Assembly (NCBI GenBank): GCA_024742765.1
Contig: JANSXT010000024.1
Span: 1 to 56,060 of the forward strand
From: Phyllobacteriaceae bacterium
Lineage (GTDB): Bacteria > Pseudomonadota > Alphaproteobacteria > Rhizobiales > Rhizobiaceae
Direction: 5' to 3'
DNA: 56,060 nucleotides
Shown: in pieces, positions 1 through 56,060 of the stretch
Position numbering within the stretch: the first letter of the stretch is position 1
How the letters are laid out: each line of letters opens with the position of its first letter
Program-made: the position numbers and the translations under genes
Notes under the pieces: model-generated
What the model was told of the DNA's origin: nothing
The model's input: the letters and a program-made list of their open reading frames with translations, nothing else
Database searches by the model: none

Positions 1-1654
1 AACCCAGGCTCAACCCGAAATGCCCGGCATTGGCCGGCCCGTAATAGGCCTGCGTCTGGCTGCGCAGCACCGCTTCCATCACCAGCGCCTTTTCCGTCTC
101 GTCGGTGACGTCCTTCAGCATCCGGTTGAACAGGCCCGGGGTCACCACCTGCCCCAAGGCCAGCTTCTTGCCCATCGTGGCGAGGTAATCGCGCAGGGCG
201 ATCAGCTTTTCGCGGCTCGGCGGTTCGTGGACGCGGTAGACCACCGGGGCGGTTTTCGCCTCCAGCGCCTTGGCCGCGGCGACATTGGCGGCGATCATGA
301 AATCCTCGACCACCCGGTGCGCGTCGAGCCGTTCACGGATGGCGATTTCGGCGATCTGGCCCTTGGCGTCGAGCACCACGCGGCGTTCGGGCAATTCCAG
401 TTCGAGCGGATCGCGGGCGTGGCGTGCAGCGGCCAGCGCCTTCCACGCGTCCCACAGGTTGGCGAGGTGTTCGGGGGGATTGCCGCTATCGACCGCCTTC
501 TGCGCATCCTCGTAAGCGATGTTGTGCGCAATCCGCACAGCTGCGCGGGTGAAGCGGAAGCTCGATACCTTGCCGTCGCCATTGATGTGCAGGTGGCAGG
601 CCATCGCCGCGCGGTCTTCTCCCTCTTTCAGCGAGCAGACATCGGCGCTCAGCACTTCGGGCAGCATCGGCACGACGCGGTCGGGGAAATAAACCGAATT
701 GCCGCGCTTCCTCGCCTCGCGGTCGAGCGCGGAGCCGGGGCGGACGTAGAATGACACATCGGCAATCGCGACCAGCGCATTGAACCCGCCCTGCCCGTCC
801 GGCTCGGCCCAGATCGCGTCATCATGATCGCGCGCGTCGGCAGGATCGATGGCGACAATGGGCAGGTGGCGCAGATCTTCGCGGGTCTTTTCCGACAGTT
901 TCAACTTGGCCGCGCGCGGGGCTTCTTCCAGCACCTCTTCGGGGAAGATGTGCGGGATGCCATGCTTGGCGATGGCGATCATGCTGAAGCTGCGCGGTGC
1001 GAGCGGATCGCCGATGACTTCGACCACCTTCACGCCTGCGCGGTCTGATCGGCCGACACGTTCTGCGATCACCAGCTGCCCGGCCTCTGCCTCGCCCACA
1101 TCGGCTATGGGGGCGGACTGGCGCACGCGCTTGTCGACCGGGGCGAGCCACGCCTTGCCGGTCTTGTCGATTTCGACCACGCCCATCAGCCCTTCGGTGC
1201 GCGAAGGCAGCTTCTTCATCGGATGGGCGATCCAGCCCGCCTCGGTTTCTTCGGTGCGGGCAAGGATGCGGTCACCGCGTTTCAAGGCAGGCGGGCGCTT
1301 CACGCCGGGGCGCGGACGCGGTTCGCGGATGGTGAGGCGCGGCGCGTTGCCGGGGGCTTCGGGGTCCCAATTGTCGGGCTCGGCGATAAGCTCGCCATCT
1401 TCAAGGGCGACGATTTTAAGGGTCGTGACCTTGGGCACCCCGCCCATGCGGTGGAAGGCGCTCTTCTTCCCGTCGATCAGGCCCTCTTCGGCCATGTCCT
1501 TGAGCAGGGCCTTGAGCTTGATCTTCTCCTGCCCCTTCAACCCGAAGGCCTTGGCAATCTCGCGCTTGCCGGCGGGAATATCGGAGGACTGGATGAAGTC
1601 GAGCACCTGTTGCGGCGTCGGCATTCCTTGAGGGAGTTTGGGGGGTTTGGGCAT
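1..1654 (-). CDS. rnr: Ribonuclease R, 3' end missing (runs off left edge)
   Basis: Processive 3'-5' exoribonuclease that degrades structured RNA in the cytoplasm. About 551 residues are present. An N-terminal winged-helix/cold-shock region of some 230 residues is followed by the RNB catalytic domain with the metal-binding motif IDPADARDHDDAIW near residue 275; the asparagine/glycine-rich segment NAGHFGL is the last part visible. The end of the RNB domain and the S1 domain lie beyond base 1. The ATG at 1654 is chosen; an in-frame ATG at 1624 with AAGGA directly in front is possible. It is the last of nine minus-strand genes starting at radA. An inverted repeat separates it from the M28 peptidase gene. 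The family assignment is secure from the RNB motif. Confidence 0.93.
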   Translation of the reverse strand, partial: MPKPPKLPQGMPTPQQVLDFIQSSDIPAGKREIAKAFGLKGQEKIKLKALLKDMAEEGLIDGKKSAFHRMGGVPKVTTLKIVALEDGELIAEPDNWDPEAPGNAPRLTIREPRPRPGVKRPPALKRGDRILARTEETEAGWIAHPMKKLPSRTEGLMGVVEIDKTGKAWLAPVDKRVRQSAPIADVGEAEAGQLVIAERVGRSDRAGVKVVEVIGDPLAPRSFSMIAIAKHGIPHIFPEEVLEEAPRAAKLKLSEKTREDLRHLPIVAIDPADARDHDDAIWAEPDGQGGFNALVAIADVSFYVRPGSALDREARKRGNSVYFPDRVVPMLPEVLSADVCSLKEGEDRAAMACHLHINGDGKVSSFRFTRAAVRIAHNIAYEDAQKAVDSGNPPEHLANLWDAWKALAAARHARDPLELELPERRVVLDAKGQIAEIAIRERLDAHRVVEDFMIAANVAAAKALEAKTAPVVYRVHEPPSREKLIALRDYLATMGKKLALGQVVTPGLFNRMLKDVTDETEKALVMEAVLRSQTQAYYGPANAGHFGLSLG

Positions 1655-1668
1655 ATCACCAGCCCTAA

Positions 1669-1759
1669 CCGTTCGCCCTGAGCTTGTCGAAGGGCAGTCT
1701 TTCACTTTTTGCGATGTGCGGAAAGAAGTGCGGCCCTTCGAGAAGCTCAGGGCAAACGG
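1669..1759. repeat. Inverted repeat pair, REP-like, 27-nt arms
   Basis: Arms at 1669-1695 and 1733-1759 are reverse complements with two mismatches in 27, separated by 37 bases. The core is CGCCCTGAGCTTGTCGAAGGG. From memory, this core is a common dispersed intergenic repeat in sphingomonads and some other proteobacteria. It lies between rnr and the M28 peptidase gene and could form a long transcript hairpin. Confidence 0.75.
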
Positions 1760-1768
1760 AACAGGGTG

Positions 1769-3160
1769 CTATTCCTTGCCCACCGGCGCGAACGCCCCGC
1801 CCGGAACCGCGCTGGAAACGGGGGAGCAGAAATCACCATCGCAGGCTGCGACACCGAAAATCCAGTCGTCGCCGCGGACGCCTTCGAGCGTGAACTTTGT
1901 CGCTGTTCGCCACGATGCGAAGTTGCCAGCGTCGTCATAGCCGTGATCGCCCTTCATCTCGATCACACGTTCCGCTTTCTGAGGCCAGGCTGGCGCGTCG
2001 GTCGTCCGCTTGAGAATACGGAATTGGTGGCCACCCAGAACCTCGTCCCACTTGAGATCGGTGTAGGTCTTCACCGCCGCATCGACCGTCACCTTGGGCG
2101 GCATCGGCGCCCGTGCCAGCGCGTCGAGCGCACGCACGTTCAGCTTCGTAACACCCGCAAGATAGGCGAAGTCCATTTCCTCGATGGTGTCGCCGTAAAA
2201 CACCCCGTTCTCGGTGCGCAGGTCCTGATGCTGGTGATCGTAATCCTCGACCCCCACGGAGAACCGGATCGCGGGGTAGCCCTTCTGGAGGAACGGCACC
2301 TGATCGCCGCCCCGCCCCATGCGGTCGGTGCGCCAGATCTGGCGGACCTGCATTTCGCCGGGGTGCTTTTCAGCCAGCCCTGCCACCCAGCGCGACAAGT
2401 TGCGCGAAGGGGTGTCATTCTCGCCGCCAAAGCGGGTTTGCGCGGCGCGCAGCCGGTCGGTGAGGTCAGCACGCGGGCCTTCGGAGAAGACGCGCACCAC
2501 CTTGGGCTCGCAATATCCGTCCTTGCCGCAGGAATTGCCGACAATGTCGTTGTTGAGCACCGCCTTGACGGTAAATCCCTGCGCCTCTGCCCAGTCCGCG
2601 AGGATGCGCCCGCCGTGGAGCCCCTGTTCCTCGCCCGACAGCAGCGCGTAGATAATGGTGGAAGGGTATGTCTCGCCCGACAGCGCCCGCGCCGCTTCGA
2701 TCACCAATGCGGTGCCCGACCCATCGTCGTTCGCCCCCGGCGCGTCGCTGGTGAAGTCCAGCGGATCGGACACGCGGCTGTCGATGTGGCCCTGAACGAT
2801 CACGACTTCATTGGGCCGCACAGTGCCACGCTGGATGGCGACGGCGTTGCGCACCAATGTTGGCGCGGGAATGCGCGGGGCGGCGGTGATGGTGTCGCTG
2901 ACGGGCAGCACTTCAAGGCAATCGCCGCACTTCGCGCCAATGCGTTTGAACTCCGCCAGCCCCCAATCCACCGCCGCGCCGATGCCGCGCTCGGGATCGG
3001 TCTGCGATGACAGCGTGTGGCGCGTGCCGAAGCTCACCAGCTTTTCGACATCGCCGCGCAGGCGCTCTGCAGAAACGCTGTCGGCGGGGTGCGTTTGCGC
3101 TGCGAGCGGGGCGGCGAGGAAAGCGGCGAGCAGAAGGGCGCGTTTGATCATGCGCACCAT
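1769..3160 (-). CDS. Secreted M28-family zinc peptidase
   Basis: A 463-residue exported metallopeptidase of the M28 (aminopeptidase Y / glutamate carboxypeptidase-like) family, probably periplasmic. A signal peptide (MIKRALLLAAFLAAPLAAQ) starts the protein. The co-catalytic zinc ligands are visible in order: His in VQGHIDSR, Asp in GANDDGSGT, catalytic Glu and ligand Glu in LLSGEEQGLHGG, Asp in NNDIVGN and His in DHQHQD. The start at 3160 has GGAAGG five bases upstream; the ATG at 3151 would give a tighter signal peptide. About 100 C-terminal residues follow the last ligand. Substrate specificity cannot be inferred. It lies 42 bases downstream of proS on the same strand. Confidence 0.88.
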   Translation of the reverse strand: MVRMIKRALLLAAFLAAPLAAQTHPADSVSAERLRGDVEKLVSFGTRHTLSSQTDPERGIGAAVDWGLAEFKRIGAKCGDCLEVLPVSDTITAAPRIPAPTLVRNAVAIQRGTVRPNEVVIVQGHIDSRVSDPLDFTSDAPGANDDGSGTALVIEAARALSGETYPSTIIYALLSGEEQGLHGGRILADWAEAQGFTVKAVLNNDIVGNSCGKDGYCEPKVVRVFSEGPRADLTDRLRAAQTRFGGENDTPSRNLSRWVAGLAEKHPGEMQVRQIWRTDRMGRGGDQVPFLQKGYPAIRFSVGVEDYDHQHQDLRTENGVFYGDTIEEMDFAYLAGVTKLNVRALDALARAPMPPKVTVDAAVKTYTDLKWDEVLGGHQFRILKRTTDAPAWPQKAERVIEMKGDHGYDDAGNFASWRTATKFTLEGVRGDDWIFGVAACDGDFCSPVSSAVPGGAFAPVGKE

Positions 3161-3202
3161 CTGCCCTTCCCGCCGCGTGGGCGCAAGCCCGGGGGCCTCG
3201 TC

Positions 3203-4768
3203 TCAATAGGCGCGGGCGATCAGGATGCGTTCGGCCGCAGGCTCCCCGGTGAAGATACAGGTGCCGGTTGCCGGTTCACCGCCGCGCGGCACGTTGCGGA
3301 TGGTAAGTTTCAGCGCCTTGAGTTTCTCGACCACGGCATCAAGCGCCGCGCCGGTGGGTTTCGACCATTCGACCTCGACCCAGCCCGGATATTTGCCGCC
3401 GTTTTCGAAATTTGCCACGACCGCTGCCCAATCGGTCACGCCGCGGGTGATATTGGCATCGCGGCGATTGCGCGCTTCATCGAACAGGCTTTGCTGGATC
3501 GCTTCGAGCAGCGCCCCGGCTTCTGCCGTAAAATCGGCATGGGCGGGATAGGTAAAGGCGGGCTTGCCGTTATCGGCGTTCCACAGCGCGTCGCGGCGCA
3601 GCACGGCCAGCTTGCCTTCTGCCATGTCACGCGGGCCGACTTCGACGATGACAGGCGCGCCCTTGCGCACCCAGTCCCAGCGTTTCGCCGCCGCCTTGCC
3701 GGGTTTGGTATCGAGCAGCACGCGCACCTTTTCCCCAAGCGCGGTCTGCGCCGTCAGTGCGGCGCGCACGGCTTCGCAATAGGTCAGCAGCTCGGCATCC
3801 TCGGGCGCCTCACGCAGCATCGGGATGATGACGATCTGCTGCGGCGCGATGGCGGGCGGAACGCGCAATCCGTCATCATCGCCGTGGGTCATGATCACCC
3901 CTCCGATCAGCCGCGTTGAGGTGCCCCAGCTGGTGGTGTGGCAATATTGCTGGGCGCCTTCGCGATCCTGATACTGGATGCCGGCAGCATGCGCGAAATT
4001 GGTGCCGAGATAGTGGCTGGTGCCCGCCTGCAGCGCCTTGCCGTCCTGCATCATCGCCTCGATCGACCATGTCTCAACCGCGCCGGGGAAACGTTCGTTC
4101 TCGGGTTTTTCTCCGGCAATCACCGGCACGGCGAGGTCTTCTTCAACGCAGGCGCGGTACATTTCCAGCGCGCGGTGGGTTTCCACAATCGCCTGGTCGC
4201 GGTTCTCATGCGCGGTGTGGCCTTCCTGCCAGAGGAATTCGCTGGTGCGCAGGAACATCCGGGTGCGCATTTCCCAGCGCACCACATTGGCCCACTGGTT
4301 GGTCAGCAGCGGCAGATCGCGCCACGACTGCACCCAGCGCGCCATCGCATCGCCGATGATGGTTTCGGACGTCGGGCGCACCACCAGCGGTTCTTCCAGC
4401 TTGGCGGCGGGATCCGGGATCAGCCCGCCCTTGCCGTCAGCAATCAGGCGGTGATGGGTGACGACCGCCATCTCCTTGGCAAAGCCTTCGACGTGCTCTG
4501 CCTCGCGGGTGAAATTGGCGAGCGGGATGAACAGCGGGAAATAGCAGTTCTGCACGCCTGCTGCCTTGATCCGGTCATCCATCAAGCGCTGGATGCGTTC
4601 CCAGATGCCGTAGCCCCACGGCTTTATCACCATGCAGCCGCGCACGCCTGATTCTTCTGCGAGATCGGCGGCGTTGATGACTTCCTGATACCATTTGGCG
4701 AAATCATCGGAGCGCTTCACCGAGAGGGCGTGGCGGATCTGGGACACGAAAACAGCTTCCTCAATCAT
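3203..4768 (-). CDS. proS: Prolyl-tRNA synthetase, short archaeal/eukaryal-type
   Basis: Charges tRNA-Pro with proline. At 521 residues it lacks the INS editing domain of ordinary bacterial ProRS and instead has the architecture of the archaeal/eukaryal-type (type 3) enzyme. Class II motif 2 is seen in RWEMRTRMFLRTSEFLWQEG, with motif 3 around GGVIMTHGDDDGLRVPP. An anticodon-binding domain follows, and a C-terminal domain ends in the typical tyrosine (RILIARAY). This type occurs in several sphingomonads, which supports the lineage call for this part of the window. It lies between phaR and the M28 peptidase gene on the same strand. Confidence 0.95.
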   Translation of the reverse strand: MIEEAVFVSQIRHALSVKRSDDFAKWYQEVINAADLAEESGVRGCMVIKPWGYGIWERIQRLMDDRIKAAGVQNCYFPLFIPLANFTREAEHVEGFAKEMAVVTHHRLIADGKGGLIPDPAAKLEEPLVVRPTSETIIGDAMARWVQSWRDLPLLTNQWANVVRWEMRTRMFLRTSEFLWQEGHTAHENRDQAIVETHRALEMYRACVEEDLAVPVIAGEKPENERFPGAVETWSIEAMMQDGKALQAGTSHYLGTNFAHAAGIQYQDREGAQQYCHTTSWGTSTRLIGGVIMTHGDDDGLRVPPAIAPQQIVIIPMLREAPEDAELLTYCEAVRAALTAQTALGEKVRVLLDTKPGKAAAKRWDWVRKGAPVIVEVGPRDMAEGKLAVLRRDALWNADNGKPAFTYPAHADFTAEAGALLEAIQQSLFDEARNRRDANITRGVTDWAAVVANFENGGKYPGWVEVEWSKPTGAALDAVVEKLKALKLTIRNVPRGGEPATGTCIFTGEPAAERILIARAY

Positions 4769-4810
4769 TGCATGGGCGCGCGGACAAACCGCAGGCGCGC
4801 CCCGATTGCG

Positions 4811-5386
4811 CTATTTGCTCAAGTCGTCCAGCTTCTTTTGCATTGCGGCCATCTGTTCGCGCAACAAGGCGATCTCGTCCCTCGCCTCGGTCACGGGGGC
4901 TGCGGGCTTATCCTTGCCCTTGGTCACGCCGGGCATGAAGGCATCGGCGGCAGCGCGCATCATTGCCATGTTGGTTTCATGGATCGCGGCAAAGGGATTC
5001 GCGCTGATCCCTTTTTCAAAGGCGTCGCGGATCTTTGACTGGTTGTCGCGGAAATTGGCCATGCTGGCTTCAAGGTATGATGGCATCAATGCCTGCATCG
5101 AATTGCCATACATGCCGATCAGCTGGCGCAGAAAGCTCACCGGCAGCATTTTCCCGCCATTGGCCTCTTCGTCCATGATGATCTGGGTCAGGATCGAATG
5201 GGTGATGTCATCGCCGGTCTTGGCGTCAAGCACCTGAAATTCGACATTCTCGCGCACCATCCGGGCCAGGTCTTCCAGCGTGATGTAGCTCGATGACGCG
5301 GTGTTATACAGCCGCCGGTTGGCGTATTTCTTGATGATCACCTCATCGCGCGCTTCACCTGATGCCGCTTTCGACCTGCTGACCAT
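4811..5386 (-). CDS. phaR: Polyhydroxyalkanoate synthesis repressor PhaR
   Basis: DNA-binding regulator that represses phasin and PHA genes and senses PHA granules. The 191-residue protein has the N-terminal PHB/PHA accumulation DNA-binding domain (IIKKYANRRLYNT at about residues 17-29), the central PHB_acc domain with LRQLIGMYGNSMQALMPSYL, and a short C-terminal helix (LREQMAAMQKKLDDL). The start at 5386 (MVSRSKAAS) is preferred over the upstream ATG at 5431 because AGGAAA sits upstream at good spacing and the N-terminal extension is unusual for the family. No phaC or phasin gene is nearby. A PHA depolymerase gene lies in the right part of the window, which may come from another genome. Confidence 0.92.
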   Translation of the reverse strand: MVSRSKAASGEARDEVIIKKYANRRLYNTASSSYITLEDLARMVRENVEFQVLDAKTGDDITHSILTQIIMDEEANGGKMLPVSFLRQLIGMYGNSMQALMPSYLEASMANFRDNQSKIRDAFEKGISANPFAAIHETNMAMMRAAADAFMPGVTKGKDKPAAPVTEARDEIALLREQMAAMQKKLDDLSK

Positions 5387-5464
5387 GTTGGTTTCCTGTA
5401 AGTTGACCCTGCAACGCCTTAGCACCTGCACAAGCTGCAGCGCAATATCGCGCCCACGATTGCT

Positions 5465-6526
5465 TTATCCTCGGCGCAGGCGCTGCCCGAGGGTCGTCAG
5501 CAATTCATATTGCGACAGAATATTTTGCTGCGCACAATCAGTAATGTCCGTGGAACCAATATCCCAGGGCACCCCAAGCCAGTCTCCGGCGGCAAGTTCC
5601 GGCGCGGAGGCAAGATCGACCACCACCATGTCCATCGACACCTTGCCAAGGATCGGCAGCCGGCGCCCGCAATGGTGCAAGGCGTTGCCGGGCCCGCGCA
5701 GGCGCAGGAAGCCGTCGGCATAGCCGATCGAGACCGTGCCGACCCGCATCGCGCGATCGGCGGTGAAGCCCGCGTTGTAGCCCACGCTCTCGCCCGCTGT
5801 AATGCTGCGGCACTGGAGCAGCGCGGCCTCAACCGCGATGACCGGGCGGATCAGCCCGGCAAGTTCTGCCCGCGGCACGCCGCCATACAGCGCAAGGCCG
5901 GGCCGGGTAAGATCGAAGGCGTAATCACGGCCAAGCGCGATCCCTGCGCTATTGGCAAGGCTGGCGCGGCGATGGGCAATCTTGACCGTGACCGCGACAA
6001 AGGCGCTGCGCTGGCGATCATTCATCGCGCTGTCCTCGTCCGCGCTGGCGAGGTGGCTCATCAGGATGTCGACATCAAGCGCGGCGATGCGCGGATCGCT
6101 GGCCTCTGCCGGGGCAATGCCCAGCCGGTTGATGCCGGTATCGATCATCAGGTGGCACGCCCCGCCGCCCGATGCATTCCACAGCGCGGCCTGCTGCAAC
6201 GAATTGATCACCGGCACGGCGCCGATGGCGCGGGCATAGGCGCAATCAGCATCGGTCAAAGGGCCATGCAGCACCGCGATCTGCGCTGGCGGAACATGCC
6301 GCGCCACCGCCGCGACTTCGCACCAGTGGGCCACGAAAAAAGCCTCGCAACCCGCATCGCGAAGCACCGGCACGCAGGTATCGACACCCAATCCATAGCA
6401 ATCCGCCTTCACCGCCGCGCCCGCCCTGCCCGCAGCCGGCAGGCTGTCCAGCGCGTGCCAGTTGGCAGCAAGTGCTTGCGCGTCGACCGTCAGCCGCAAG
6501 CTGGGCGACGGCATGACGTCAGTCAT
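5465..6526 (-). CDS. alr: Alanine racemase
   Basis: PLP-dependent interconversion of L- and D-alanine for peptidoglycan synthesis, in the cytoplasm. The 353-residue protein has the PLP lysine in AAVKADCYGLG near residue 40, the IDTGINRLG motif, the catalytic tyrosine in SVGYNAGF and the C-terminal beta domain (LGKVSMDMVVVDL). The start at 6526 overlaps the stop of the upstream symporter gene by eight bases, so translation is probably coupled. A longer reading from 6589 would run inside that gene and is rejected. No racemase-associated regulator is adjacent. Confidence 0.94.
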   Translation of the reverse strand: MTDVMPSPSLRLTVDAQALAANWHALDSLPAAGRAGAAVKADCYGLGVDTCVPVLRDAGCEAFFVAHWCEVAAVARHVPPAQIAVLHGPLTDADCAYARAIGAVPVINSLQQAALWNASGGGACHLMIDTGINRLGIAPAEASDPRIAALDVDILMSHLASADEDSAMNDRQRSAFVAVTVKIAHRRASLANSAGIALGRDYAFDLTRPGLALYGGVPRAELAGLIRPVIAVEAALLQCRSITAGESVGYNAGFTADRAMRVGTVSIGYADGFLRLRGPGNALHHCGRRLPILGKVSMDMVVVDLASAPELAAGDWLGVPWDIGSTDITDCAQQNILSQYELLTTLGQRLRRG

Positions 6527-8150
6527 CGGCAAAGTCTTTCGGCGGCCCTCCGGGAATGCCCCACCAAGCCACCACCAGCCCGAAAGCAACCACGGCCCAT
6601 GTGTACCACAGGCCCGAATAGATATCCCCGGTGCTGGCCACGATCACCCCGGCAATCAGCGGCAGGAACCCGCCGAGATAGCCCGCGCCGATATGATAGG
6701 GGATCGACATCGAGGAATAGCGGATGCGCGGCGGGAACATTTCCGACAACAGGGCCGCAACCGAACCATAGGTCAACGCCGAAAGCATCCCCAGCGCCAG
6801 CAGGATGCCGACAATGCCGATGATGTTGGCCATATCCGGCTGCTGTTTGGAAAAATCGAAGCCATATTGTCCCAGCGCGGCATGAATGCCCGCACGCCGC
6901 GCGGCGCTGTCGCTGAACCATGCCGGATCAATCGCAACCGGCTTTCCGCCCGCCATCAGCGCCAGCCTGTCGCCCTGCGTCAGTGTATAAGGCACGCCCG
7001 ACGCGGTCAGCGTTTCCAGCACCTTGCCGCAATCGGTCTGTTCGCGCTTGAACAGTTCGGCAAAGGGATCGGTCACGCATTCCGGGCCGCTGATGGTTAT
7101 CGGCGTTTGTTCTGCCGCTTTTGCAAGCCCCGGATTGGCCAGACTGCCCATCATCCAGAACAGCGGGAACAGCAATGCCAGCGTCAGCGCTGCGCCAATG
7201 ATGATCGGCTTCTTGCGCCCCACCCTGTCAGACCATTTGCCGACGATCAGATAGAAGCTCATCGCGATGATGCCGGAAATCAGCAGGACAATCTCGACCG
7301 TCTGATCATCGACATGCATCGGCCCGCGCAGAAAGCTCATCCCCGAAAAGAACGCAGTGTACCAGATCGTCGTCAGGATGCCGGTAACCCCGAACAGCGC
7401 GACGAAGATGCGCTTGCCATTGCCGGGATAGGTAAAGCTTTCAATGAAGGGATTGCCCGATGTCTCACCCGCTTCCTTCATCGCCTGGAACACCGGGCTT
7501 TCCGACAGTTTCAACCGCATCCACAGCGAAATGATCAGCAGCACGATCGACAGCAGGAACGGCACGCGCCAGCCCCACGCGGCAAATGCGTCTGCCGGGA
7601 TCAGGAAACGGCAGGCCAGCACCACGATGATCGACAGCACAAACCCGCCCGCGACGCTGGCCTGAATGAAGCTGGTGTAGAAGCCGCGCTTTTCCGGAGG
7701 GGCGTGTTCCGCGACATAAATCGCCGCCCCGCCATATTCGCCGCCCAGCGCAAGGCCCTGTATCACCCGCAGCAATATGACGATCACCGGCGCGGCCATG
7801 CCGATCGTGTCGACGGTGGGGATCAGGCCCACCCCGGCGGTGGCAATGCCCATCAGCGTTACCGTGACAAGAAAGGTATATTTGCGCCCCAGCCTGTCGC
7901 CCAGAAAGCCGAACAGGATCGCTCCCAGCGGCCGGAACGCGAAGCCGACCGCGAAGGTGGACCACACCAGCAACAGGCCCAGCGTTTCGTTATCCGTGGC
8001 GTAGAACGCATCTTTCAGGATGTAGGCGAGCGTGCCGTAGATGAAGAAATCATACCATTCGAAAATGGTCCCGGCGCTGGACGCGCCGATGACCAGACGG
8101 ATTTCATTCTCGCTCGGCTCGCGGTCCGCAAGCGCCTGCGCTTCAGCCAT
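6519..8150 (-). CDS. MFS transporter, metabolite:H+ symporter family
   Basis: Inner-membrane transporter of the MHS subfamily of the major facilitator superfamily (relatives carry shikimate, 2-oxoglutarate, proline or citrate). The 543-residue protein opens with the family signature (ASSAGTIFEWYDFFIYGTLA) and has the loop motif GDRLGRKY and about twelve membrane segments. A segment of about 110 residues (roughly 345-455, between ALLFPLFWMMG and IIGIVGILLALGM) is non-membrane and carries two cysteines; it is probably a periplasmic loop of unusual length. The substrate cannot be predicted. The gene overlaps alr by eight bases. Confidence 0.85.
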   Translation of the reverse strand: MAEAQALADREPSENEIRLVIGASSAGTIFEWYDFFIYGTLAYILKDAFYATDNETLGLLLVWSTFAVGFAFRPLGAILFGFLGDRLGRKYTFLVTVTLMGIATAGVGLIPTVDTIGMAAPVIVILLRVIQGLALGGEYGGAAIYVAEHAPPEKRGFYTSFIQASVAGGFVLSIIVVLACRFLIPADAFAAWGWRVPFLLSIVLLIISLWMRLKLSESPVFQAMKEAGETSGNPFIESFTYPGNGKRIFVALFGVTGILTTIWYTAFFSGMSFLRGPMHVDDQTVEIVLLISGIIAMSFYLIVGKWSDRVGRKKPIIIGAALTLALLFPLFWMMGSLANPGLAKAAEQTPITISGPECVTDPFAELFKREQTDCGKVLETLTASGVPYTLTQGDRLALMAGGKPVAIDPAWFSDSAARRAGIHAALGQYGFDFSKQQPDMANIIGIVGILLALGMLSALTYGSVAALLSEMFPPRIRYSSMSIPYHIGAGYLGGFLPLIAGVIVASTGDIYSGLWYTWAVVAFGLVVAWWGIPGGPPKDFADD

Positions 8151-8202
8151 GTTGCTCTATCCCCTTGTGCGCGGCCGCGCTGGCGGCATCTTCGCCCAAC
8201 CC

Positions 8203-8643
8203 CTAGCCCGCGTCGGCGCGGCTTGAAAGCGCCTTGGTGGCGGCCTTCCACGGCAATAGCAGGGCACCGTGCCGGCCGGGATGATCGCGCGCCGGCGCCA
8301 GCAGGTTAAGATCGGGCCAGTCAGGCAGTGCGGATGTTCCTGCCAGCCATGCCTCGATCCCGTTCAGGGTCGCAGCGATGGCGCCCGCGTTCCGGTCTGC
8401 TGCCCCTTGGGCAAGCAGCGCTGCCGAAGCCTGTCCGATCGCGCAGGCTCTGACCTGCATTCCGATCCGGGCGATACCCCCATCCCCGGCGATATCCAGC
8501 CCCAGCACGATCTCGCTCCCACAGGTCCGCGAACGGGCCTCTGCCCGCAAGGCAAGGCGATCATCGAGCGGATAGGCCGCCAGTGCCATGGCCTGCGCCA
8601 GCAGTTCGGGCGAATAGAGTTTGGGCGGACGCGGCATGGCCAT
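8203..8643 (-). CDS. IscU/NifU-like Fe-S scaffold protein
   Basis: A 146-residue protein of the IscU/NifU N-terminal superfamily, which assembles iron-sulfur clusters. Two of the three cluster cysteines are seen, in SRTCGSEIV (near residue 41) and ACAIGQASAALL (near 67). The third, expected before the LLPWKA segment, is absent; GRHGALLLPWKA has histidine and glycine there. Short alphaproteobacterial relatives resemble this form. The ATG at 8637 is an alternative start. It begins seven bases after the cvpA stop, so co-transcription is likely. Whether it is an active scaffold or a paralogue is not clear. Confidence 0.75.
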   Translation of the reverse strand: MAMPRPPKLYSPELLAQAMALAAYPLDDRLALRAEARSRTCGSEIVLGLDIAGDGGIARIGMQVRACAIGQASAALLAQGAADRNAGAIAATLNGIEAWLAGTSALPDWPDLNLLAPARDHPGRHGALLLPWKAATKALSSRADAG

Positions 8644-8649
8644 GGCCTG

Positions 8650-9195
8650 TCAGCCGGCAGCTTTGGCGGCCGCGGCTTCCTGCTTTTCGGATTCGCGGCG
8701 CAGCCGGTCGCGGCGGACGGAAATCATCGGGATCAGCTGGCGCGAGAAGCTGTCGGCGGCAGGATAGGTGCGGGCCGTGGTAATCCAGATCGGCCGGCCC
8801 TTGTAACCCCACGAATCGTCGAACCCGAGCACCAGCACGGAAAAGGCGAACACCGCAATCAGCGCGCCCTTAATGGCGCCGAAACCAAAGCCGAGCACGC
8901 GATCAATCGGCCCGAGGATCGCGCCTTCGGATGCTTCGCTGAAATTGCCCGCAATGACCTTCATCGCCGCATAGGGGATCAGCAGCAGCAGGACGAAGGC
9001 AAAGACCGGCGTCACCGCATCGGACCGGTAGAAGTCGCTCAACGCAGGCGTCAGCCGGGGGTGCAGGTAATGCACTGCAAAGGCTGCAAATATCCACGCC
9101 GCCAGCGACAGGACTTCCTGCACAAGTCCGCGCATTAAGCCGCCGATTGCGGCGATGGTAACGATGATGAGGATGAGGATGTCGAGCCCGGCCAT
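8650..9195 (-). CDS. cvpA: CvpA family membrane protein
   Basis: A 181-residue inner-membrane protein with four predicted membrane segments: residues 4-24, around 30-45, 63-82 and 105-125. It has the family pattern RGLVQEVLSLAAW near the N terminus. CvpA proteins are linked to colicin V export and to envelope homeostasis, but the molecular function is unknown. The C-terminal 50 residues are cytoplasmic, charged and end in an Ala/Lys-rich helix. It lies 12 bases from the radA stop, and a radA-cvpA order is common in alphaproteobacteria. Confidence 0.85.
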   Translation of the reverse strand: MAGLDILILIIVTIAAIGGLMRGLVQEVLSLAAWIFAAFAVHYLHPRLTPALSDFYRSDAVTPVFAFVLLLLIPYAAMKVIAGNFSEASEGAILGPIDRVLGFGFGAIKGALIAVFAFSVLVLGFDDSWGYKGRPIWITTARTYPAADSFSRQLIPMISVRRDRLRRESEKQEAAAAKAAG

Positions 9196-9207
9196 AAGGT
9201 CGAGGGT

Positions 9208-10575
9208 CTATGCGCTGCCCATCACCTGGTCAACGAGGTTCGCAAGCGCGGCAAGCCCGCGATATCCGTTTCCGGAATCGCCGCCCGCTCCGCCGGTCGG
9301 GCCATATGAACGGGTAAAGCCGAGCTTGGCCGCCTCGCGCAGGCGCAGCGGGGCATGGGCAACCGGGCGAATCTCGCCCGCCAGCGACACTTCGCCAAAC
9401 CACGCCGCCTTGTCGGGCAGCGGTTTGTCCGCCAGCGCCGATACCAGCGCGGCGGCCACCGCCAGATCGGCTGCCGGATCGGTCAGCCGGTAACCGCCTG
9501 CAATGTTGAGATAGACCTCGGCCGAGGAGAAATTAAGCCCGCAGCGCGATTCGAGCACCGCCAGCAGCATGGCGAGCCGGCCATTGTCCCAGCCCACAAC
9601 CGCGCGGCGCGGGGTCGCGCCCGATTGCAGCCGCACGATCAGCGCCTGAATTTCGACCAGCACCGGTCGCGTGCCTTCCAGCGCGGGGAACACCGCGCTG
9701 CCCGCTAGCGGTGTCTCGCGCCCCGACAGGAACAGCAAGGAGGGATTGGCAACCTCCTCCAACCCTTCAGCCGCCATCGCGAACACGCCGATTTCATCGA
9801 CCGCACCAAACCGGTTCTTGAGCGCGCGCAGGATGCGGTACTGGTGGCTGCGCTCGCCCTCGAAACTCATGACCACATCGACCATGTGTTCCAGCACGCG
9901 CGGCCCGGCAATGCTGCCATCCTTGGTGACATGGCCCACCAGCACCACCGCGCAGCCGGTTTCCTTGGCGTAACGGATCAGTTCCAGCGCGCAGCCGCGC
10001 ACCTGCGAAACCGTGCCGGGCGCACCTTCGATCGTGTCGGAATGCATTGTCTGGATCGAATCGATCACCAGCAGCGCAGGCGGCGTTCCCTGCCCCAGCG
10101 TTGTCAGGATATCGCGCACCGAGGTTTCCGAAGCGAGCCGGATCGGCGCATCGGCCACCCCCATGCGGGCGGCGCGCAGCCGCACCTGCCCGGCGGCTTC
10201 TTCTCCGCTGACATAGACCACATCATTGCCGCCGCGCGCGATGGTCGCTGCGGTCTGGAGCAGCAGGGTCGATTTGCCGATCCCCGGATCACCACCCATC
10301 AGCACCGCCGAACCCGGCACCAGCCCGCCGCCCAGCGCGCGGTCAAACTCGGCAAGCCCGGTCGACTTCCTGACCGGCAGCTGCGTGGGAGCATTGAGCG
10401 GCTCGAAAGCGACTGCACGCCCCCCGCGCGACAGATCATGCTTTTGCGAGAACACCGTCGCCGGTACATCCTCGACCAGCGTGTTCCACTCGCCACAATC
10501 GGCGCATTGCCCCTGCCAGCGCGGTGATACCGAACCACAGGCCTGACACACATAACGGCGTTTCGTCTTTGCCAT
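9208..10575 (-). CDS. radA: DNA repair protein RadA
   Basis: Branch-migration ATPase acting in recombinational repair. The 455-residue protein shows all family parts: an N-terminal zinc finger (CQACGSVSPRWQGQCADCG, residues 10-28), Walker A GGDPGIGKST, the RadA-specific motif LKNRFGA, and a C-terminal Lon-like domain (LNIAGGYRLTDPAADLAVAAAL). Its length is normal. It heads the minus-strand gene series and is divergent from the patatin gene, with a 73-base shared promoter region. Confidence 0.95.
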   Translation of the reverse strand: MAKTKRRYVCQACGSVSPRWQGQCADCGEWNTLVEDVPATVFSQKHDLSRGGRAVAFEPLNAPTQLPVRKSTGLAEFDRALGGGLVPGSAVLMGGDPGIGKSTLLLQTAATIARGGNDVVYVSGEEAAGQVRLRAARMGVADAPIRLASETSVRDILTTLGQGTPPALLVIDSIQTMHSDTIEGAPGTVSQVRGCALELIRYAKETGCAVVLVGHVTKDGSIAGPRVLEHMVDVVMSFEGERSHQYRILRALKNRFGAVDEIGVFAMAAEGLEEVANPSLLFLSGRETPLAGSAVFPALEGTRPVLVEIQALIVRLQSGATPRRAVVGWDNGRLAMLLAVLESRCGLNFSSAEVYLNIAGGYRLTDPAADLAVAAALVSALADKPLPDKAAWFGEVSLAGEIRPVAHAPLRLREAAKLGFTRSYGPTGGAGGDSGNGYRGLAALANLVDQVMGSA

Positions 10576-10648
10576 GCAATGCGCCCATAATAGGAACAGA
10601 ATTAGAACGCAATTGCATTGCCGCGATCATCCACGCTAGGAACGCACC

Positions 10649-12964
10649 ATGCGCCATAAAGAACTGCGCCTTGCCCTTGTCTGCTATGGCGGCGTCAGCC
10701 TTGCGGTCTACATGCATGGCATCACCAAGGAAATCTGGCATCTGGCGCGGGCCAGCCGGGGGTTTCATCAGCCCGGCCCAGTGCCGCTTGACGGGGTGGC
10801 AGCAGCCTATCACGAATTTCTGGCAGAAATTGAGCGCGAGGATGGCATCAGGCTGCGGGTCCTGCCCGATATCCTCACCGGTGCGAGCGCGGGGGGGATC
10901 AATGCGGTGTTCCTCGCCCAGGCAATCCATTCGGGCCATAGCCTCGAACCGCTGACCGACCTGTGGCTGGAAAATGCCGATGTCAGCCAACTGACCGATC
11001 CCGAGGCCGAGCCGATGTGGCGCTATGCCAAGCTGTGGGCGCAGCCGATTGCCGAATGGTTCCTGACCCGTCCGGGCAATGTGGTGAGCGAAACCGTCGC
11101 CCCCGGAACCCGAACCGAAGTGCGGCACAAGGTTTCGCGCTTCGTGCGCGGGCGCTGGTTCAGCCCGCCCTTTTCGGGAACCCGCTTTTCGGCGATGCTG
11201 CACGAAGCGCTGGAAAAAATGGCCGACGATGGCGACGGCATCACCTTGCTGCCGCCGGGACATCCGATCGACCTTGCCGTGACAGCCACCGATTTCCGCG
11301 GCTATCCGCAGACCTTGCGGCTCAATTCGCCGCCGCAGGTGGACGAGACCGAACATCGCGTGCCGATCGCTTTCCGGGCGCGGGTGGGAAGCGATCCGCC
11401 GCAACCACTGGCCGATCCGCTCGAACTGGTGCTGGCGGCGCGCGCCACCGCAAGCTTTCCCGGTGCCTTCCCGCCCCTGCGGATCAATGAGATTGATCAG
11501 CTTGCCCAGACCGAAGGGCTGGACTGGGCGACGCGCGACACCTTCCTGCGGCGTATCATGCCCGTGCATGTGCGCGACGACACAATCGCCGAGGTCGCGC
11601 TGATCGATGGTTCGGTGCTGGTCAATGCGCCCTTTGGCGCCGCGCTTGGCGCGCTGCATGGCCGCCCGGCCCAGCGCGAGGTTGACCGCCGCTTCGTCTA
11701 TATTGATCCGCGCCCCGATACCCGCGGGTTGCTGCCGTCCGACCCGCCCGACAATATCGGGTTTTTCGGCGCGATCTTCGGTTCGCTGTCCACGATCCCG
11801 CGCGAACAGCCAATCCGCGACGATCTGGAACGCATCGAGCAGCAATCGCGCGATGCTTCGCGTTTGAAGCGCATCGTGATGGATCTGGAGCCCGATATTG
11901 ATCACGCGGTGGAAAAGCTGTTCGGCTACACCTTCCTGCTTGACCGCCCGACCCCCAAACGGCTGGCAAGCTGGCGGGCCAAGGCGCAGCAGGCCGCGGC
12001 CGAACGGGTGGGCTATGCCTTTGGTGCCTATGCCCTTGCCAAGTTCGATGCCATCCTCAGCCAGCTTGCGCGCCTGACCTTGCGCGCCGCGGGTGACGGG
12101 CGGGCTGATCCGACCGCTATTGCCATGGCGCTGCGGGGCGAGCTTGCGGCACGCGGGCTGGAACGACTGACCGAAAGGGGCGGCGGGGCCACCCCTGCCG
12201 CAATCGGATTTTTCCGCGCGCATGACACCGGGTTTCGCATTCGCCGCCTGCAGATGCTGGCGCGCAAGCTATCGCGCGACTGGGAGCTTGATCCCGACAT
12301 CCCCGATGATGCGCTGGATCGCGCGCGCGACCGGTTATACGGCATCCTTGCGCTTTATTACCGCGCCGATGAAGGCGTGTTGCAGTCCGAACGTTTCGCC
12401 GTGCTGGCCGAAAGGGCGCTGGAGGCGCCCGGTTCGGTGATCGATTTCCTCGCCACCGAACGCCTGCTGCCAACCACCGACCTTGCGGCCGAGGAACTGC
12501 TGATCGACGCGCTTGAGGACATGCCGAAAAACCTCAAGCGGCGGATGCTGCTGACCTATCTCGGCTTTCCGTTCTATGATGTGGCCACCCTGCCGCTGAG
12601 CCGGCGCGAGGGGCTGGATGAATTCAATCCGGTCAAGATCGACCGCATATCCCCCGATGATGCGCGCTCGATCCGTGAAGGCGGAACCATGGCGACGCTG
12701 CGCGGGATCGAATTCTACAATTTCGGCGCCTTCTTCAGCCGCGATTACCGCGAGAATGATTACCTGTGGGGACGGCTGCACGGGGCCGAGCGGATGATCG
12801 ATCTGGTCGCCTCCACCGTGGGCGGAAGCATCCCCGAAGCCCGCATCCGGAACGCCAAGCGCGCCGCGTTTCTTGCCGTGCTGGAGGAGGAGGAGATCAC
12901 CGGAAGATGCCAGCGCGGGCTGATCGAACAGATCCGCCTCGAAGTGGGTGAGCGGATGGGTTAG
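10649..12964 (+). CDS. Patatin-like phospholipase with DUF3376-type extension
   Basis: A 771-residue protein with an N-terminal patatin-like acyl hydrolase domain and a long C-terminal region like the DUF3376/patatin-related proteins of actinobacteria and sphingomonads. The glycine-rich oxyanion motif is in YGGVSLAVYMHGITKE. The nucleophile serine is in TGASAGGIN (near residue 85), and the catalytic aspartate in LIDGSVLVNAPF. No signal peptide is seen. Substrate and role are unknown; family members act on phospholipids or related acyl esters. It overlaps the convergent DUF6445 gene by four bases. A 595-residue reading frame on the opposite strand is a shadow. Confidence 0.85.
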   Translation: MRHKELRLALVCYGGVSLAVYMHGITKEIWHLARASRGFHQPGPVPLDGVAAAYHEFLAEIEREDGIRLRVLPDILTGASAGGINAVFLAQAIHSGHSLEPLTDLWLENADVSQLTDPEAEPMWRYAKLWAQPIAEWFLTRPGNVVSETVAPGTRTEVRHKVSRFVRGRWFSPPFSGTRFSAMLHEALEKMADDGDGITLLPPGHPIDLAVTATDFRGYPQTLRLNSPPQVDETEHRVPIAFRARVGSDPPQPLADPLELVLAARATASFPGAFPPLRINEIDQLAQTEGLDWATRDTFLRRIMPVHVRDDTIAEVALIDGSVLVNAPFGAALGALHGRPAQREVDRRFVYIDPRPDTRGLLPSDPPDNIGFFGAIFGSLSTIPREQPIRDDLERIEQQSRDASRLKRIVMDLEPDIDHAVEKLFGYTFLLDRPTPKRLASWRAKAQQAAAERVGYAFGAYALAKFDAILSQLARLTLRAAGDGRADPTAIAMALRGELAARGLERLTERGGGATPAAIGFFRAHDTGFRIRRLQMLARKLSRDWELDPDIPDDALDRARDRLYGILALYYRADEGVLQSERFAVLAERALEAPGSVIDFLATERLLPTTDLAAEELLIDALEDMPKNLKRRMLLTYLGFPFYDVATLPLSRREGLDEFNPVKIDRISPDDARSIREGGTMATLRGIEFYNFGAFFSRDYRENDYLWGRLHGAERMIDLVASTVGGSIPEARIRNAKRAAFLAVLEEEEITGRCQRGLIEQIRLEVGERMG

Positions 12965-13584
12965 CTCCGGGCCGGGGCAAAGAACAACAGCATGACCAGC
13001 CGCGCATCCTCGGGCGTGGTGCCAAACCCCGGCGCGGCGTTGTGGAATTGCCAGGGCGAGAACAACAGCAGCCGGTTGAACCGCGCCGGAACGCGCAGCA
13101 CCCGCTCCCATTTGGCCGGGGCAAGCGTGTCCTTGTTGACCACATCCTCGATCAGCGCGTTGGCATCGGCATAGCCCGAAGCGGCGATCTGCGCCGGGTC
13201 CTGCGGCACGGCTTCCAGCCCGGTGCGCTTGTGACGGAAGAAATCGGTGCCGCCGGCATCGGGCTTGGCGCAATCCTCGGGGCGTGAAAGGTAGAGGATG
13301 CCGGAATAGCTGGCCGGGTCGATATGCACCCCGCTTTTGCCCTTGTCGCCCTTGCGGGTCAGGCGGCAATGCCCGTGCTGGGTGCCGGGCGCTGCGCCAA
13401 GCCCGGACCCGAGCTGGCGCGAAACTGCGCTGTCCAACGCTGCGGTATCCAGCGGCGCGGTGGAATTGCGCCCGGGAAAATTGCCATGCTGCGCTGCCGG
13501 ATCATAGTCCAGCATCAGCGCCGCACGGCGGGCCGCCCATGGGTCCTTGAGAAAATTGTCGAGGATGATGAGCGATGGCAGCAC
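12961..13584 (-). CDS. DUF6445 family protein, 2OG-Fe oxygenase-like
   Basis: A 207-residue protein resembling the DUF6445 family, which has a double-stranded beta-helix fold similar to prolyl hydroxylase-type Fe(II)/2-oxoglutarate oxygenases. A possible iron-binding His-x-Asp is present in SGVHIDPASYSG near residue 88, with a distal histidine in WQFHNAAPGFG near residue 183. It has no signal peptide and no membrane segment. Its stop overlaps the patatin stop, and its start is six bases from the dnaJ stop on the same strand, so it may be read with dnaJ or independently. The substrate is unknown. Confidence 0.6.
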   Translation of the reverse strand: MLPSLIILDNFLKDPWAARRAALMLDYDPAAQHGNFPGRNSTAPLDTAALDSAVSRQLGSGLGAAPGTQHGHCRLTRKGDKGKSGVHIDPASYSGILYLSRPEDCAKPDAGGTDFFRHKRTGLEAVPQDPAQIAASGYADANALIEDVVNKDTLAPAKWERVLRVPARFNRLLLFSPWQFHNAAPGFGTTPEDARLVMLLFFAPARS

Positions 13585-13590
13585 CGCGCA

Positions 13591-14742
13591 TCAACCGCCG
13601 AACACGTCCTTGAGCTTGTCGAAGAAACCGCGGGTTTCAGGGCATTCGTCGCCGGTCTCGGTTTCGCGGAATTCCTCAAGCAGCTCTTTCTGCCGGCGCG
13701 AGAGTTTTGTCGGGGTTTCGACCATGATCTCGACCACCAGATCGCCGCGCCCGCGCCCTTGCAACACCGGCATCCCCGCGCCGCGGATGCGCAGCTGCTT
13801 GCCCGACTGGATCCCGACCGGGATTTCAAGCCGGTTGGTTGAACCATCAAGATCGGGGATCTCCACGCAGCCGCCCAGCGCCGCCGTGGTGAAGGACACC
13901 GGCACACGCGTCATCAGCGTGGTGCCTTCGCGTTCGAACACGCGGTGCTGCTGGACATGGAGGAAGATGTAGAGATCGCCCGCCGGCGCGCCGCGCTGCC
14001 CGGCCTCGCCCTTTCCGGACAGGCGGATGCGCGTGCCGGTATCGACCCCGGCGGGAATATCCACCTTGAGCGCCTGCGGAAGGTCCACCCGGCCCTCGCC
14101 CCGGCATTCGCGGCAGGGATTTTCGATCAGGCTGCCGCGCCCGTTGCAGGTGGGGCACGGGCGCTCGATCACGAACAGCCCCTGCTTGGCGCGGACGGAA
14201 CCCATGCCATTGCACAGGTTGCAGGTGCGCTCGCTGGTGCCGGGGGTTGCGCCGCTGCCGTCGCAGGTATCGCAGGATTGGCTGACCTCGATTTCGACTT
14301 CGGTGGTCTTGCCGTGGAAGGCCTCTTCGAGGGTGACCTGCATGTCATAACGCAGATCCGCGCCGCGCCGGTTCTGCTGGCGCTGTGCCCCACCGCCGCC
14401 AAAGGCGCTGCCGAAGATGGTTTCGAAAATGTCGCCGATATCGGCAAAATCGCCGCGCCCGCCCCCGGAACCACCGCCGCCAAACGGCCCGCCGCCGCCG
14501 TTCATGCCCTGGGTGAAAGCCTCGTGACCAAAACGATCATAGGCCGCGCGTTTCTGCGGGTCCTTAAGGCAATCATAGGCCTCGTTGATTGCCTTGAACT
14601 TCGCCTCGCACGAGGCATCGCCCGGATTGCGGTCCGGGTGATATTTCATCGCAAGCTTGCGATAGGCGCTCTTGAGCACTGCCCCGTCGGCATCGCGCGA
14701 GACTTCGAGCGTCTGGTAGTAATCTATCTGGGCGCTGGACAT
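13591..14742 (-). CDS. dnaJ: Chaperone DnaJ, sphingomonad-like copy
   Basis: Hsp40 co-chaperone that stimulates DnaK ATPase and delivers unfolded clients. The 383-residue protein has the J domain with HPD ([10 protein letters not shown]), a Gly-rich linker, four CxxCxGxG zinc repeats ([32 protein letters not shown]) and the C-terminal substrate domain. RBS GGGGAATAGG precedes the ATG. It follows dnaK in the usual order, with a hairpin between them. Its N terminus (SSAQIDYYQTLEVSRDADG) resembles sphingomonad DnaJ more than rhizobial DnaJ. A second, clearly different dnaJ is at 41259-42392. Confidence 0.95.
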   Translation of the reverse strand: MSSAQIDYYQTLEVSRDADGAVLKSAYRKLAMKYHPDRNPGDASCEAKFKAINEAYDCLKDPQKRAAYDRFGHEAFTQGMNGGGGPFGGGGSGGGRGDFADIGDIFETIFGSAFGGGGAQRQQNRRGADLRYDMQVTLEEAFHGKTTEVEIEVSQSCDTCDGSGATPGTSERTCNLCNGMGSVRAKQGLFVIERPCPTCNGRGSLIENPCRECRGEGRVDLPQALKVDIPAGVDTGTRIRLSGKGEAGQRGAPAGDLYIFLHVQQHRVFEREGTTLMTRVPVSFTTAALGGCVEIPDLDGSTNRLEIPVGIQSGKQLRIRGAGMPVLQGRGRGDLVVEIMVETPTKLSRRQKELLEEFRETETGDECPETRGFFDKLKDVFGG

Positions 14743-14774
14743 GATCGTGACCTATTCCCCGTGACCAACCGCCA

Positions 14775-14808
14775 GCGATGCGCCGGATGCAAGATCCGGA
14801 CGCATCGC
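14775..14808. other. Hairpin between dnaK and dnaJ
   Basis: GCGATGCG at 14775-14782 pairs with CGCATCGC at 14801-14808, and the interior CGGAT/ATCCG extends the stem. There is no T-run, so this is more likely an mRNA-processing or attenuation stem that lets dnaK mRNA outnumber dnaJ than a complete terminator. Confidence 0.55.
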
Positions 14809-14833
14809 CCGCAAGCTGGGTGGCATCGGGGCC

Positions 14834-16744
<1,911 letters not shown>

Positions 16745-16864
16745 GTCTAACCTCTTTCTTCAGCGAACCGCACGGACCCGTTATGGCGTTCGTATGCGCG
16801 GCCCCTCTTCGTTGGCAGATCGATTGTTTCCGGACGGCGCAAAAGGCGCCATCCGCGCTGGCGG

Positions 16865-16895
16865 GTATATAAGGAGGGCGCATTTTGCGTGCAAG
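16865..16895 (-). promoter_or_regulatory. Heat-shock (sigma-32) promoter of dnaK
   Basis: On the minus strand, CTTG (16895-16892), 18 bases, then CTTATATAC (16873-16865) match the alphaproteobacterial RpoH consensus CTTG-N17/18-CYTATNT. Transcription would start about 113 bases before the dnaK ATG. Confidence 0.7.
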
Positions 16896-16940
16896 GCGCG
16901 TGGTTTGGAATGTTTGGGATGCGAGGACGGTCGAGCGCGC

Positions 16941-19217
16941 CTACTGGCCGAGGATCACATCGAGAACGGTTCTCGATTGTCCCTGTTGCGCGCCGACATC
17001 GGCCTGCGGACGCGGCGCGCCCGTCGAGGAGGTGACGGTGCGGTCCGGCGGCGGCAGGGCGATGCGCTCGCGCGCCACCGCGCCCGATGGCGGCGACCGG
17101 TCGCTGGCGATCGGCGTGCCGCCGTCGACAGGCGCGGAAGGCCGCCGGCCGGGTCCGAACGGAAAGCCTTCGGGACGCGGCTTGGGAATGACGTTGAAGG
17201 GCATGTAGCCGGGCAGGTCCGTGATCGGCAAACCCTGGTGCGCGGCGACCATGAAATCGCGCCACGCCTCGGCCGGCAGCGTGCCGCCGGTGACGTTCTT
17301 CATCGGCTTGCCGTCATCATTGCCGAACCAGACGCCCGTCACCAGATGCGCCGTATAGCCGACGAACCAGGCATCGCGCGCATTCTGGGTGGTGCCGGTC
17401 TTGCCGGCGGCGGGATGGTCGAACCGCGCCGCCCGGGCGGTGCCCGCGCGCACGGTCTGGCTCATCATCTGGTTCATCATGCCGGCCAGATCGGGCGGCA
17501 GCACGCGGCTGGGGCTTTCGGTGCGTTCATACAGCACCTCGCCATCCATCGTCGTCACCCGCCGGATCAGATGCGGCGCGGCGCGATAGCCGCCGGATGC
17601 GAACGGCACATAGGCCGATGTCAGCTCATAGAGCGTGACTTCGGACGTGCCCAGAGACAACGACCCGTTGGCCTTGAGCGGCGAGGCGATGCCCATCTTC
17701 TGTGCCGTGCGGACGACCGTGCCCGGGCCGCTTTCCATGATCAGTTGCGCGGCGACCGAGTTGAGCGATTTCGACAGCGCGGTCTCCAGCGTGACCGGCC
17801 CGTGATACTTCCCGCGATAATTCTCCGGCGACCAGTTGCCAAACCGGACCGGCGTGTCGTTGCGCACCGATGACGGCAGCGCGCCGTTTTCCAGCGCGGC
17901 CAGATAGACAAACGGCTTGAACGCGGAGCCGGGCTGGCGCTTGGCCTGGCTGGCCCGGTCGAACTGCGAGACGGCGTAATCGACGCCGCCGACCATGGCG
18001 CGGACGGCGCCGGTCGGATCGATCGCCACCAGCGCGCCCTGGCTGACATCGCGCTCGGCGCCATATTCGGCGACCGCGGCGCGGATCGCCGTTTCGCCGG
18101 CGGTTTGCAGGTAGAGATCGACCGTGGTGTCGACGATCACGTCCTGGCGGACTTCGCCGATCAGTTGCGGCAGTTCCTCCATGACGGCATCGGCGACGTA
18201 GTGATGCGCGCCGGACCAGTAACGGTTGGCGCGGGCAGCGGGGCTCGCCAGGGCCGCGGTCATTTCCGTGTCCGACACAAGCTCCTGTTCGCGCATCACC
18301 GAAAGAACCACTTGGGCGCGGCGTTCGGCCCGTTCGGGATTGCGGTTGGGCGACAGGCGCGACGGCGCCTTCAAAAGCCCGGCGAGAAGCGCCGCTTCGG
18401 GCAGCGACACGTCCCGCGCCGACTTGCCGAAATAGCGGCGCGCGGCAGCTTCCACGCCATAGGAGCCAGAACCGAAATAGACGCGGTTCAGATAGAGTTC
18501 GAGGATCTGCTCCTTGGAATATTCGTGTTCGAGCCACAGGGCCAGCAGCACCTCCTGGACCTTGCGGCCGATTGTGCGCTCAGGCGTCAGGAACAGGTTC
18601 TTGGCGAGCTGCTGCGTGAGCGTCGAGCCGCCCTGCACCAGCCCGCCCGCCATGACGTTGCGCGCCATCGCGCGGGTCAGGCCGATGGGGTCGACGCCGA
18701 AATGGGAGAAATAACGTCGGTCCTCGATGGCGATGACGGCCTTGGGAATATAGGGGCTCATCTCATGCAGACCAACCGCCGCGCCGCCGGTCGCGCCGCG
18801 ATTGGTGACCAGCGTTCCGTCGACGGCGATGATCTTGACGTTGGGCGGCCTGTCGGGAACGACCCATGCGCTCGCCGCGGGCAGTTGCGCGCCGTACCAG
18901 GCGATGATGCCGGCAAGGGCGACGCCGCCCCAGATGCAGGCGATGAACGACCAGTAGACAAGGCCGCGCAGGAAACCGCGACCGCCACCGCTCGATTTGC
19001 GGCGCCTGCCGGCCGAACTGCGTGCGGCCGGTTTTCGACGCGCGCCGGACGCCGCCTTGGTCGCCGGCTTCTTGGACGACGGCTTGCGCTTGCGCGCCGG
19101 CGGAGGCGCGGCGCGATCGGCTGCGGTCACCGAGAAATCGGCGGCCGATCTGCGGCCTCTGCGATCCTCGAACCGTGGCTCGACGCGCGTCTTGCGCTTC
19201 TTTCGTCTTGAAAACAT
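16941..19217 (-). CDS. Penicillin-binding protein 1A, bifunctional
   Basis: Peptidoglycan glycosyltransferase and transpeptidase anchored in the inner membrane. The first 100 residues are Lys/Arg-rich and cytoplasmic, followed by one membrane segment (WSFIACIWGGVALAGIIAWY). The GT51 domain has EDRRYFSHFGVDP and GGSTLTQQLAKN. The transpeptidase has SAFK (SxxK), SLNS (SxN) and KTGTT. The C terminus is proline-rich. The ATG at 19217 (MFSRRKKRK) is preferred to a TTG at 19247. A perfect CtrA box lies 64 bases upstream, fitting cell-cycle control of wall synthesis. The sequence style is rhizobial. Confidence 0.93.
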   Translation of the reverse strand: MFSRRKKRKTRVEPRFEDRRGRRSAADFSVTAADRAAPPPARKRKPSSKKPATKAASGARRKPAARSSAGRRRKSSGGGRGFLRGLVYWSFIACIWGGVALAGIIAWYGAQLPAASAWVVPDRPPNVKIIAVDGTLVTNRGATGGAAVGLHEMSPYIPKAVIAIEDRRYFSHFGVDPIGLTRAMARNVMAGGLVQGGSTLTQQLAKNLFLTPERTIGRKVQEVLLALWLEHEYSKEQILELYLNRVYFGSGSYGVEAAARRYFGKSARDVSLPEAALLAGLLKAPSRLSPNRNPERAERRAQVVLSVMREQELVSDTEMTAALASPAARANRYWSGAHHYVADAVMEELPQLIGEVRQDVIVDTTVDLYLQTAGETAIRAAVAEYGAERDVSQGALVAIDPTGAVRAMVGGVDYAVSQFDRASQAKRQPGSAFKPFVYLAALENGALPSSVRNDTPVRFGNWSPENYRGKYHGPVTLETALSKSLNSVAAQLIMESGPGTVVRTAQKMGIASPLKANGSLSLGTSEVTLYELTSAYVPFASGGYRAAPHLIRRVTTMDGEVLYERTESPSRVLPPDLAGMMNQMMSQTVRAGTARAARFDHPAAGKTGTTQNARDAWFVGYTAHLVTGVWFGNDDGKPMKNVTGGTLPAEAWRDFMVAAHQGLPITDLPGYMPFNVIPKPRPEGFPFGPGRRPSAPVDGGTPIASDRSPPSGAVARERIALPPPDRTVTSSTGAPRPQADVGAQQGQSRTVLDVILGQ

Positions 19218-19280
19218 GCGGGCCCGCACAACCGTGACACAGAACAAACGAACGGCCCGGTGACCCTAGAACGCGGCCAT

Positions 19281-19296
19281 TTAAGGTGCGGTTAAC
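19281..19296. promoter_or_regulatory. CtrA box upstream of PBP1A
   Basis: TTAAGGTGCGGTTAAC matches the full CtrA consensus TTAA-N7-TTAAC exactly. It is 64 bases upstream of the PBP1A start, inside a probable promoter. Confidence 0.65.
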
Positions 19297-19298
19297 CG

Positions 19299-19331
19299 AG
19301 CGGGCCTGACAGGTTGGTTCCCCGGCCCGCT
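19299..19331. terminator. GC-rich hairpin downstream of the M20 peptidase gene
   Basis: Perfect 8-base arms AGCGGGCC and GGCCCGCT are separated by 17 bases, directly after the M20 gene on the minus strand. There is no T-run, so termination is uncertain. Confidence 0.3.
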
Positions 19332-19336
19332 GGCGA

Positions 19337-20737
19337 TCATTTCGAGGCGAGTGCGTCGAGAATGCGCGCCCAGGAGCGCTGACCCTTGGTGAACGAGGCC
19401 AGATTGTATTTCTCGTTGGGCGAATGGATGCGGTCGTCGGACAGGGCAAAGCCGACCAGCAGCGAATCCATGCCCAGCATCGCCTTGAAATCGCCGACGA
19501 TCGGGATCGAACCGCCCATGCCGATCACCGCGGCCGGCTTCGGCCATTCGTCGGACAATGCGGCCTTTGCGGCCAGAACGGCGGGCGCGTCGGCCGACAG
19601 GACAAGGGCGGGCGACGCGCCATGCTCGGCGAACGCCACCGAACAATCGGCGGGGACGCGTTCGCGCACGAAGGCGCGAAAATTGTCGCGGATCGCTTGC
19701 GGGTCCTGACCGGCGACCAGCCGGAACGAGACCTTGGCCGACGCGGTGGCCGGAATGACGGTCTTGAACCCCTCCCCCGTATAGCCGCCGATCATGCCGT
19801 TGACCTCGGCAGTCGGCCGCGCCCATGTCAGTTCCAAGACGCTGCGGCCACGTTCGCCGGAGGGGTGTTTCAGGCCGATCTCGCCAAGAAAGGCTTCGTC
19901 GGTCATCCCCAGCGCCTTCCAGCTCTCCAGTTGCTGCGCCGGCACCTCCTCGACGCCATCGTAGAAATGCGGGATGGTTACGCGGCCGGTCTCGTCGTGC
20001 ATGGCCGCAAGGATGGCGCTCAATATGTGCAGCGGATTGGCCGCCGCGCCGCCGAAATGCCCCGAATGCAGATCGCGGTCGGCGGCGCGCACCGTGATCT
20101 CGTCGCCGGTCAGTCCGCGCAGGCTGCCGGAGATCGCCGGCGTTTCAGCGTTCCACATGGACGTGTCGCAGACGAGCGCGACATCGGCCTTCAATTCGTC
20201 GGCATGGGCTTCAAGGAACGGCTTGAGCGAGGGCGATCCGCTTTCCTCCTCGCCCTCGAACAGGATCGTGACCCGGCAGGGAAGCGCGCCGTGGACGGCC
20301 TTGTAGGCCCGGCAGGCTTCCACGAATGTCATCAACTGGCCCTTGTCGTCGGACGCACCGCGCGCCGAGATCACCTTGGTGCCGTCGACTGTCTTCACCT
20401 TCGGATCGAACGGGTCGTCGTCCCACAGTTCGAGCGGGTCGACCGGCTGGACGTCGTAATGGCCGTAGAACAGGACATGGGGCGCGTCGTCGGACGACCC
20501 TTCATGATGGGCGACCACCATCGGGTGGCCTTTTGTGTCGCGCACCGAGGCGTCAAAGCCGATCGATGCCAGATCGTCGGCCAGCCATTGCGCCGCGGCC
20601 CGGCACTCGTCCGCATAGGCCGGGTCGGTGGAGATGGAGCGGATGCGCAACAGCGCAAAGAGCCGATCGACACTGGCATCGACCGACCGGTCGAGCGTGT
20701 CGAGGACGGGTTCCAGGGCCGGTGCCGAATTGGTCAC
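19337..20737 (-). CDS. M20-family dipeptidase / metallohydrolase
   Basis: A 466-residue cytoplasmic zinc hydrolase of the M20 dipeptidase group (PepV/CNDP-like). The first zinc ligand and catalytic Asp are in YGHYDVQP, the bridging Asp in GASDDKGQ, the catalytic Glu and ligand Glu in EGEEESGSPSL and the fourth ligand in CDTSMW. A dimerisation domain (HSGHFGGAAANPLHIL) interrupts the catalytic domain, as normal. The start is a GTG with GGAGG six bases upstream. The substrate is probably a di- or tripeptide. It stands alone, downstream of a candidate small RNA that ends in its own terminator. Confidence 0.9.
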   Translation of the reverse strand: MTNSAPALEPVLDTLDRSVDASVDRLFALLRIRSISTDPAYADECRAAAQWLADDLASIGFDASVRDTKGHPMVVAHHEGSSDDAPHVLFYGHYDVQPVDPLELWDDDPFDPKVKTVDGTKVISARGASDDKGQLMTFVEACRAYKAVHGALPCRVTILFEGEEESGSPSLKPFLEAHADELKADVALVCDTSMWNAETPAISGSLRGLTGDEITVRAADRDLHSGHFGGAAANPLHILSAILAAMHDETGRVTIPHFYDGVEEVPAQQLESWKALGMTDEAFLGEIGLKHPSGERGRSVLELTWARPTAEVNGMIGGYTGEGFKTVIPATASAKVSFRLVAGQDPQAIRDNFRAFVRERVPADCSVAFAEHGASPALVLSADAPAVLAAKAALSDEWPKPAAVIGMGGSIPIVGDFKAMLGMDSLLVGFALSDDRIHSPNEKYNLASFTKGQRSWARILDALASK

Positions 20738-20824
20738 GGATCGCCTCCATCATCATGGTTCAGTGCAGCGGCTTTTTGATGGGCTCGCACGCCGAACTTG
20801 TCAAAACCATAAACCGGGCAGGCA

Positions 20825-20960
20825 CAAAAAAAGCCATCATGCGGAGGTCACGCATGATGGCTCAAGAACGAAAGTGGCAGCCCGGAGAGGGGGATTAGGC
20901 TGCCACTGGTCCGGATCGGCGGGGGACGGGCCTTAGCCGGACAACGGCATTGCTGCCGTT
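20825..20960 (-). ncRNA. Candidate trans-acting small RNA with three hairpins
   Basis: Read on the minus strand, three consecutive perfect stems occur with no open reading frame. They are AACGGCA/TGCCGTT (20960-20943, 4-nt loop), AGTGGCAGCC/GGCTGCCACT (20907-20873, 15-nt loop) and AGCCATCATGCG/CGCATGATGGCT (20862-20832, 7-nt loop). The last stem is followed by seven Ts and makes a good rho-independent terminator. The loops of the second and third hairpins are rich in C and contain CCTC, an anti-Shine-Dalgarno type motif seen in alphaproteobacterial trans-acting sRNAs. No protein gene upstream on this strand needs that terminator. The 5' end is a guess; a CtrA box overlaps the presumed promoter. 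Confidence 0.5.
20826..20862 (-). terminator. Rho-independent terminator of the candidate small RNA
   Basis: A 12-base perfect stem (20832-20843 with 20851-20862) with a 7-base loop is followed on the minus strand by a seven-T run. Confidence 0.75.
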
Positions 20961-20974
20961 AATGGTAAATTAAC
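20959..20974. promoter_or_regulatory. CtrA box between the M20 and GlmS-like genes
   Basis: TTAATGGTAAATTAAC is an exact TTAA-N7-TTAAC CtrA site. It touches the presumed start of the candidate small RNA and is 258 bases upstream of the GlmS-like gene. Further right, at 21011-21024, GATTTC-AC-GAAATC forms a perfect six-base dyad that could be another operator. Confidence 0.6.
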
Positions 20975-21231
20975 AGAGCGTTTGCGGCGAAATATTGGCA
21001 GAGGCGACCTGATTTCACGAAATCACACAAGTGTCATGGACCGTGTACGTTTACTGTGGCGGGAAACGCACCATGACATCGCTCCGACGTGCCCCTATAC
21101 ATGCGCCGGTTACGGGGCGATGCATGAAGTGAACGGGCGCCTGTGATTCGCGCTTGAGTCCCGCATCCGCGGCGTTTCAAAGCTGTTTCGGCCGTCAGGC
21201 GCGGCGCGAGGTCCATGCGAGGGGAAGAACC

Positions 21232-24200
21232 ATGTGCGGCATTGCCGGATATGTGACCGACGAGTTTTCCACAGGGCTGCCCGACAGCGCATTCGTCGGC
21301 GCGATTGCCGAACGTCTCGAACAGGCCGGCACCGGGGAAAAAGCGGTCGGCACGCTGGGCGACGTCATCGCGTCGCTGAAGGCGCGATTCGGCGAGATGA
21401 TGGCGATCGGCTTTGTACGCGCGGTGGCACTCGATGCCGATCTCGAGGCCGGACTGCGCGATCTCTCCGCCCGCCTCGGCGACCATGAGACCGCTCTGAC
21501 CGCGCTTTCGGAAGCCGGACGCACCGATCTCGATCCGCTGATCGAGGGCCTGCGGGACTTTGGCTGGCAGCTTGACGCCGAACTGGCCGACCATGCGGCC
21601 ACCGCACGCGGACTGGTCGGCCCCGGCATCGATCTTGGTGCGACGACGGCGCTTCACGTGGCCATTGCCGCAGAGTATGTGCTGCGTGCCAATGACCGGC
21701 TGGAGGTGCGGGGCCGCGATTCGGCGGGCATTGCCATCCAGCTCGATGTGCCGGCGGCCACGCCAGCCGGCCTGCCGGACGGGGTGGCCAGGACGCTTGC
21801 CAGCCGCACGGCCGACATCCATGCCGGGCACGGTGCGGTCTATGTGACGCCACGCGATGCCAGCGGAACCACCGTCACCTTCATCTACAAGACAGCCAAT
21901 CTGGTCGGCCGGCTTGGCGACAATGGCGCCGCGCTGCGCGATGCGCTGCGCAAGGATGCGCTGTTCTGGGCACTGGCGGCCGGAGCACGGCGCGTCTCGA
22001 TCCTGTCGCACACGCGCTGGGCCTCGCATGGTGTCATCTCGGTCGCCAATTGCCATCCGCACAACCCCTCACTGACGGGCGATGCGCCCGGCGACGCCAA
22101 GGCCGCGCTCGGCGCGATGTATGCGCTCAATGGCGATGTGGACAATCACGGCGAACTGATGACCGAACTGGTCACCAACCGGCAAAGCGCGGTCGACGCC
22201 GCGATCACCACCGATGCCAAGGTGATCCCGCTTGCCGACAGGCTGGCCGATGCCGCGTCCGACAGCCGGCTGGAACGGTTCCGCGCGGCGACGCGGCGCC
22301 TTGATGGCTCGGTGGCCATTGGCTGCATCGATCCGATGATGCCGGGCGAAGTGCTTTTGGCACAAAAGGGTTCGGGCCAGGGCCTTTATGCGGCGCGGCT
22401 TGCCGATGGGTTCATGTTCGCTTCGGAAAGCTACGGGCTTTGCAACGCGGCGCGCGAAGCGGCAAACCTTGCCCGTTCGGTCGCCGGCGGCTCGGTGATC
22501 CATCTGGATGCGAACAGGGGCGAAGCGGTCATGCGAACCGTCAATGACGGCACGCCGGCCAAGATCAAGTACGACCCGATCCAGATCTATGCGCGCGATA
22601 TCTATCGCGGCGACTTCGACACGTTCCTTGAAAAGGAAATCCATGATGGACCGACCAGCGTCGCCAAGACGCTGCGCGGCCGGTTCCGGCGCGAAAAGGG
22701 CTTGGTCGCCTTCGACAAGCTGCCCAACGATATCTGGGCGGAGTTGCGCGACGCGCTCAAGGGCGGCCTCTCGCGGGTCTATGTGATTGGCCAGGGCACG
22801 GCGGGCGTTGCCGCAGTGGGCATCGGCCATCTGGTTGAAAAGGCCATCGCACGCGACAGCCGGTTGCGCATTCCGGTCGAGGCGGTGCGCTCGTCGGAAC
22901 TGTCGGCCGATATCGATGCCTACGATTTCAAGCGCTCGCTGGTGATCGCCGTGTCGCAATCGGGCACGACGACCGACACCAACCGTGCGGTCGATCTGGC
23001 CCGCGAGCGCGGCGCATTCGTCCACGCGATCGTCAACCGGCGCAGCTCCGACCTCGTCCGCAAGGCCCATTCGGTGCTCTACACCTCCGACGGGCGGGAC
23101 GTTGAGATGTCGGTCGCCTCGACCAAGGCGTTCTACTCGCAGATCACCGCCGGCAAGCTGACCGCGCTGTTTCTGGCCGCCCAACTCGGCGCGATGACCG
23201 ATGTGGAACTGGCCTATGAAATGGGCGAACTGGAAAAGCTGCCCGGACACATCGCGGCGGTCCTGGCGGACGAAGCCCACATCGGCCGGTGCGCGCGCGA
23301 TCTGGCGCCCTGTTCCCGCTACTGGGCAGTCACCGGGTCGGGCGTCAACCATGTGGCGGCGCTGGAAATCCGGATTAAGCTGTCCGAGCTCTGCTACAAG
23401 TCGATCCCGGTCGACTTTACCGAGGACAAAAAACATATCGACCTTTCGACCGAGCCGCTGACGCTGGTGGTCGCCAACGATCTGCCCGGCGATCTGGTCG
23501 GCGACGTCGTCAAGGAAGCGGCGATCTTCAAGGCGCACAATGGCCGCCCGGTCGTCTTCGCGACCAAGGGCGCGGATGCGGACGCTTTTTCGGGCTATGC
23601 GGAACGGGTCATCGCGCTGCCCGACGTGGGCGCCGATCTGGCCTTTGTTCTTGCGACAGTGGCCGGCCATCTGTTCGGCTTTCACGCGGCACAGGCGATC
23701 GACGAAGGGGCACAAAAGCTCAAGCCGATCCTCGCGGGCCTGGGGCTGGTGGCGATGGGCGAACAAAGCGCCGACCCGCAAGCGGTCGGCGCGGCTCTTG
23801 AAACCTTCGTCGACGAGGCGGCCGATGGCGCGTTCAATTCCGGCCTCGGCGCCAGCCATCTGGCGCAGATCGCGCGCCTTGCCGGGCAGATGCGCGAAGG
23901 GTCCGATGTCGCGGGGCTGGCCCAGGCCGCCCTGCCGCTCATCCGGGACGCGTTCGAGGAAACCTCGCGGCCCGTCGACACGATCCGCCACCAGGCCAAG
24001 ACCGTCACGGTCGGCACCAGCCGCCCCGAGGACGCGCTGTCGGCGGCCATCCGCGACGCGCTTGCCGGGCTCGGTCTCGCCGACAGCCGCATGTCGTTCG
24101 ACAACCGCAAGACGCTGGCTGTCGTTTCCCGGCTGGTCGACCGGATCGAATGGGCCGCTCTGCTCGATGTCGAGGAAACGCAAGGGACCACGCTGGTGCG

Positions 24201-24606
24201 GCTGGCCGCGGGCGGCAAGGCGCCGGACGCGCTTGCCGGCTATGGCGAACCGCGAACCGGCATCGGCGTGATCGGCACGGCGCTTGACACAAATGCGCTC
24301 GCCTGCGGCTTTATCGGGCGCCAAGCGGTGATCGCGGTTCCGGTTACCGGCGCGTCCTTCGCCGGCACCGAACAGATCCTTTGCCTTTCGGTGACGATGC
24401 TCGCCCACGCCTCGCGCGACCGGAAGACGGCGGTGATGAATGCGCTGGGCACCTACCGCACGACGCTGCGCGACTGGGAGCAGACGCTCGGCGCCGACGC
24501 CGATGCGGCGCTGCAGCGGCGCATCGCCAGCGAGGACCCGCTGACCGTCACCTTCCGGCCGGCCGCCCTGGTGCCCGGCGCCGACGAGGCGCGCCAGTCC
24601 GCCTGA
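21232..24606 (+). CDS. Large GlmS-like glutaminase/SIS-domain protein
   Basis: A 1124-residue relative of glucosamine-6-phosphate synthase. The ATG at 21232 (RBS GAGGGGAAG) puts Cys at position 2, the N-terminal nucleophile of class II amidotransferases (MCGIAGY). About 150 residues separate this from RLEVRGRDSAGIAI, which in normal GlmS follows within about 40. SHTRWASHG and NGDVDNHGEL complete the glutaminase. Two SIS domains follow (IGQGTAGVAA, SQSGTTTDTNRA, STKAFYSQ near residues 515-640; TGSGVNHVAALE, FTEDKKHIDLS near 700). About 280 C-terminal residues have no known match. Ordinary GlmS has about 610 residues. It probably makes an amino sugar phosphate, but the product is unknown. Confidence 0.8.
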   Translation: MCGIAGYVTDEFSTGLPDSAFVGAIAERLEQAGTGEKAVGTLGDVIASLKARFGEMMAIGFVRAVALDADLEAGLRDLSARLGDHETALTALSEAGRTDLDPLIEGLRDFGWQLDAELADHAATARGLVGPGIDLGATTALHVAIAAEYVLRANDRLEVRGRDSAGIAIQLDVPAATPAGLPDGVARTLASRTADIHAGHGAVYVTPRDASGTTVTFIYKTANLVGRLGDNGAALRDALRKDALFWALAAGARRVSILSHTRWASHGVISVANCHPHNPSLTGDAPGDAKAALGAMYALNGDVDNHGELMTELVTNRQSAVDAAITTDAKVIPLADRLADAASDSRLERFRAATRRLDGSVAIGCIDPMMPGEVLLAQKGSGQGLYAARLADGFMFASESYGLCNAAREAANLARSVAGGSVIHLDANRGEAVMRTVNDGTPAKIKYDPIQIYARDIYRGDFDTFLEKEIHDGPTSVAKTLRGRFRREKGLVAFDKLPNDIWAELRDALKGGLSRVYVIGQGTAGVAAVGIGHLVEKAIARDSRLRIPVEAVRSSELSADIDAYDFKRSLVIAVSQSGTTTDTNRAVDLARERGAFVHAIVNRRSSDLVRKAHSVLYTSDGRDVEMSVASTKAFYSQITAGKLTALFLAAQLGAMTDVELAYEMGELEKLPGHIAAVLADEAHIGRCARDLAPCSRYWAVTGSGVNHVAALEIRIKLSELCYKSIPVDFTEDKKHIDLSTEPLTLVVANDLPGDLVGDVVKEAAIFKAHNGRPVVFATKGADADAFSGYAERVIALPDVGADLAFVLATVAGHLFGFHAAQAIDEGAQKLKPILAGLGLVAMGEQSADPQAVGAALETFVDEAADGAFNSGLGASHLAQIARLAGQMREGSDVAGLAQAALPLIRDAFEETSRPVDTIRHQAKTVTVGTSRPEDALSAAIRDALAGLGLADSRMSFDNRKTLAVVSRLVDRIEWAALLDVEETQGTTLVRLAAGGKAPDALAGYGEPRTGIGVIGTALDTNALACGFIGRQAVIAVPVTGASFAGTEQILCLSVTMLAHASRDRKTAVMNALGTYRTTLRDWEQTLGADADAALQRRIASEDPLTVTFRPAALVPGADEARQSA

Positions 24607-24688
24607 CGGACAATGCAACTTGCGACCCGTTGCCGGCGTGGCGGACATGCGCTTAGCTGCCGGGACGATCACGCGATGGAGAGACGCA

Positions 24689-25576
24689 ATGACACCGATG
24701 ATGATGCGGGGCACCGCCCTTGCCGCATGCCTGACCCTTTTGCCCGCCGCGGCAGCGGCCGAGGAGACCGATGTGCGCATCGATCTCGACGGTCAGGCGA
24801 TTGTCGGCACGCTGGAGGTGCCGCCGGGTGATCCGGCGCCTGTTGTCCTTCTGCTGCACGGCTTCACCGGCACGCGCGACGAATTGCCGGTCAAGGACAC
24901 CGATGAAGGCGTCTTCGCCCGCACCGCCCGGCTTCTGGCGGAAGCTGGCTATGCCAGCCTGCGCATCGATTTTCGCGGCTCGGGCGACAGCGACGGGGCC
25001 TGGGAGGACACGACCTTCAGCGGCCAGACGGCGGACGCGGTCGCGGCCATTGACTGGCTGGCCGCCAGCGACGCGGTCGATGGTGAGCGCATCGCCGTCC
25101 TTGGCTGGTCGCAGGGCGGGCTCGTCGCCGCGCATGCGGTCGCCGAACGCCCCGATGTGGAGGCGGCGATTCTGTGGGCGCCGGTCGTCCATCCGCTGCA
25201 CAGCTATGAGGGCCTTCTGGGCGCCGAAACGCTGACCGAAGCGCTTGCCGCCGAGCCGGAAACGCCGATCACCGCGACGTTGCCCTGGGGCGCGGAAACC
25301 GTGCTGCGCGCCAGCTTTTTCCAGGAGCTTGCGCTGACCAACGGCGCCGCCGCCATTGCCGCCTACAAAGGTCCATTAAAGGTCATTGTCGGCGCCAGGG
25401 ACAATGTCGTCGCGCCCCAGCCGGCGACGGGCGAAGCGCTGCTGCGCTATCATGACGGCCCCGAAGCGCTGTCGGTCTTTGACACCGACCATGTGTGGGA
25501 TGCTTTTGCCGGGCCGGAGACGATCGACGGCTCCATGGTTCCCGCAACGCTCGAATGGCTTGAAACCCATCTTTGA
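24689..25576 (+). CDS. Exported alpha/beta hydrolase
   Basis: A 295-residue serine hydrolase with a signal peptide (GTALAACLTLLPAAAAA). The oxyanion region is LLHGFTGTRDE, the nucleophile elbow GWSQGG near residue 143, the acid probably Asp in VGARDNVVAP and the base His in DTDHVWDAF. The ATG at 24689 (MTPMMMRGT) follows GGAGAG and is preferred over an earlier in-frame start that would spoil the signal peptide. It is 82 bases downstream of the GlmS-like gene on the same strand, followed by a strong terminator, so the two may form one transcript. The substrate is unknown; relatives act as esterases or peptidases. Confidence 0.82.
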   Translation: MTPMMMRGTALAACLTLLPAAAAAEETDVRIDLDGQAIVGTLEVPPGDPAPVVLLLHGFTGTRDELPVKDTDEGVFARTARLLAEAGYASLRIDFRGSGDSDGAWEDTTFSGQTADAVAAIDWLAASDAVDGERIAVLGWSQGGLVAAHAVAERPDVEAAILWAPVVHPLHSYEGLLGAETLTEALAAEPETPITATLPWGAETVLRASFFQELALTNGAAAIAAYKGPLKVIVGARDNVVAPQPATGEALLRYHDGPEALSVFDTDHVWDAFAGPETIDGSMVPATLEWLETHL

Positions 25577-25634
25577 GCAGGCACCGGCGCGCCAGCGGTT
25601 TGCCCGCACCGAATTCCGCGTGCCCACAAGAAAA

Positions 25635-25666
25635 CGGCCCGCTCGGAAGAGCGGGCCGCTTTTTTT
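25635..25666 (+). terminator. Rho-independent terminator after the hydrolase gene
   Basis: CGGCCCGCTC (25635-25644), loop GGAA, GAGCGGGCCG (25649-25658), then seven Ts. Four As precede the stem, so it may also act weakly for the Flp pilin gene arriving on the other strand. Confidence 0.85.
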
Positions 25667-25697
25667 CCTGCCGGTTCGGCAAGCTAAGATAAAGACC

Positions 25698-25886
25698 TTA
25701 GCTGCCGGCGCCGGTGGCCGAAGAGTTGGCGTTGTCCAGCTGCGTCTGGATGAAGCCAAACGTTTCAGCCAGTTCGGTACCGATTGCGCTGGCGCCGGCG
25801 ATGATGGCAACAGCGATCAGAGCAGCGATCAGACCGTATTCGATGGCAGTCGCACCCGACTCGTCTTTCAGAAAACGTGCAAACAT
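25698..25886 (-). CDS. Flp/Fap-type pilin, orphan
   Basis: A 62-residue type IVb (Flp) pilin precursor, exported and normally assembled by a Tad system into adhesive pili. The start ATG at 25886 has AGGAG seven bases upstream. The N terminus MFARFLKDESGATAIEYGLI contains the prepilin peptidase site before the conserved Glu/Tyr pair (G-ATAIEYGLIAALIAV), then a hydrophobic stretch and a short polar tail. No tad, cpa or prepilin peptidase genes are visible in the window, so the assembly machinery must be encoded elsewhere. It faces the hydrolase terminator. Confidence 0.85.
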   Translation of the reverse strand: MFARFLKDESGATAIEYGLIAALIAVAIIAGASAIGTELAETFGFIQTQLDNANSSATGAGS

Positions 25887-26387
25887 TGGTGAGCTCCTTA
25901 CTCGTGTCAAACAGCACTCTGTCGGGTTTCTGTTCGGCCCGATCAGTGAGGCCAACCTACACGGGGCCGATTGCCAGCCACTTAAGGTTTAGGGTTTCGC
26001 ATTGGTAAACGCCGCCATGGTGAAGGAAGGGTTGATCGGGGTAGGGAGCGGAGGGCCTGTCTTGGAACCCTTCCGCAGCATCGGCGACGCTGCGAGGCCA
26101 AACGCGCTTGGGGATTCAGCATCCAGCGCCGCACCTCTGCGCCAACCGCGCCATCGTCCCCTTCCCCGTCGGCACGGTACGCCACCAGATTTCCGCGAAG
26201 GGGATGGCGAGGAGTGTAGGGGTGGTTGGAGGAAGGGGGCTAAGTTTTTGTGGGATCAATCCCGTTTCCGCCATCCCTGTGCTTATCACGGGGATGACGG
26301 AGGAGGCGATGGCCGTCGAAGCGCTCATTTGAGACGCTTGTTGAAACGATCGAACGCACCAGCGGTGCCGTCAACCTTCGTTCGGCC
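25887..26387. other. Non-coding stretch with one imperfect hairpin repeat
   Basis: Some 500 bases lie between the Flp pilin start and the oxidoreductase stop. Short frames on both strands lack a ribosome site and any family resemblance. CATCCCTGTG (26272-26281) pairs with CACGGGGATG (26287-26296) across CTTAT with one G-T pair. Similar stems are common dispersed intergenic elements in rhizobia (from memory). The flp promoter must lie at the left end. Confidence 0.5.
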
Positions 26388-27638
26388 TTAGCTCTCCCGC
26401 CAGCGCCGATACCGTTTCGTCATCTTCTTCATCTTCATCTGGTTGCCGATCATCGTGATCAGCGGGCTGGCTTTCGGATTGGGCTTCTTGCCTGACGACA
26501 GTCGATCAAGCTGCTTGTAAGCCAGCGTCATCGTCGCCAGCCCGGCCATGCGCTTATCTTTCCACCGAACGTTTGGCACCATGACATCGGGCGTCTTGTT
26601 TACCTTCCAGTTGTTGGGAAGGTCTGGCTCGAAGGCCATGGCGCTCGCCATACCGAGAACCGAAACACCGATGCCGCCGGTTTTGCTGGCCAGTGCCGCT
26701 TCGGCCACTTCGCGCCTGCGAATGCCACCGGTGACCATGATCGGCATTTTGGCGATCTGGGCGACCTCGCGAGCAAACTCGACGAAATAGGCTTCGCGCC
26801 GACCCGTGCTGGTGCCCTCATCGGTTCGCCCTTGCATGGCCGGACTTTCATACGACCCGCCTGAAAGTTCGACCATATGGACACCCATTGTGCCAAGCTG
26901 CTCGACGACCCATTTGGCATCTTCAGTGTCAAATCCGCCCTTCTGGAAGTCTGCGGAGTTCAGTTTGACGGCTACCGTGAAGCCATCGGACACCGCCGCC
27001 CGGACTGCGCGCACGGCCTCGAAAAGGAAGCGGGCCCGGTTTTCGAGCGGTCCACCCCAATGGTCGGTGCGCCGGTTTGTCAACGGTGACAGGAACTGAT
27101 TGATCAGATAGCCATGCGCGGCGTGAATCTGGACGCCGGAAAAGCCGGACTGCTCGGCCAGTCGGGCTGATTTTGCAAAGCGCGCGATCAGGCCGCGCAC
27201 CTCTTCATCGCGCAGCGCCCTCGGTTGGGCAAAGTTCTTCGACATGCGGCCAATGTCGACGGCGACGTCGGATGCGGAAACGGCCTCTTCGCCAAGCATG
27301 ACATAGGTCTGCCGGCCAGGATGATTGAGCTGCATCCAGAACTGGGCGCCGCCAGACCGACCCGCCTGAGCCCAACGGCGGAACGGCACCAGATCGGTGC
27401 CTTCTTGGAGAACCACGCTGGCGGGGCCGGTCAGCGCATCGGGCGCAATCATCACATTGCCGGTGATCAGCAAGCCCGCGCCGCCATTGGCCCAGCGCCG
27501 GTAGAGCGTGATGAGTTTCTCGTCCGGAAGCTGACCGTAGGCGGCCAGGCTCTCTTCGGTCGCGGCCTTGGCCAAGCGGTTTTCTAGGACCGAGCCATTC
27601 GGCAGGGTCAGCGATTCAAAAAGGGGGGAGGAAGTCAT
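26388..27638 (-). CDS. NADH:flavin oxidoreductase, Old Yellow Enzyme family
   Basis: A 416-residue FMN-dependent TIM-barrel ene-reductase. The substrate/FMN motifs LNHPGRQ and the family signature (GFSGVQIHAAHGYLINQFLS, then NRRTDHWGG) are present, as is a C-terminal phosphate-binding region (MVTGGIRRREVAEAAL). Such enzymes reduce electrophilic alkenes, nitro compounds or enoyl substrates. It is divergent from a MerR regulator, with a 19-base-spacer MerR-type promoter between them, so it is probably induced by the regulator's effector. Start at 27638 (AAGGACC upstream). The natural substrate is unknown. Confidence 0.9.
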   Translation of the reverse strand: MTSSPLFESLTLPNGSVLENRLAKAATEESLAAYGQLPDEKLITLYRRWANGGAGLLITGNVMIAPDALTGPASVVLQEGTDLVPFRRWAQAGRSGGAQFWMQLNHPGRQTYVMLGEEAVSASDVAVDIGRMSKNFAQPRALRDEEVRGLIARFAKSARLAEQSGFSGVQIHAAHGYLINQFLSPLTNRRTDHWGGPLENRARFLFEAVRAVRAAVSDGFTVAVKLNSADFQKGGFDTEDAKWVVEQLGTMGVHMVELSGGSYESPAMQGRTDEGTSTGRREAYFVEFAREVAQIAKMPIMVTGGIRRREVAEAALASKTGGIGVSVLGMASAMAFEPDLPNNWKVNKTPDVMVPNVRWKDKRMAGLATMTLAYKQLDRLSSGKKPNPKASPLITMIGNQMKMKKMTKRYRRWRES

Positions 27639-27670
27639 GTTCGGGGTCCTTGCACGTTGGATCCCGCGTG

Positions 27671-27701
27671 ATATAAACCTTCAATTATGGTTTAAGGTCA
27701 A
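27671..27701 (-). promoter_or_regulatory. MerR-type operator-promoter of the oxidoreductase gene
   Basis: On the minus strand TTGACC (27701-27696), a 19-base spacer and TTATAT (27676-27671) form the overlong promoter typical of MerR control. The spacer holds a perfect dyad TAAACC-N9-GGTTTA (27674-27694). It lies between the divergent regulator and target genes. Confidence 0.8.
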
Positions 27702-27706
27702 GAGCT

Positions 27707-28069
27707 ATGAAGATCGGCCAATTGGCAGAGGTGGCGGGCGTATCCACATCGCGCATCCGCTTTTATGAGAAACATGGCTTGATGCCTGCGCCGACGCGGC
27801 TGGAAAACGGCTATCGCGACTATCCAGAGGAGACGATCTCGCGGCTGCGGACCATCACGATGAGCAAAGCGCTTGGCTTCTCCCTGTCGGAAATCAAGCG
27901 CATCCTGCCCGATGATCCCGGCGATCTGATCGCGCGTGGCGATGTGATCGCCAGCCTGAAGTCCAAGCTGGCCGATGTTGATCACCGCATCAAAGATCTG
28001 AAAGTCACGCGGCAAAAGGTGAAAGACATGATCGCCTATTTCGAGGACCCGAACACACCGGCGTGCTGA
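27707..28069 (+). CDS. MerR family transcriptional regulator
   Basis: A 120-residue regulator. The N-terminal winged helix (MKIGQLAEVAGVSTSRIRFYE, then GYRDYPEETISRLRTI) is followed by a helical dimerisation coil (LKSKLADVDHRIKDLKVTRQKV). There is a single cysteine, the last residue, so it is not a typical metal-binding MerR with paired effector cysteines. It is divergent from the Old Yellow Enzyme gene and probably controls it through the operator in the 68-base gap. The effector is unknown; an electrophile or aromatic compound would fit the partner enzyme. Confidence 0.9.
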   Translation: MKIGQLAEVAGVSTSRIRFYEKHGLMPAPTRLENGYRDYPEETISRLRTITMSKALGFSLSEIKRILPDDPGDLIARGDVIASLKSKLADVDHRIKDLKVTRQKVKDMIAYFEDPNTPAC

Positions 28070-28082
28070 GCGTAAAGCCGCC

Positions 28083-28149
28083 CTAGGAATCCACCTTCAG
28101 CACCTCAATAAACGCTTCCTGGGGAATCTCGACGCGGCCGGACCGGCAC
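28083..28149 (-). pseudogene. Remnant: second copy of the lepA 3' end
   Basis: This segment translates as [18 protein letters not shown] followed by TAG, nearly the same as the end of the intact lepA ([18 protein letters not shown]). Over 52 bases there are four differences, three of them synonymous; similarity fades over the next dozen bases. It lies directly downstream of the DUF2283 gene, so the DUF4258/DUF2283 pair is bracketed by two lepA tails in direct orientation. This is the footprint of an insertion at the end of lepA. Confidence 0.85.
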
Positions 28150-28152
28150 TGC

Positions 28153-28350
28153 TCAGGCAGCGGTCGTCAGAAGGGCCGGGGAAAGCTGTTTGTCGGCATC
28201 AAGAAGTTCCATGCCAACGATGTGGCCATCTTCGTCGTAATCGAGGATGACGCCCGCCGACACTTCTTCGCTCTCCAGCACCGGCTCCTTGGAGAACCGG
28301 ATGTAGGCCGCATTGTCCTCGGCACGATATGTCACAGTAAGCGGCTTCAT
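28153..28350 (-). CDS. DUF2283 family protein, probable antitoxin partner
   Basis: A 65-residue protein of the DUF2283 family. Recognisable parts are the N-terminal TVTYRAEDNAAYIRF strand pair and the C-terminal GVILDYDEDGHIVGMELLDA. Its ATG overlaps the stop of the upstream DUF4258 gene (ATGA), so the two are translationally coupled. DUF4258-DUF2283 pairs are common in mobile regions and are thought to be toxin-antitoxin modules, although the antitoxin role here is inferred only from pairing. The next bases downstream are a displaced lepA tail. Confidence 0.8.
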   Translation of the reverse strand: MKPLTVTYRAEDNAAYIRFSKEPVLESEEVSAGVILDYDEDGHIVGMELLDADKQLSPALLTTAA

Positions 28351-28596
28351 GGTGCGGTCGCCGTTCGATCAAAGAACACGGTTATGATGCGGATATGGTC
28401 TGGCTGTTCGATGCAGACCACCCGCAGGATACGACTACCATATTCATCGATCAGCTTGAAGCGCCGGACACGTCCATCAGGGTTGGGGTCGGGCGTTGTC
28501 CAATCGGGCTCGAACACACAGGCCTCGATCCAATCAGTCCGGATCAAACGCTCCCGGACTGCGTCGGTCGCATGGGTCGTATAGACCAGCGGCTTG

Positions 28597-28604
<8 letters not shown>
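28347..28604 (-). CDS. DUF4258 family protein, probable RelE/BrnT-like toxin
   Basis: An 85-residue protein ([20 protein letters not shown] at the start) with the DUF4258 pattern: a His near the N terminus, [20 protein letters not shown] and the C-terminal strand [12 protein letters not shown]4258 belongs to the RelE/BrnT-like fold of mRNA-cleaving toxins. Its start ATG lies inside the end of lepA (ATGGGTAG, overlap of eight bases), so translation depends on lepA ribosomes. The longer upstream reading inside lepA is a shadow. Pairing with DUF2283 supports a toxin-antitoxin role; ribonuclease activity is not shown by the sequence alone. Confidence 0.75.
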
Positions 28605-30405
<1,801 letters not shown>

Positions 30406-30495
30406 GGCGCTGATATAGGCGCGAACGCCATGGCGGGAAAGCGGGAATCGTGACGCGGGGCCGACGCCTCGTGACGGGCTCGACCTTCCCTTGCG

Positions 30496-30610
30496 TCAAG
30501 TATTATTCTTTATCAATATTGGATGAATTTCAAAAGTCGCGTTGACTCTTGAGTCATAATGGCCAATCCTACTCTCATTCATCGTTAAATCATATCGCGC
30601 ATCAAGTATT
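30496..30610. promoter_or_regulatory. AT-rich promoter region of the exported-protein operon
   Basis: This stretch is clearly more AT-rich than its surroundings. It contains the perfect dyad TGACTC-TT-GAGTCA (30543-30556), overlapped by a TTGACT that could be a -35 element. It lies between lepA and the first gene of the four-gene operon, on opposite strands, so it probably serves both. Confidence 0.45.
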
Positions 30611-30634
30611 TTGCGCGTCCGATATTGGTGCATC

Positions 30635-31390
30635 ATGGTCCTGTGCCGTTTTCCATCAAGGGTTTTGTGCGCGCTGGCGTGCCTGTTCGGGCTTGGCGGT
30701 GCTCTGACGCCCGCATCGGACGCGCATGCCGCCGATGCCAGCCTGACCATCAACGAGATCGTGCTGACGCGCTATGCGCAGGCGCTCGATCTGGAAGGCT
30801 CGGGAACGGCGAACTTCACCGTGCTCGTCGTGTGTTTCAACGGCCAGCTCCCGAGGGGCACCACCCGCGTCACCCCGAGCGCGGGCGGGCTTGTGGGGCT
30901 GGGACAATTGTCGCGGCAACCCGCGCTGGAACTCGATGCCGAGCGCACGCTGATCCTGGAAGCCGACCGCGTCCGGCCGATCCAGCTTGCGCGCTGTCCG
31001 CAACAGCAGGATGTCGACTATTCATGGCGCGTCCAGTCGATTGAGGCGCAAATCAGCCCGTCGGGCATCCGGTTTTCAGGCTTCATCGCCATCGAAGCGA
31101 TGAACAGCCGCGCGGTCGTGCCGTTCAGCCTCGATGCGACCGTCAGCTACAATGCAAGTTCGCGGACGCTGCGCCTGCGCGCGGACAACACGCCGGTCGC
31201 CCTGCGCATGCACATTCTGGGCGCCACGCGGACGCTTGGCACCGTGCGGTTCCGCAACCGGCTCTCCACAGGGATGGTGCTTGAAGGGCTTCTGGCGCGG
31301 CCGGGTCCGGACATTGGCATCTCCGGCACGAACGTGTCGGTCCAACTGCGTCAGAACGCGATCCGCGTTCGTGGCGACCTGGCATTTTGA
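30635..31390 (+). CDS. Exported protein of unknown function, first gene of a four-gene operon
   Basis: A 251-residue protein with a signal peptide (VLCALACLFGLGGALTPASDAHA) and a mature part predicted to be mostly beta strand. The block QISPSGIRFSG near residue 150 and the ending VSVQLRQNAIRVRGDLAF recur in altered form in the third gene (DISPSGVRFTG; VNVQFLNNFLRVSGQPVF), so the two are distant paralogues. Two to three mature cysteines could form a disulfide. The ATG at 30635 is chosen; a TTG at 30611 is in frame, and neither has a clear RBS. I do not recognise the family. Location is probably periplasm or outer membrane. Confidence 0.65.
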   Translation: MVLCRFPSRVLCALACLFGLGGALTPASDAHAADASLTINEIVLTRYAQALDLEGSGTANFTVLVVCFNGQLPRGTTRVTPSAGGLVGLGQLSRQPALELDAERTLILEADRVRPIQLARCPQQQDVDYSWRVQSIEAQISPSGIRFSGFIAIEAMNSRAVVPFSLDATVSYNASSRTLRLRADNTPVALRMHILGATRTLGTVRFRNRLSTGMVLEGLLARPGPDIGISGTNVSVQLRQNAIRVRGDLAF

Positions 31391-31401
31391 GGAAGGCGGC
31401 C

Positions 31402-31923
31402 ATGACCCTGAAGCAGACACTTGGCGCGGCGTTTTTCGGCCTTGCCCTTGGCCTCGTTCTGGCGAGCGCGCCGGCGATCGCGCAGCAGACGCTGACCCAG
31501 ACCGAGGCCACCGCCATTCTTGACGGGCTGGAACAGCAGGCCGCCGGCGACGAGGCAGCGCTGGTGCGGGCATTGGCCAACAATGGCATCTCGCTGGAAC
31601 GGATGGGCGATGCGGTCTCGGAGATGGCGATCCTCGCGCCGCTTTTGCGGCAACGCCAACTGGCCGACAATCTGGCGTCCGATGCCGACCCGGCACTGGT
31701 CCAGTCGGTCCGCGCGGCGCTGAACGACCTTGAGGCCGGCGCGGCCGCCTTCTTCGCCGAAATGGAGGATGGCGAGGCGCGCCGGCAGGCCGCCGAACCG
31801 GTTGTGGCCGACAATCTCGACCGGATCGAACAAATCCTCGTGCCGGCACTGGAACCGGAGGTGATGGACGACGACGTGCCAGACGATGACACGCAGGATG
31901 ACAACGGGGACAATGCGCAATGA
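31402..31923 (+). CDS. Exported helical protein with acidic tail, second gene of operon
   Basis: A 173-residue protein. RBS GAGGAAGG precedes the ATG at 31402, 11 bases after the preceding stop. A signal peptide (LGAAFFGLALGLVLASAPAIA) leads to a mature part that is alpha-helical, rich in Ala, Glu and Leu, and without cysteine. The last 20 residues are strongly acidic (MDDDVPDDDTQDDN). It has no recognisable domain. The stop overlaps the next start (ATGA), so it is coupled with the third gene. It could be a periplasmic partner of the two beta-rich paralogues, but this is only inferred from gene order. Confidence 0.65.
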   Translation: MTLKQTLGAAFFGLALGLVLASAPAIAQQTLTQTEATAILDGLEQQAAGDEAALVRALANNGISLERMGDAVSEMAILAPLLRQRQLADNLASDADPALVQSVRAALNDLEAGAAAFFAEMEDGEARRQAAEPVVADNLDRIEQILVPALEPEVMDDDVPDDDTQDDNGDNAQ

Positions 31924-32528
31924 CCGGCGCCGCACGCTTTCTGGCGCTTTTGGCGGCCATCATCATTGCCGGGCTGTCGCCGCGCCCTGCCGAAGCCGGG
32001 TTCGTCTTCGACGTCAATGAATCGGTCTTCACCGACCTGATCGGCGAGGTTGGCCCCTTGTCTGGCAGCGGCACCCGGCGGGTGACCGCGCGTGCGCCCT
32101 GCGTGCCGCAGTTCTGGCGCACCTGCACGGTCACCGTCTATAACGGCACATATACGTGGAACGTTCGCAACCCGCGCGTCGACATCTCGCCATCGGGCGT
32201 GCGGTTCACGGGACGCGTCCGGTTCACCTATGCCGGCCTGACCTTTAACGAGGACTTCTCCGCCAACGTCAATCTGACCGTCACCGATACCCGTGTCCGG
32301 ATCTCGGTCAACCGCGTGTCCATCCCGGTCCATCTCAACATGCCCGTCGTCGGTAATATCCGCATCACGACGGTGCGCATAAATCCCAATCTGAGCGTCG
32401 ATGCACCTTTCGGCGGCTTCAGCCTCGTCGCTGACAATGGCCAGCGGGCACGTGGTGGCGTGCGGGGCGTCAATGTGCAGTTCCTGAACAATTTCCTCCG
32501 TGTCAGCGGCCAACCGGTCTTCAACTAG
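31920..32528 (+). CDS. Exported beta-rich protein, third gene of operon
   Basis: A 202-residue protein with a signal peptide (FLALLAAIIIAGLSPRPAEA). The mature part is rich in alternating hydrophobic and Asn/Arg/Thr residues typical of beta sheets (VRFTGRVRFTYAGLTFNEDF, VTDTRVRISVNRVSIPV). Two cysteines (APCVPQFWRTCTV) probably form a disulfide. It shares the ISPSG-RF-G block and the C-terminal pattern with the first gene of the operon. Its ATG overlaps the stop of the second gene. The function is unknown; a soluble lipid-binding or outer-membrane-associated fold is possible but not shown. Confidence 0.68.
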   Translation: MTGAARFLALLAAIIIAGLSPRPAEAGFVFDVNESVFTDLIGEVGPLSGSGTRRVTARAPCVPQFWRTCTVTVYNGTYTWNVRNPRVDISPSGVRFTGRVRFTYAGLTFNEDFSANVNLTVTDTRVRISVNRVSIPVHLNMPVVGNIRITTVRINPNLSVDAPFGGFSLVADNGQRARGGVRGVNVQFLNNFLRVSGQPVFN

Positions 32529-32538
32529 GGTATCACGC

Positions 32539-33072
32539 ATGCGCGCCGCAGCCTCGAACAGCAGGATCGCCACCAGACTGATTGCACTGGCCATGCTGAC
32601 CGCGCTCGCCGGTTGCCCGGGCAGCGGCGGCGGGTCATCGTCCGGCGGTGGAAGCAGCCCGCCGCCGACGCCCACAACGACCTGCTCGGGCGCGACGATT
32701 GGCAATTCCGCGCAGACCTTCGAGATTGCCGTCCAGCACAACGCCACCAAATGCATGCTCGGGTCGGTGCTTGTGCTCGCCAACGATCTGGCGGAAGCCA
32801 AGCAGTGCGCGCAGTCGCAAAACGCCGGCACCACCGCTTTCGAACCGATCACCGAACTGTGCGATATCGCGTTCAGGCGGTATCTGAACGGGCAATGCTT
32901 CAATCACTTCCAGACGGTCAACACCAACTATGCCGACGCGGTGACGTGCGACCGCAACACGCTGTGCAGCAACTGCACGCACATGGACATGACATCGTCC
33001 TTCGTGATCAGCACAATTCCCGGAACATGCCGCGCCGCAGAGTTCACGACGGGCGCATTGACCTGCCAATAG
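32539..33072 (+). CDS. Cysteine-rich lipoprotein, fourth gene of operon
   Basis: A 177-residue lipoprotein. The signal ends in the lipobox LTALAGC near residue 25. A Gly/Ser-rich then Pro/Thr-rich tether (GSGGGSSSGGGSSPPPTPTT) follows. The globular part of about 125 residues has ten cysteines, among them TLCSNCTH, so several disulfides are likely. No catalytic motif is recognised. The start at 32539 (MRAAASNSR) gives a good signal; a GTG at 32500 would overlap the third gene. It is probably anchored in the outer membrane facing the periplasm or surface, together with the other three exported products. Confidence 0.7.
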   Translation: MRAAASNSRIATRLIALAMLTALAGCPGSGGGSSSGGGSSPPPTPTTTCSGATIGNSAQTFEIAVQHNATKCMLGSVLVLANDLAEAKQCAQSQNAGTTAFEPITELCDIAFRRYLNGQCFNHFQTVNTNYADAVTCDRNTLCSNCTHMDMTSSFVISTIPGTCRAAEFTTGALTCQ

Positions 33073-33144
33073 CCCGCCACGGGCCTGGGACTGTTTCCGC
33101 GGCAACAAAGATCAAGGCTTCGACCACGCACCGTTCTCGGGCGT

Positions 33145-33987
33145 TCACTCGGGCAATGCCACAGGTTCGGCCGGCGGCGTTGCCGCTTCGGGCGCGGCAT
33201 CGCCCAGTTTGGGCGGTTCGCGCCATTGCAGACGCTTATAGTCGAAGCCGAAACGCAAGGTCGGCTTGACGATCTCGAAATAGGGCGAGGAATCAAAGTC
33301 GCGCGGCGTGAACAGCGAATGGTGGCGGATGTGCAGGATCTCGCGGCGCGAATAGTCCGAGACCGCGCGGGCGCGGCCCTTGGCCAGCGTGATCTCGGGC
33401 AGGATGGGATAGCGGATCTGCTGGAACGCCTGGGCGATCAGCGTCGAGCAGATGGCGCGCGTCGGATCGCCGGACCCGAACTCGATCAGCCGGCGGCGCC
33501 ACCGCACCGGCACGGGCGGCGTCGGCAGGAAATAGCGCAGCATGTCCAGAATGTTCTTATTGTCATATTTCAGGCCGATCTTGCCGATCATGAAGTCGAC
33601 GACGACCTGCCGGTCCGCCGGCGTCAAGCCGACGGGCCGGCAGATGCGCGTGTTGTAGGTCTCGTACTTTTCAAGCGGTTCGGCCGTGCAGCCGGTGCCC
33701 AGATTGACCTCGACAAGGCGCCTGCGGCGGCCCGAGGCGTCGACATCGTCGATCGCATCGCCGACATAGAGTGCTGCATGGCTCCAGGTCGATTGCGTCA
33801 GGTATTTGATCGCCGCCGAAATCTGCCGGTTTCCCTCAACCAGCAGAACGTCGCCGGGCTCCAGCGTGCGGTAGAGCGTGTGCGGGTCGGACGGCGTATA
33901 AGGGCGATAGCCCGACGATTCGGCCTCGAGCCGGCCTGCCAGCCACCGGCCGATGCGATCGAGTATCGTGTCGCGCTGTTCGGTCAT
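33145..33987 (-). CDS. YiiX-like permuted papain-fold (NlpC/P60 superfamily) protein
   Basis: A 280-residue protein of the circularly permuted NlpC/P60 (YiiX/YebB-like) papain-fold group. The His-containing segment STWSHAALYVGD precedes the Cys-containing one AICSTLIAQAFQ, the reversed order typical of the permuted group. GDVLLVEGN upstream is the usual first strand. No signal peptide is seen if translation starts at 33987 (MTEQRDTIL); an ATG at 34011 is possible. Family members are putative amidases of peptidoglycan or lipids; the substrate is unknown. A perfect CtrA box is 152 bases upstream. Confidence 0.78.
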   Translation of the reverse strand: MTEQRDTILDRIGRWLAGRLEAESSGYRPYTPSDPHTLYRTLEPGDVLLVEGNRQISAAIKYLTQSTWSHAALYVGDAIDDVDASGRRRRLVEVNLGTGCTAEPLEKYETYNTRICRPVGLTPADRQVVVDFMIGKIGLKYDNKNILDMLRYFLPTPPVPVRWRRRLIEFGSGDPTRAICSTLIAQAFQQIRYPILPEITLAKGRARAVSDYSRREILHIRHHSLFTPRDFDSSPYFEIVKPTLRFGFDYKRLQWREPPKLGDAAPEAATPPAEPVALPE

Positions 33988-34138
33988 CGCTTGCACCCGC
34001 GTCGCATGCATCCTTTCGCCGGAGCAATCTATCACCGCCCCGGTGAAACCATGCTTAAACCCGATGCAAATTGGCGTGAACGAAGCGTGGCCGAAAACCA
34101 TGGCGGCCCGGAGGCAAATTGGATGCATCATCCATCGG

Positions 34139-34154
34139 TTAATGCGCCATTAAC
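34139..34154. promoter_or_regulatory. CtrA box upstream of the YiiX-like gene
   Basis: TTAATGCGCCATTAAC matches TTAA-N7-TTAAC exactly, in the 316-base region between the YiiX-like gene and a small plus-strand frame. Confidence 0.6.
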
Positions 34155-34303
34155 CAAGATGAACGATAGTGGTTGCATTGCGGGTTTGGGTGGTTTGGGG
34201 GGCGTCGAATCGGTGGATCCGTTCACGCGGAATTCATCTGTAGCGGGCTAGTCTTGGACCCATCGCGAACGGCAGGGGCGCCGTGAGAAAGGGAACAAGA
34301 ACA

Positions 34304-34441
34304 ATGCGTGCCATCCGACACCAAATCCGGTCCATCCGTGAATTCATCTGGCCGAGCTATCAGCCCGAGCGCCACTATATGCGTGGCCCCGGTCCGGCTT
34401 GCGCACGGCGCGGCGGCATCAACCTGATCGATGCCGGCTGA
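34304..34441 (+). CDS. Possible small protein, 45 residues
   Basis: A short frame starting MRAIRHQIRSIREFIWPSY, basic and with two cysteines or fewer, ending LIDAG. GAGAAAGGG lies about ten bases before the ATG. The stop abuts the stop of the convergent DUF1127 gene without a gap. The codon choice resembles neighbouring genes. I do not recognise a family; its Arg-rich helix is reminiscent of short DUF1127-like proteins. The upstream 150 bases hold a CtrA box that could serve it. It may be a chance frame. Confidence 0.4.
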   Translation: MRAIRHQIRSIREFIWPSYQPERHYMRGPGPACARRGGINLIDAG

Positions 34442-34678
34442 TCACGGTCCGAAGAACGGAAACGACCGCCGCACCTCGCGCAGCGCCTGCCCGCGCGTGA
34501 TCCCGACATCGGCCAGTTGATCATCATCGAGCGCAGCCAAATGGCGGCGGGTCGTCCGGCGTCGGGCCGCAACGGCCAGACGCGAACTCAGGGCGGCCAG
34601 AAATTCCAACCAATCGCCACTTTGCGCCGCACCAGTCTTTGCGGTTCCTATCTGCGTCTCATCGACAAACATCGTCAT
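34442..34678 (-). CDS. DUF1127 domain protein
   Basis: A 78-residue protein with the DUF1127 (YjiS-like) C-terminal motif: RRTTRRHLAALDDDQLADVG, followed by ITRGQALREVRRSF. Small Arg-rich DUF1127 proteins in rhizobia bind RNA and influence small-RNA turnover and phosphate or carbon metabolism. The start is ATG 34678 or 34672 (GGGAG upstream fits 34672 best); the upstream frame to 34726 lacks an RBS. It is convergent with a possible 45-residue frame and faces the ArsR gene divergently, with about 106 bases between starts. Confidence 0.8.
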   Translation of the reverse strand: MTMFVDETQIGTAKTGAAQSGDWLEFLAALSSRLAVAARRRTTRRHLAALDDDQLADVGITRGQALREVRRSFPFFGP

Positions 34679-34784
34679 GCTCCCATTCATCCAGCGTTGA
34701 GGCCCCGATTGTGGGCCGGCTGGCAATGCGATGTTTCGATCCCCGTCGAAGCATTGGCCGGCGGATTGCGCTAAGGTGCCGGCG

Positions 34785-35483
34785 ATGGACGCAATGATCC
34801 GGGCATCGGAACCGAATGTGGCGACGCTGGCGGCCTTGCTGGCCGACCCCGTGCGTGCGCAGATGGCCTATGCGCTGATGGACGGAAGGGCACTGACCGC
34901 CGGGGAACTGGCGCGGGTTGGCGGCGTGACTGCGCAGACGGCGAGCACCCATCTGGCGCAACTGGTCGATGGCGGCGTGCTGTCGGTCGCGCGGCAGGGT
35001 CGGCACCGTTACTACCGGATCAGCGGCGATGATGCCGCCGGACTTCTTGAACAGATGGCCGTGGTCGCGGGCACGCTTGACCACCGCGCCGTGCCGCGCA
35101 CCGGCCCGCGCGACCCGCACATGCGCCAGGCGCGGGTGTGCTATGACCATCTTGCCGGCGCGATGGGCGTGCGCCTGTTCGCCGGACTGGTCGAAAGCGG
35201 AACGCTGACCGGCGACGCGCATGCCGTGTCGGTGACGCCGGCAGGCGCGGACAGGTTGCGTTCATTGGGGGTCGATGTGGAGGGCCTGCGGTCCAGACGC
35301 CGGCCGGTCTGCCGGACATGCATCGACTGGTCGGAACGGCGGCCGCATCTGGCTGGCGGGCTCGGCGCGGCGCTGCTCGATCATTTTCTGGCAAACGGCT
35401 GGGCGCATCGCGTCGAAGGCGCGCGCATCCTGCGTTTCACGTCGGACGGCCTGCGCCGTTTCGAGGAGTTGGTGCGGGCCTGA
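34785..35483 (+). CDS. ArsR family transcriptional regulator with C-terminal domain
   Basis: A 232-residue regulator. The N-terminal winged helix of the ArsR/SmtB type spans roughly residues 10-95 (LLADPVRAQMAYALMDGRAL, GVTAQTASTHLAQLVDGGVL, GRHRYYRIS). A longer C-terminal domain follows (RVCYDHLAGAMGVRLFAGLV, then VCRTCIDWSERRPHLAGGLG). The paired cysteines in VCRTCIDW, together with that in ARVCYDHLAG, could bind metal or sense thiol reagents. The start at 34785 has AAGGTG upstream. Typical ArsR proteins are about 100 residues; this longer subfamily is frequent in proteobacteria. The target is unknown; no transporter or resistance gene is adjacent. Confidence 0.85.
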   Translation: MDAMIRASEPNVATLAALLADPVRAQMAYALMDGRALTAGELARVGGVTAQTASTHLAQLVDGGVLSVARQGRHRYYRISGDDAAGLLEQMAVVAGTLDHRAVPRTGPRDPHMRQARVCYDHLAGAMGVRLFAGLVESGTLTGDAHAVSVTPAGADRLRSLGVDVEGLRSRRRPVCRTCIDWSERRPHLAGGLGAALLDHFLANGWAHRVEGARILRFTSDGLRRFEELVRA

Positions 35484-35497
35484 CGGCGCCGCTCCGA

Positions 35498-36112
35498 TCA
35501 GCGCGCGGAGACGGTCGGTGCGGCGGGCGCGACCGACCCGACCACCATCCGGTCGGGCATCTCGATCGACACCCAATGGCCCGCATGGCGCTCGGACTGG
35601 CGCTTCAAATAGGTGTATTCGGTGTCGCTCCACAGGCGCACCTCGGACCGGAGATTGTCGAGAACGAAATCGCCCCGGTCGGTGCGCACCGTCAGAACGG
35701 CATGGCCCTCGCCGTCGGGCTTGCGCACGACGGTGATCAGGAGGCCGGACGGCGGCAGGCCACGGCCGATCAGCATCTGCCGCTTGAGCAGGACGTAATC
35801 CTCGCAATCGCCGGCGGCATCGGGAAAGGTCCACACCTCTTCGCGGCCGTAAATGTCCATGTCGCTGCGCGGCTCGATCACCATGTTGACCGCTGAATTG
35901 ACGTTGAGGATCTGTGCCCAAATCTCGCGTGTGATGGTGATCGGCTTGTAGGAGCCGCGCTTCTGGCGGCATTCCTCGGTGTAAAGGCGGCAGAATTCGT
36001 AATGGCCGATCGGCTGGGAGGTCAGTCCGCCGGTCTTCATCGCGCCCGCCTGGGCCGGTCCGGCGACAGCCGCCACGGCCGCGGAAACCGCGGCAATCCA
36101 CCCGAAACGCAT
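35498..36112 (-). CDS. Transglutaminase-like cysteine peptidase (BTLCP/LapG-like)
   Basis: A 204-residue exported protein. A signal peptide (FGWIAAVSAAVAAVAGPAQA) is followed by a bacterial transglutaminase-like cysteine proteinase domain. The Cys is in AAGDCEDYVLLKR, His in GEGHAVLTVRT and Asp in FVLDNLRSE, forming the complete triad. Relatives include the periplasmic LapG protease that releases adhesins under c-di-GMP control. No LapD or adhesin gene is nearby, so the target is unknown. A perfect CtrA box lies 49 bases upstream of the start, suggesting timing with the cell cycle. It is convergent with the ArsR gene. Confidence 0.88.
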   Translation of the reverse strand: MRFGWIAAVSAAVAAVAGPAQAGAMKTGGLTSQPIGHYEFCRLYTEECRQKRGSYKPITITREIWAQILNVNSAVNMVIEPRSDMDIYGREEVWTFPDAAGDCEDYVLLKRQMLIGRGLPPSGLLITVVRKPDGEGHAVLTVRTDRGDFVLDNLRSEVRLWSDTEYTYLKRQSERHAGHWVSIEMPDRMVVGSVAPAAPTVSAR

Positions 36113-36160
36113 ACGCACGCGCCCCACTCCCTGTCCCGTTCGCCGGCGGGGTCTCACCGG

Positions 36161-36175
36161 TTAACAAACAGTTAA
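36161..36175. promoter_or_regulatory. CtrA box upstream of the transglutaminase-like peptidase gene
   Basis: TTAACAAACAGTTAA is TTAA-N7-TTAA. On the minus strand it reads TTAACTGTTTGTTAACC, matching the consensus. It lies 49 bases before the peptidase start. Confidence 0.65.
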
Positions 36176-36262
36176 TCACGGGGGGAGGCCACCGGCAACG
36201 GCCATGCGATCACGCGTCGGTGACATGGTTAACCGGGCACAGGAGCTGTGGACGAATGCCGG

Positions 36263-36790
36263 TCAGGGCGCCCAAAGGGCACGGTCATTCCAGGGTTCGG
36301 GCACTGAAAGCGTGCCGCGCGGCGGCTTGGCGGCGTTGTCGAGGGCGAGCGACTGCCATGCGTCCCGCCATGAAACAGGCAGCTCGAACGGCGGTGCGAC
36401 ACCGGTCTCGGCGGCAAAACCGAAGCGGCCGTAATAGGCCGGATCGCCCAGGACGAAGACGTGGGTGATGCCGGCCTGTCTCAGCCTTTCATGGCCTTCG
36501 CGGACAAGCGCACTGCCGATGCCCTTTCCGTGCCGGGCCGAGACGACGCCGAGCGGACCGAGCAGCGCAAGGCGTGCATCGGCATCGCTGAGCCCGCAAT
36601 CGGTGAAGATGACATGTCCGACGATCGCTTCGCCATCGACGGCGACAAGCGACAGGACCCCGGACCGCATGTCCAGAAGCTGGCGGACGACCGGCAGCAA
36701 ATCCTCATCCGGAAAGGCATCGGGATAGAGCGCTTCGATGCCGGCGCGGTCATCGAAGACGCCCGGACGGATCGCGACGGATGCGGTCAT
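36263..36790 (-). CDS. GNAT family N-acetyltransferase
   Basis: A 175-residue acetyltransferase. The acetyl-CoA loop is seen in GPLGVVSARHGKGIGSALVR (RHGKGIGSAL is the Q/RxxGxG/A motif), followed by HVFVLGDPAYYGRFGF, typical of the YhbS-like subgroup. The N-terminal part is VAIRPGVFDDRAGIEALYPD. The substrate is unknown; YhbS-type proteins modify small molecules or proteins. It lies downstream of, and 23 bases from, the PHA depolymerase stop in the reverse orientation order, so the two genes may not be co-transcribed. Confidence 0.88.
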   Translation of the reverse strand: MTASVAIRPGVFDDRAGIEALYPDAFPDEDLLPVVRQLLDMRSGVLSLVAVDGEAIVGHVIFTDCGLSDADARLALLGPLGVVSARHGKGIGSALVREGHERLRQAGITHVFVLGDPAYYGRFGFAAETGVAPPFELPVSWRDAWQSLALDNAAKPPRGTLSVPEPWNDRALWAP

Positions 36791-36813
36791 GGACAGTCAG
36801 ACGAAACGCGCGC

Positions 36814-38076
36814 TCAGGCGACGGCCTTGATCTTGCCGCGGCGTTTGACGTTCGACTGGGCGCGCATGAAGTTCAGCATCCGCGGCGCGACCTCGGTGCG
36901 GAAGCGCGAGCCGTTGAAGACGCCATAATGGCCGACGCGCGGCTGCTCGTAGTGGACCTTCATGTTTTCCGGCAGGCCGGTGCACAGCCCATGCGCGGCC
37001 TTGGTCTGTCCGCCGCCGGTGATGTCGTCATTTTCGCCTTCGACGGTGAACAGCGCGACACGGCTGATCGCCCCCGGATCGACCGGCTCGCCGCGATGGG
37101 TCATGGTGCCCTTGGGCAGCGCGTGCTCGATGAACACCGTCTGCACGGTCTGCAGATAGAATTCCGCCGTCAGGTCCATGACGGCCAGATATTCGTCATA
37201 GAATTCGCGGTGCTTTTCGGCCGAATCGCCATCGTCGCGCACCAGATGCATGAAGAAGTCCTTCTGCGCGATCATGTGCCGGTCCATGTTCATCGACATG
37301 AAGCCGGTCAGCTGCAGAAAGCCCGGATAGACCGGCCGGCCGAATCCCGGATTGGGGAACGGCACATGCATGATGACATTGTCGCGGAACCAGTCGAGGT
37401 CCTTTTCCTCGGCCAGCTTGTTGACGGCGGTGGGGTTGATCCGCGTGTCGATCGGTCCGCCCATCAGCGTCATCGAGGTCGGCGCATTGGGGCTGCCATG
37501 CTGCTCCATCACCGAGACCGCCGAAAGGACCGGCACGGAGGGCTGGCAGACGCCGACAATGTGCGTGTCGGGGCCAAGATGGTTCAGCATCTCGATCAGA
37601 TAGTCGATATAATCGTCGAGATCGAAATGGCCCTCGGACATGGGCACGTTGCGCGCATCAACCCAGTCAGTGATGTAGACCTCGGCCTCGGGCAGGAAGC
37701 GTTCGACCGTGCCGCGCAGCAGCGTCGCATAATGGCCCGACATGGGCGCCACCAGCAGCACGCGCGGGTCGGACGGGCGCGGCTTGGCGAGCGCGCGCTG
37801 GAAATGAACCAGATTGCAGAAGGGCTTGGACCAGACCACGCTCTCGGCGACCGGCACCTGCTTGCCGTCGATCACCGTCTCGTCGAGATCGAAGGTCGGC
37901 TTGCCGTAGCGCCGCGTCGTGCGCTCGAAAACCTCGGCCCAGGCGGCGACGGTGCGGCCGTAGCGCGTGCGGGACACCGGGTTGAGCGGGTTCTGGTAGA
38001 AGAGCCGGGTCGCGTCGGCGGCGGCGCGCCATGGCTGCATCACGGCATGATTCAGTTCATACAAATGATAGAACAC
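36814..38076 (-). CDS. phaZ: Intracellular polyhydroxyalkanoate depolymerase
   Basis: A 420-residue cytoplasmic enzyme that breaks down stored polyhydroxybutyrate. The GTG at 38076 is preferred because it gives the conserved N terminus MFYHLYELNHA and has AGGAGAGGA eight bases upstream. The frame also opens at 38094. The nucleophile is a cysteine in VGVCQPSVP, as in rhizobial and Cupriavidus PhaZ, instead of a lipase serine. Other conserved parts are APMSGHYATLLRGTV, ITDWVDARNVP and the C-terminal QPRVGHYGVFNG with the catalytic His. No PHA synthase gene is visible. A CtrA box is 191 bases upstream. Confidence 0.93.
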   Translation of the reverse strand: MFYHLYELNHAVMQPWRAAADATRLFYQNPLNPVSRTRYGRTVAAWAEVFERTTRRYGKPTFDLDETVIDGKQVPVAESVVWSKPFCNLVHFQRALAKPRPSDPRVLLVAPMSGHYATLLRGTVERFLPEAEVYITDWVDARNVPMSEGHFDLDDYIDYLIEMLNHLGPDTHIVGVCQPSVPVLSAVSVMEQHGSPNAPTSMTLMGGPIDTRINPTAVNKLAEEKDLDWFRDNVIMHVPFPNPGFGRPVYPGFLQLTGFMSMNMDRHMIAQKDFFMHLVRDDGDSAEKHREFYDEYLAVMDLTAEFYLQTVQTVFIEHALPKGTMTHRGEPVDPGAISRVALFTVEGENDDITGGGQTKAAHGLCTGLPENMKVHYEQPRVGHYGVFNGSRFRTEVAPRMLNFMRAQSNVKRRGKIKAVA

Positions 38077-38266
38077 CTGTCGTCCTCTCCTCATGAGCCG
38101 TGCGGCGGCTTCTTACATGGTCTTTATGCAGGCCGTTCGTTGTGCATGGCAACATTAAATCGATTGCACGCTAGCATCCGCTTCGCGGCTGCGAAATCGT
38201 GCTAACGTCTAGGTGGCGCCCAATCCCCTGCATTTAAACGTCAAAACCCATTAGGCGGCGCAGACG

Positions 38267-38282
38267 TTAATGCGGCGTTAAC
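38267..38282. promoter_or_regulatory. CtrA box upstream of phaZ
   Basis: TTAATGCGGCGTTAAC is an exact TTAA-N7-TTAAC site in the 250-base gap between phaZ and the DUF1330 gene. A further TTAAC follows six bases on, a non-canonical spacing. Confidence 0.55.
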
Positions 38283-38326
38283 TTCGGTTAACAAAAGCTG
38301 GCAGCCGGTCGCCGGCGCACGCGCCA

Positions 38327-38623
38327 TCAGGCGTCGTGACCCTCGATAACGATGACTTCGCCCTCGGAAATCTCCTGCCGGATGGCCCGGGCTTTCGCGT
38401 AAATGTCCGAATTGTAGCAGGCGAGCGCCGCCTCGTAGGTGGGAAACTCGATGACGACGTTGCGCGGCCGGCTGTCGCCTTCCGAGGCGCCGATCGCACC
38501 GCCGCGCACGAGGAATTTCGCGCCATGCTCCTGATAGGCGGGCGTGGCCGTCGCCACATAGTCTTTGTAGCGTTCGGGGTCGTGCACGGTGATCCGCGCG
38601 ACCCAATATCCCTTCGGCATCAT
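38327..38623 (-). CDS. DUF1330 domain protein
   Basis: A 98-residue protein of the DUF1330 family, which has a dimeric alpha/beta-barrel (ferredoxin-like) fold. Typical parts are GYWVARITVHDPERYKDYV, the Gly-rich FLVRGGAIGASEGD and VVIEFPTYEAALACYNSD. GAGGGGAC precedes the ATG. The biochemical role of the family is unknown. The same gene often lies near pyrF and dnaJ in rhizobia (from memory), as it does here. Confidence 0.9.
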   Translation of the reverse strand: MMPKGYWVARITVHDPERYKDYVATATPAYQEHGAKFLVRGGAIGASEGDSRPRNVVIEFPTYEAALACYNSDIYAKARAIRQEISEGEVIVIEGHDA

Positions 38624-38655
38624 GTCCCCTCTCGTCAGCCAAGGGAGCTAAACGC

Positions 38656-38686
38656 AAAAAAGGGGTGCGGACAAGCCACACCCCTT
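38656..38686 (-). terminator. Rho-independent terminator
   Basis: On the minus strand, AAGGGGTG and CACCCCTT form an eight-base stem (38660-38667 with 38679-38686) followed by a run of Ts. It ends the transcript of the exported 103-residue protein gene just upstream. Confidence 0.8.
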
Positions 38687-38708
38687 CGGCAAACGGTATC
38701 GGGACCGA

Positions 38709-39020
38709 TTACTGGTCGTTGACGCTCAGGCAGCGGTTGCGCACGCGCAGGCTGGTGACCGTATCGTCGGTCGCATAGGCTTCACAGATCTGGCGGGCTT
38801 CGTTGCGCACACCATCGTCAGCGGCGGAAAAACGGGCGGCGAAATCTTCGAACGTCCGCATGTTGCCCTCATCGTCGGCAAAGATGCCGCGCGCATCGTC
38901 GCTCATCTCCATACCGTCCATCATCGGCCAGGGTTCGGGGTTCAGGGCCGATGTCTGGGCCATGGCGACGCCGGCCATCATGGCGGTGGCGGTCAGGGTG
39001 GCTGCAACAGTCTTAAACAT
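38709..39020 (-). CDS. Small exported protein of unknown function
   Basis: A 103-residue protein. The ATG at 39020 (MFKTVAATLTATAMMAGVAMA) gives a clean signal peptide and has AGAGGA upstream. The mature part of about 82 residues is acidic and has two cysteines (RQICEAYA and RNRCLSVN) that probably form a disulfide. It has no recognised domain. It has its own terminator and is flanked by a 270-base non-coding stretch on the upstream side, so it is likely monocistronic. Confidence 0.7.
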   Translation of the reverse strand: MFKTVAATLTATAMMAGVAMAQTSALNPEPWPMMDGMEMSDDARGIFADDEGNMRTFEDFAARFSAADDGVRNEARQICEAYATDDTVTSLRVRNRCLSVNDQ

Positions 39021-39292
39021 GAAATCCTCTTTCGGTTCTTTCTCTCCACGACGGCGTCGCGGTTTCGACAAGCCCACAACGGAACGGTGCGCCCAGAGGT
39101 TCCACGACCGATCGACAAACGCGCCGAAAAATCGGGGGCGCTGGCGGTCGGGCGGACGCGGTGGCGCACCGTCACTTCTGGAAAAACAAGCGAAAATAAA
39201 GACTTAGAAGGCACAGGCGGCCGTGCGTTCACAAGATGGTGATTGGGGCGGAAGGAGCCGGCACCGCGGTCGCCGGTGGATGGCTTGGCGGC

Positions 39293-39994
39293 TCAGGGGA
39301 TGGCCGCGGCCATCCCCTCGAGGATCGATGCGGCCGCCCCGGCGGGGTCGGGCGCGGCGATGATCGGCCGGGCCACGACCAGATGGGTCGCGCCGGCGGC
39401 CATTGCCCGGGCGGGTGTGACGACACGCTTCTGGTCGCCCGCCGCGCTGCCCGCCGGGCGGATGCCAGGCGTGACGATCGCGATGCCCTCGCCGACGACA
39501 TCGCGCACCGCTTCGGCCTCGGCCGCCGAACAGACGATGCCGCCCATGCCCGCGTCCCTTGCCTGGCGCGCCCGCTTCAGCGCGAGCCCGGCCGCATTGT
39601 CATGATAGCCGGCATCGGACAGGTCGTGATCGTCCATCGATGTGAGAACGGTGACGGCCAGCAGCGTCAGATTGCTGCCCTGCGCCGCTTCGGCCGCCGC
39701 CGCCATCGCCTTGGGATAGGCATGGATGGTCAGCATGTTGACGCCCATTGCGGCAACGCTCTGGACGCCCTGGGCGACCGTGTTGTCGATGTCGAGCAGC
39801 TTCATGTCGAGGAACACCGACTTGCCCGCCGCCTTCAGGCGGCGTGCCAGATCGAGCCCGCCGGCAAAGGCCAGCCGGTAGCCGATCTTGTAGAAGGAGA
39901 CGGTGTCGCCGAGCGTGTCGACCATGGCCTCGGCGTCGGCAACGCTTGGCAGGTCGAGCCCGACGATCAGCCGGTCGCGCACGGCGGGCGTCAC
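39293..39994 (-). CDS. pyrF: Orotidine 5'-phosphate decarboxylase
   Basis: Last step of UMP synthesis. A 233-residue TIM-barrel enzyme. The catalytic Lys/Asp network is in [17 protein letters not shown], the N-terminal strand is LIVGLDLPS and the phosphate loop is [18 protein letters not shown]. The GTG at 39994 overlaps the stop of the upstream FMN reductase gene (GTGA), so translation is coupled; the longer upstream frame is a shadow. The neighbourhood dnaJ-pmtA-FMN reductase-pyrF fits a rhizobial chromosome. Confidence 0.94.
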
Positions 39995-40563
39995 GGCCGC
40001 GCCCTTCCTTCGGTCAGGTTTTCCAGAAGCGACCGGCAGGCGTTCTGCAGCATTTTGAGCTGGCGTTCGTCGGCCGGCAGCCCGTCCTCGCCGAACGCGG
40101 TGGCGGCGCGGCTGATGCCCGCCTGTTCGGTGACGATCTGCGCGCCGACATTCATCAGCACCGAGCGGAGGTGATAAAGGCCGCGAATGCCCCCGAGCGC
40201 ACCGTTGGACGCGGCGCCGAGCGCGATGGTCAGGCCCGCACAGGCCTTCAGATCCTTCGGCGCCAGGCTCACCCAATCGATCGTGTTCTTCAACAAAGGC
40301 GGGATGGACGAATTGTATTCGGGCGAGGCGATGAACAACCCGTCATGGGCCGCAAACAGACGCGCCAGCCGGACCGCGTTTTCCGGAACGCCCTTCTCGC
40401 TCTTCAGATCCTCGTCAACAAGCGGCAGAGGATAATCGCCCAGCGAGATCATCGTCGTCTCGGCGCCCATCTCGGCCAGCACCTTGTTGGCGGCCTGGGC
40501 AAGCGACACGTTGAACGAGCCGGATCGCACCGATCCGGCGAAAAGGAGGACTTTGGCAGGCAT
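39991..40563 (-). CDS. NADPH-dependent FMN reductase
   Basis: A 190-residue flavodoxin-like reductase. The FMN phosphate loop is in [17 protein letters not shown] (GSxRxxSxN), the isoalloxazine contact in [18 protein letters not shown] and the C-terminal region is [13 protein letters not shown]. Such proteins reduce FMN, quinones, chromate or azo compounds. The start ATG at 40563 has GAAGGA upstream. Its stop overlaps the pyrF start. Confidence 0.92.
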
Positions 40564-40633
40564 GGTGATCCTTCGCGGCGATGAAAAACGGTGGGACTGT
40601 TGCGCTGCAATAGACCGCAATCGGCGCCGTCGA

Positions 40634-41269
40634 TCAATCCGGCCGCGAATAAAGCCACACGCTGGCCGGCGGCAGGTTCCTGACGATCCTGGCGCTGCGG
40701 CGCATGCGCACACGAGGATCGCTCGGCTGCAGCGGCGCCTTGGCCGAATAGGTGATCTGCACCATCGGCCGGCCGGGCGGCACGCGGTCGAGTGCACCGG
40801 CGAGAAGGCCGTTGCTGCGCCCGGGGCCGAAACTGAGCAGGGGGATGCCCGAAATCACGCAATCGAAGAGCAGCACGCCGGTACCGGCGAGCGTCGCGTC
40901 GAGATCGAAGGCGTCGCCATGGATGATGTTGACACCGGGAAAGGCCTTTTCCAGATGCCGGCACAGATCGGCCGAATATTCGATCGCATAGAGATTTTCG
41001 GGGGCAATCCCGCGATCGAGGATCGCGCGGGTGATGGGGCCGGTGCCCGGTCCGAGTTCGAGAACCGGCAGTCCGGAACGGCAATCGATCGGGCGGGCCA
41101 TTTCGACCGCGGTCTGGCGCGATGTCGGCGTCACCGACGAAACCCGGCGCGGTGACCGGAACATGGCGGCGAGAAATTTCAACCGCTCGGAAATCTCGCT
41201 GCTCCTCGGTCGGGGGGCGTCGGCATCATCGTCGCCGCGCCGGTCATCGAAATCCTGATTAGTCGCCAA
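40634..41269 (-). CDS. pmtA: Phospholipid N-methyltransferase, PmtA-like
   Basis: A 211-residue SAM-dependent methyltransferase close to the Sinorhizobium-type PmtA that converts phosphatidylethanolamine to phosphatidylcholine. Motif I is [15 protein letters not shown], followed by [24 protein letters not shown] and the C-terminal [16 protein letters not shown]. The ORF opens with a TTG at 41269 that overlaps the dnaJ stop; AAGGA lies 14 bases upstream. The next in-frame ATG would cut the conserved N-terminal region, so the TTG start is accepted with reserve. Confidence 0.85.
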
Positions 41270-42392
41270 GGTCGAAGAAATCCTTCATGCGGGTGAAGAA
41301 ACCGCTCGACTGGGGACTGTTCTCCTTGGCCGAGATATCCTCGAATTCGGCGAGCAGTTCGCGCTGGCGCTTGGACAGGTTCTGTGGCGTCTCGACGGCG
41401 ATCTGGATGTAGAGGTCGCCCATCTGGGCCTGCCGCATGACCGGCATACCCTTGCCCTTCAACCGGAACTGGCGACCGGACTGGGTGCCCTCGGGCACTT
41501 TGACGCGGGTTTGCGAACCGTCGAGCGTGCCCACCTCAAACTGGCCGCCGAGCGCTGCGGTGGTCATCGAAAGGGGCACCTTGCAGTAAAGGTCGGCGCC
41601 GTCGCGCTGGAAGAATTCATGCGGGCGCACCGAGATGAAGATGTACAGATCGCCGGCCGGGCCGCCGCGGAAGCCGGCCTCGCCCTCGCCGGCCAGGCGA
41701 ATGCGGGTGCCATCCTCGATGCCGGCGGGAATGTTGACCGACAGCGAGCGCTCCTGGGTGACGCGACCCTGACCAGAGCAGGTTTCGCACGGGTCGGTGA
41801 TGATTTCGCCGCGCCCGTTGCAGGTCGGACAGGTGCGTTCGACCGAAAAGAACCCTTGCGCGGCGCGCACGCGACCGGCGCCGTTGCAGGTCGAACAGGT
41901 GGTCGGGCTGGTGCCGGGCTTGGCGCCGCTGCCCGAACAGGTCTCGCAGGTGGCCGAGGTCGGCACGCGGATCTGCGCGGTCTTGCCGGCAAACGCCTCT
42001 TCCAGCGTGATTTCAAGGTTGTAGCGTAGATCGGCGCCGCGCTCGCGGCCGCCCGGGCCGCGCCGGGCACGGCCGCCGCCCATCATCTCGCCGAAAATGT
42101 CCTCGAAAATGTCGGCAAATCCGCCGGCGCCTGCACCACCGAATCCGCCCGCGCCGCCCATGCCGCCATTTTCGAACGCGGCATGGCCGAACCGGTCATA
42201 GGCGGCGCGCTTTTGCGGGTCCTTGAGCGTTTCGTAGGCCTCGTTGGCCTCCTTGAACTTCACCTCGGCTTCGCTGTCGCCGGGATTGCGGTCGGGATGG
42301 TATTTCATCGCCAGCTTCCGATAGGCGCTTTTCAGCGCCTTTTCGTCGGCATCGCGCGATACGCCCAATGTCTCGTAGAAATCGGCCTTCAT
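41259..42392 (-). CDS. dnaJ: Chaperone DnaJ, second (rhizobial-like) copy
   Basis: Full-length 377-residue type I Hsp40. It has the J domain with HPD ([10 protein letters not shown]), the Gly-rich linker with [14 protein letters not shown], four zinc repeats ([32 protein letters not shown]) and the C-terminal domain. The ATG at 42392 ([12 protein letters not shown]) matches rhizobial DnaJ; a GTG at 42407 is also in frame. It differs clearly from the first DnaJ. It is not beside dnaK here, yet its downstream neighbours pmtA and pyrF are those expected for a rhizobial chromosomal dnaJ. The leader has a perfect hairpin GCGTCCGC-ATG-GCGGACGC at 42428-42446. Confidence 0.95.
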
Positions 42393-42511
42393 CTTGGTCC
42401 AGTTCACATCTGCGCGCGGCTATGCAGGCGTCCGCATGGCGGACGCGCCCTCTCGTGCACAGCAGATAGTCGGTGACGCGGGAAAATTCCAGCCGTGGCG
42501 GCAATTGTGTT

Positions 42512-43624
42512 TCAGGCGCGCGCGACGTGACCTTCAGGCCGGGGCCGTGTGCCCAGCGCCATGATCGCCCGCGCCGCCGGATTTTCGAAAAAGCGCAACG
42601 AAAGGGCGGCAACGGCGAAGGTGGCGACGGCGGGCACGAGCGCAAACAGATAGAATAGACCGGTCTCCGGCGCACCGAACACCAGCTTCCACACATCGGA
42701 AAAGAACACCGTCTCCAGAACCGGGTGCCACATATAGATGCCGTAGGAGAGCATCGTCACCGGCGCCAGCGCTGTCAGGAGTGGGCTGGCGCTGTCCGGC
42801 TGGCGCTCGACCAATGCCACGCAGACGATGGCGCAACCGATCAGCGCCAGCGCCACATAGGTGCCCATGCCGGCAAACATGGTGGCGATCGACAGGCCGA
42901 GGAACATCCAGCCGACCGGCCGCGAGCCGAGCCGGGCGGGCAGGCGCTCGACGATGCGGCACAGAATTGCGCCAAAGGTGAAATCGGCGAAGATACGGCC
43001 GGCGCCCCAGCTCTTGGCATCATACCAGGTCTGCGAGTAGTCGACCGCATCGCGGCTCGCCCATTCGAGCCCCAAGAGCGTGACAGCCAGCACGGCGACC
43101 AGCCCGGCAAGCCCCATGCGCAGACCCGCAAAGGCCAGAACCGGCAGCAACAGATAGGCGAACCATTCGCCCGACAAAGACCAGGACACATAGTTGAAGG
43201 TCAGCGTGTCGTGCACGCCCCAGGCCTGCAGCAGGAACAGATTGGTGAGAAGCTGGCCCATGTCGTAGCGGGTGTCGATGCTGCCCGCCTGGATCAGACC
43301 GGCATGGGCCGCCAAGCCGACGGCGACGAAGAAGCCCAGCGTCGCCAGATGGAGTGGATATAGCCGAGACAGGCGCCGCAGGACGAAATGGCCGTAAGCG
43401 CCGCGCGTCAACACGCGGTCGTGGTAGCGCTCATAGATCAGAAAGCCGGACAGGACGAAGAACATGTCCAGCAGCGGGTTCATATGCTCGAACCACATGA
43501 TCAACGACCCGGCATGGGGCGCGGCGTGCGAAAAGTGATAGGCCATCACCAGCATGGCGGCCAAAAGCCGCCACACCGCGAACGTGCCGTAATCGGGATA
43601 TCGTCGCGCCGCTCCTGCCGTCAT
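42512..43624 (-). CDS. Acyltransferase 3 (OafA/YrhL-like) membrane protein
   Basis: A 370-residue inner-membrane acyltransferase with about ten membrane segments. The family signature is in WRLLAAMLVMAYHFSHAAPH (catalytic His) and DMFFVLSGFLIYERY, followed by RRLSRLYPLHLAT. These enzymes O-acylate exopolysaccharide, O-antigen or Nod factor-type glycans. The acceptor cannot be predicted; no polysaccharide locus is in view. It lies upstream of dnaJ on the same strand, with a 119-base gap, so it occupies the place where dnaK would be expected. Confidence 0.9.
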   Translation of the reverse strand: MTAGAARRYPDYGTFAVWRLLAAMLVMAYHFSHAAPHAGSLIMWFEHMNPLLDMFFVLSGFLIYERYHDRVLTRGAYGHFVLRRLSRLYPLHLATLGFFVAVGLAAHAGLIQAGSIDTRYDMGQLLTNLFLLQAWGVHDTLTFNYVSWSLSGEWFAYLLLPVLAFAGLRMGLAGLVAVLAVTLLGLEWASRDAVDYSQTWYDAKSWGAGRIFADFTFGAILCRIVERLPARLGSRPVGWMFLGLSIATMFAGMGTYVALALIGCAIVCVALVERQPDSASPLLTALAPVTMLSYGIYMWHPVLETVFFSDVWKLVFGAPETGLFYLFALVPAVATFAVAALSLRFFENPAARAIMALGTRPRPEGHVARA

Positions 43625-43704
43625 CGGCCAGCTTATAGCCGAAACGGGCGTCGAAATCGCCGGCAGCCGCGCGCTACGGTTAACCGGCAGTGACCCGTTC
43701 CAAG

Positions 43705-44382
43705 TCAGGAAGCAACGGCAAAAGCGATGGCGCGGCGCAGATCGTCCAGCCCGCGCGCCTTTTCGGACGAGGTTGCGATCACGCCGGGAAAAGCAGCCGG
43801 CCGGCGCCTGATGCGCTCTTCGGTCTCGGCGGTTACTCGCGCGACGGCGGGCGGCTTGATTTTGTCGATCTTGGTCAGCACGATCTGATAGGAAATGGCG
43901 GCCCGGTCGAATAGGTCGAACACGTCCTCATCGTTTGACTTGATGCCGTGGCGGGCATCGATCAGCACGAAGACGCGCTTGAGGGTGGTGCGCCCGCGCA
44001 GATAGTCAAAGACGAGTTCGGTCCAGCGGTCGACGGTCTCCTTGGGGGCCTTGGCATAGCCGTAGCCGGGCATGTCGACGATGGCGAGCGGCGGCAGATC
44101 GTCGAGCGTTCCGGAAAAGCCCTCGGGCACGAAGAAGTTCAGCTCCTGCGTGCGGCCGGGCGTGTTGGATGTGCGCGCCAGCGCGTTCTTGCCGGTCAGC
44201 GCGTTGATCAGCGACGATTTGCCGACATTGGAGCGGCCGCCAAAGGCGACCTCGGGCGGGCCTTCAGGCGGCAGATGCTCCATGGCCGGCACACCGCGCA
44301 CGAATGTCCAGGCACCCTTGGCCACGAGCGCTGCCCAGACGGGCGAGCATGTGTCGAGGGGAAGATCGGCAGCGTCGGTCAT
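43705..44382 (-). CDS. engB: Ribosome biogenesis GTP-binding protein EngB (YihA)
   Basis: A 225-residue GTPase needed for large-subunit assembly. G1 is [15 protein letters not shown]3 [13 protein letters not shown]4 LTKIDK and G5 around [10 protein letters not shown]. It has the N-terminal extension typical of alphaproteobacteria. It belongs to the conserved rpmH-rnpA-yidC-engB string, but two genes (fasciclin, CatB-like) lie between it and yidC. Confidence 0.94.
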
Positions 44383-44459
44383 GGCCGCTTATCGTTGATC
44401 GCTTCGAGCGCGGCAAGGCCCGACCGGAGTCGGGGGCGGTTCCGCGGACGGTCCGAACG

Positions 44460-44487
44460 AAAACCCCGCCAGGCTTGCCTGGCGGGG
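44460..44487 (-). terminator. Terminator of the fasciclin gene
   Basis: A perfect ten-base stem CCCCGCCAGG/CCTGGCGGGG (44464-44473, 44478-44487) with a four-base loop, followed on the minus strand by TTTT. Confidence 0.7.
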
Positions 44488-44538
44488 CCGTCGTCGCTGC
44501 ACCGAGACCACCAGCGGCACAGCGCTCCTGGTCATCGA

Positions 44539-45636
44539 TTACCGGGGAACCAGGACGCTATCGACGACATGGATGACGCCGTTCGATTGCCTGACATCGG
44601 CAATCGTGACCTTGCCGGCATTTCCGCTTTCATCGATGATGTACAGATCGCCGCCAGAAAGGTCGGCCGTGATGGCATCGCCGCTGACGGTCTGCATGTT
44701 GTAGCGACCGCCATTGGCGCGGGTGCGCTCCATCAGTTCGGTTCCGGACAGATTGCCGGCGACCACGTGGGCGGTCAGGACCTTGGTCAGTTGATCCTTG
44801 TTGTCGTCCATCATCAGCGTCTCGACGGTGCCGTCGGGAAGCTTGTCGAAAGCCGCATTGGTCGGCGCGAACACCGTGAACGGTCCCTCACCCTGAAGCG
44901 TTTCGACCAGACCCGCCTGCTGTACGGCGGCGACCAGCGTTGTGTGATCGGCCGAGTTGACCGCATTTTCAACGATGTTGCGTTCGGCCAGCATCGGCGC
45001 GCCACCGACCATGGGATTGTCGCCGTCCGACATCGCCATGTCGTCGGAGGCCATATCGCCCTGCATGGCCTGATCGCCGCTTGCCGGCGTCAGCACCGCA
45101 TCGATGACGTGGATGACACCGTTCGACTGCCGGACATCGGCTATGGTCACCGTTGCCATGGTGCCGTTTTCGTCTTCCAGCATGATCGTGTCGCCCTGAT
45201 AGGTCGCCGTCAGCGTACAGGAGCCCAGCGTCGGCACCGGATGTGCGCCGCCATCATCATCGACCATGCCGACGATGGCGTCCGACATGGCATTGGCGCC
45301 CACGACGTGGCATTTCAGAACGTCCGCAAGCTGGTCCCTGTTTTCTTCCATCAGCAAGGTCTCGACGGTGCCGTCAGGCAAGGCGTCGAATGCGGCATTG
45401 GTTGGCGCGAACACCGTGAACGGGCCTTCGCCCTGAAGCGTTTCGACGAGGCCGGCGGCCTGGACGGCCGCCACCAGGGTGGTGTGATCGGCCGAATTGA
45501 CAGCGTTTTCGACGATGTTGCGGTCCGCGAACATCGCAGCGCCGCCGACCATCGGATTGTCCTGCGCAAAAGCCGCGCCGACGATAGCAAAGGCCGCAAC
45601 GCCCGACATAAGCAGTGTGTTGGTCATGGATTTCAT
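44539..45636 (-). CDS. Exported protein with two fasciclin (FAS1) domains
   Basis: A 365-residue exported adhesion-type protein: signal peptide (TNTLLMSGVAAFAIVGAAFA), then two FAS1 domains. Both have the same core (NIVENAVNSADHTTLVAAVQ, EGPFTVFAPTNAAFD, ADVRQSNGVIHVID). DNA of the two repeats aligns at an exact offset of 540 bases, so this is a recent tandem duplication. Domain 1 has two cysteines (LKCHVVG, GSCTLTA) that domain 2 lacks. A Met/Asp/Ser-rich linker (QAMQGDMASDDMAMSDGD) joins them. FAS1 proteins mediate surface attachment. AGGAGG lies upstream. Confidence 0.9.
   Translation of the reverse strand: MKSMTNTLLMSGVAAFAIVGAAFAQDNPMVGGAAMFADRNIVENAVNSADHTTLVAAVQAAGLVETLQGEGPFTVFAPTNAAFDALPDGTVETLLMEENRDQLADVLKCHVVGANAMSDAIVGMVDDDGGAHPVPTLGSCTLTATYQGDTIMLEDENGTMATVTIADVRQSNGVIHVIDAVLTPASGDQAMQGDMASDDMAMSDGDNPMVGGAPMLAERNIVENAVNSADHTTLVAAVQQAGLVETLQGEGPFTVFAPTNAAFDKLPDGTVETLMMDDNKDQLTKVLTAHVVAGNLSGTELMERTRANGGRYNMQTVSGDAITADLSGGDLYIIDESGNAGKVTIADVRQSNGVIHVVDSVLVPR
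44546..45560. repeat. Internal direct repeat within the fasciclin gene
   Basis: Approximately 44546-45020 and 45086-45560 correspond at a constant offset of 540 bases (180 codons), for example GCGAACACCGTGAACGG at 44867 and 45407. Extents are approximate. Confidence 0.75.
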
Positions 45637-45723
45637 TGGGAAGGTCCTCCTGAGTTAGCCTTCACCGAAGGCACGGGACCATCACCGGAAAAGTTTCACG
45701 GGTGCGGGATATTTTGCGTATCG

Positions 45724-45757
45724 CCGGGACCGGCCGGCGGTCGCCGGCCGGTCCCGG
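45724..45757. other. Perfect 16-bp stem, 2-nt loop
   Basis: CCGGGACCGGCCGGCG (45724-45739) and its exact reverse complement (45742-45757) are separated by GT. It lies between the CatB-like and fasciclin genes; no T-run follows. It could end or stabilise the CatB-like transcript. Confidence 0.6.
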
Positions 45758-45772
45758 TGACGGCAAGGGGCG

Positions 45773-46423
45773 TCACACACGCTGTCCGGAAATCGCTTCG
45801 AGCGCGGCAAGGTCGTTGCCGCGAATGGCGTTTAGATGCGCCGTGATCGTCTCGGCGGGCCAGTTCCACCAGGCGATCTTCAGAAGGCGCGCGATGGTCC
45901 CGTCGTCGAACCGCATCCTCACCGTGCGTGCCGGATTGCCGGCGACGATCGCATAGGCCGGCACGTCGGAGGCAACGACCGAACGCGCCGCGACGATCGC
46001 GCCATCGCCGATGGTCACGCCGGGCATGACCAGCGCCCCATTGCCGATCCACACATCGTTGCCGACGACGGTGTCGCCGCGGCTGGCATCGACCCAGGTC
46101 CGCGGATCGAAGCCCGCCTCCCAGCCATTGCCGAAAATGTTGAACGGATAGGTGGAAAAGCCGTCCATGGCGTGGTTGCCGCCATTCATGAAGAAGGTCG
46201 TGCCGGCGGCCAGCGCGCAGAAGCGGCCGATCACCAGCCGGTCGCCGTAGAATTCGTAATGGTGCAGCACGTTGCGCTCCTCGAAGCGCTCGGCACCGCT
46301 CGCATCGTCATAATAGGTGTAATCGCCCACTTCGATGTTGGGGCGGGTGATGAAGTTGTTGAGAAAGACCGCATGCTCGTATCCGGCAAGCGGATAAAGC
46401 GTTGAGGGATGAGGCCCGTGCAT
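45773..46423 (-). CDS. CatB/Vat-type O-acetyltransferase
   Basis: A 216-residue left-handed beta-helix acetyltransferase of the xenobiotic (CatB/VatD) group. The parts are YDDASGAERFEERNVLHHYE, then IGRFCALAAGTTFFMNGGNHAMDGFSTY with the catalytic His, and hexapeptide repeats (VGNDVWIGNGALVMPGVTIG, GAIVAARSVV). The start at 46423 has GGAG upstream; the His-rich N-terminal extension of the longer frame is rejected. Members acetylate chloramphenicol or streptogramins, but many chromosomal ones act on unknown sugars. It is inserted between yidC and engB. Resistance should not be assumed. Confidence 0.85.
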   Translation of the reverse strand: MHGPHPSTLYPLAGYEHAVFLNNFITRPNIEVGDYTYYDDASGAERFEERNVLHHYEFYGDRLVIGRFCALAAGTTFFMNGGNHAMDGFSTYPFNIFGNGWEAGFDPRTWVDASRGDTVVGNDVWIGNGALVMPGVTIGDGAIVAARSVVASDVPAYAIVAGNPARTVRMRFDDGTIARLLKIAWWNWPAETITAHLNAIRGNDLAALEAISGQRV

Positions 46424-46538
46424 GGCTGAGCTCCGAATGAAATGGCCGGGATGGTGATGATGATCCATCCGTCGCAAACGGCGGATCGGCGCTCAGCTGT
46501 TCATCGGACCCTTCTCCTCTTTGGGTTGTTGCGATCGC

Positions 46539-48404
46539 CTATTCGGCGGGCTTGTTGGCCTTGCCGCCGCCGAACATGCTCTTGAGATTGTCCCACAGTT
46601 CGATCTTGGCGCCGTTGCGCTTCATGATCACGCCCTGCTGGAGGATCGACAGGAAGTTGTTCCACGCCCAGTAGATGACCAGCCCGGCCGGGAACGTCGC
46701 CAGCATGAAGGTGAAGATCACCGGCATCCATTTGAACACCATGGCGGTGGTCGGATCGGGCGGCGGCGGGTTCATCTGCATCTGGACGAACATGGTGATG
46801 CCCATGAGCAGCGGCCAGACACCGAGCATCAGGAACGGGCCGAACAGCGGCACCGTGGACGGATCGAACGGCAGAAGGCCGAACAGGTTGAAGATCGATG
46901 TGGGATCGGGCGCCGACAGGTCCTGCACCCAGCCGAAGAAGGGCGCGTGACGCATCTCGATGGTGACGTAGAGCACCTTGTAGAGCGCAAAGAAGACCGG
47001 AATCTGGATCAGCACGGGCCAACAGCCGGCGATCGGATTGATCTTCTCCTTCTTGTAGAGCTCCATCATCGCCTTTTGCATCTTCTCGCGGTCTTCGCCG
47101 TAGCGCTCCTTGATCTCCTGCATCTGCGGCTGGACCACCTTCATGCGGGCCATGGAGGCGTAGGACTTGTTGGCGAGCGGGAAGAAGATCAGCTTGATGA
47201 TGATCGTCGTGACCAGGATCGCCACTCCGAAATTGCCGAACATGTTGCTGAACGGATAAAGAAGCCAGGTGAAGAGCGGCTTGGTGATGAAGTGGAACCA
47301 GCCCCAGTCGATCATCAGTTCGAACTGGCGAATCTCGCGCTCGGCTTCATAGGCGTCGATGATCTTGGTCTTCTTGGCGCCGGCGAACAGCATGTTGGTG
47401 ACGGTCGCCGACTGGCCGGCATTGATCGTCACCGCATCGCCCAGGAAATCGGCCTGATAGCGCGGCGCACCGTCGGTGAAATAAGAATAGCGCGGCTGGA
47501 AGCTGGTGCCCTGTTCGGGGATCAGCGCCGTCGCCCAATATTTGTCGGTGATGCCAAGCCAGCCATCGGTGGACTTGCCGGGCGCGTCCTGGCCCTCATC
47601 CTCGATCTCGTTAAAGGTGTGCTCGGTCAGCCCTTCTTCGCCGGTCACGCCGATCATGCCCTCGTGCAGGATGAAGATCGGCGGCAGGGCGGGCTTGGTG
47701 TAGCGCGTGGTCCGCCCGTAATTCTGCAGGGCCACCGCGCCGGCGCCGCTGTTGGCGATCTCGTCGGTGATCGTGAACATGTAGTTCTCGTCGACCGCGA
47801 TCCGGCGGCTGAAGTTGAGGCCATTGTCCGCCGAATAGGTCAGCGTGACGGGCGTCGATGGCGTCAGGACGGCGTTGCCATCAACCTGCCAGACGGCATC
47901 GGGACCGGGGGCGCCTTCAACGCCGGTATAGCCGAACTCGGCGAAATAGGCGTCGGGTCCGGTGACCGGCGACAGAAGATCGACGATCGGCGAACTCTCA
48001 TCGACCGTGACATGATAGTTTTTCAGCGACAGATCGTCGAAGCGGGCGCCAGTCAGATTGATCGAGCCGGACAGGGTCGGCGTGTCGACCGGGATGCGGT
48101 TGGTCGCCGACAATGCCGAGGCGCGGTCATCGACCGTGCCCGCCGCCCCGCCCGCCGCTCCGGGCGCGCTGCCCGAAACCGTCGCCTGGGGTATGTCGCC
48201 CGAGGGCGTGGTGCCCTGCGTCTGTGCCGTGCCGGCGCCGCCGGTCTCGGTGCCGGGCTGGACCTGCTGTTCGATGGCCTGCTGCTCAAGCTGCGCCTGG
48301 CGCTCGGCCTCGATCTGCGGGTTGACGTAGAAGATCTGCCACAGGGTGAGGATCAGCACCGACAGGCCGATGGTCAGAAACAGGTTGCGGTTGTTGGCGT
48401 CCAT
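46539..48404 (-). CDS. yidC: Membrane protein insertase YidC
   Basis: Inserts and folds inner-membrane proteins with or without SecYEG. The 621-residue protein has an N-terminal signal anchor (NLFLTIGLSVLILTLWQIFYV), a large periplasmic domain starting after a Gly/Thr-rich low-complexity region, and the conserved C-terminal five-helix core (FHFITKPLFTWLLYPFSNMF-like region, PQMQEIKERYGEDREKMQ, PIAGCWPVLIQIPVFFALYK). GGAG lies upstream of the ATG. It lies directly downstream of rnpA. Confidence 0.95.
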   Translation of the reverse strand: MDANNRNLFLTIGLSVLILTLWQIFYVNPQIEAERQAQLEQQAIEQQVQPGTETGGAGTAQTQGTTPSGDIPQATVSGSAPGAAGGAAGTVDDRASALSATNRIPVDTPTLSGSINLTGARFDDLSLKNYHVTVDESSPIVDLLSPVTGPDAYFAEFGYTGVEGAPGPDAVWQVDGNAVLTPSTPVTLTYSADNGLNFSRRIAVDENYMFTITDEIANSGAGAVALQNYGRTTRYTKPALPPIFILHEGMIGVTGEEGLTEHTFNEIEDEGQDAPGKSTDGWLGITDKYWATALIPEQGTSFQPRYSYFTDGAPRYQADFLGDAVTINAGQSATVTNMLFAGAKKTKIIDAYEAEREIRQFELMIDWGWFHFITKPLFTWLLYPFSNMFGNFGVAILVTTIIIKLIFFPLANKSYASMARMKVVQPQMQEIKERYGEDREKMQKAMMELYKKEKINPIAGCWPVLIQIPVFFALYKVLYVTIEMRHAPFFGWVQDLSAPDPTSIFNLFGLLPFDPSTVPLFGPFLMLGVWPLLMGITMFVQMQMNPPPPDPTTAMVFKWMPVIFTFMLATFPAGLVIYWAWNNFLSILQQGVIMKRNGAKIELWDNLKSMFGGGKANKPAE

Positions 48405-48441
48405 GGCTCCGTGTCCAGCCTTATTGGCTTCGTGCGTTCCG

Positions 48442-48828
48442 TCAGTTGCCGTTTGCGGCGTCGCCCATACGCTTGTGTCCGCGCGCGAGCGTCCGGCGCA
48501 GATCCTCGCATAATGCGCTGAACCGGGCAGTCAACACATCGGGCTTGGAAATGATCACATAGTCATGTCGCGGCCGCATGTCACGGGCGGCAACCAGCCG
48601 CACGGCCTCGCGCAGCCGTCTTTTTACACGATTGCGGGTGACGGCGTTGCCGATGCGCTTGGTGACGGTGAATCCGACGCGCGGTTCGCCGCCATTTTCC
48701 GATGCATCGCGCCGCCGCATCTCGAGGCGAACGGTGTCGCCCGTCAGCCGCACACCCTGCCGGGCCGCGAGGAAGTCGGCGCGCTTGCGCATGATCTCAT
48801 AGGGTCCGGGCGTCCGGCTCGCCGGCAT
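48442..48828 (-). CDS. rnpA: Ribonuclease P protein component
   Basis: Protein subunit of RNase P, 128 residues. The family signature is in NRVKRRLREAVR (RNR motif region), preceded by VGFTVTKRIGNAVT. The N terminus (MRKRADFLAARQG) resembles alphaproteobacterial RnpA. The start at 48828 lies 43 bases after the rpmH stop; the longer frame upstream overlaps rpmH and is rejected. Codons and order fit a rpmH-rnpA-yidC operon. Confidence 0.93.
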   Translation of the reverse strand: MPASRTPGPYEIMRKRADFLAARQGVRLTGDTVRLEMRRRDASENGGEPRVGFTVTKRIGNAVTRNRVKRRLREAVRLVAARDMRPRHDYVIISKPDVLTARFSALCEDLRRTLARGHKRMGDAANGN

Positions 48829-48871
48829 CGGGGCGTGTTGGCGCGTCGCGATGCGGCGCGCCGTCCCGCGA

Positions 48872-49009
48872 TCAGGCCGACAGTTTCTTGCGGCCCTTGG
48901 CGCGGCGGCGCGCCAGAACCTTGCGGCCGCCGGCGGTTGCCATGCGGGCACGGAAGCCGTGGCGGCGTTTGCGAACCAGACGGGAGGGCTGATAGGTGCG
49001 TTTGGTCAT
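48872..49009 (-). CDS. rpmH: 50S ribosomal protein L34
   Basis: A 45-residue ribosomal protein: [20 protein letters not shown], then [20 protein letters not shown]. It is the first gene of the rpmH-rnpA-yidC string. Identity is certain. Confidence 0.97.
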
Positions 49010-49334
49010 GGGATCACACGCCGCGCTTGGCGGCCTTCTCGTTCATCTCTTCAAGGGCCTCTTGGGCAGGAGCGCGGCAACACAAATGTGTCGCCGGGCA
49101 CATATGCCCGAACGTGGACCGGCTTATGTGCGAACGGACGTGCAAAGTCAATCGGATTGGGACGCCTTCGGCGACGCGGCAACGGCGCAATCACCATCGC
49201 GTGAGACCGCGGTGCCCGTCCATCACGGATTGTCGTGTCACCCCGTTGTGAGTTGTTGTTGAGCGGGCCGATGGGCATTTCGGGATCAGACCACGCCATC
49301 CGGCCCGACCTCAAACCCGTTGGACGCACAGACA
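49010..49334. promoter_or_regulatory. Divergent intergenic region between rpmH and the VTT gene
   Basis: About 325 bases serving two divergent starts. I see no clear sigma-70 pair, DnaA box or CtrA box, and no reading frame worth calling. Confidence 0.4.
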
Positions 49335-50117
49335 ATGACTGATACATCGCAGGCAACCATGGCAAAGAATGTTGAAACACCCGCACGGGGTTCTCTTTGG
49401 CTGACCGCCAAGCGCTTCGCCCCGCTGGCCATTGTCGCCGCCGGCCTGGGCTTTGCCTATCTGATGGGCTGGCAGCGCTTCTTCACCCTCGATTTCCTGG
49501 CCGAGAGCCGCGAGAGCCTGACCGGGTTCGTCGCATCCAACTATTGGCTGTCGACGATCGGGTTCATGGCGCTTTACGCCATTGCCGTTGCATTCTCGTT
49601 TCCCGCCGCATCAATCCTGACCATTTTTTCGGGCTTCCTGTTCGGCTGGCTGACCGGATCCGTGATCGTCGCCATCGGCGCAACGGCGGGCGCAAGCGCG
49701 ATATTCCTCGCCGCCAGATCGGCGTTCGGCGACGGGCTGCGCAGCCGGGTCGGCGGCCGCGTCAAGAATCTCGCAGACGGGTTCGAAAAGGACGCGTTCA
49801 GCTATCTTCTGGTGCTGCGGATCGCGCCGGTCTTTCCGTTCTTCATCATGAACATCGCGCCGGCGCTCTTCAACGTGCCGCTGCGCACCTATGTGACTGC
49901 CACCTTCCTTGGCATTCTGCCGGGCGTCGTCGCCTACAGCTATCTGGGCCAAGGCATCGGCTCGGTTCTGGACGCGGCGGAGGCGGCCGGCACCAGCGCC
50001 TCGGTCGGCGATCTCATCACCACCGAAATCACGCTGGCCTTTGTGGCACTTGCCATCGTCGCGGCTATTCCGGTCGTCATCAAGAAATGGCGCAGCCGCA
50101 ACGCCGCCCAAGGCTGA
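49335..50117 (+). CDS. TVP38/TMEM64 (VTT domain) inner-membrane protein
   Basis: A 260-residue membrane protein of the SNARE-associated/VTT (DedA-like) superfamily. About five membrane segments are seen, with the signature FSFPAASILTIFSGFLFGW and LRIAPVFPFFIMNIAPALFN (the reentrant F/Y..R..P motif). Members are candidate lipid scramblases or flippases. The start is uncertain: ATG 49335 or 49359 (GCAGG before it). The pyridine nucleotide-disulfide oxidoreductase gene follows 43 bases on, and this pairing recurs in many bacteria. Confidence 0.85.
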   Translation: MTDTSQATMAKNVETPARGSLWLTAKRFAPLAIVAAGLGFAYLMGWQRFFTLDFLAESRESLTGFVASNYWLSTIGFMALYAIAVAFSFPAASILTIFSGFLFGWLTGSVIVAIGATAGASAIFLAARSAFGDGLRSRVGGRVKNLADGFEKDAFSYLLVLRIAPVFPFFIMNIAPALFNVPLRTYVTATFLGILPGVVAYSYLGQGIGSVLDAAEAAGTSASVGDLITTEITLAFVALAIVAAIPVVIKKWRSRNAAQG

Positions 50118-50160
50118 CACCGCCGCACCGGCTCTAACACCATCAGGGGACATATCGACA

Positions 50161-51588
50161 ATGAGCGACGTTCTGACACCGGACATCTGCGTCATGGGGG
50201 CCGGCTCGGGCGGGCTGACGGTGGCGGCGGCGGCCGCGGCCTTCGGCGTCTCGGTCGTTCTGATCGAGGGCGGCAAGATGGGCGGCGATTGCCTGAACTA
50301 TGGCTGCGTTCCCTCCAAGGCAATGATCGCCGCGGCAAAGACCGCCCACTCCATGCGCCATGCCGACAAGTTCGGCATCAAGGCCGTTGAGCCGGACGTC
50401 AATTTCCGCCGCGTGCACGATCATGTCCACGAAGTCATCGGTGCGATCGCGCCGAACGATTCGGTCGAGCGGTTCACGGCGCTGGGCGTCCGCGTCGTCG
50501 AAGCCTTTGGCACCTTCACCGATGCGCGCACCGTTGAAGCGGGCGGCCACACGATCAAGGCACGCCGCTTCGTCATCGCCACGGGCAGCCGTGCCTTCGT
50601 GCCGCCGATCCCCGGCCTCGACGAAGTCGACTATCTGACCAACGAGACCCTCTTCGAGCAGACCCGCAAGCCGGGCCATCTGATCGTCGTCGGCGGCGGG
50701 CCGATCGGCATGGAAATGGCGCAGGCGCATCGCCGGCTCGGCTCGGATGTGACGGTGATCGAGGCGATGAAGGCCATGGGCAAGGACGACCCTGAACTGG
50801 CGGCGATCGTGCTCGACCGCATTCGTGGCGACGGCGTCGAGATCATGGAAGAAACCAAGGTCGTCTCGGTGGAAAAGCGCGGCAAGAGCGGCGTGCGCGT
50901 CACCGTCGAACATGACGGCACGCAGTCCCATGTGGACGGCACGCACATTCTCGTCGCCACCGGGCGGACGCCGAACACGGACAATCTCGGCCTTGAAGCG
51001 GCCGGCATCGCGCATGACCGCCGCGGCATCACGGTGACGGACGCGCTGCGCACGACCAACCGCCGCGTCTATGCGATCGGCGATGTGGCCGGCGGCCTGC
51101 AGTTCACCCATGTTGCGGGCTATCATGCGGGGCTCGTGGTCCAGTCGATCCTGTTTCGCATTCCCGGCAAGCCGAAGAACGATATGATCCCCTGGGCGAC
51201 CTACACCGATCCCGAACTCGCCCATGTCGGGCTGACCGAGGAGCAGGCGCGCAAGAAGGTGGGCGATATCACCATCCTGCGCTGGCCCTATGCGGAAAAC
51301 GACCGCGCCCAGGCCGAGCGGAAGACCGACGGGCTGGTCAAGATGGTCACCGACAGGAAAGGCCGCATCCTGGGCGCTTCGATCGCCGGCGCTAATGCCG
51401 GTGAGATGATCAACATCTTCGCGTTGGCGCTCTCCAAAAAGATGAAGGCGGGCGATCTGCGCGGCTTCATCGCGCCCTATCCGACCATGACCGAGATCAC
51501 CAAGCGGGCAGCGACCAGCTTTGCCGCGCCGATGACGCGCAAGCCGATGGTGCGGCGGATCATCGGCTTTTTGAGAAGGTTCGGATGA
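50161..51588 (+). CDS. Flavin disulfide oxidoreductase, Lpd/MerA-like
   Basis: A 475-residue FAD-dependent oxidoreductase of the dihydrolipoamide dehydrogenase/mercuric reductase class. The FAD fold is in VMGAGSGGLTVAAAAAAFG, the redox cysteines in GGDCLNYGCVPSK, the NAD(P) fold in VVGGGPIGMEMAQ and the FAD-binding strand in RRVYAIGDVAGG. In place of the dimer-interface HxHPT-x2-E motif it has APYPTMTEI, so the active-site base histidine is replaced. Ordinary disulfide reduction is therefore doubtful. No lipoyl or mercury-binding domain is present. The start ATG at 50161 is 43 bases after the VTT gene. Confidence 0.88.
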   Translation: MSDVLTPDICVMGAGSGGLTVAAAAAAFGVSVVLIEGGKMGGDCLNYGCVPSKAMIAAAKTAHSMRHADKFGIKAVEPDVNFRRVHDHVHEVIGAIAPNDSVERFTALGVRVVEAFGTFTDARTVEAGGHTIKARRFVIATGSRAFVPPIPGLDEVDYLTNETLFEQTRKPGHLIVVGGGPIGMEMAQAHRRLGSDVTVIEAMKAMGKDDPELAAIVLDRIRGDGVEIMEETKVVSVEKRGKSGVRVTVEHDGTQSHVDGTHILVATGRTPNTDNLGLEAAGIAHDRRGITVTDALRTTNRRVYAIGDVAGGLQFTHVAGYHAGLVVQSILFRIPGKPKNDMIPWATYTDPELAHVGLTEEQARKKVGDITILRWPYAENDRAQAERKTDGLVKMVTDRKGRILGASIAGANAGEMINIFALALSKKMKAGDLRGFIAPYPTMTEITKRAATSFAAPMTRKPMVRRIIGFLRRFG

Positions 51589-51622
51589 CCGGCCTAACCA
51601 TAAGCGCACCGATGATTGGCGA

Positions 51623-51638
51623 AGCGCCGCCCGGCGCT
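51623..51638 (+). terminator. Weak hairpin after the oxidoreductase gene
   Basis: AGCGCCG-CC-CGGCGCT is followed by CTATCTT. The T-run is poor, so termination is unsure. Confidence 0.3.
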
Positions 51639-51652
51639 CTATCTTGTCGGCC

Positions 51653-53155
51653 ATGAGCGAAACCGGCGAACACGCGGAAAACGCACCCCGGCCGAACGCG
51701 CGCCCGCGCCGGCGCCTGTCGGCGAAGCTTTTGTGGCTGACCATCCTGTTCGTGATGATCGCCGAAGTTTTGATCTTCGTGCCGTCGGTCGCCAATTTCC
51801 GGATCACCTGGCTCGAACAACGGCTGAACACGGCCGCAGCCGCGAGCGTGCTGATCACAGCGGATACCGCGACCGAACTTCCGCAAGAGGTTCAGGACGA
51901 CGTGCTGATGGCGATCGGCGCGCAGACGATCGCGCTGAGGATGGACGACCAGTCGCGGCTGCTCGTCGTCTCCGGCATGCCCGAGGCCATCGACCAGCAT
52001 GTCGATGTGGTCCGGTTCACGCCGGTCGAGGCGATCCGCGATGCGTTTGCGACGCTGTTTTTCGGCGGCGACCAGACGCTGCGCGTGACCGGGCCGGTCG
52101 GCGAAAGCGGCGGAAGGATCGAGATGGTGATGCCTGACGATTATCTGCGCGCGGCAATGCTGACATATGCGCGCAATGTGGCGATCCTGTCGCTGCTGAT
52201 CTCGCTGATCACCGCCACGCTGGTCTTTCTGGCCATCAACCGGATCATGATCCGGCCGATCGAGAAGATGACCGCCTCGATGCTGCGTTTTGCCGCCGAT
52301 CCGTCCGATCCGGGCGCGGTGATCGAGCCGGAAAACCGCTCGGACGAACTGGGCTTGGCCGAACGGGAGCTGGCCGGCATGCAGAGCCAGTTGCAATCGA
52401 CGCTGCGCAGCCAGAAGCGGCTGGCGGACCTTGGATTGGCGGTCTCCAAGATCAATCACGACATGCGCAACATCCTCGCCTCCGCGCAACTGATCAGCGA
52501 CCGGCTGGCCGAAACAAGAGACCCCGCCGTGCAGCGCTTTGCGCCCAAACTCGTGCGCGCCATAGACCGGGCGGCCGCCTATACGTCCGATGTCGTGTCC
52601 TATGGCAAGGCGCAGGAAAAAGAGCCGGCGCGGCGGCGCGTGCGCCTCGGTCAGGTGATCGGCGATGTGGAGGAGTTGCTGGGCCTCGAACCGGGCGATC
52701 CGATCCAGTTCTCGGCCAGCATCCCGGACGATCTGGAGATCGACGCAGACCCCGAACAGCTCTTCCGCGTCACGATGAACCTTTGCCGCAATGCGGTGCA
52801 GGCGATGCGCGGCGACGATGACCCGGCCACCGTCAAACGCGTCTCCGTGTCGGCTGTGCGGATGGGGACGACGACGATCATCTCGATCGAGGACACCGGC
52901 CCCGGCCTGCCGCCGAAAGCGCGCGAACATCTGTTTGCGCCGTTTGCGGGCGCGGCACGCCAGGGCGGCACCGGGCTCGGTCTTGCCATCGCCCACGAAC
53001 TGGTCACCGCCCATGGCGGCACGCTGGAGTTGCGCAACGACCGGGCCGTCGGCACCCATTTCGAGATCCGCCTGCCCGACGCGCCGGTCAACATTTCAGA
53101 GCGGGGCCGCACAATGGCGGCCGAGACACCCACCACCGCGCGCGACCGCGCCTGA
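51653..53155 (+). CDS. Membrane sensor histidine kinase
   Basis: A 500-residue kinase. One membrane helix near residues 25-45 and a second near 180-200 (ILSLLISLITATLVFLAIN) enclose a periplasmic sensor of about 130 residues. A HAMP-like segment (IRPIEKMTASMLRFAAD) leads to the dimerisation helix with the phospho-acceptor His in SKINHDMRNILAS. The ATPase domain has N (NLCRNAVQAM), G1 (EDTGPGLP) and G2 (GGTGLGLAI). The region after the H residue (HDMRN) is typical of the HWE/HisKA-like alphaproteobacterial group. No response regulator is adjacent. The start at 51653 is used. The sensed signal is unknown. Confidence 0.9.
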   Translation: MSETGEHAENAPRPNARPRRRLSAKLLWLTILFVMIAEVLIFVPSVANFRITWLEQRLNTAAAASVLITADTATELPQEVQDDVLMAIGAQTIALRMDDQSRLLVVSGMPEAIDQHVDVVRFTPVEAIRDAFATLFFGGDQTLRVTGPVGESGGRIEMVMPDDYLRAAMLTYARNVAILSLLISLITATLVFLAINRIMIRPIEKMTASMLRFAADPSDPGAVIEPENRSDELGLAERELAGMQSQLQSTLRSQKRLADLGLAVSKINHDMRNILASAQLISDRLAETRDPAVQRFAPKLVRAIDRAAAYTSDVVSYGKAQEKEPARRRVRLGQVIGDVEELLGLEPGDPIQFSASIPDDLEIDADPEQLFRVTMNLCRNAVQAMRGDDDPATVKRVSVSAVRMGTTTIISIEDTGPGLPPKAREHLFAPFAGAARQGGTGLGLAIAHELVTAHGGTLELRNDRAVGTHFEIRLPDAPVNISERGRTMAAETPTTARDRA

Positions 53156-53362
53156 CCGTCGACTTGGCGGGCCACGCCCATTCGCGAGGATCGCCGGCTC
53201 GCCATCTTGCGCTGCGCGCGTTCAGCGCCGAACACCTGTGACCGGTGGGCAATGGCCATCCGTTCCCTATGGCGCACGGCTTGCCGCAAACAGGCGCCGT
53301 GAAACGGTCGTACAGGCCGCAAAAAACGATCGGTACGCGCTTGCATTTTGGAACGCTTGCGA

Positions 53363-55018
53363 CTACCAAGCCGCCTTGCCGGGGCCGATGGCCCGCCGCG
53401 CAATGCACCCGTAGCTCAGCTGGATAGAGCACCAGACTACGAATCTGGGGGTCGGGAGTTCGAATCTTCCCGGGTGCGCCATCTCGCATTTTCCCACATC
53501 GATACCTCCTAACATATTGAATGGTATGGCTTTTTTGGGGTTCGAAAACCCCTTCTCCCGGTGGTAGGTTATCCGCTCGGCAAAGGCCAAACGAAGGACT
53601 ATTCTGCGCAGGTGCGATTGACCGCTTTCCCAGAGTTTCCAAGGGTTTGCGAGGAACTGCATGGCGAGTTCGAACATCTCGTCGTAGGCATGCAATGGCG
53701 TGCCCGATTTCGCCTGTTTTTCGGCGATCAGCAGGCGTTCCTTTTCCAATCCGGCGATCTTCTTCTCGTAGGCCAATGCGATGGATGTGTTGTCCGCATC
53801 AACGATCCGGTCGACGAGGGTTTCGATCTTTGAATCGATCGTCTTAATCTTGCGCTGAAGCGAAGCCTTGTCCTCTTTGGCCAAGGCCAAACGCTGGTTC
53901 CAGACATCCTCGAACATGGCGCGTGCAATCTTGAACAGGCTCGGTGTTGGCTGGAGCGCACGTACAACCTTGCCGAAGTCACCCTCGATCTGATCGCGCC
54001 GGATGGACTTGCGATAGCTGTCACAGCCCTTGGTGAAGCACAGATAGTAGGGATGCCTCTTGCCGGTTTTGCTCTTCGACCAGCAGGCGGTGAGGGCGCG
54101 CGAACAGTCCGCACAGCATACAAAGCCACGCAGAATGAAGTCTTCATTGAGGTCTTTGCGGGCCGGTGCGCGCGCCCTTTCATTCAGCCGGTTCTGGATC
54201 TTCTCGAAGGTTGCCAGATCGATCAGCCCCTCATGATGACCCTTTCGCAAAGACACGCCCGAGTCGGGATGCTCGATGTAGCCCGCGTAGGTGACCCTGG
54301 TCAGAATGTCCTTGACCCGCTGATGGCGGATTTTTCCATTTGGCAGGTCCTTGGGAAAATCTGGTTGGCCTTCCAGAAAGCGCTTTACCTCGACCTGGGA
54401 GTCGAAACGGCCCGCGGCAAAGCCCTCCAGGGCTTCCTGGATGATCGACGCGCATGGTTCATCGCGTACCAGCAAACTGCCTTGGCCGGGCGCCTTTCGG
54501 TAAAGATAGCCGATCGGTCTCGACAGGCAGTAATACCCGTTCATCAAACGCGCCCGCATCCGGTTGGTCGTTTGCTCGGCGTTCTTCTGGCGTTGATGCT
54601 GGGAAACAGAGGCCAGCATGTTCTCAACGAGGACGGAGTCGGAGTCCTCGCCGAACTCGATGGTCGGACTGCGAAGCAGGCCGCCCGCTTCACCAATGGC
54701 CGACCGGAGCTGAAGATGCGCTTCCATGCCGCGCGCAAGGCGCGAGATGTCATCAATGATCACGATGATCGGCTCGGCTCCGCGATGGGTCTTTAGGAAC
54801 GAGAGCATGTCGATCATACCGGGACGGCTGGTCAGAGAACCGGACGCGTCGTCCTCGAAAGTCCTGATGACGTCCAACCCCTTGTAGCGGGCGTATTCCT
54901 TGCACCGTGTCAGCTGGGAGCCGATTCCGTCGCCGCGTTTCATTTGTGCGGCTGACGACACACGCGCATAGATCACGGCTTGTGTGCTGACCGTACCGTC
55001 GTCTTGCGGTCCGAGCAT
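53363..55018 (-). CDS. Large serine recombinase (site-specific integrase)
   Basis: A 551-residue serine recombinase that probably integrates and excises the element. The resolvase domain has the catalytic Ser in YARVSSAAQ near residue 21, then VIIDDISRLARG. The recombinase domain follows, with a zinc ribbon (CCADCSRAL, YYLCFTKGC) and a coiled coil (KASLQRKIKTIDSKIETLVD). RBS AGGAGGGAG is excellent. The last 50 residues read antisense through tRNA-Arg (HPGRFELPTPRFVVW is the tRNA complement), so the stop lies in chromosomal DNA and the native C terminus probably differs in the free form. Integration at tRNA-Arg is inferred. Confidence 0.9.
   Translation of the reverse strand: MLGPQDDGTVSTQAVIYARVSSAAQMKRGDGIGSQLTRCKEYARYKGLDVIRTFEDDASGSLTSRPGMIDMLSFLKTHRGAEPIIVIIDDISRLARGMEAHLQLRSAIGEAGGLLRSPTIEFGEDSDSVLVENMLASVSQHQRQKNAEQTTNRMRARLMNGYYCLSRPIGYLYRKAPGQGSLLVRDEPCASIIQEALEGFAAGRFDSQVEVKRFLEGQPDFPKDLPNGKIRHQRVKDILTRVTYAGYIEHPDSGVSLRKGHHEGLIDLATFEKIQNRLNERARAPARKDLNEDFILRGFVCCADCSRALTACWSKSKTGKRHPYYLCFTKGCDSYRKSIRRDQIEGDFGKVVRALQPTPSLFKIARAMFEDVWNQRLALAKEDKASLQRKIKTIDSKIETLVDRIVDADNTSIALAYEKKIAGLEKERLLIAEKQAKSGTPLHAYDEMFELAMQFLANPWKLWESGQSHLRRIVLRLAFAERITYHREKGFSNPKKAIPFNMLGGIDVGKCEMAHPGRFELPTPRFVVWCSIQLSYGCIARRAIGPGKAAW
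53405..53481 (+). tRNA. tRNA-Arg (anticodon ACG)
   Basis: A complete cloverleaf: acceptor GCACCCG/CGGGTGC, D stem GCTC/GAGC, anticodon stem CCAGA/TCTGG with loop CTACGAA (ACG reads CGU), T arm GGGAG-TTCGAAT-CTTCC, and encoded CCA at 53479-53481. Its 3' half is the likely attachment site of the element to the right. Confidence 0.95.
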
Positions 55019-55368
55019 GACTCCCTCCTTTCTCCGGCGGGTTTCCTTGAATCCCGAACGGCGCTTTCGAACATCGGCTTTGTAGATGCGTCCGAAGATA
55101 CCATATCGGCCAGCGCCGTTTCGAGCGTTTTCGAAGCGGTATCAACTGATGTGTGGACAGATTGGAGCGGGTGAACGCCGAACCCCAGATCGACGAACTG
55201 GACGATGATCTGCCACGGCGCCTCAAGGAACTGTTGCTTCTCCGCGTCGGACAGATCGTCATCGTCCAGCATCGCCATGTAGCGATCCCAGTCGATTTCG
55301 ACCTTGCGCTTCGGCACGCCGTCATCGACCGATGACGGCGCGGGCGCTTGGGTGACCGGAGCGCTCAT
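54973..55368 (-). CDS. Small protein co-encoded with the recombinase
   Basis: A 131-residue acidic protein, unlike any family I can name. It has DWDRYMAMLDDDDLSDAEKQ, then FLEAPWQIIVQFVDLGFGVH, which looks like a compact helical domain; the C-terminal 30 residues are basic. Its 3' end overlaps the recombinase start by 46 bases, and its start overlaps the previous stop (ATGA). Small genes of this kind often precede serine recombinases in alphaproteobacterial mobile elements, perhaps as accessory or directionality factors; this is an inference. Confidence 0.65.
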   Translation of the reverse strand: MSAPVTQAPAPSSVDDGVPKRKVEIDWDRYMAMLDDDDLSDAEKQQFLEAPWQIIVQFVDLGFGVHPLQSVHTSVDTASKTLETALADMVSSDASTKPMFESAVRDSRKPAGERRESCSDRKTTVRSAHKP

Positions 55369-55922
55369 CGGCGCATCTCCGGTCCACGGGTGCGTCCACG
55401 CGGCTGACCAGCACCGGAACGGCGTTCCTTGATCGAAGCACCTCCGCTGTCAGTTGATCGTGTCTTGGCTTGCGCCCGTTCTTCCTTCTCCGTTTCGATC
55501 TGCGGCCGGTAGATGTCCTGGTCGAGTTGCTTGCCCCAGTCCCACAGCGATTGCTGTTCGACGGCCTCGAACTCCTCGGCCATGATGGAACGTGCCGCGG
55601 CGTCGGTGATTCCAAGTTCAGCGGCCATCTGCTGGGATTGATGGGCAACCGCCCGGCCGAAGCTCATCTTGGCGCCGTTTTCCATCAAGTCTCCGACAGC
55701 GGCGGCGAAGTCATAGCCGACACGCCTTTGGTCCTCGGTCAACTTTTCCTGGACCTCGACATAGCCCTCACGCATCTGGTTCATCGTCTGGCCCGTGCGC
55801 TCCATGAACAGGTCGCGCAGAACGCTTTCGGCTTTGACCGCATCGAAGCGCTCGGAGCGGGCAAAAGCGTAGGCATAATCGCCAAGCTTGTCCTTGAACG
55901 CGCCCGACCTCTGAATTTCTGT
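55365..55922 (-). pseudogene. C-terminal fragment of a mobilisation-like protein, 5' part lost to an IS
   Basis: The open frame runs from the IS boundary near 55922 to 55365 (about 185 residues). It begins mid-protein (AFKDKLGDYAYAFARSERFD) and ends in a charged tail typical of relaxase or mobilisation proteins. An internal ATG at 55805 could still start a 146-residue product. Segments such as EVQEKLTEDQRRVGYDFAAA and FEAVEQQSLWDWGKQLDQD are helical. Position beside the recombinase suggests a conjugation or mobilisation protein, but I do not recognise the family firmly. The IS end is directly at its 5' side. Confidence 0.5.
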
Positions 55923-56060
55923 CTAGCCCCCTGTATCTGGGCCAATGATTTGCGTCTTCTCTAATAAGGTTTCTGGCACTGGCGGGCGCATATTGAGGGC
56001 CTGATGCGGCCGGGTGTGATTGTACTGCTCGAGCCATTGGTTGATGACGATCTGGGCCTG
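55923..56060 (-). mobile_element. 3' end of an IS transposase gene (IS3-like), runs off the right edge
   Basis: Forty-five codons remain, with YNHTRPHQALNMRPPVPET, the typical C-terminal end of DDE integrase-core transposases of IS3/IS481 type, followed by TAG at 55925-55923. The element end is probably at about 55921-55922. Only one end is visible, so terminal repeats and target duplication cannot be checked. Confidence 0.8.

What the first reader, a model, noticed from the sequence alone, without database searches (positions are those of the whole stretch)
13591..17000. dnaK appears to be a mosaic joining sphingomonad-like and rhizobial-like DNA
Genes to the left (short proS, patatin/DUF3376, DUF6445, radA-cvpA-alr) look sphingomonad and genes to the right look rhizobial. 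In dnaK, the ATPase domain carries rhizobial-type stretches ([17 protein letters not shown]) while the tail ([28 protein letters not shown]) looks sphingomonad. The switch is probably in highly conserved DNA around 15250-15550. Either an assembler joined two genomes through this conserved gene, or homologous recombination brought a large segment into another lineage. Sequence memory, not alignment, supports the lineage calls.
Basis: partly seen in the sequence, partly recalled or inferred. Interest (0 to 1): 0.75.

Follow-up and report, generated by a model that had tools for sequence, protein, structure and literature searches.

The report
Assembly chimera inside dnaK gene
The heat-shock gene dnaK here is half from one bacterium and half from another because an assembler appears to have glued two genomes together at a short shared word, so it is very probably an artefact and not a natural hybrid gene.

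Summary
dnaK (14834-16744, minus strand) is a mosaic with one sharp switch at 15309-15337. The 5' part is 95.0% identical to same-genus genome G002 and 78.6% to Erythrobacter-group genome G064; the 3' part is 98.5% identical to G064 and 70.8% to G002. The flanks agree: 1-14833 is collinear with G064 at 98/96%, while dnaK's 5' part and the compared right side follow Roseitalea-genus genomes.

The cause is almost certainly assembly. The native dnaK tail starts another contig of the same genome, C13, at its first bases. In G001 and G002 (and, in pieces, G004) the window's native side, an intact dnaK and C13 follow each other; G003 has other DNA behind dnaK. The switch lies in a 29-base word, the longest shared by G002 and G064 dnaK. 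11 contig-end pairs overlap by exactly 141 bases, as for MEGAHIT with maxK 141. Native dnaJ and radA, and an apparent native proS, also exist. 0 of 4 sister genomes hold the left segment. Reads were not available.

The parts
1..15308 (.). Foreign (Erythrobacter-group) segment: start of contig C39 up to the join
   Evidence: 98% nt identity over 2055-14833 and 96% over 1-1658 to G064:C4, collinear; dnaK 3' part 98.5%; tetranucleotide correlation 0.62 to own-genome pieces, which correlate 0.81-0.85 with each other
15309..15337 (-). Junction word, 29 bases, identical in the nearest native relative (L120/G002) and in G064; the switch lies in or at the edge of it
   Evidence: longest identical run between these two dnaK genes
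14834..16744 (-). dnaK reading frame, chimeric: codons 1 to about 470 native, the rest foreign
15338..56060 (.). Native (Roseitalea-genus) part of the contig, as far as it was compared
   Evidence: L120 collinear to 24.6 kb and L003 to 25.6 kb; 36.2-56.06 kb matches same-genus genomes in many pieces; 25.6-35.5 kb was judged by composition only
13591..14742 (-). dnaJ, foreign copy
41259..42407 (-). dnaJ, native copy, 60% protein identity to the foreign one
9208..10575 (-). radA, foreign copy; native copy at C26:247855-249219 (57%)
3203..4768 (-). Prolyl-tRNA synthetase, 521 aa, foreign, closest to proS_fam_I; an apparent native 441-aa enzyme is on C23
1..1658 (-). Foreign gene cut by the contig start; reads like ribonuclease R (name from recall, no family search made)
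   Evidence: open frame to the contig edge; 96% to G064

Best explanation
The contig is an interspecies assembly chimera. In a sample that held this Roseitalea-genus organism and an Erythrobacter-group organism close to G064, the assembler joined the native dnaK 5' part to the Erythrobacter dnaK 3' part and the 14.8 kb of Erythrobacter DNA behind it, through a short word common to both genes (29 bases in the nearest available relatives). The native 3' part of dnaK and what follows it became the start of a separate contig, C13. Shown: the mosaic, the position of the switch, the origin of both sides, the native tail on C13, the native order in the nearest sister genomes, and the 141-base end overlaps. 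Inferred: that the sample was a metagenome assembled with MEGAHIT, that the join was made at a small k (29 is in a k list quoted for it), and that no read pair truly spans it.
For: C13:2-427 encodes codons 495 to 634 of a native-type DnaK; it groups with G002 in the tail tree and its first 509 bases are 95.3% identical to G002. In L120 (G002) and L119/L003 (G001), window-right DNA, an intact dnaK and C13 DNA follow each other, apart from C13:510-734, which they lack; in G004 (L118) the same order is seen in pieces. Left side 98/96% to G064, collinear. The junction word is the longest identical run between G002 and G064 dnaK. 11 terminus pairs share exactly 141 end bases; neither C39:start nor C13:start occurs among the 34 listed pairs from 86 termini. 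End sequence of length maxK is the stated rule for MEGAHIT and metaSPAdes, and a MEGAHIT list 21,29,39,59,79,99,119,141 is quoted (PMC10914622, passages). Native dnaJ and radA and an apparent native proS are present besides the foreign ones. 0 of 4 same-genus genomes have the left segment; their listed matches are 64-85% identical and at most about 1 kb long. G064's neighbours on both sides of the segment are not in G000 beyond such matches (best 75% over 624 bases; 68% over 1423 bases and short pieces up to 88%).
Against: No reads were available, so neither a coverage step nor missing spans were shown. With a final k of 141 a 29-base word alone should not join two genomes, so the join must have come from an earlier small-k round or from unseen strain variants; this is not shown. 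C13 begins 45 bases past the last ambiguous base and shares no overlap with C39, which a simple fork does not explain. In G003 the DNA behind dnaK is not C13 DNA but DNA homologous to window 35.5-43.6 kb, so the native order varies in the genus. With L003, L118 or L121 in place of G002 the longest shared run lies elsewhere. The genome is rated 100% complete with 0.39% contamination.
Confidence: 0.96

Rival explanations
1. Real homologous recombination replaced the 3' part of native dnaK and the DNA behind it with Erythrobacter DNA.
For: A single clean switch inside a conserved, homologous gene, with a hybrid reading frame that stays open.
Against: Replacement would remove the native tail, but the tail, with DNA that follows dnaK in G001 and G002, is at the start of C13. 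Sister genomes lack the segment (0 of 4). Crossing over between genes of about 79% identity (window 5' part against G064) from different orders is unlikely (general knowledge).
Confidence: 0.02
2. A circular Erythrobacter-derived element that carries dnaK integrated by a single crossover, leaving a hybrid dnaK on each side.
For: Would keep the native tail, as seen on C13.
Against: It needs a foreign dnaK head somewhere in the genome; the only dnaK matches are C39 and the C13 tail. No plasmid record covers the segment: 34 of 72,556 records match (megablast), none at 80% coverage, and the 20 listed match only in or just beside dnaK. The segment is ordinary collinear DNA in G064 and relatives.
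Confidence: 0.01
3. The dnaK mosaic is an old natural feature of the genus.
For: None found.
Against: The tails of all 4 same-genus genomes group with the C13 tail and away from the window's tail.
Confidence: 0.005

Closest known systems
Interspecies chimeric contig from a short-read metagenome assembly
   Same: Two taxa joined at a word they share in a conserved gene; the true continuation starts another contig; final-k end overlaps elsewhere in the assembly.
   Different: The two parents are from different orders and the shared word is short (29 bases in the proxies), so the join fits an early small-k round better than the final graph.
'Chimeric node' of MetaVelvet (PMC8171044, passages read)
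   Different: That paper speaks of evolutionarily similar species; here the parents are of different orders and meet in a conserved gene.

Membership tests
Interspecies assembly chimera | The two sides come from different organisms | tested here: met
Interspecies assembly chimera | One sharp switch at a word shared by both parents | tested here: met
   29-base word; the parents are represented by proxies G002 and G064
Interspecies assembly chimera | The true continuation of the native side lies on another contig that starts near the switch | tested here: met
   C13 from base 1; 45 bases are missing in between
Interspecies assembly chimera | Assembly made by a de Bruijn assembler | tested here: met
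   11 terminus pairs with exactly 141 shared end bases; rule from PMC10914622, passages. That it was a metagenome is inferred
Interspecies assembly chimera | Coverage step and no spanning read pairs | not testable with these tools
   no reads held
Horizontal transfer by homologous recombination | Native allele replaced | tested here: not met
   native tail on C13
Horizontal transfer by homologous recombination | Foreign segment bounded by native DNA on both sides | tested here: inconclusive
   the far side is the contig end; C39:start is in none of the listed end-overlap pairs
Plasmid or circular element integration | Second hybrid or a full foreign dnaK copy in the genome | tested here: not met
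   only C39 and the C13 tail

The most novel reading that the evidence does not exclude
A natural inter-order recombination inside dnaK brought at least 15 kb of Erythrobacter chromosome into a Roseitalea-genus cell, with the native tail kept at a second site.
Probability: 0.02. Interest if true: 0.6.

Novelty: not a real feature. Interest (0 to 1): 0.12.

Why it matters
It shows that a genome rated 100% complete and 0.39% contaminated can hold a 15-kb piece of a genome from another order fused inside a core gene. Anyone using this contig would infer a false transfer, doubled dnaJ, radA and proS genes, and a false hybrid chaperone. PMC6777429 (passages) warns in general that misassembled metagenome-assembled genomes invite false inferences of gene duplication.

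Tried and rejected
Rejected: real recombination, plasmid integration and an old genus-wide mosaic (see rivals). GC content does not tell the sides apart (64.2% against 64.4%); tetranucleotide patterns do, but the Erythrobacter and Roseitalea reference pieces used there partly cover the homologous regions, so only the comparison with other own-genome contigs is independent. The plasmid search gave only dnaK-centred matches among the 20 of 34 records listed. Not done: codon-usage comparison, trees of each flanking protein, read mapping, a check of the other 42 contigs for further chimeras, a family search of the 441-aa C23 frame. Limits: 34 of 114 genomes were not scored, so a genome still closer than G064 may exist; in the DNA searches of own and same-genus genomes 40 of 228-450 first-look candidates per genome were scored. 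The trees used 48 of 107 DnaK rows (plus the C13 tail in the second), picked by hand, with the 'quick' method. Window 25.6-35.5 kb was not compared with sister genomes. A paper search for Roseitalea with Erythrobacter gave 2 papers, not opened; of the listings I opened passages of three papers.

Full report
What is there. The window is the whole of contig C39 of genome G000 (3,948,140 bases, 43 contigs, completeness 100, contamination 0.39). dnaK lies at 14834-16744 on the minus strand and dnaJ at 13591-14742.

The two sides. Bases 1-14833 align with G064:C4 of the genus of Erythrobacter sp. MSM4: 98% over 2055-14833 and 96% over 1-1658 (80 of 114 genomes scored, 34 not scored). Named relatives are collinear over the part held: Erythrobacter sp. 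MSM4 (L021) from 4.2 kb and Porphyrobacter sp. RI_32 (L007) from 4.8 kb, at about 81-82%. The other side follows Roseitalea sp. HXMU1422-4 (L003) at 88.6% and 86.0% from dnaK to 25.6 kb and G002 (L120) at 87.9% to 24.6 kb. From 36.2 kb to the contig end same-genus genomes match in many pieces. Tetranucleotide patterns agree: the left part correlates 0.62 with own-genome pieces and 0.84 with Erythrobacter pieces, the first right part 0.74 and 0.57, while own-genome pieces correlate 0.81-0.85 with each other. The Erythrobacter pieces partly cover the homologous region, so the 0.84 is not independent. GC content is the same on both sides.

The switch. Against G002 and G064, the best single switch lies at window 15308-15337. 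Before it dnaK is 95.0% identical to G002 and 78.6% to G064; after it, 70.8% and 98.5%. Of the sites where the two references differ, before the switch 257 of 298 carry the G002 base, 26 the G064 base and 15 neither; after it 131 of 133 carry the G064 base and 2 the G002 base. The bases common to both references at the switch form a 29-base word, 15309-15337, which is the longest identical run between these two dnaK genes; the next longest is 28. With the other three native relatives (L003, L118, L121) in place of G002 the longest run lies elsewhere. G002 is the closest of the four to the window's 5' part.

Trees. I extracted DnaK from 106 loci plus the window and used 48 of these 107 rows, chosen by hand. 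Residues 1-469 group with G001 and G002 (SH-aLRT 99) and with all four same-genus genomes (95). Residues 480-636 are identical to G064 over 157 columns and fall in a 9-row Erythrobacter/Porphyrobacter set (95) inside a 15-row sphingomonad set (100); the C13 tail groups with G001 and G002 (96) and with the four genomes of the genus (98).

The missing native tail. The only other dnaK match in G000 is C13:2-427, which encodes codons 495 to 634 at 59% identity to the window's tail. It is the native tail: the first 509 bases of C13 are 95.3% identical to G002. In G004 (L118) the same order is seen in shorter pieces. In G003 (L121) only the dnaK tail of C13 matches, and DNA homologous to window 35.5-43.6 kb, with dnaJ, follows dnaK instead (all). 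C13 starts at dnaK base 1482, so 45 bases between the junction word and C13 are in neither contig; the longest exact match between the C13 start and the window's dnaK is 16 bases.

Assembly fingerprint. Among the 86 termini of the 43 contigs, 11 terminus pairs share exactly 141 end bases, and further pairs share 78-139; 34 pairs in all share a word of at least 20 bases within their last 300, and neither C39:start nor C13:start is among them. Passages of PMC10914622 say that MEGAHIT and metaSPAdes contigs broken at repeats carry end sequences of length maxK, and quote a MEGAHIT list of 21,29,39,59,79,99,119,141. That G000 is a MEGAHIT metagenome assembly is therefore an inference, and so is the idea that the join arose at k of 21 or 29. 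PMC8171044 (passages) describes nodes that are common to two species and have two ways in and two ways out.

Doubled genes and absent neighbours. Native copies exist of dnaJ (C39:41274-42389, 60%) and radA (C26, 57%). For proS, the only other match is weak (28% over part), in a 441-aa frame on C23 that I read as the native bacterial-type enzyme without a family search. 0 of 4 same-genus genomes hold the left segment; their listed matches are 64-85% identical and up to about 1 kb long. G064's DNA beyond either side of the segment (6.5 kb and 16.4 kb tested) has only ortholog-level matches in G000. So, as far as tested, the segment entered the genome with this one contig.

Verdict. The mosaic is real in the sequence and is best explained as an assembly artefact (0.96). 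The open points are that no reads were available, that a 29-base word is short for a final k of 141, and the 45 missing bases before C13.

Noticed in passing
window 1659-1765: A strong palindrome (z-score -8.3) in the foreign part. About 1669-1760 recurs at many places in the Erythrobacter genome G041 and at few in G042; in the window's own genus the search of 1-14833 listed only the window's own copy (40 candidates scored per genome). G064 and the window differ in length here (715 against 396 bases between aligned blocks).
   Followed up: partly
window 55920-56057: 138 bases identical to the end of contig C37, in the same direction; both contigs seem to run into the same repeat.
   Followed up: partly
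window 20825-20961: Match to the alphaproteobacterial sRNA family ar7, RF02342, 93.8 bits, minus strand, in the native part.
   Followed up: no
window 41259-42407: Native dnaJ lies about 25 kb from dnaK in this contig, but close behind dnaK in G003 (L121); gene order around dnaK differs inside the genus.
   Followed up: no
window 3203-4768 and L165 667-1992: The Erythrobacter prolyl-tRNA synthetase (521 aa, nearest proS_fam_I) and the apparent native one (441 aa) are of two different forms, 28% alike over the matched part.
   Followed up: partly
L117 510-734 (contig C13): About 225 bases just behind the native dnaK tail have no match in G001 or G002, whose aligned blocks almost meet there.
   Followed up: no
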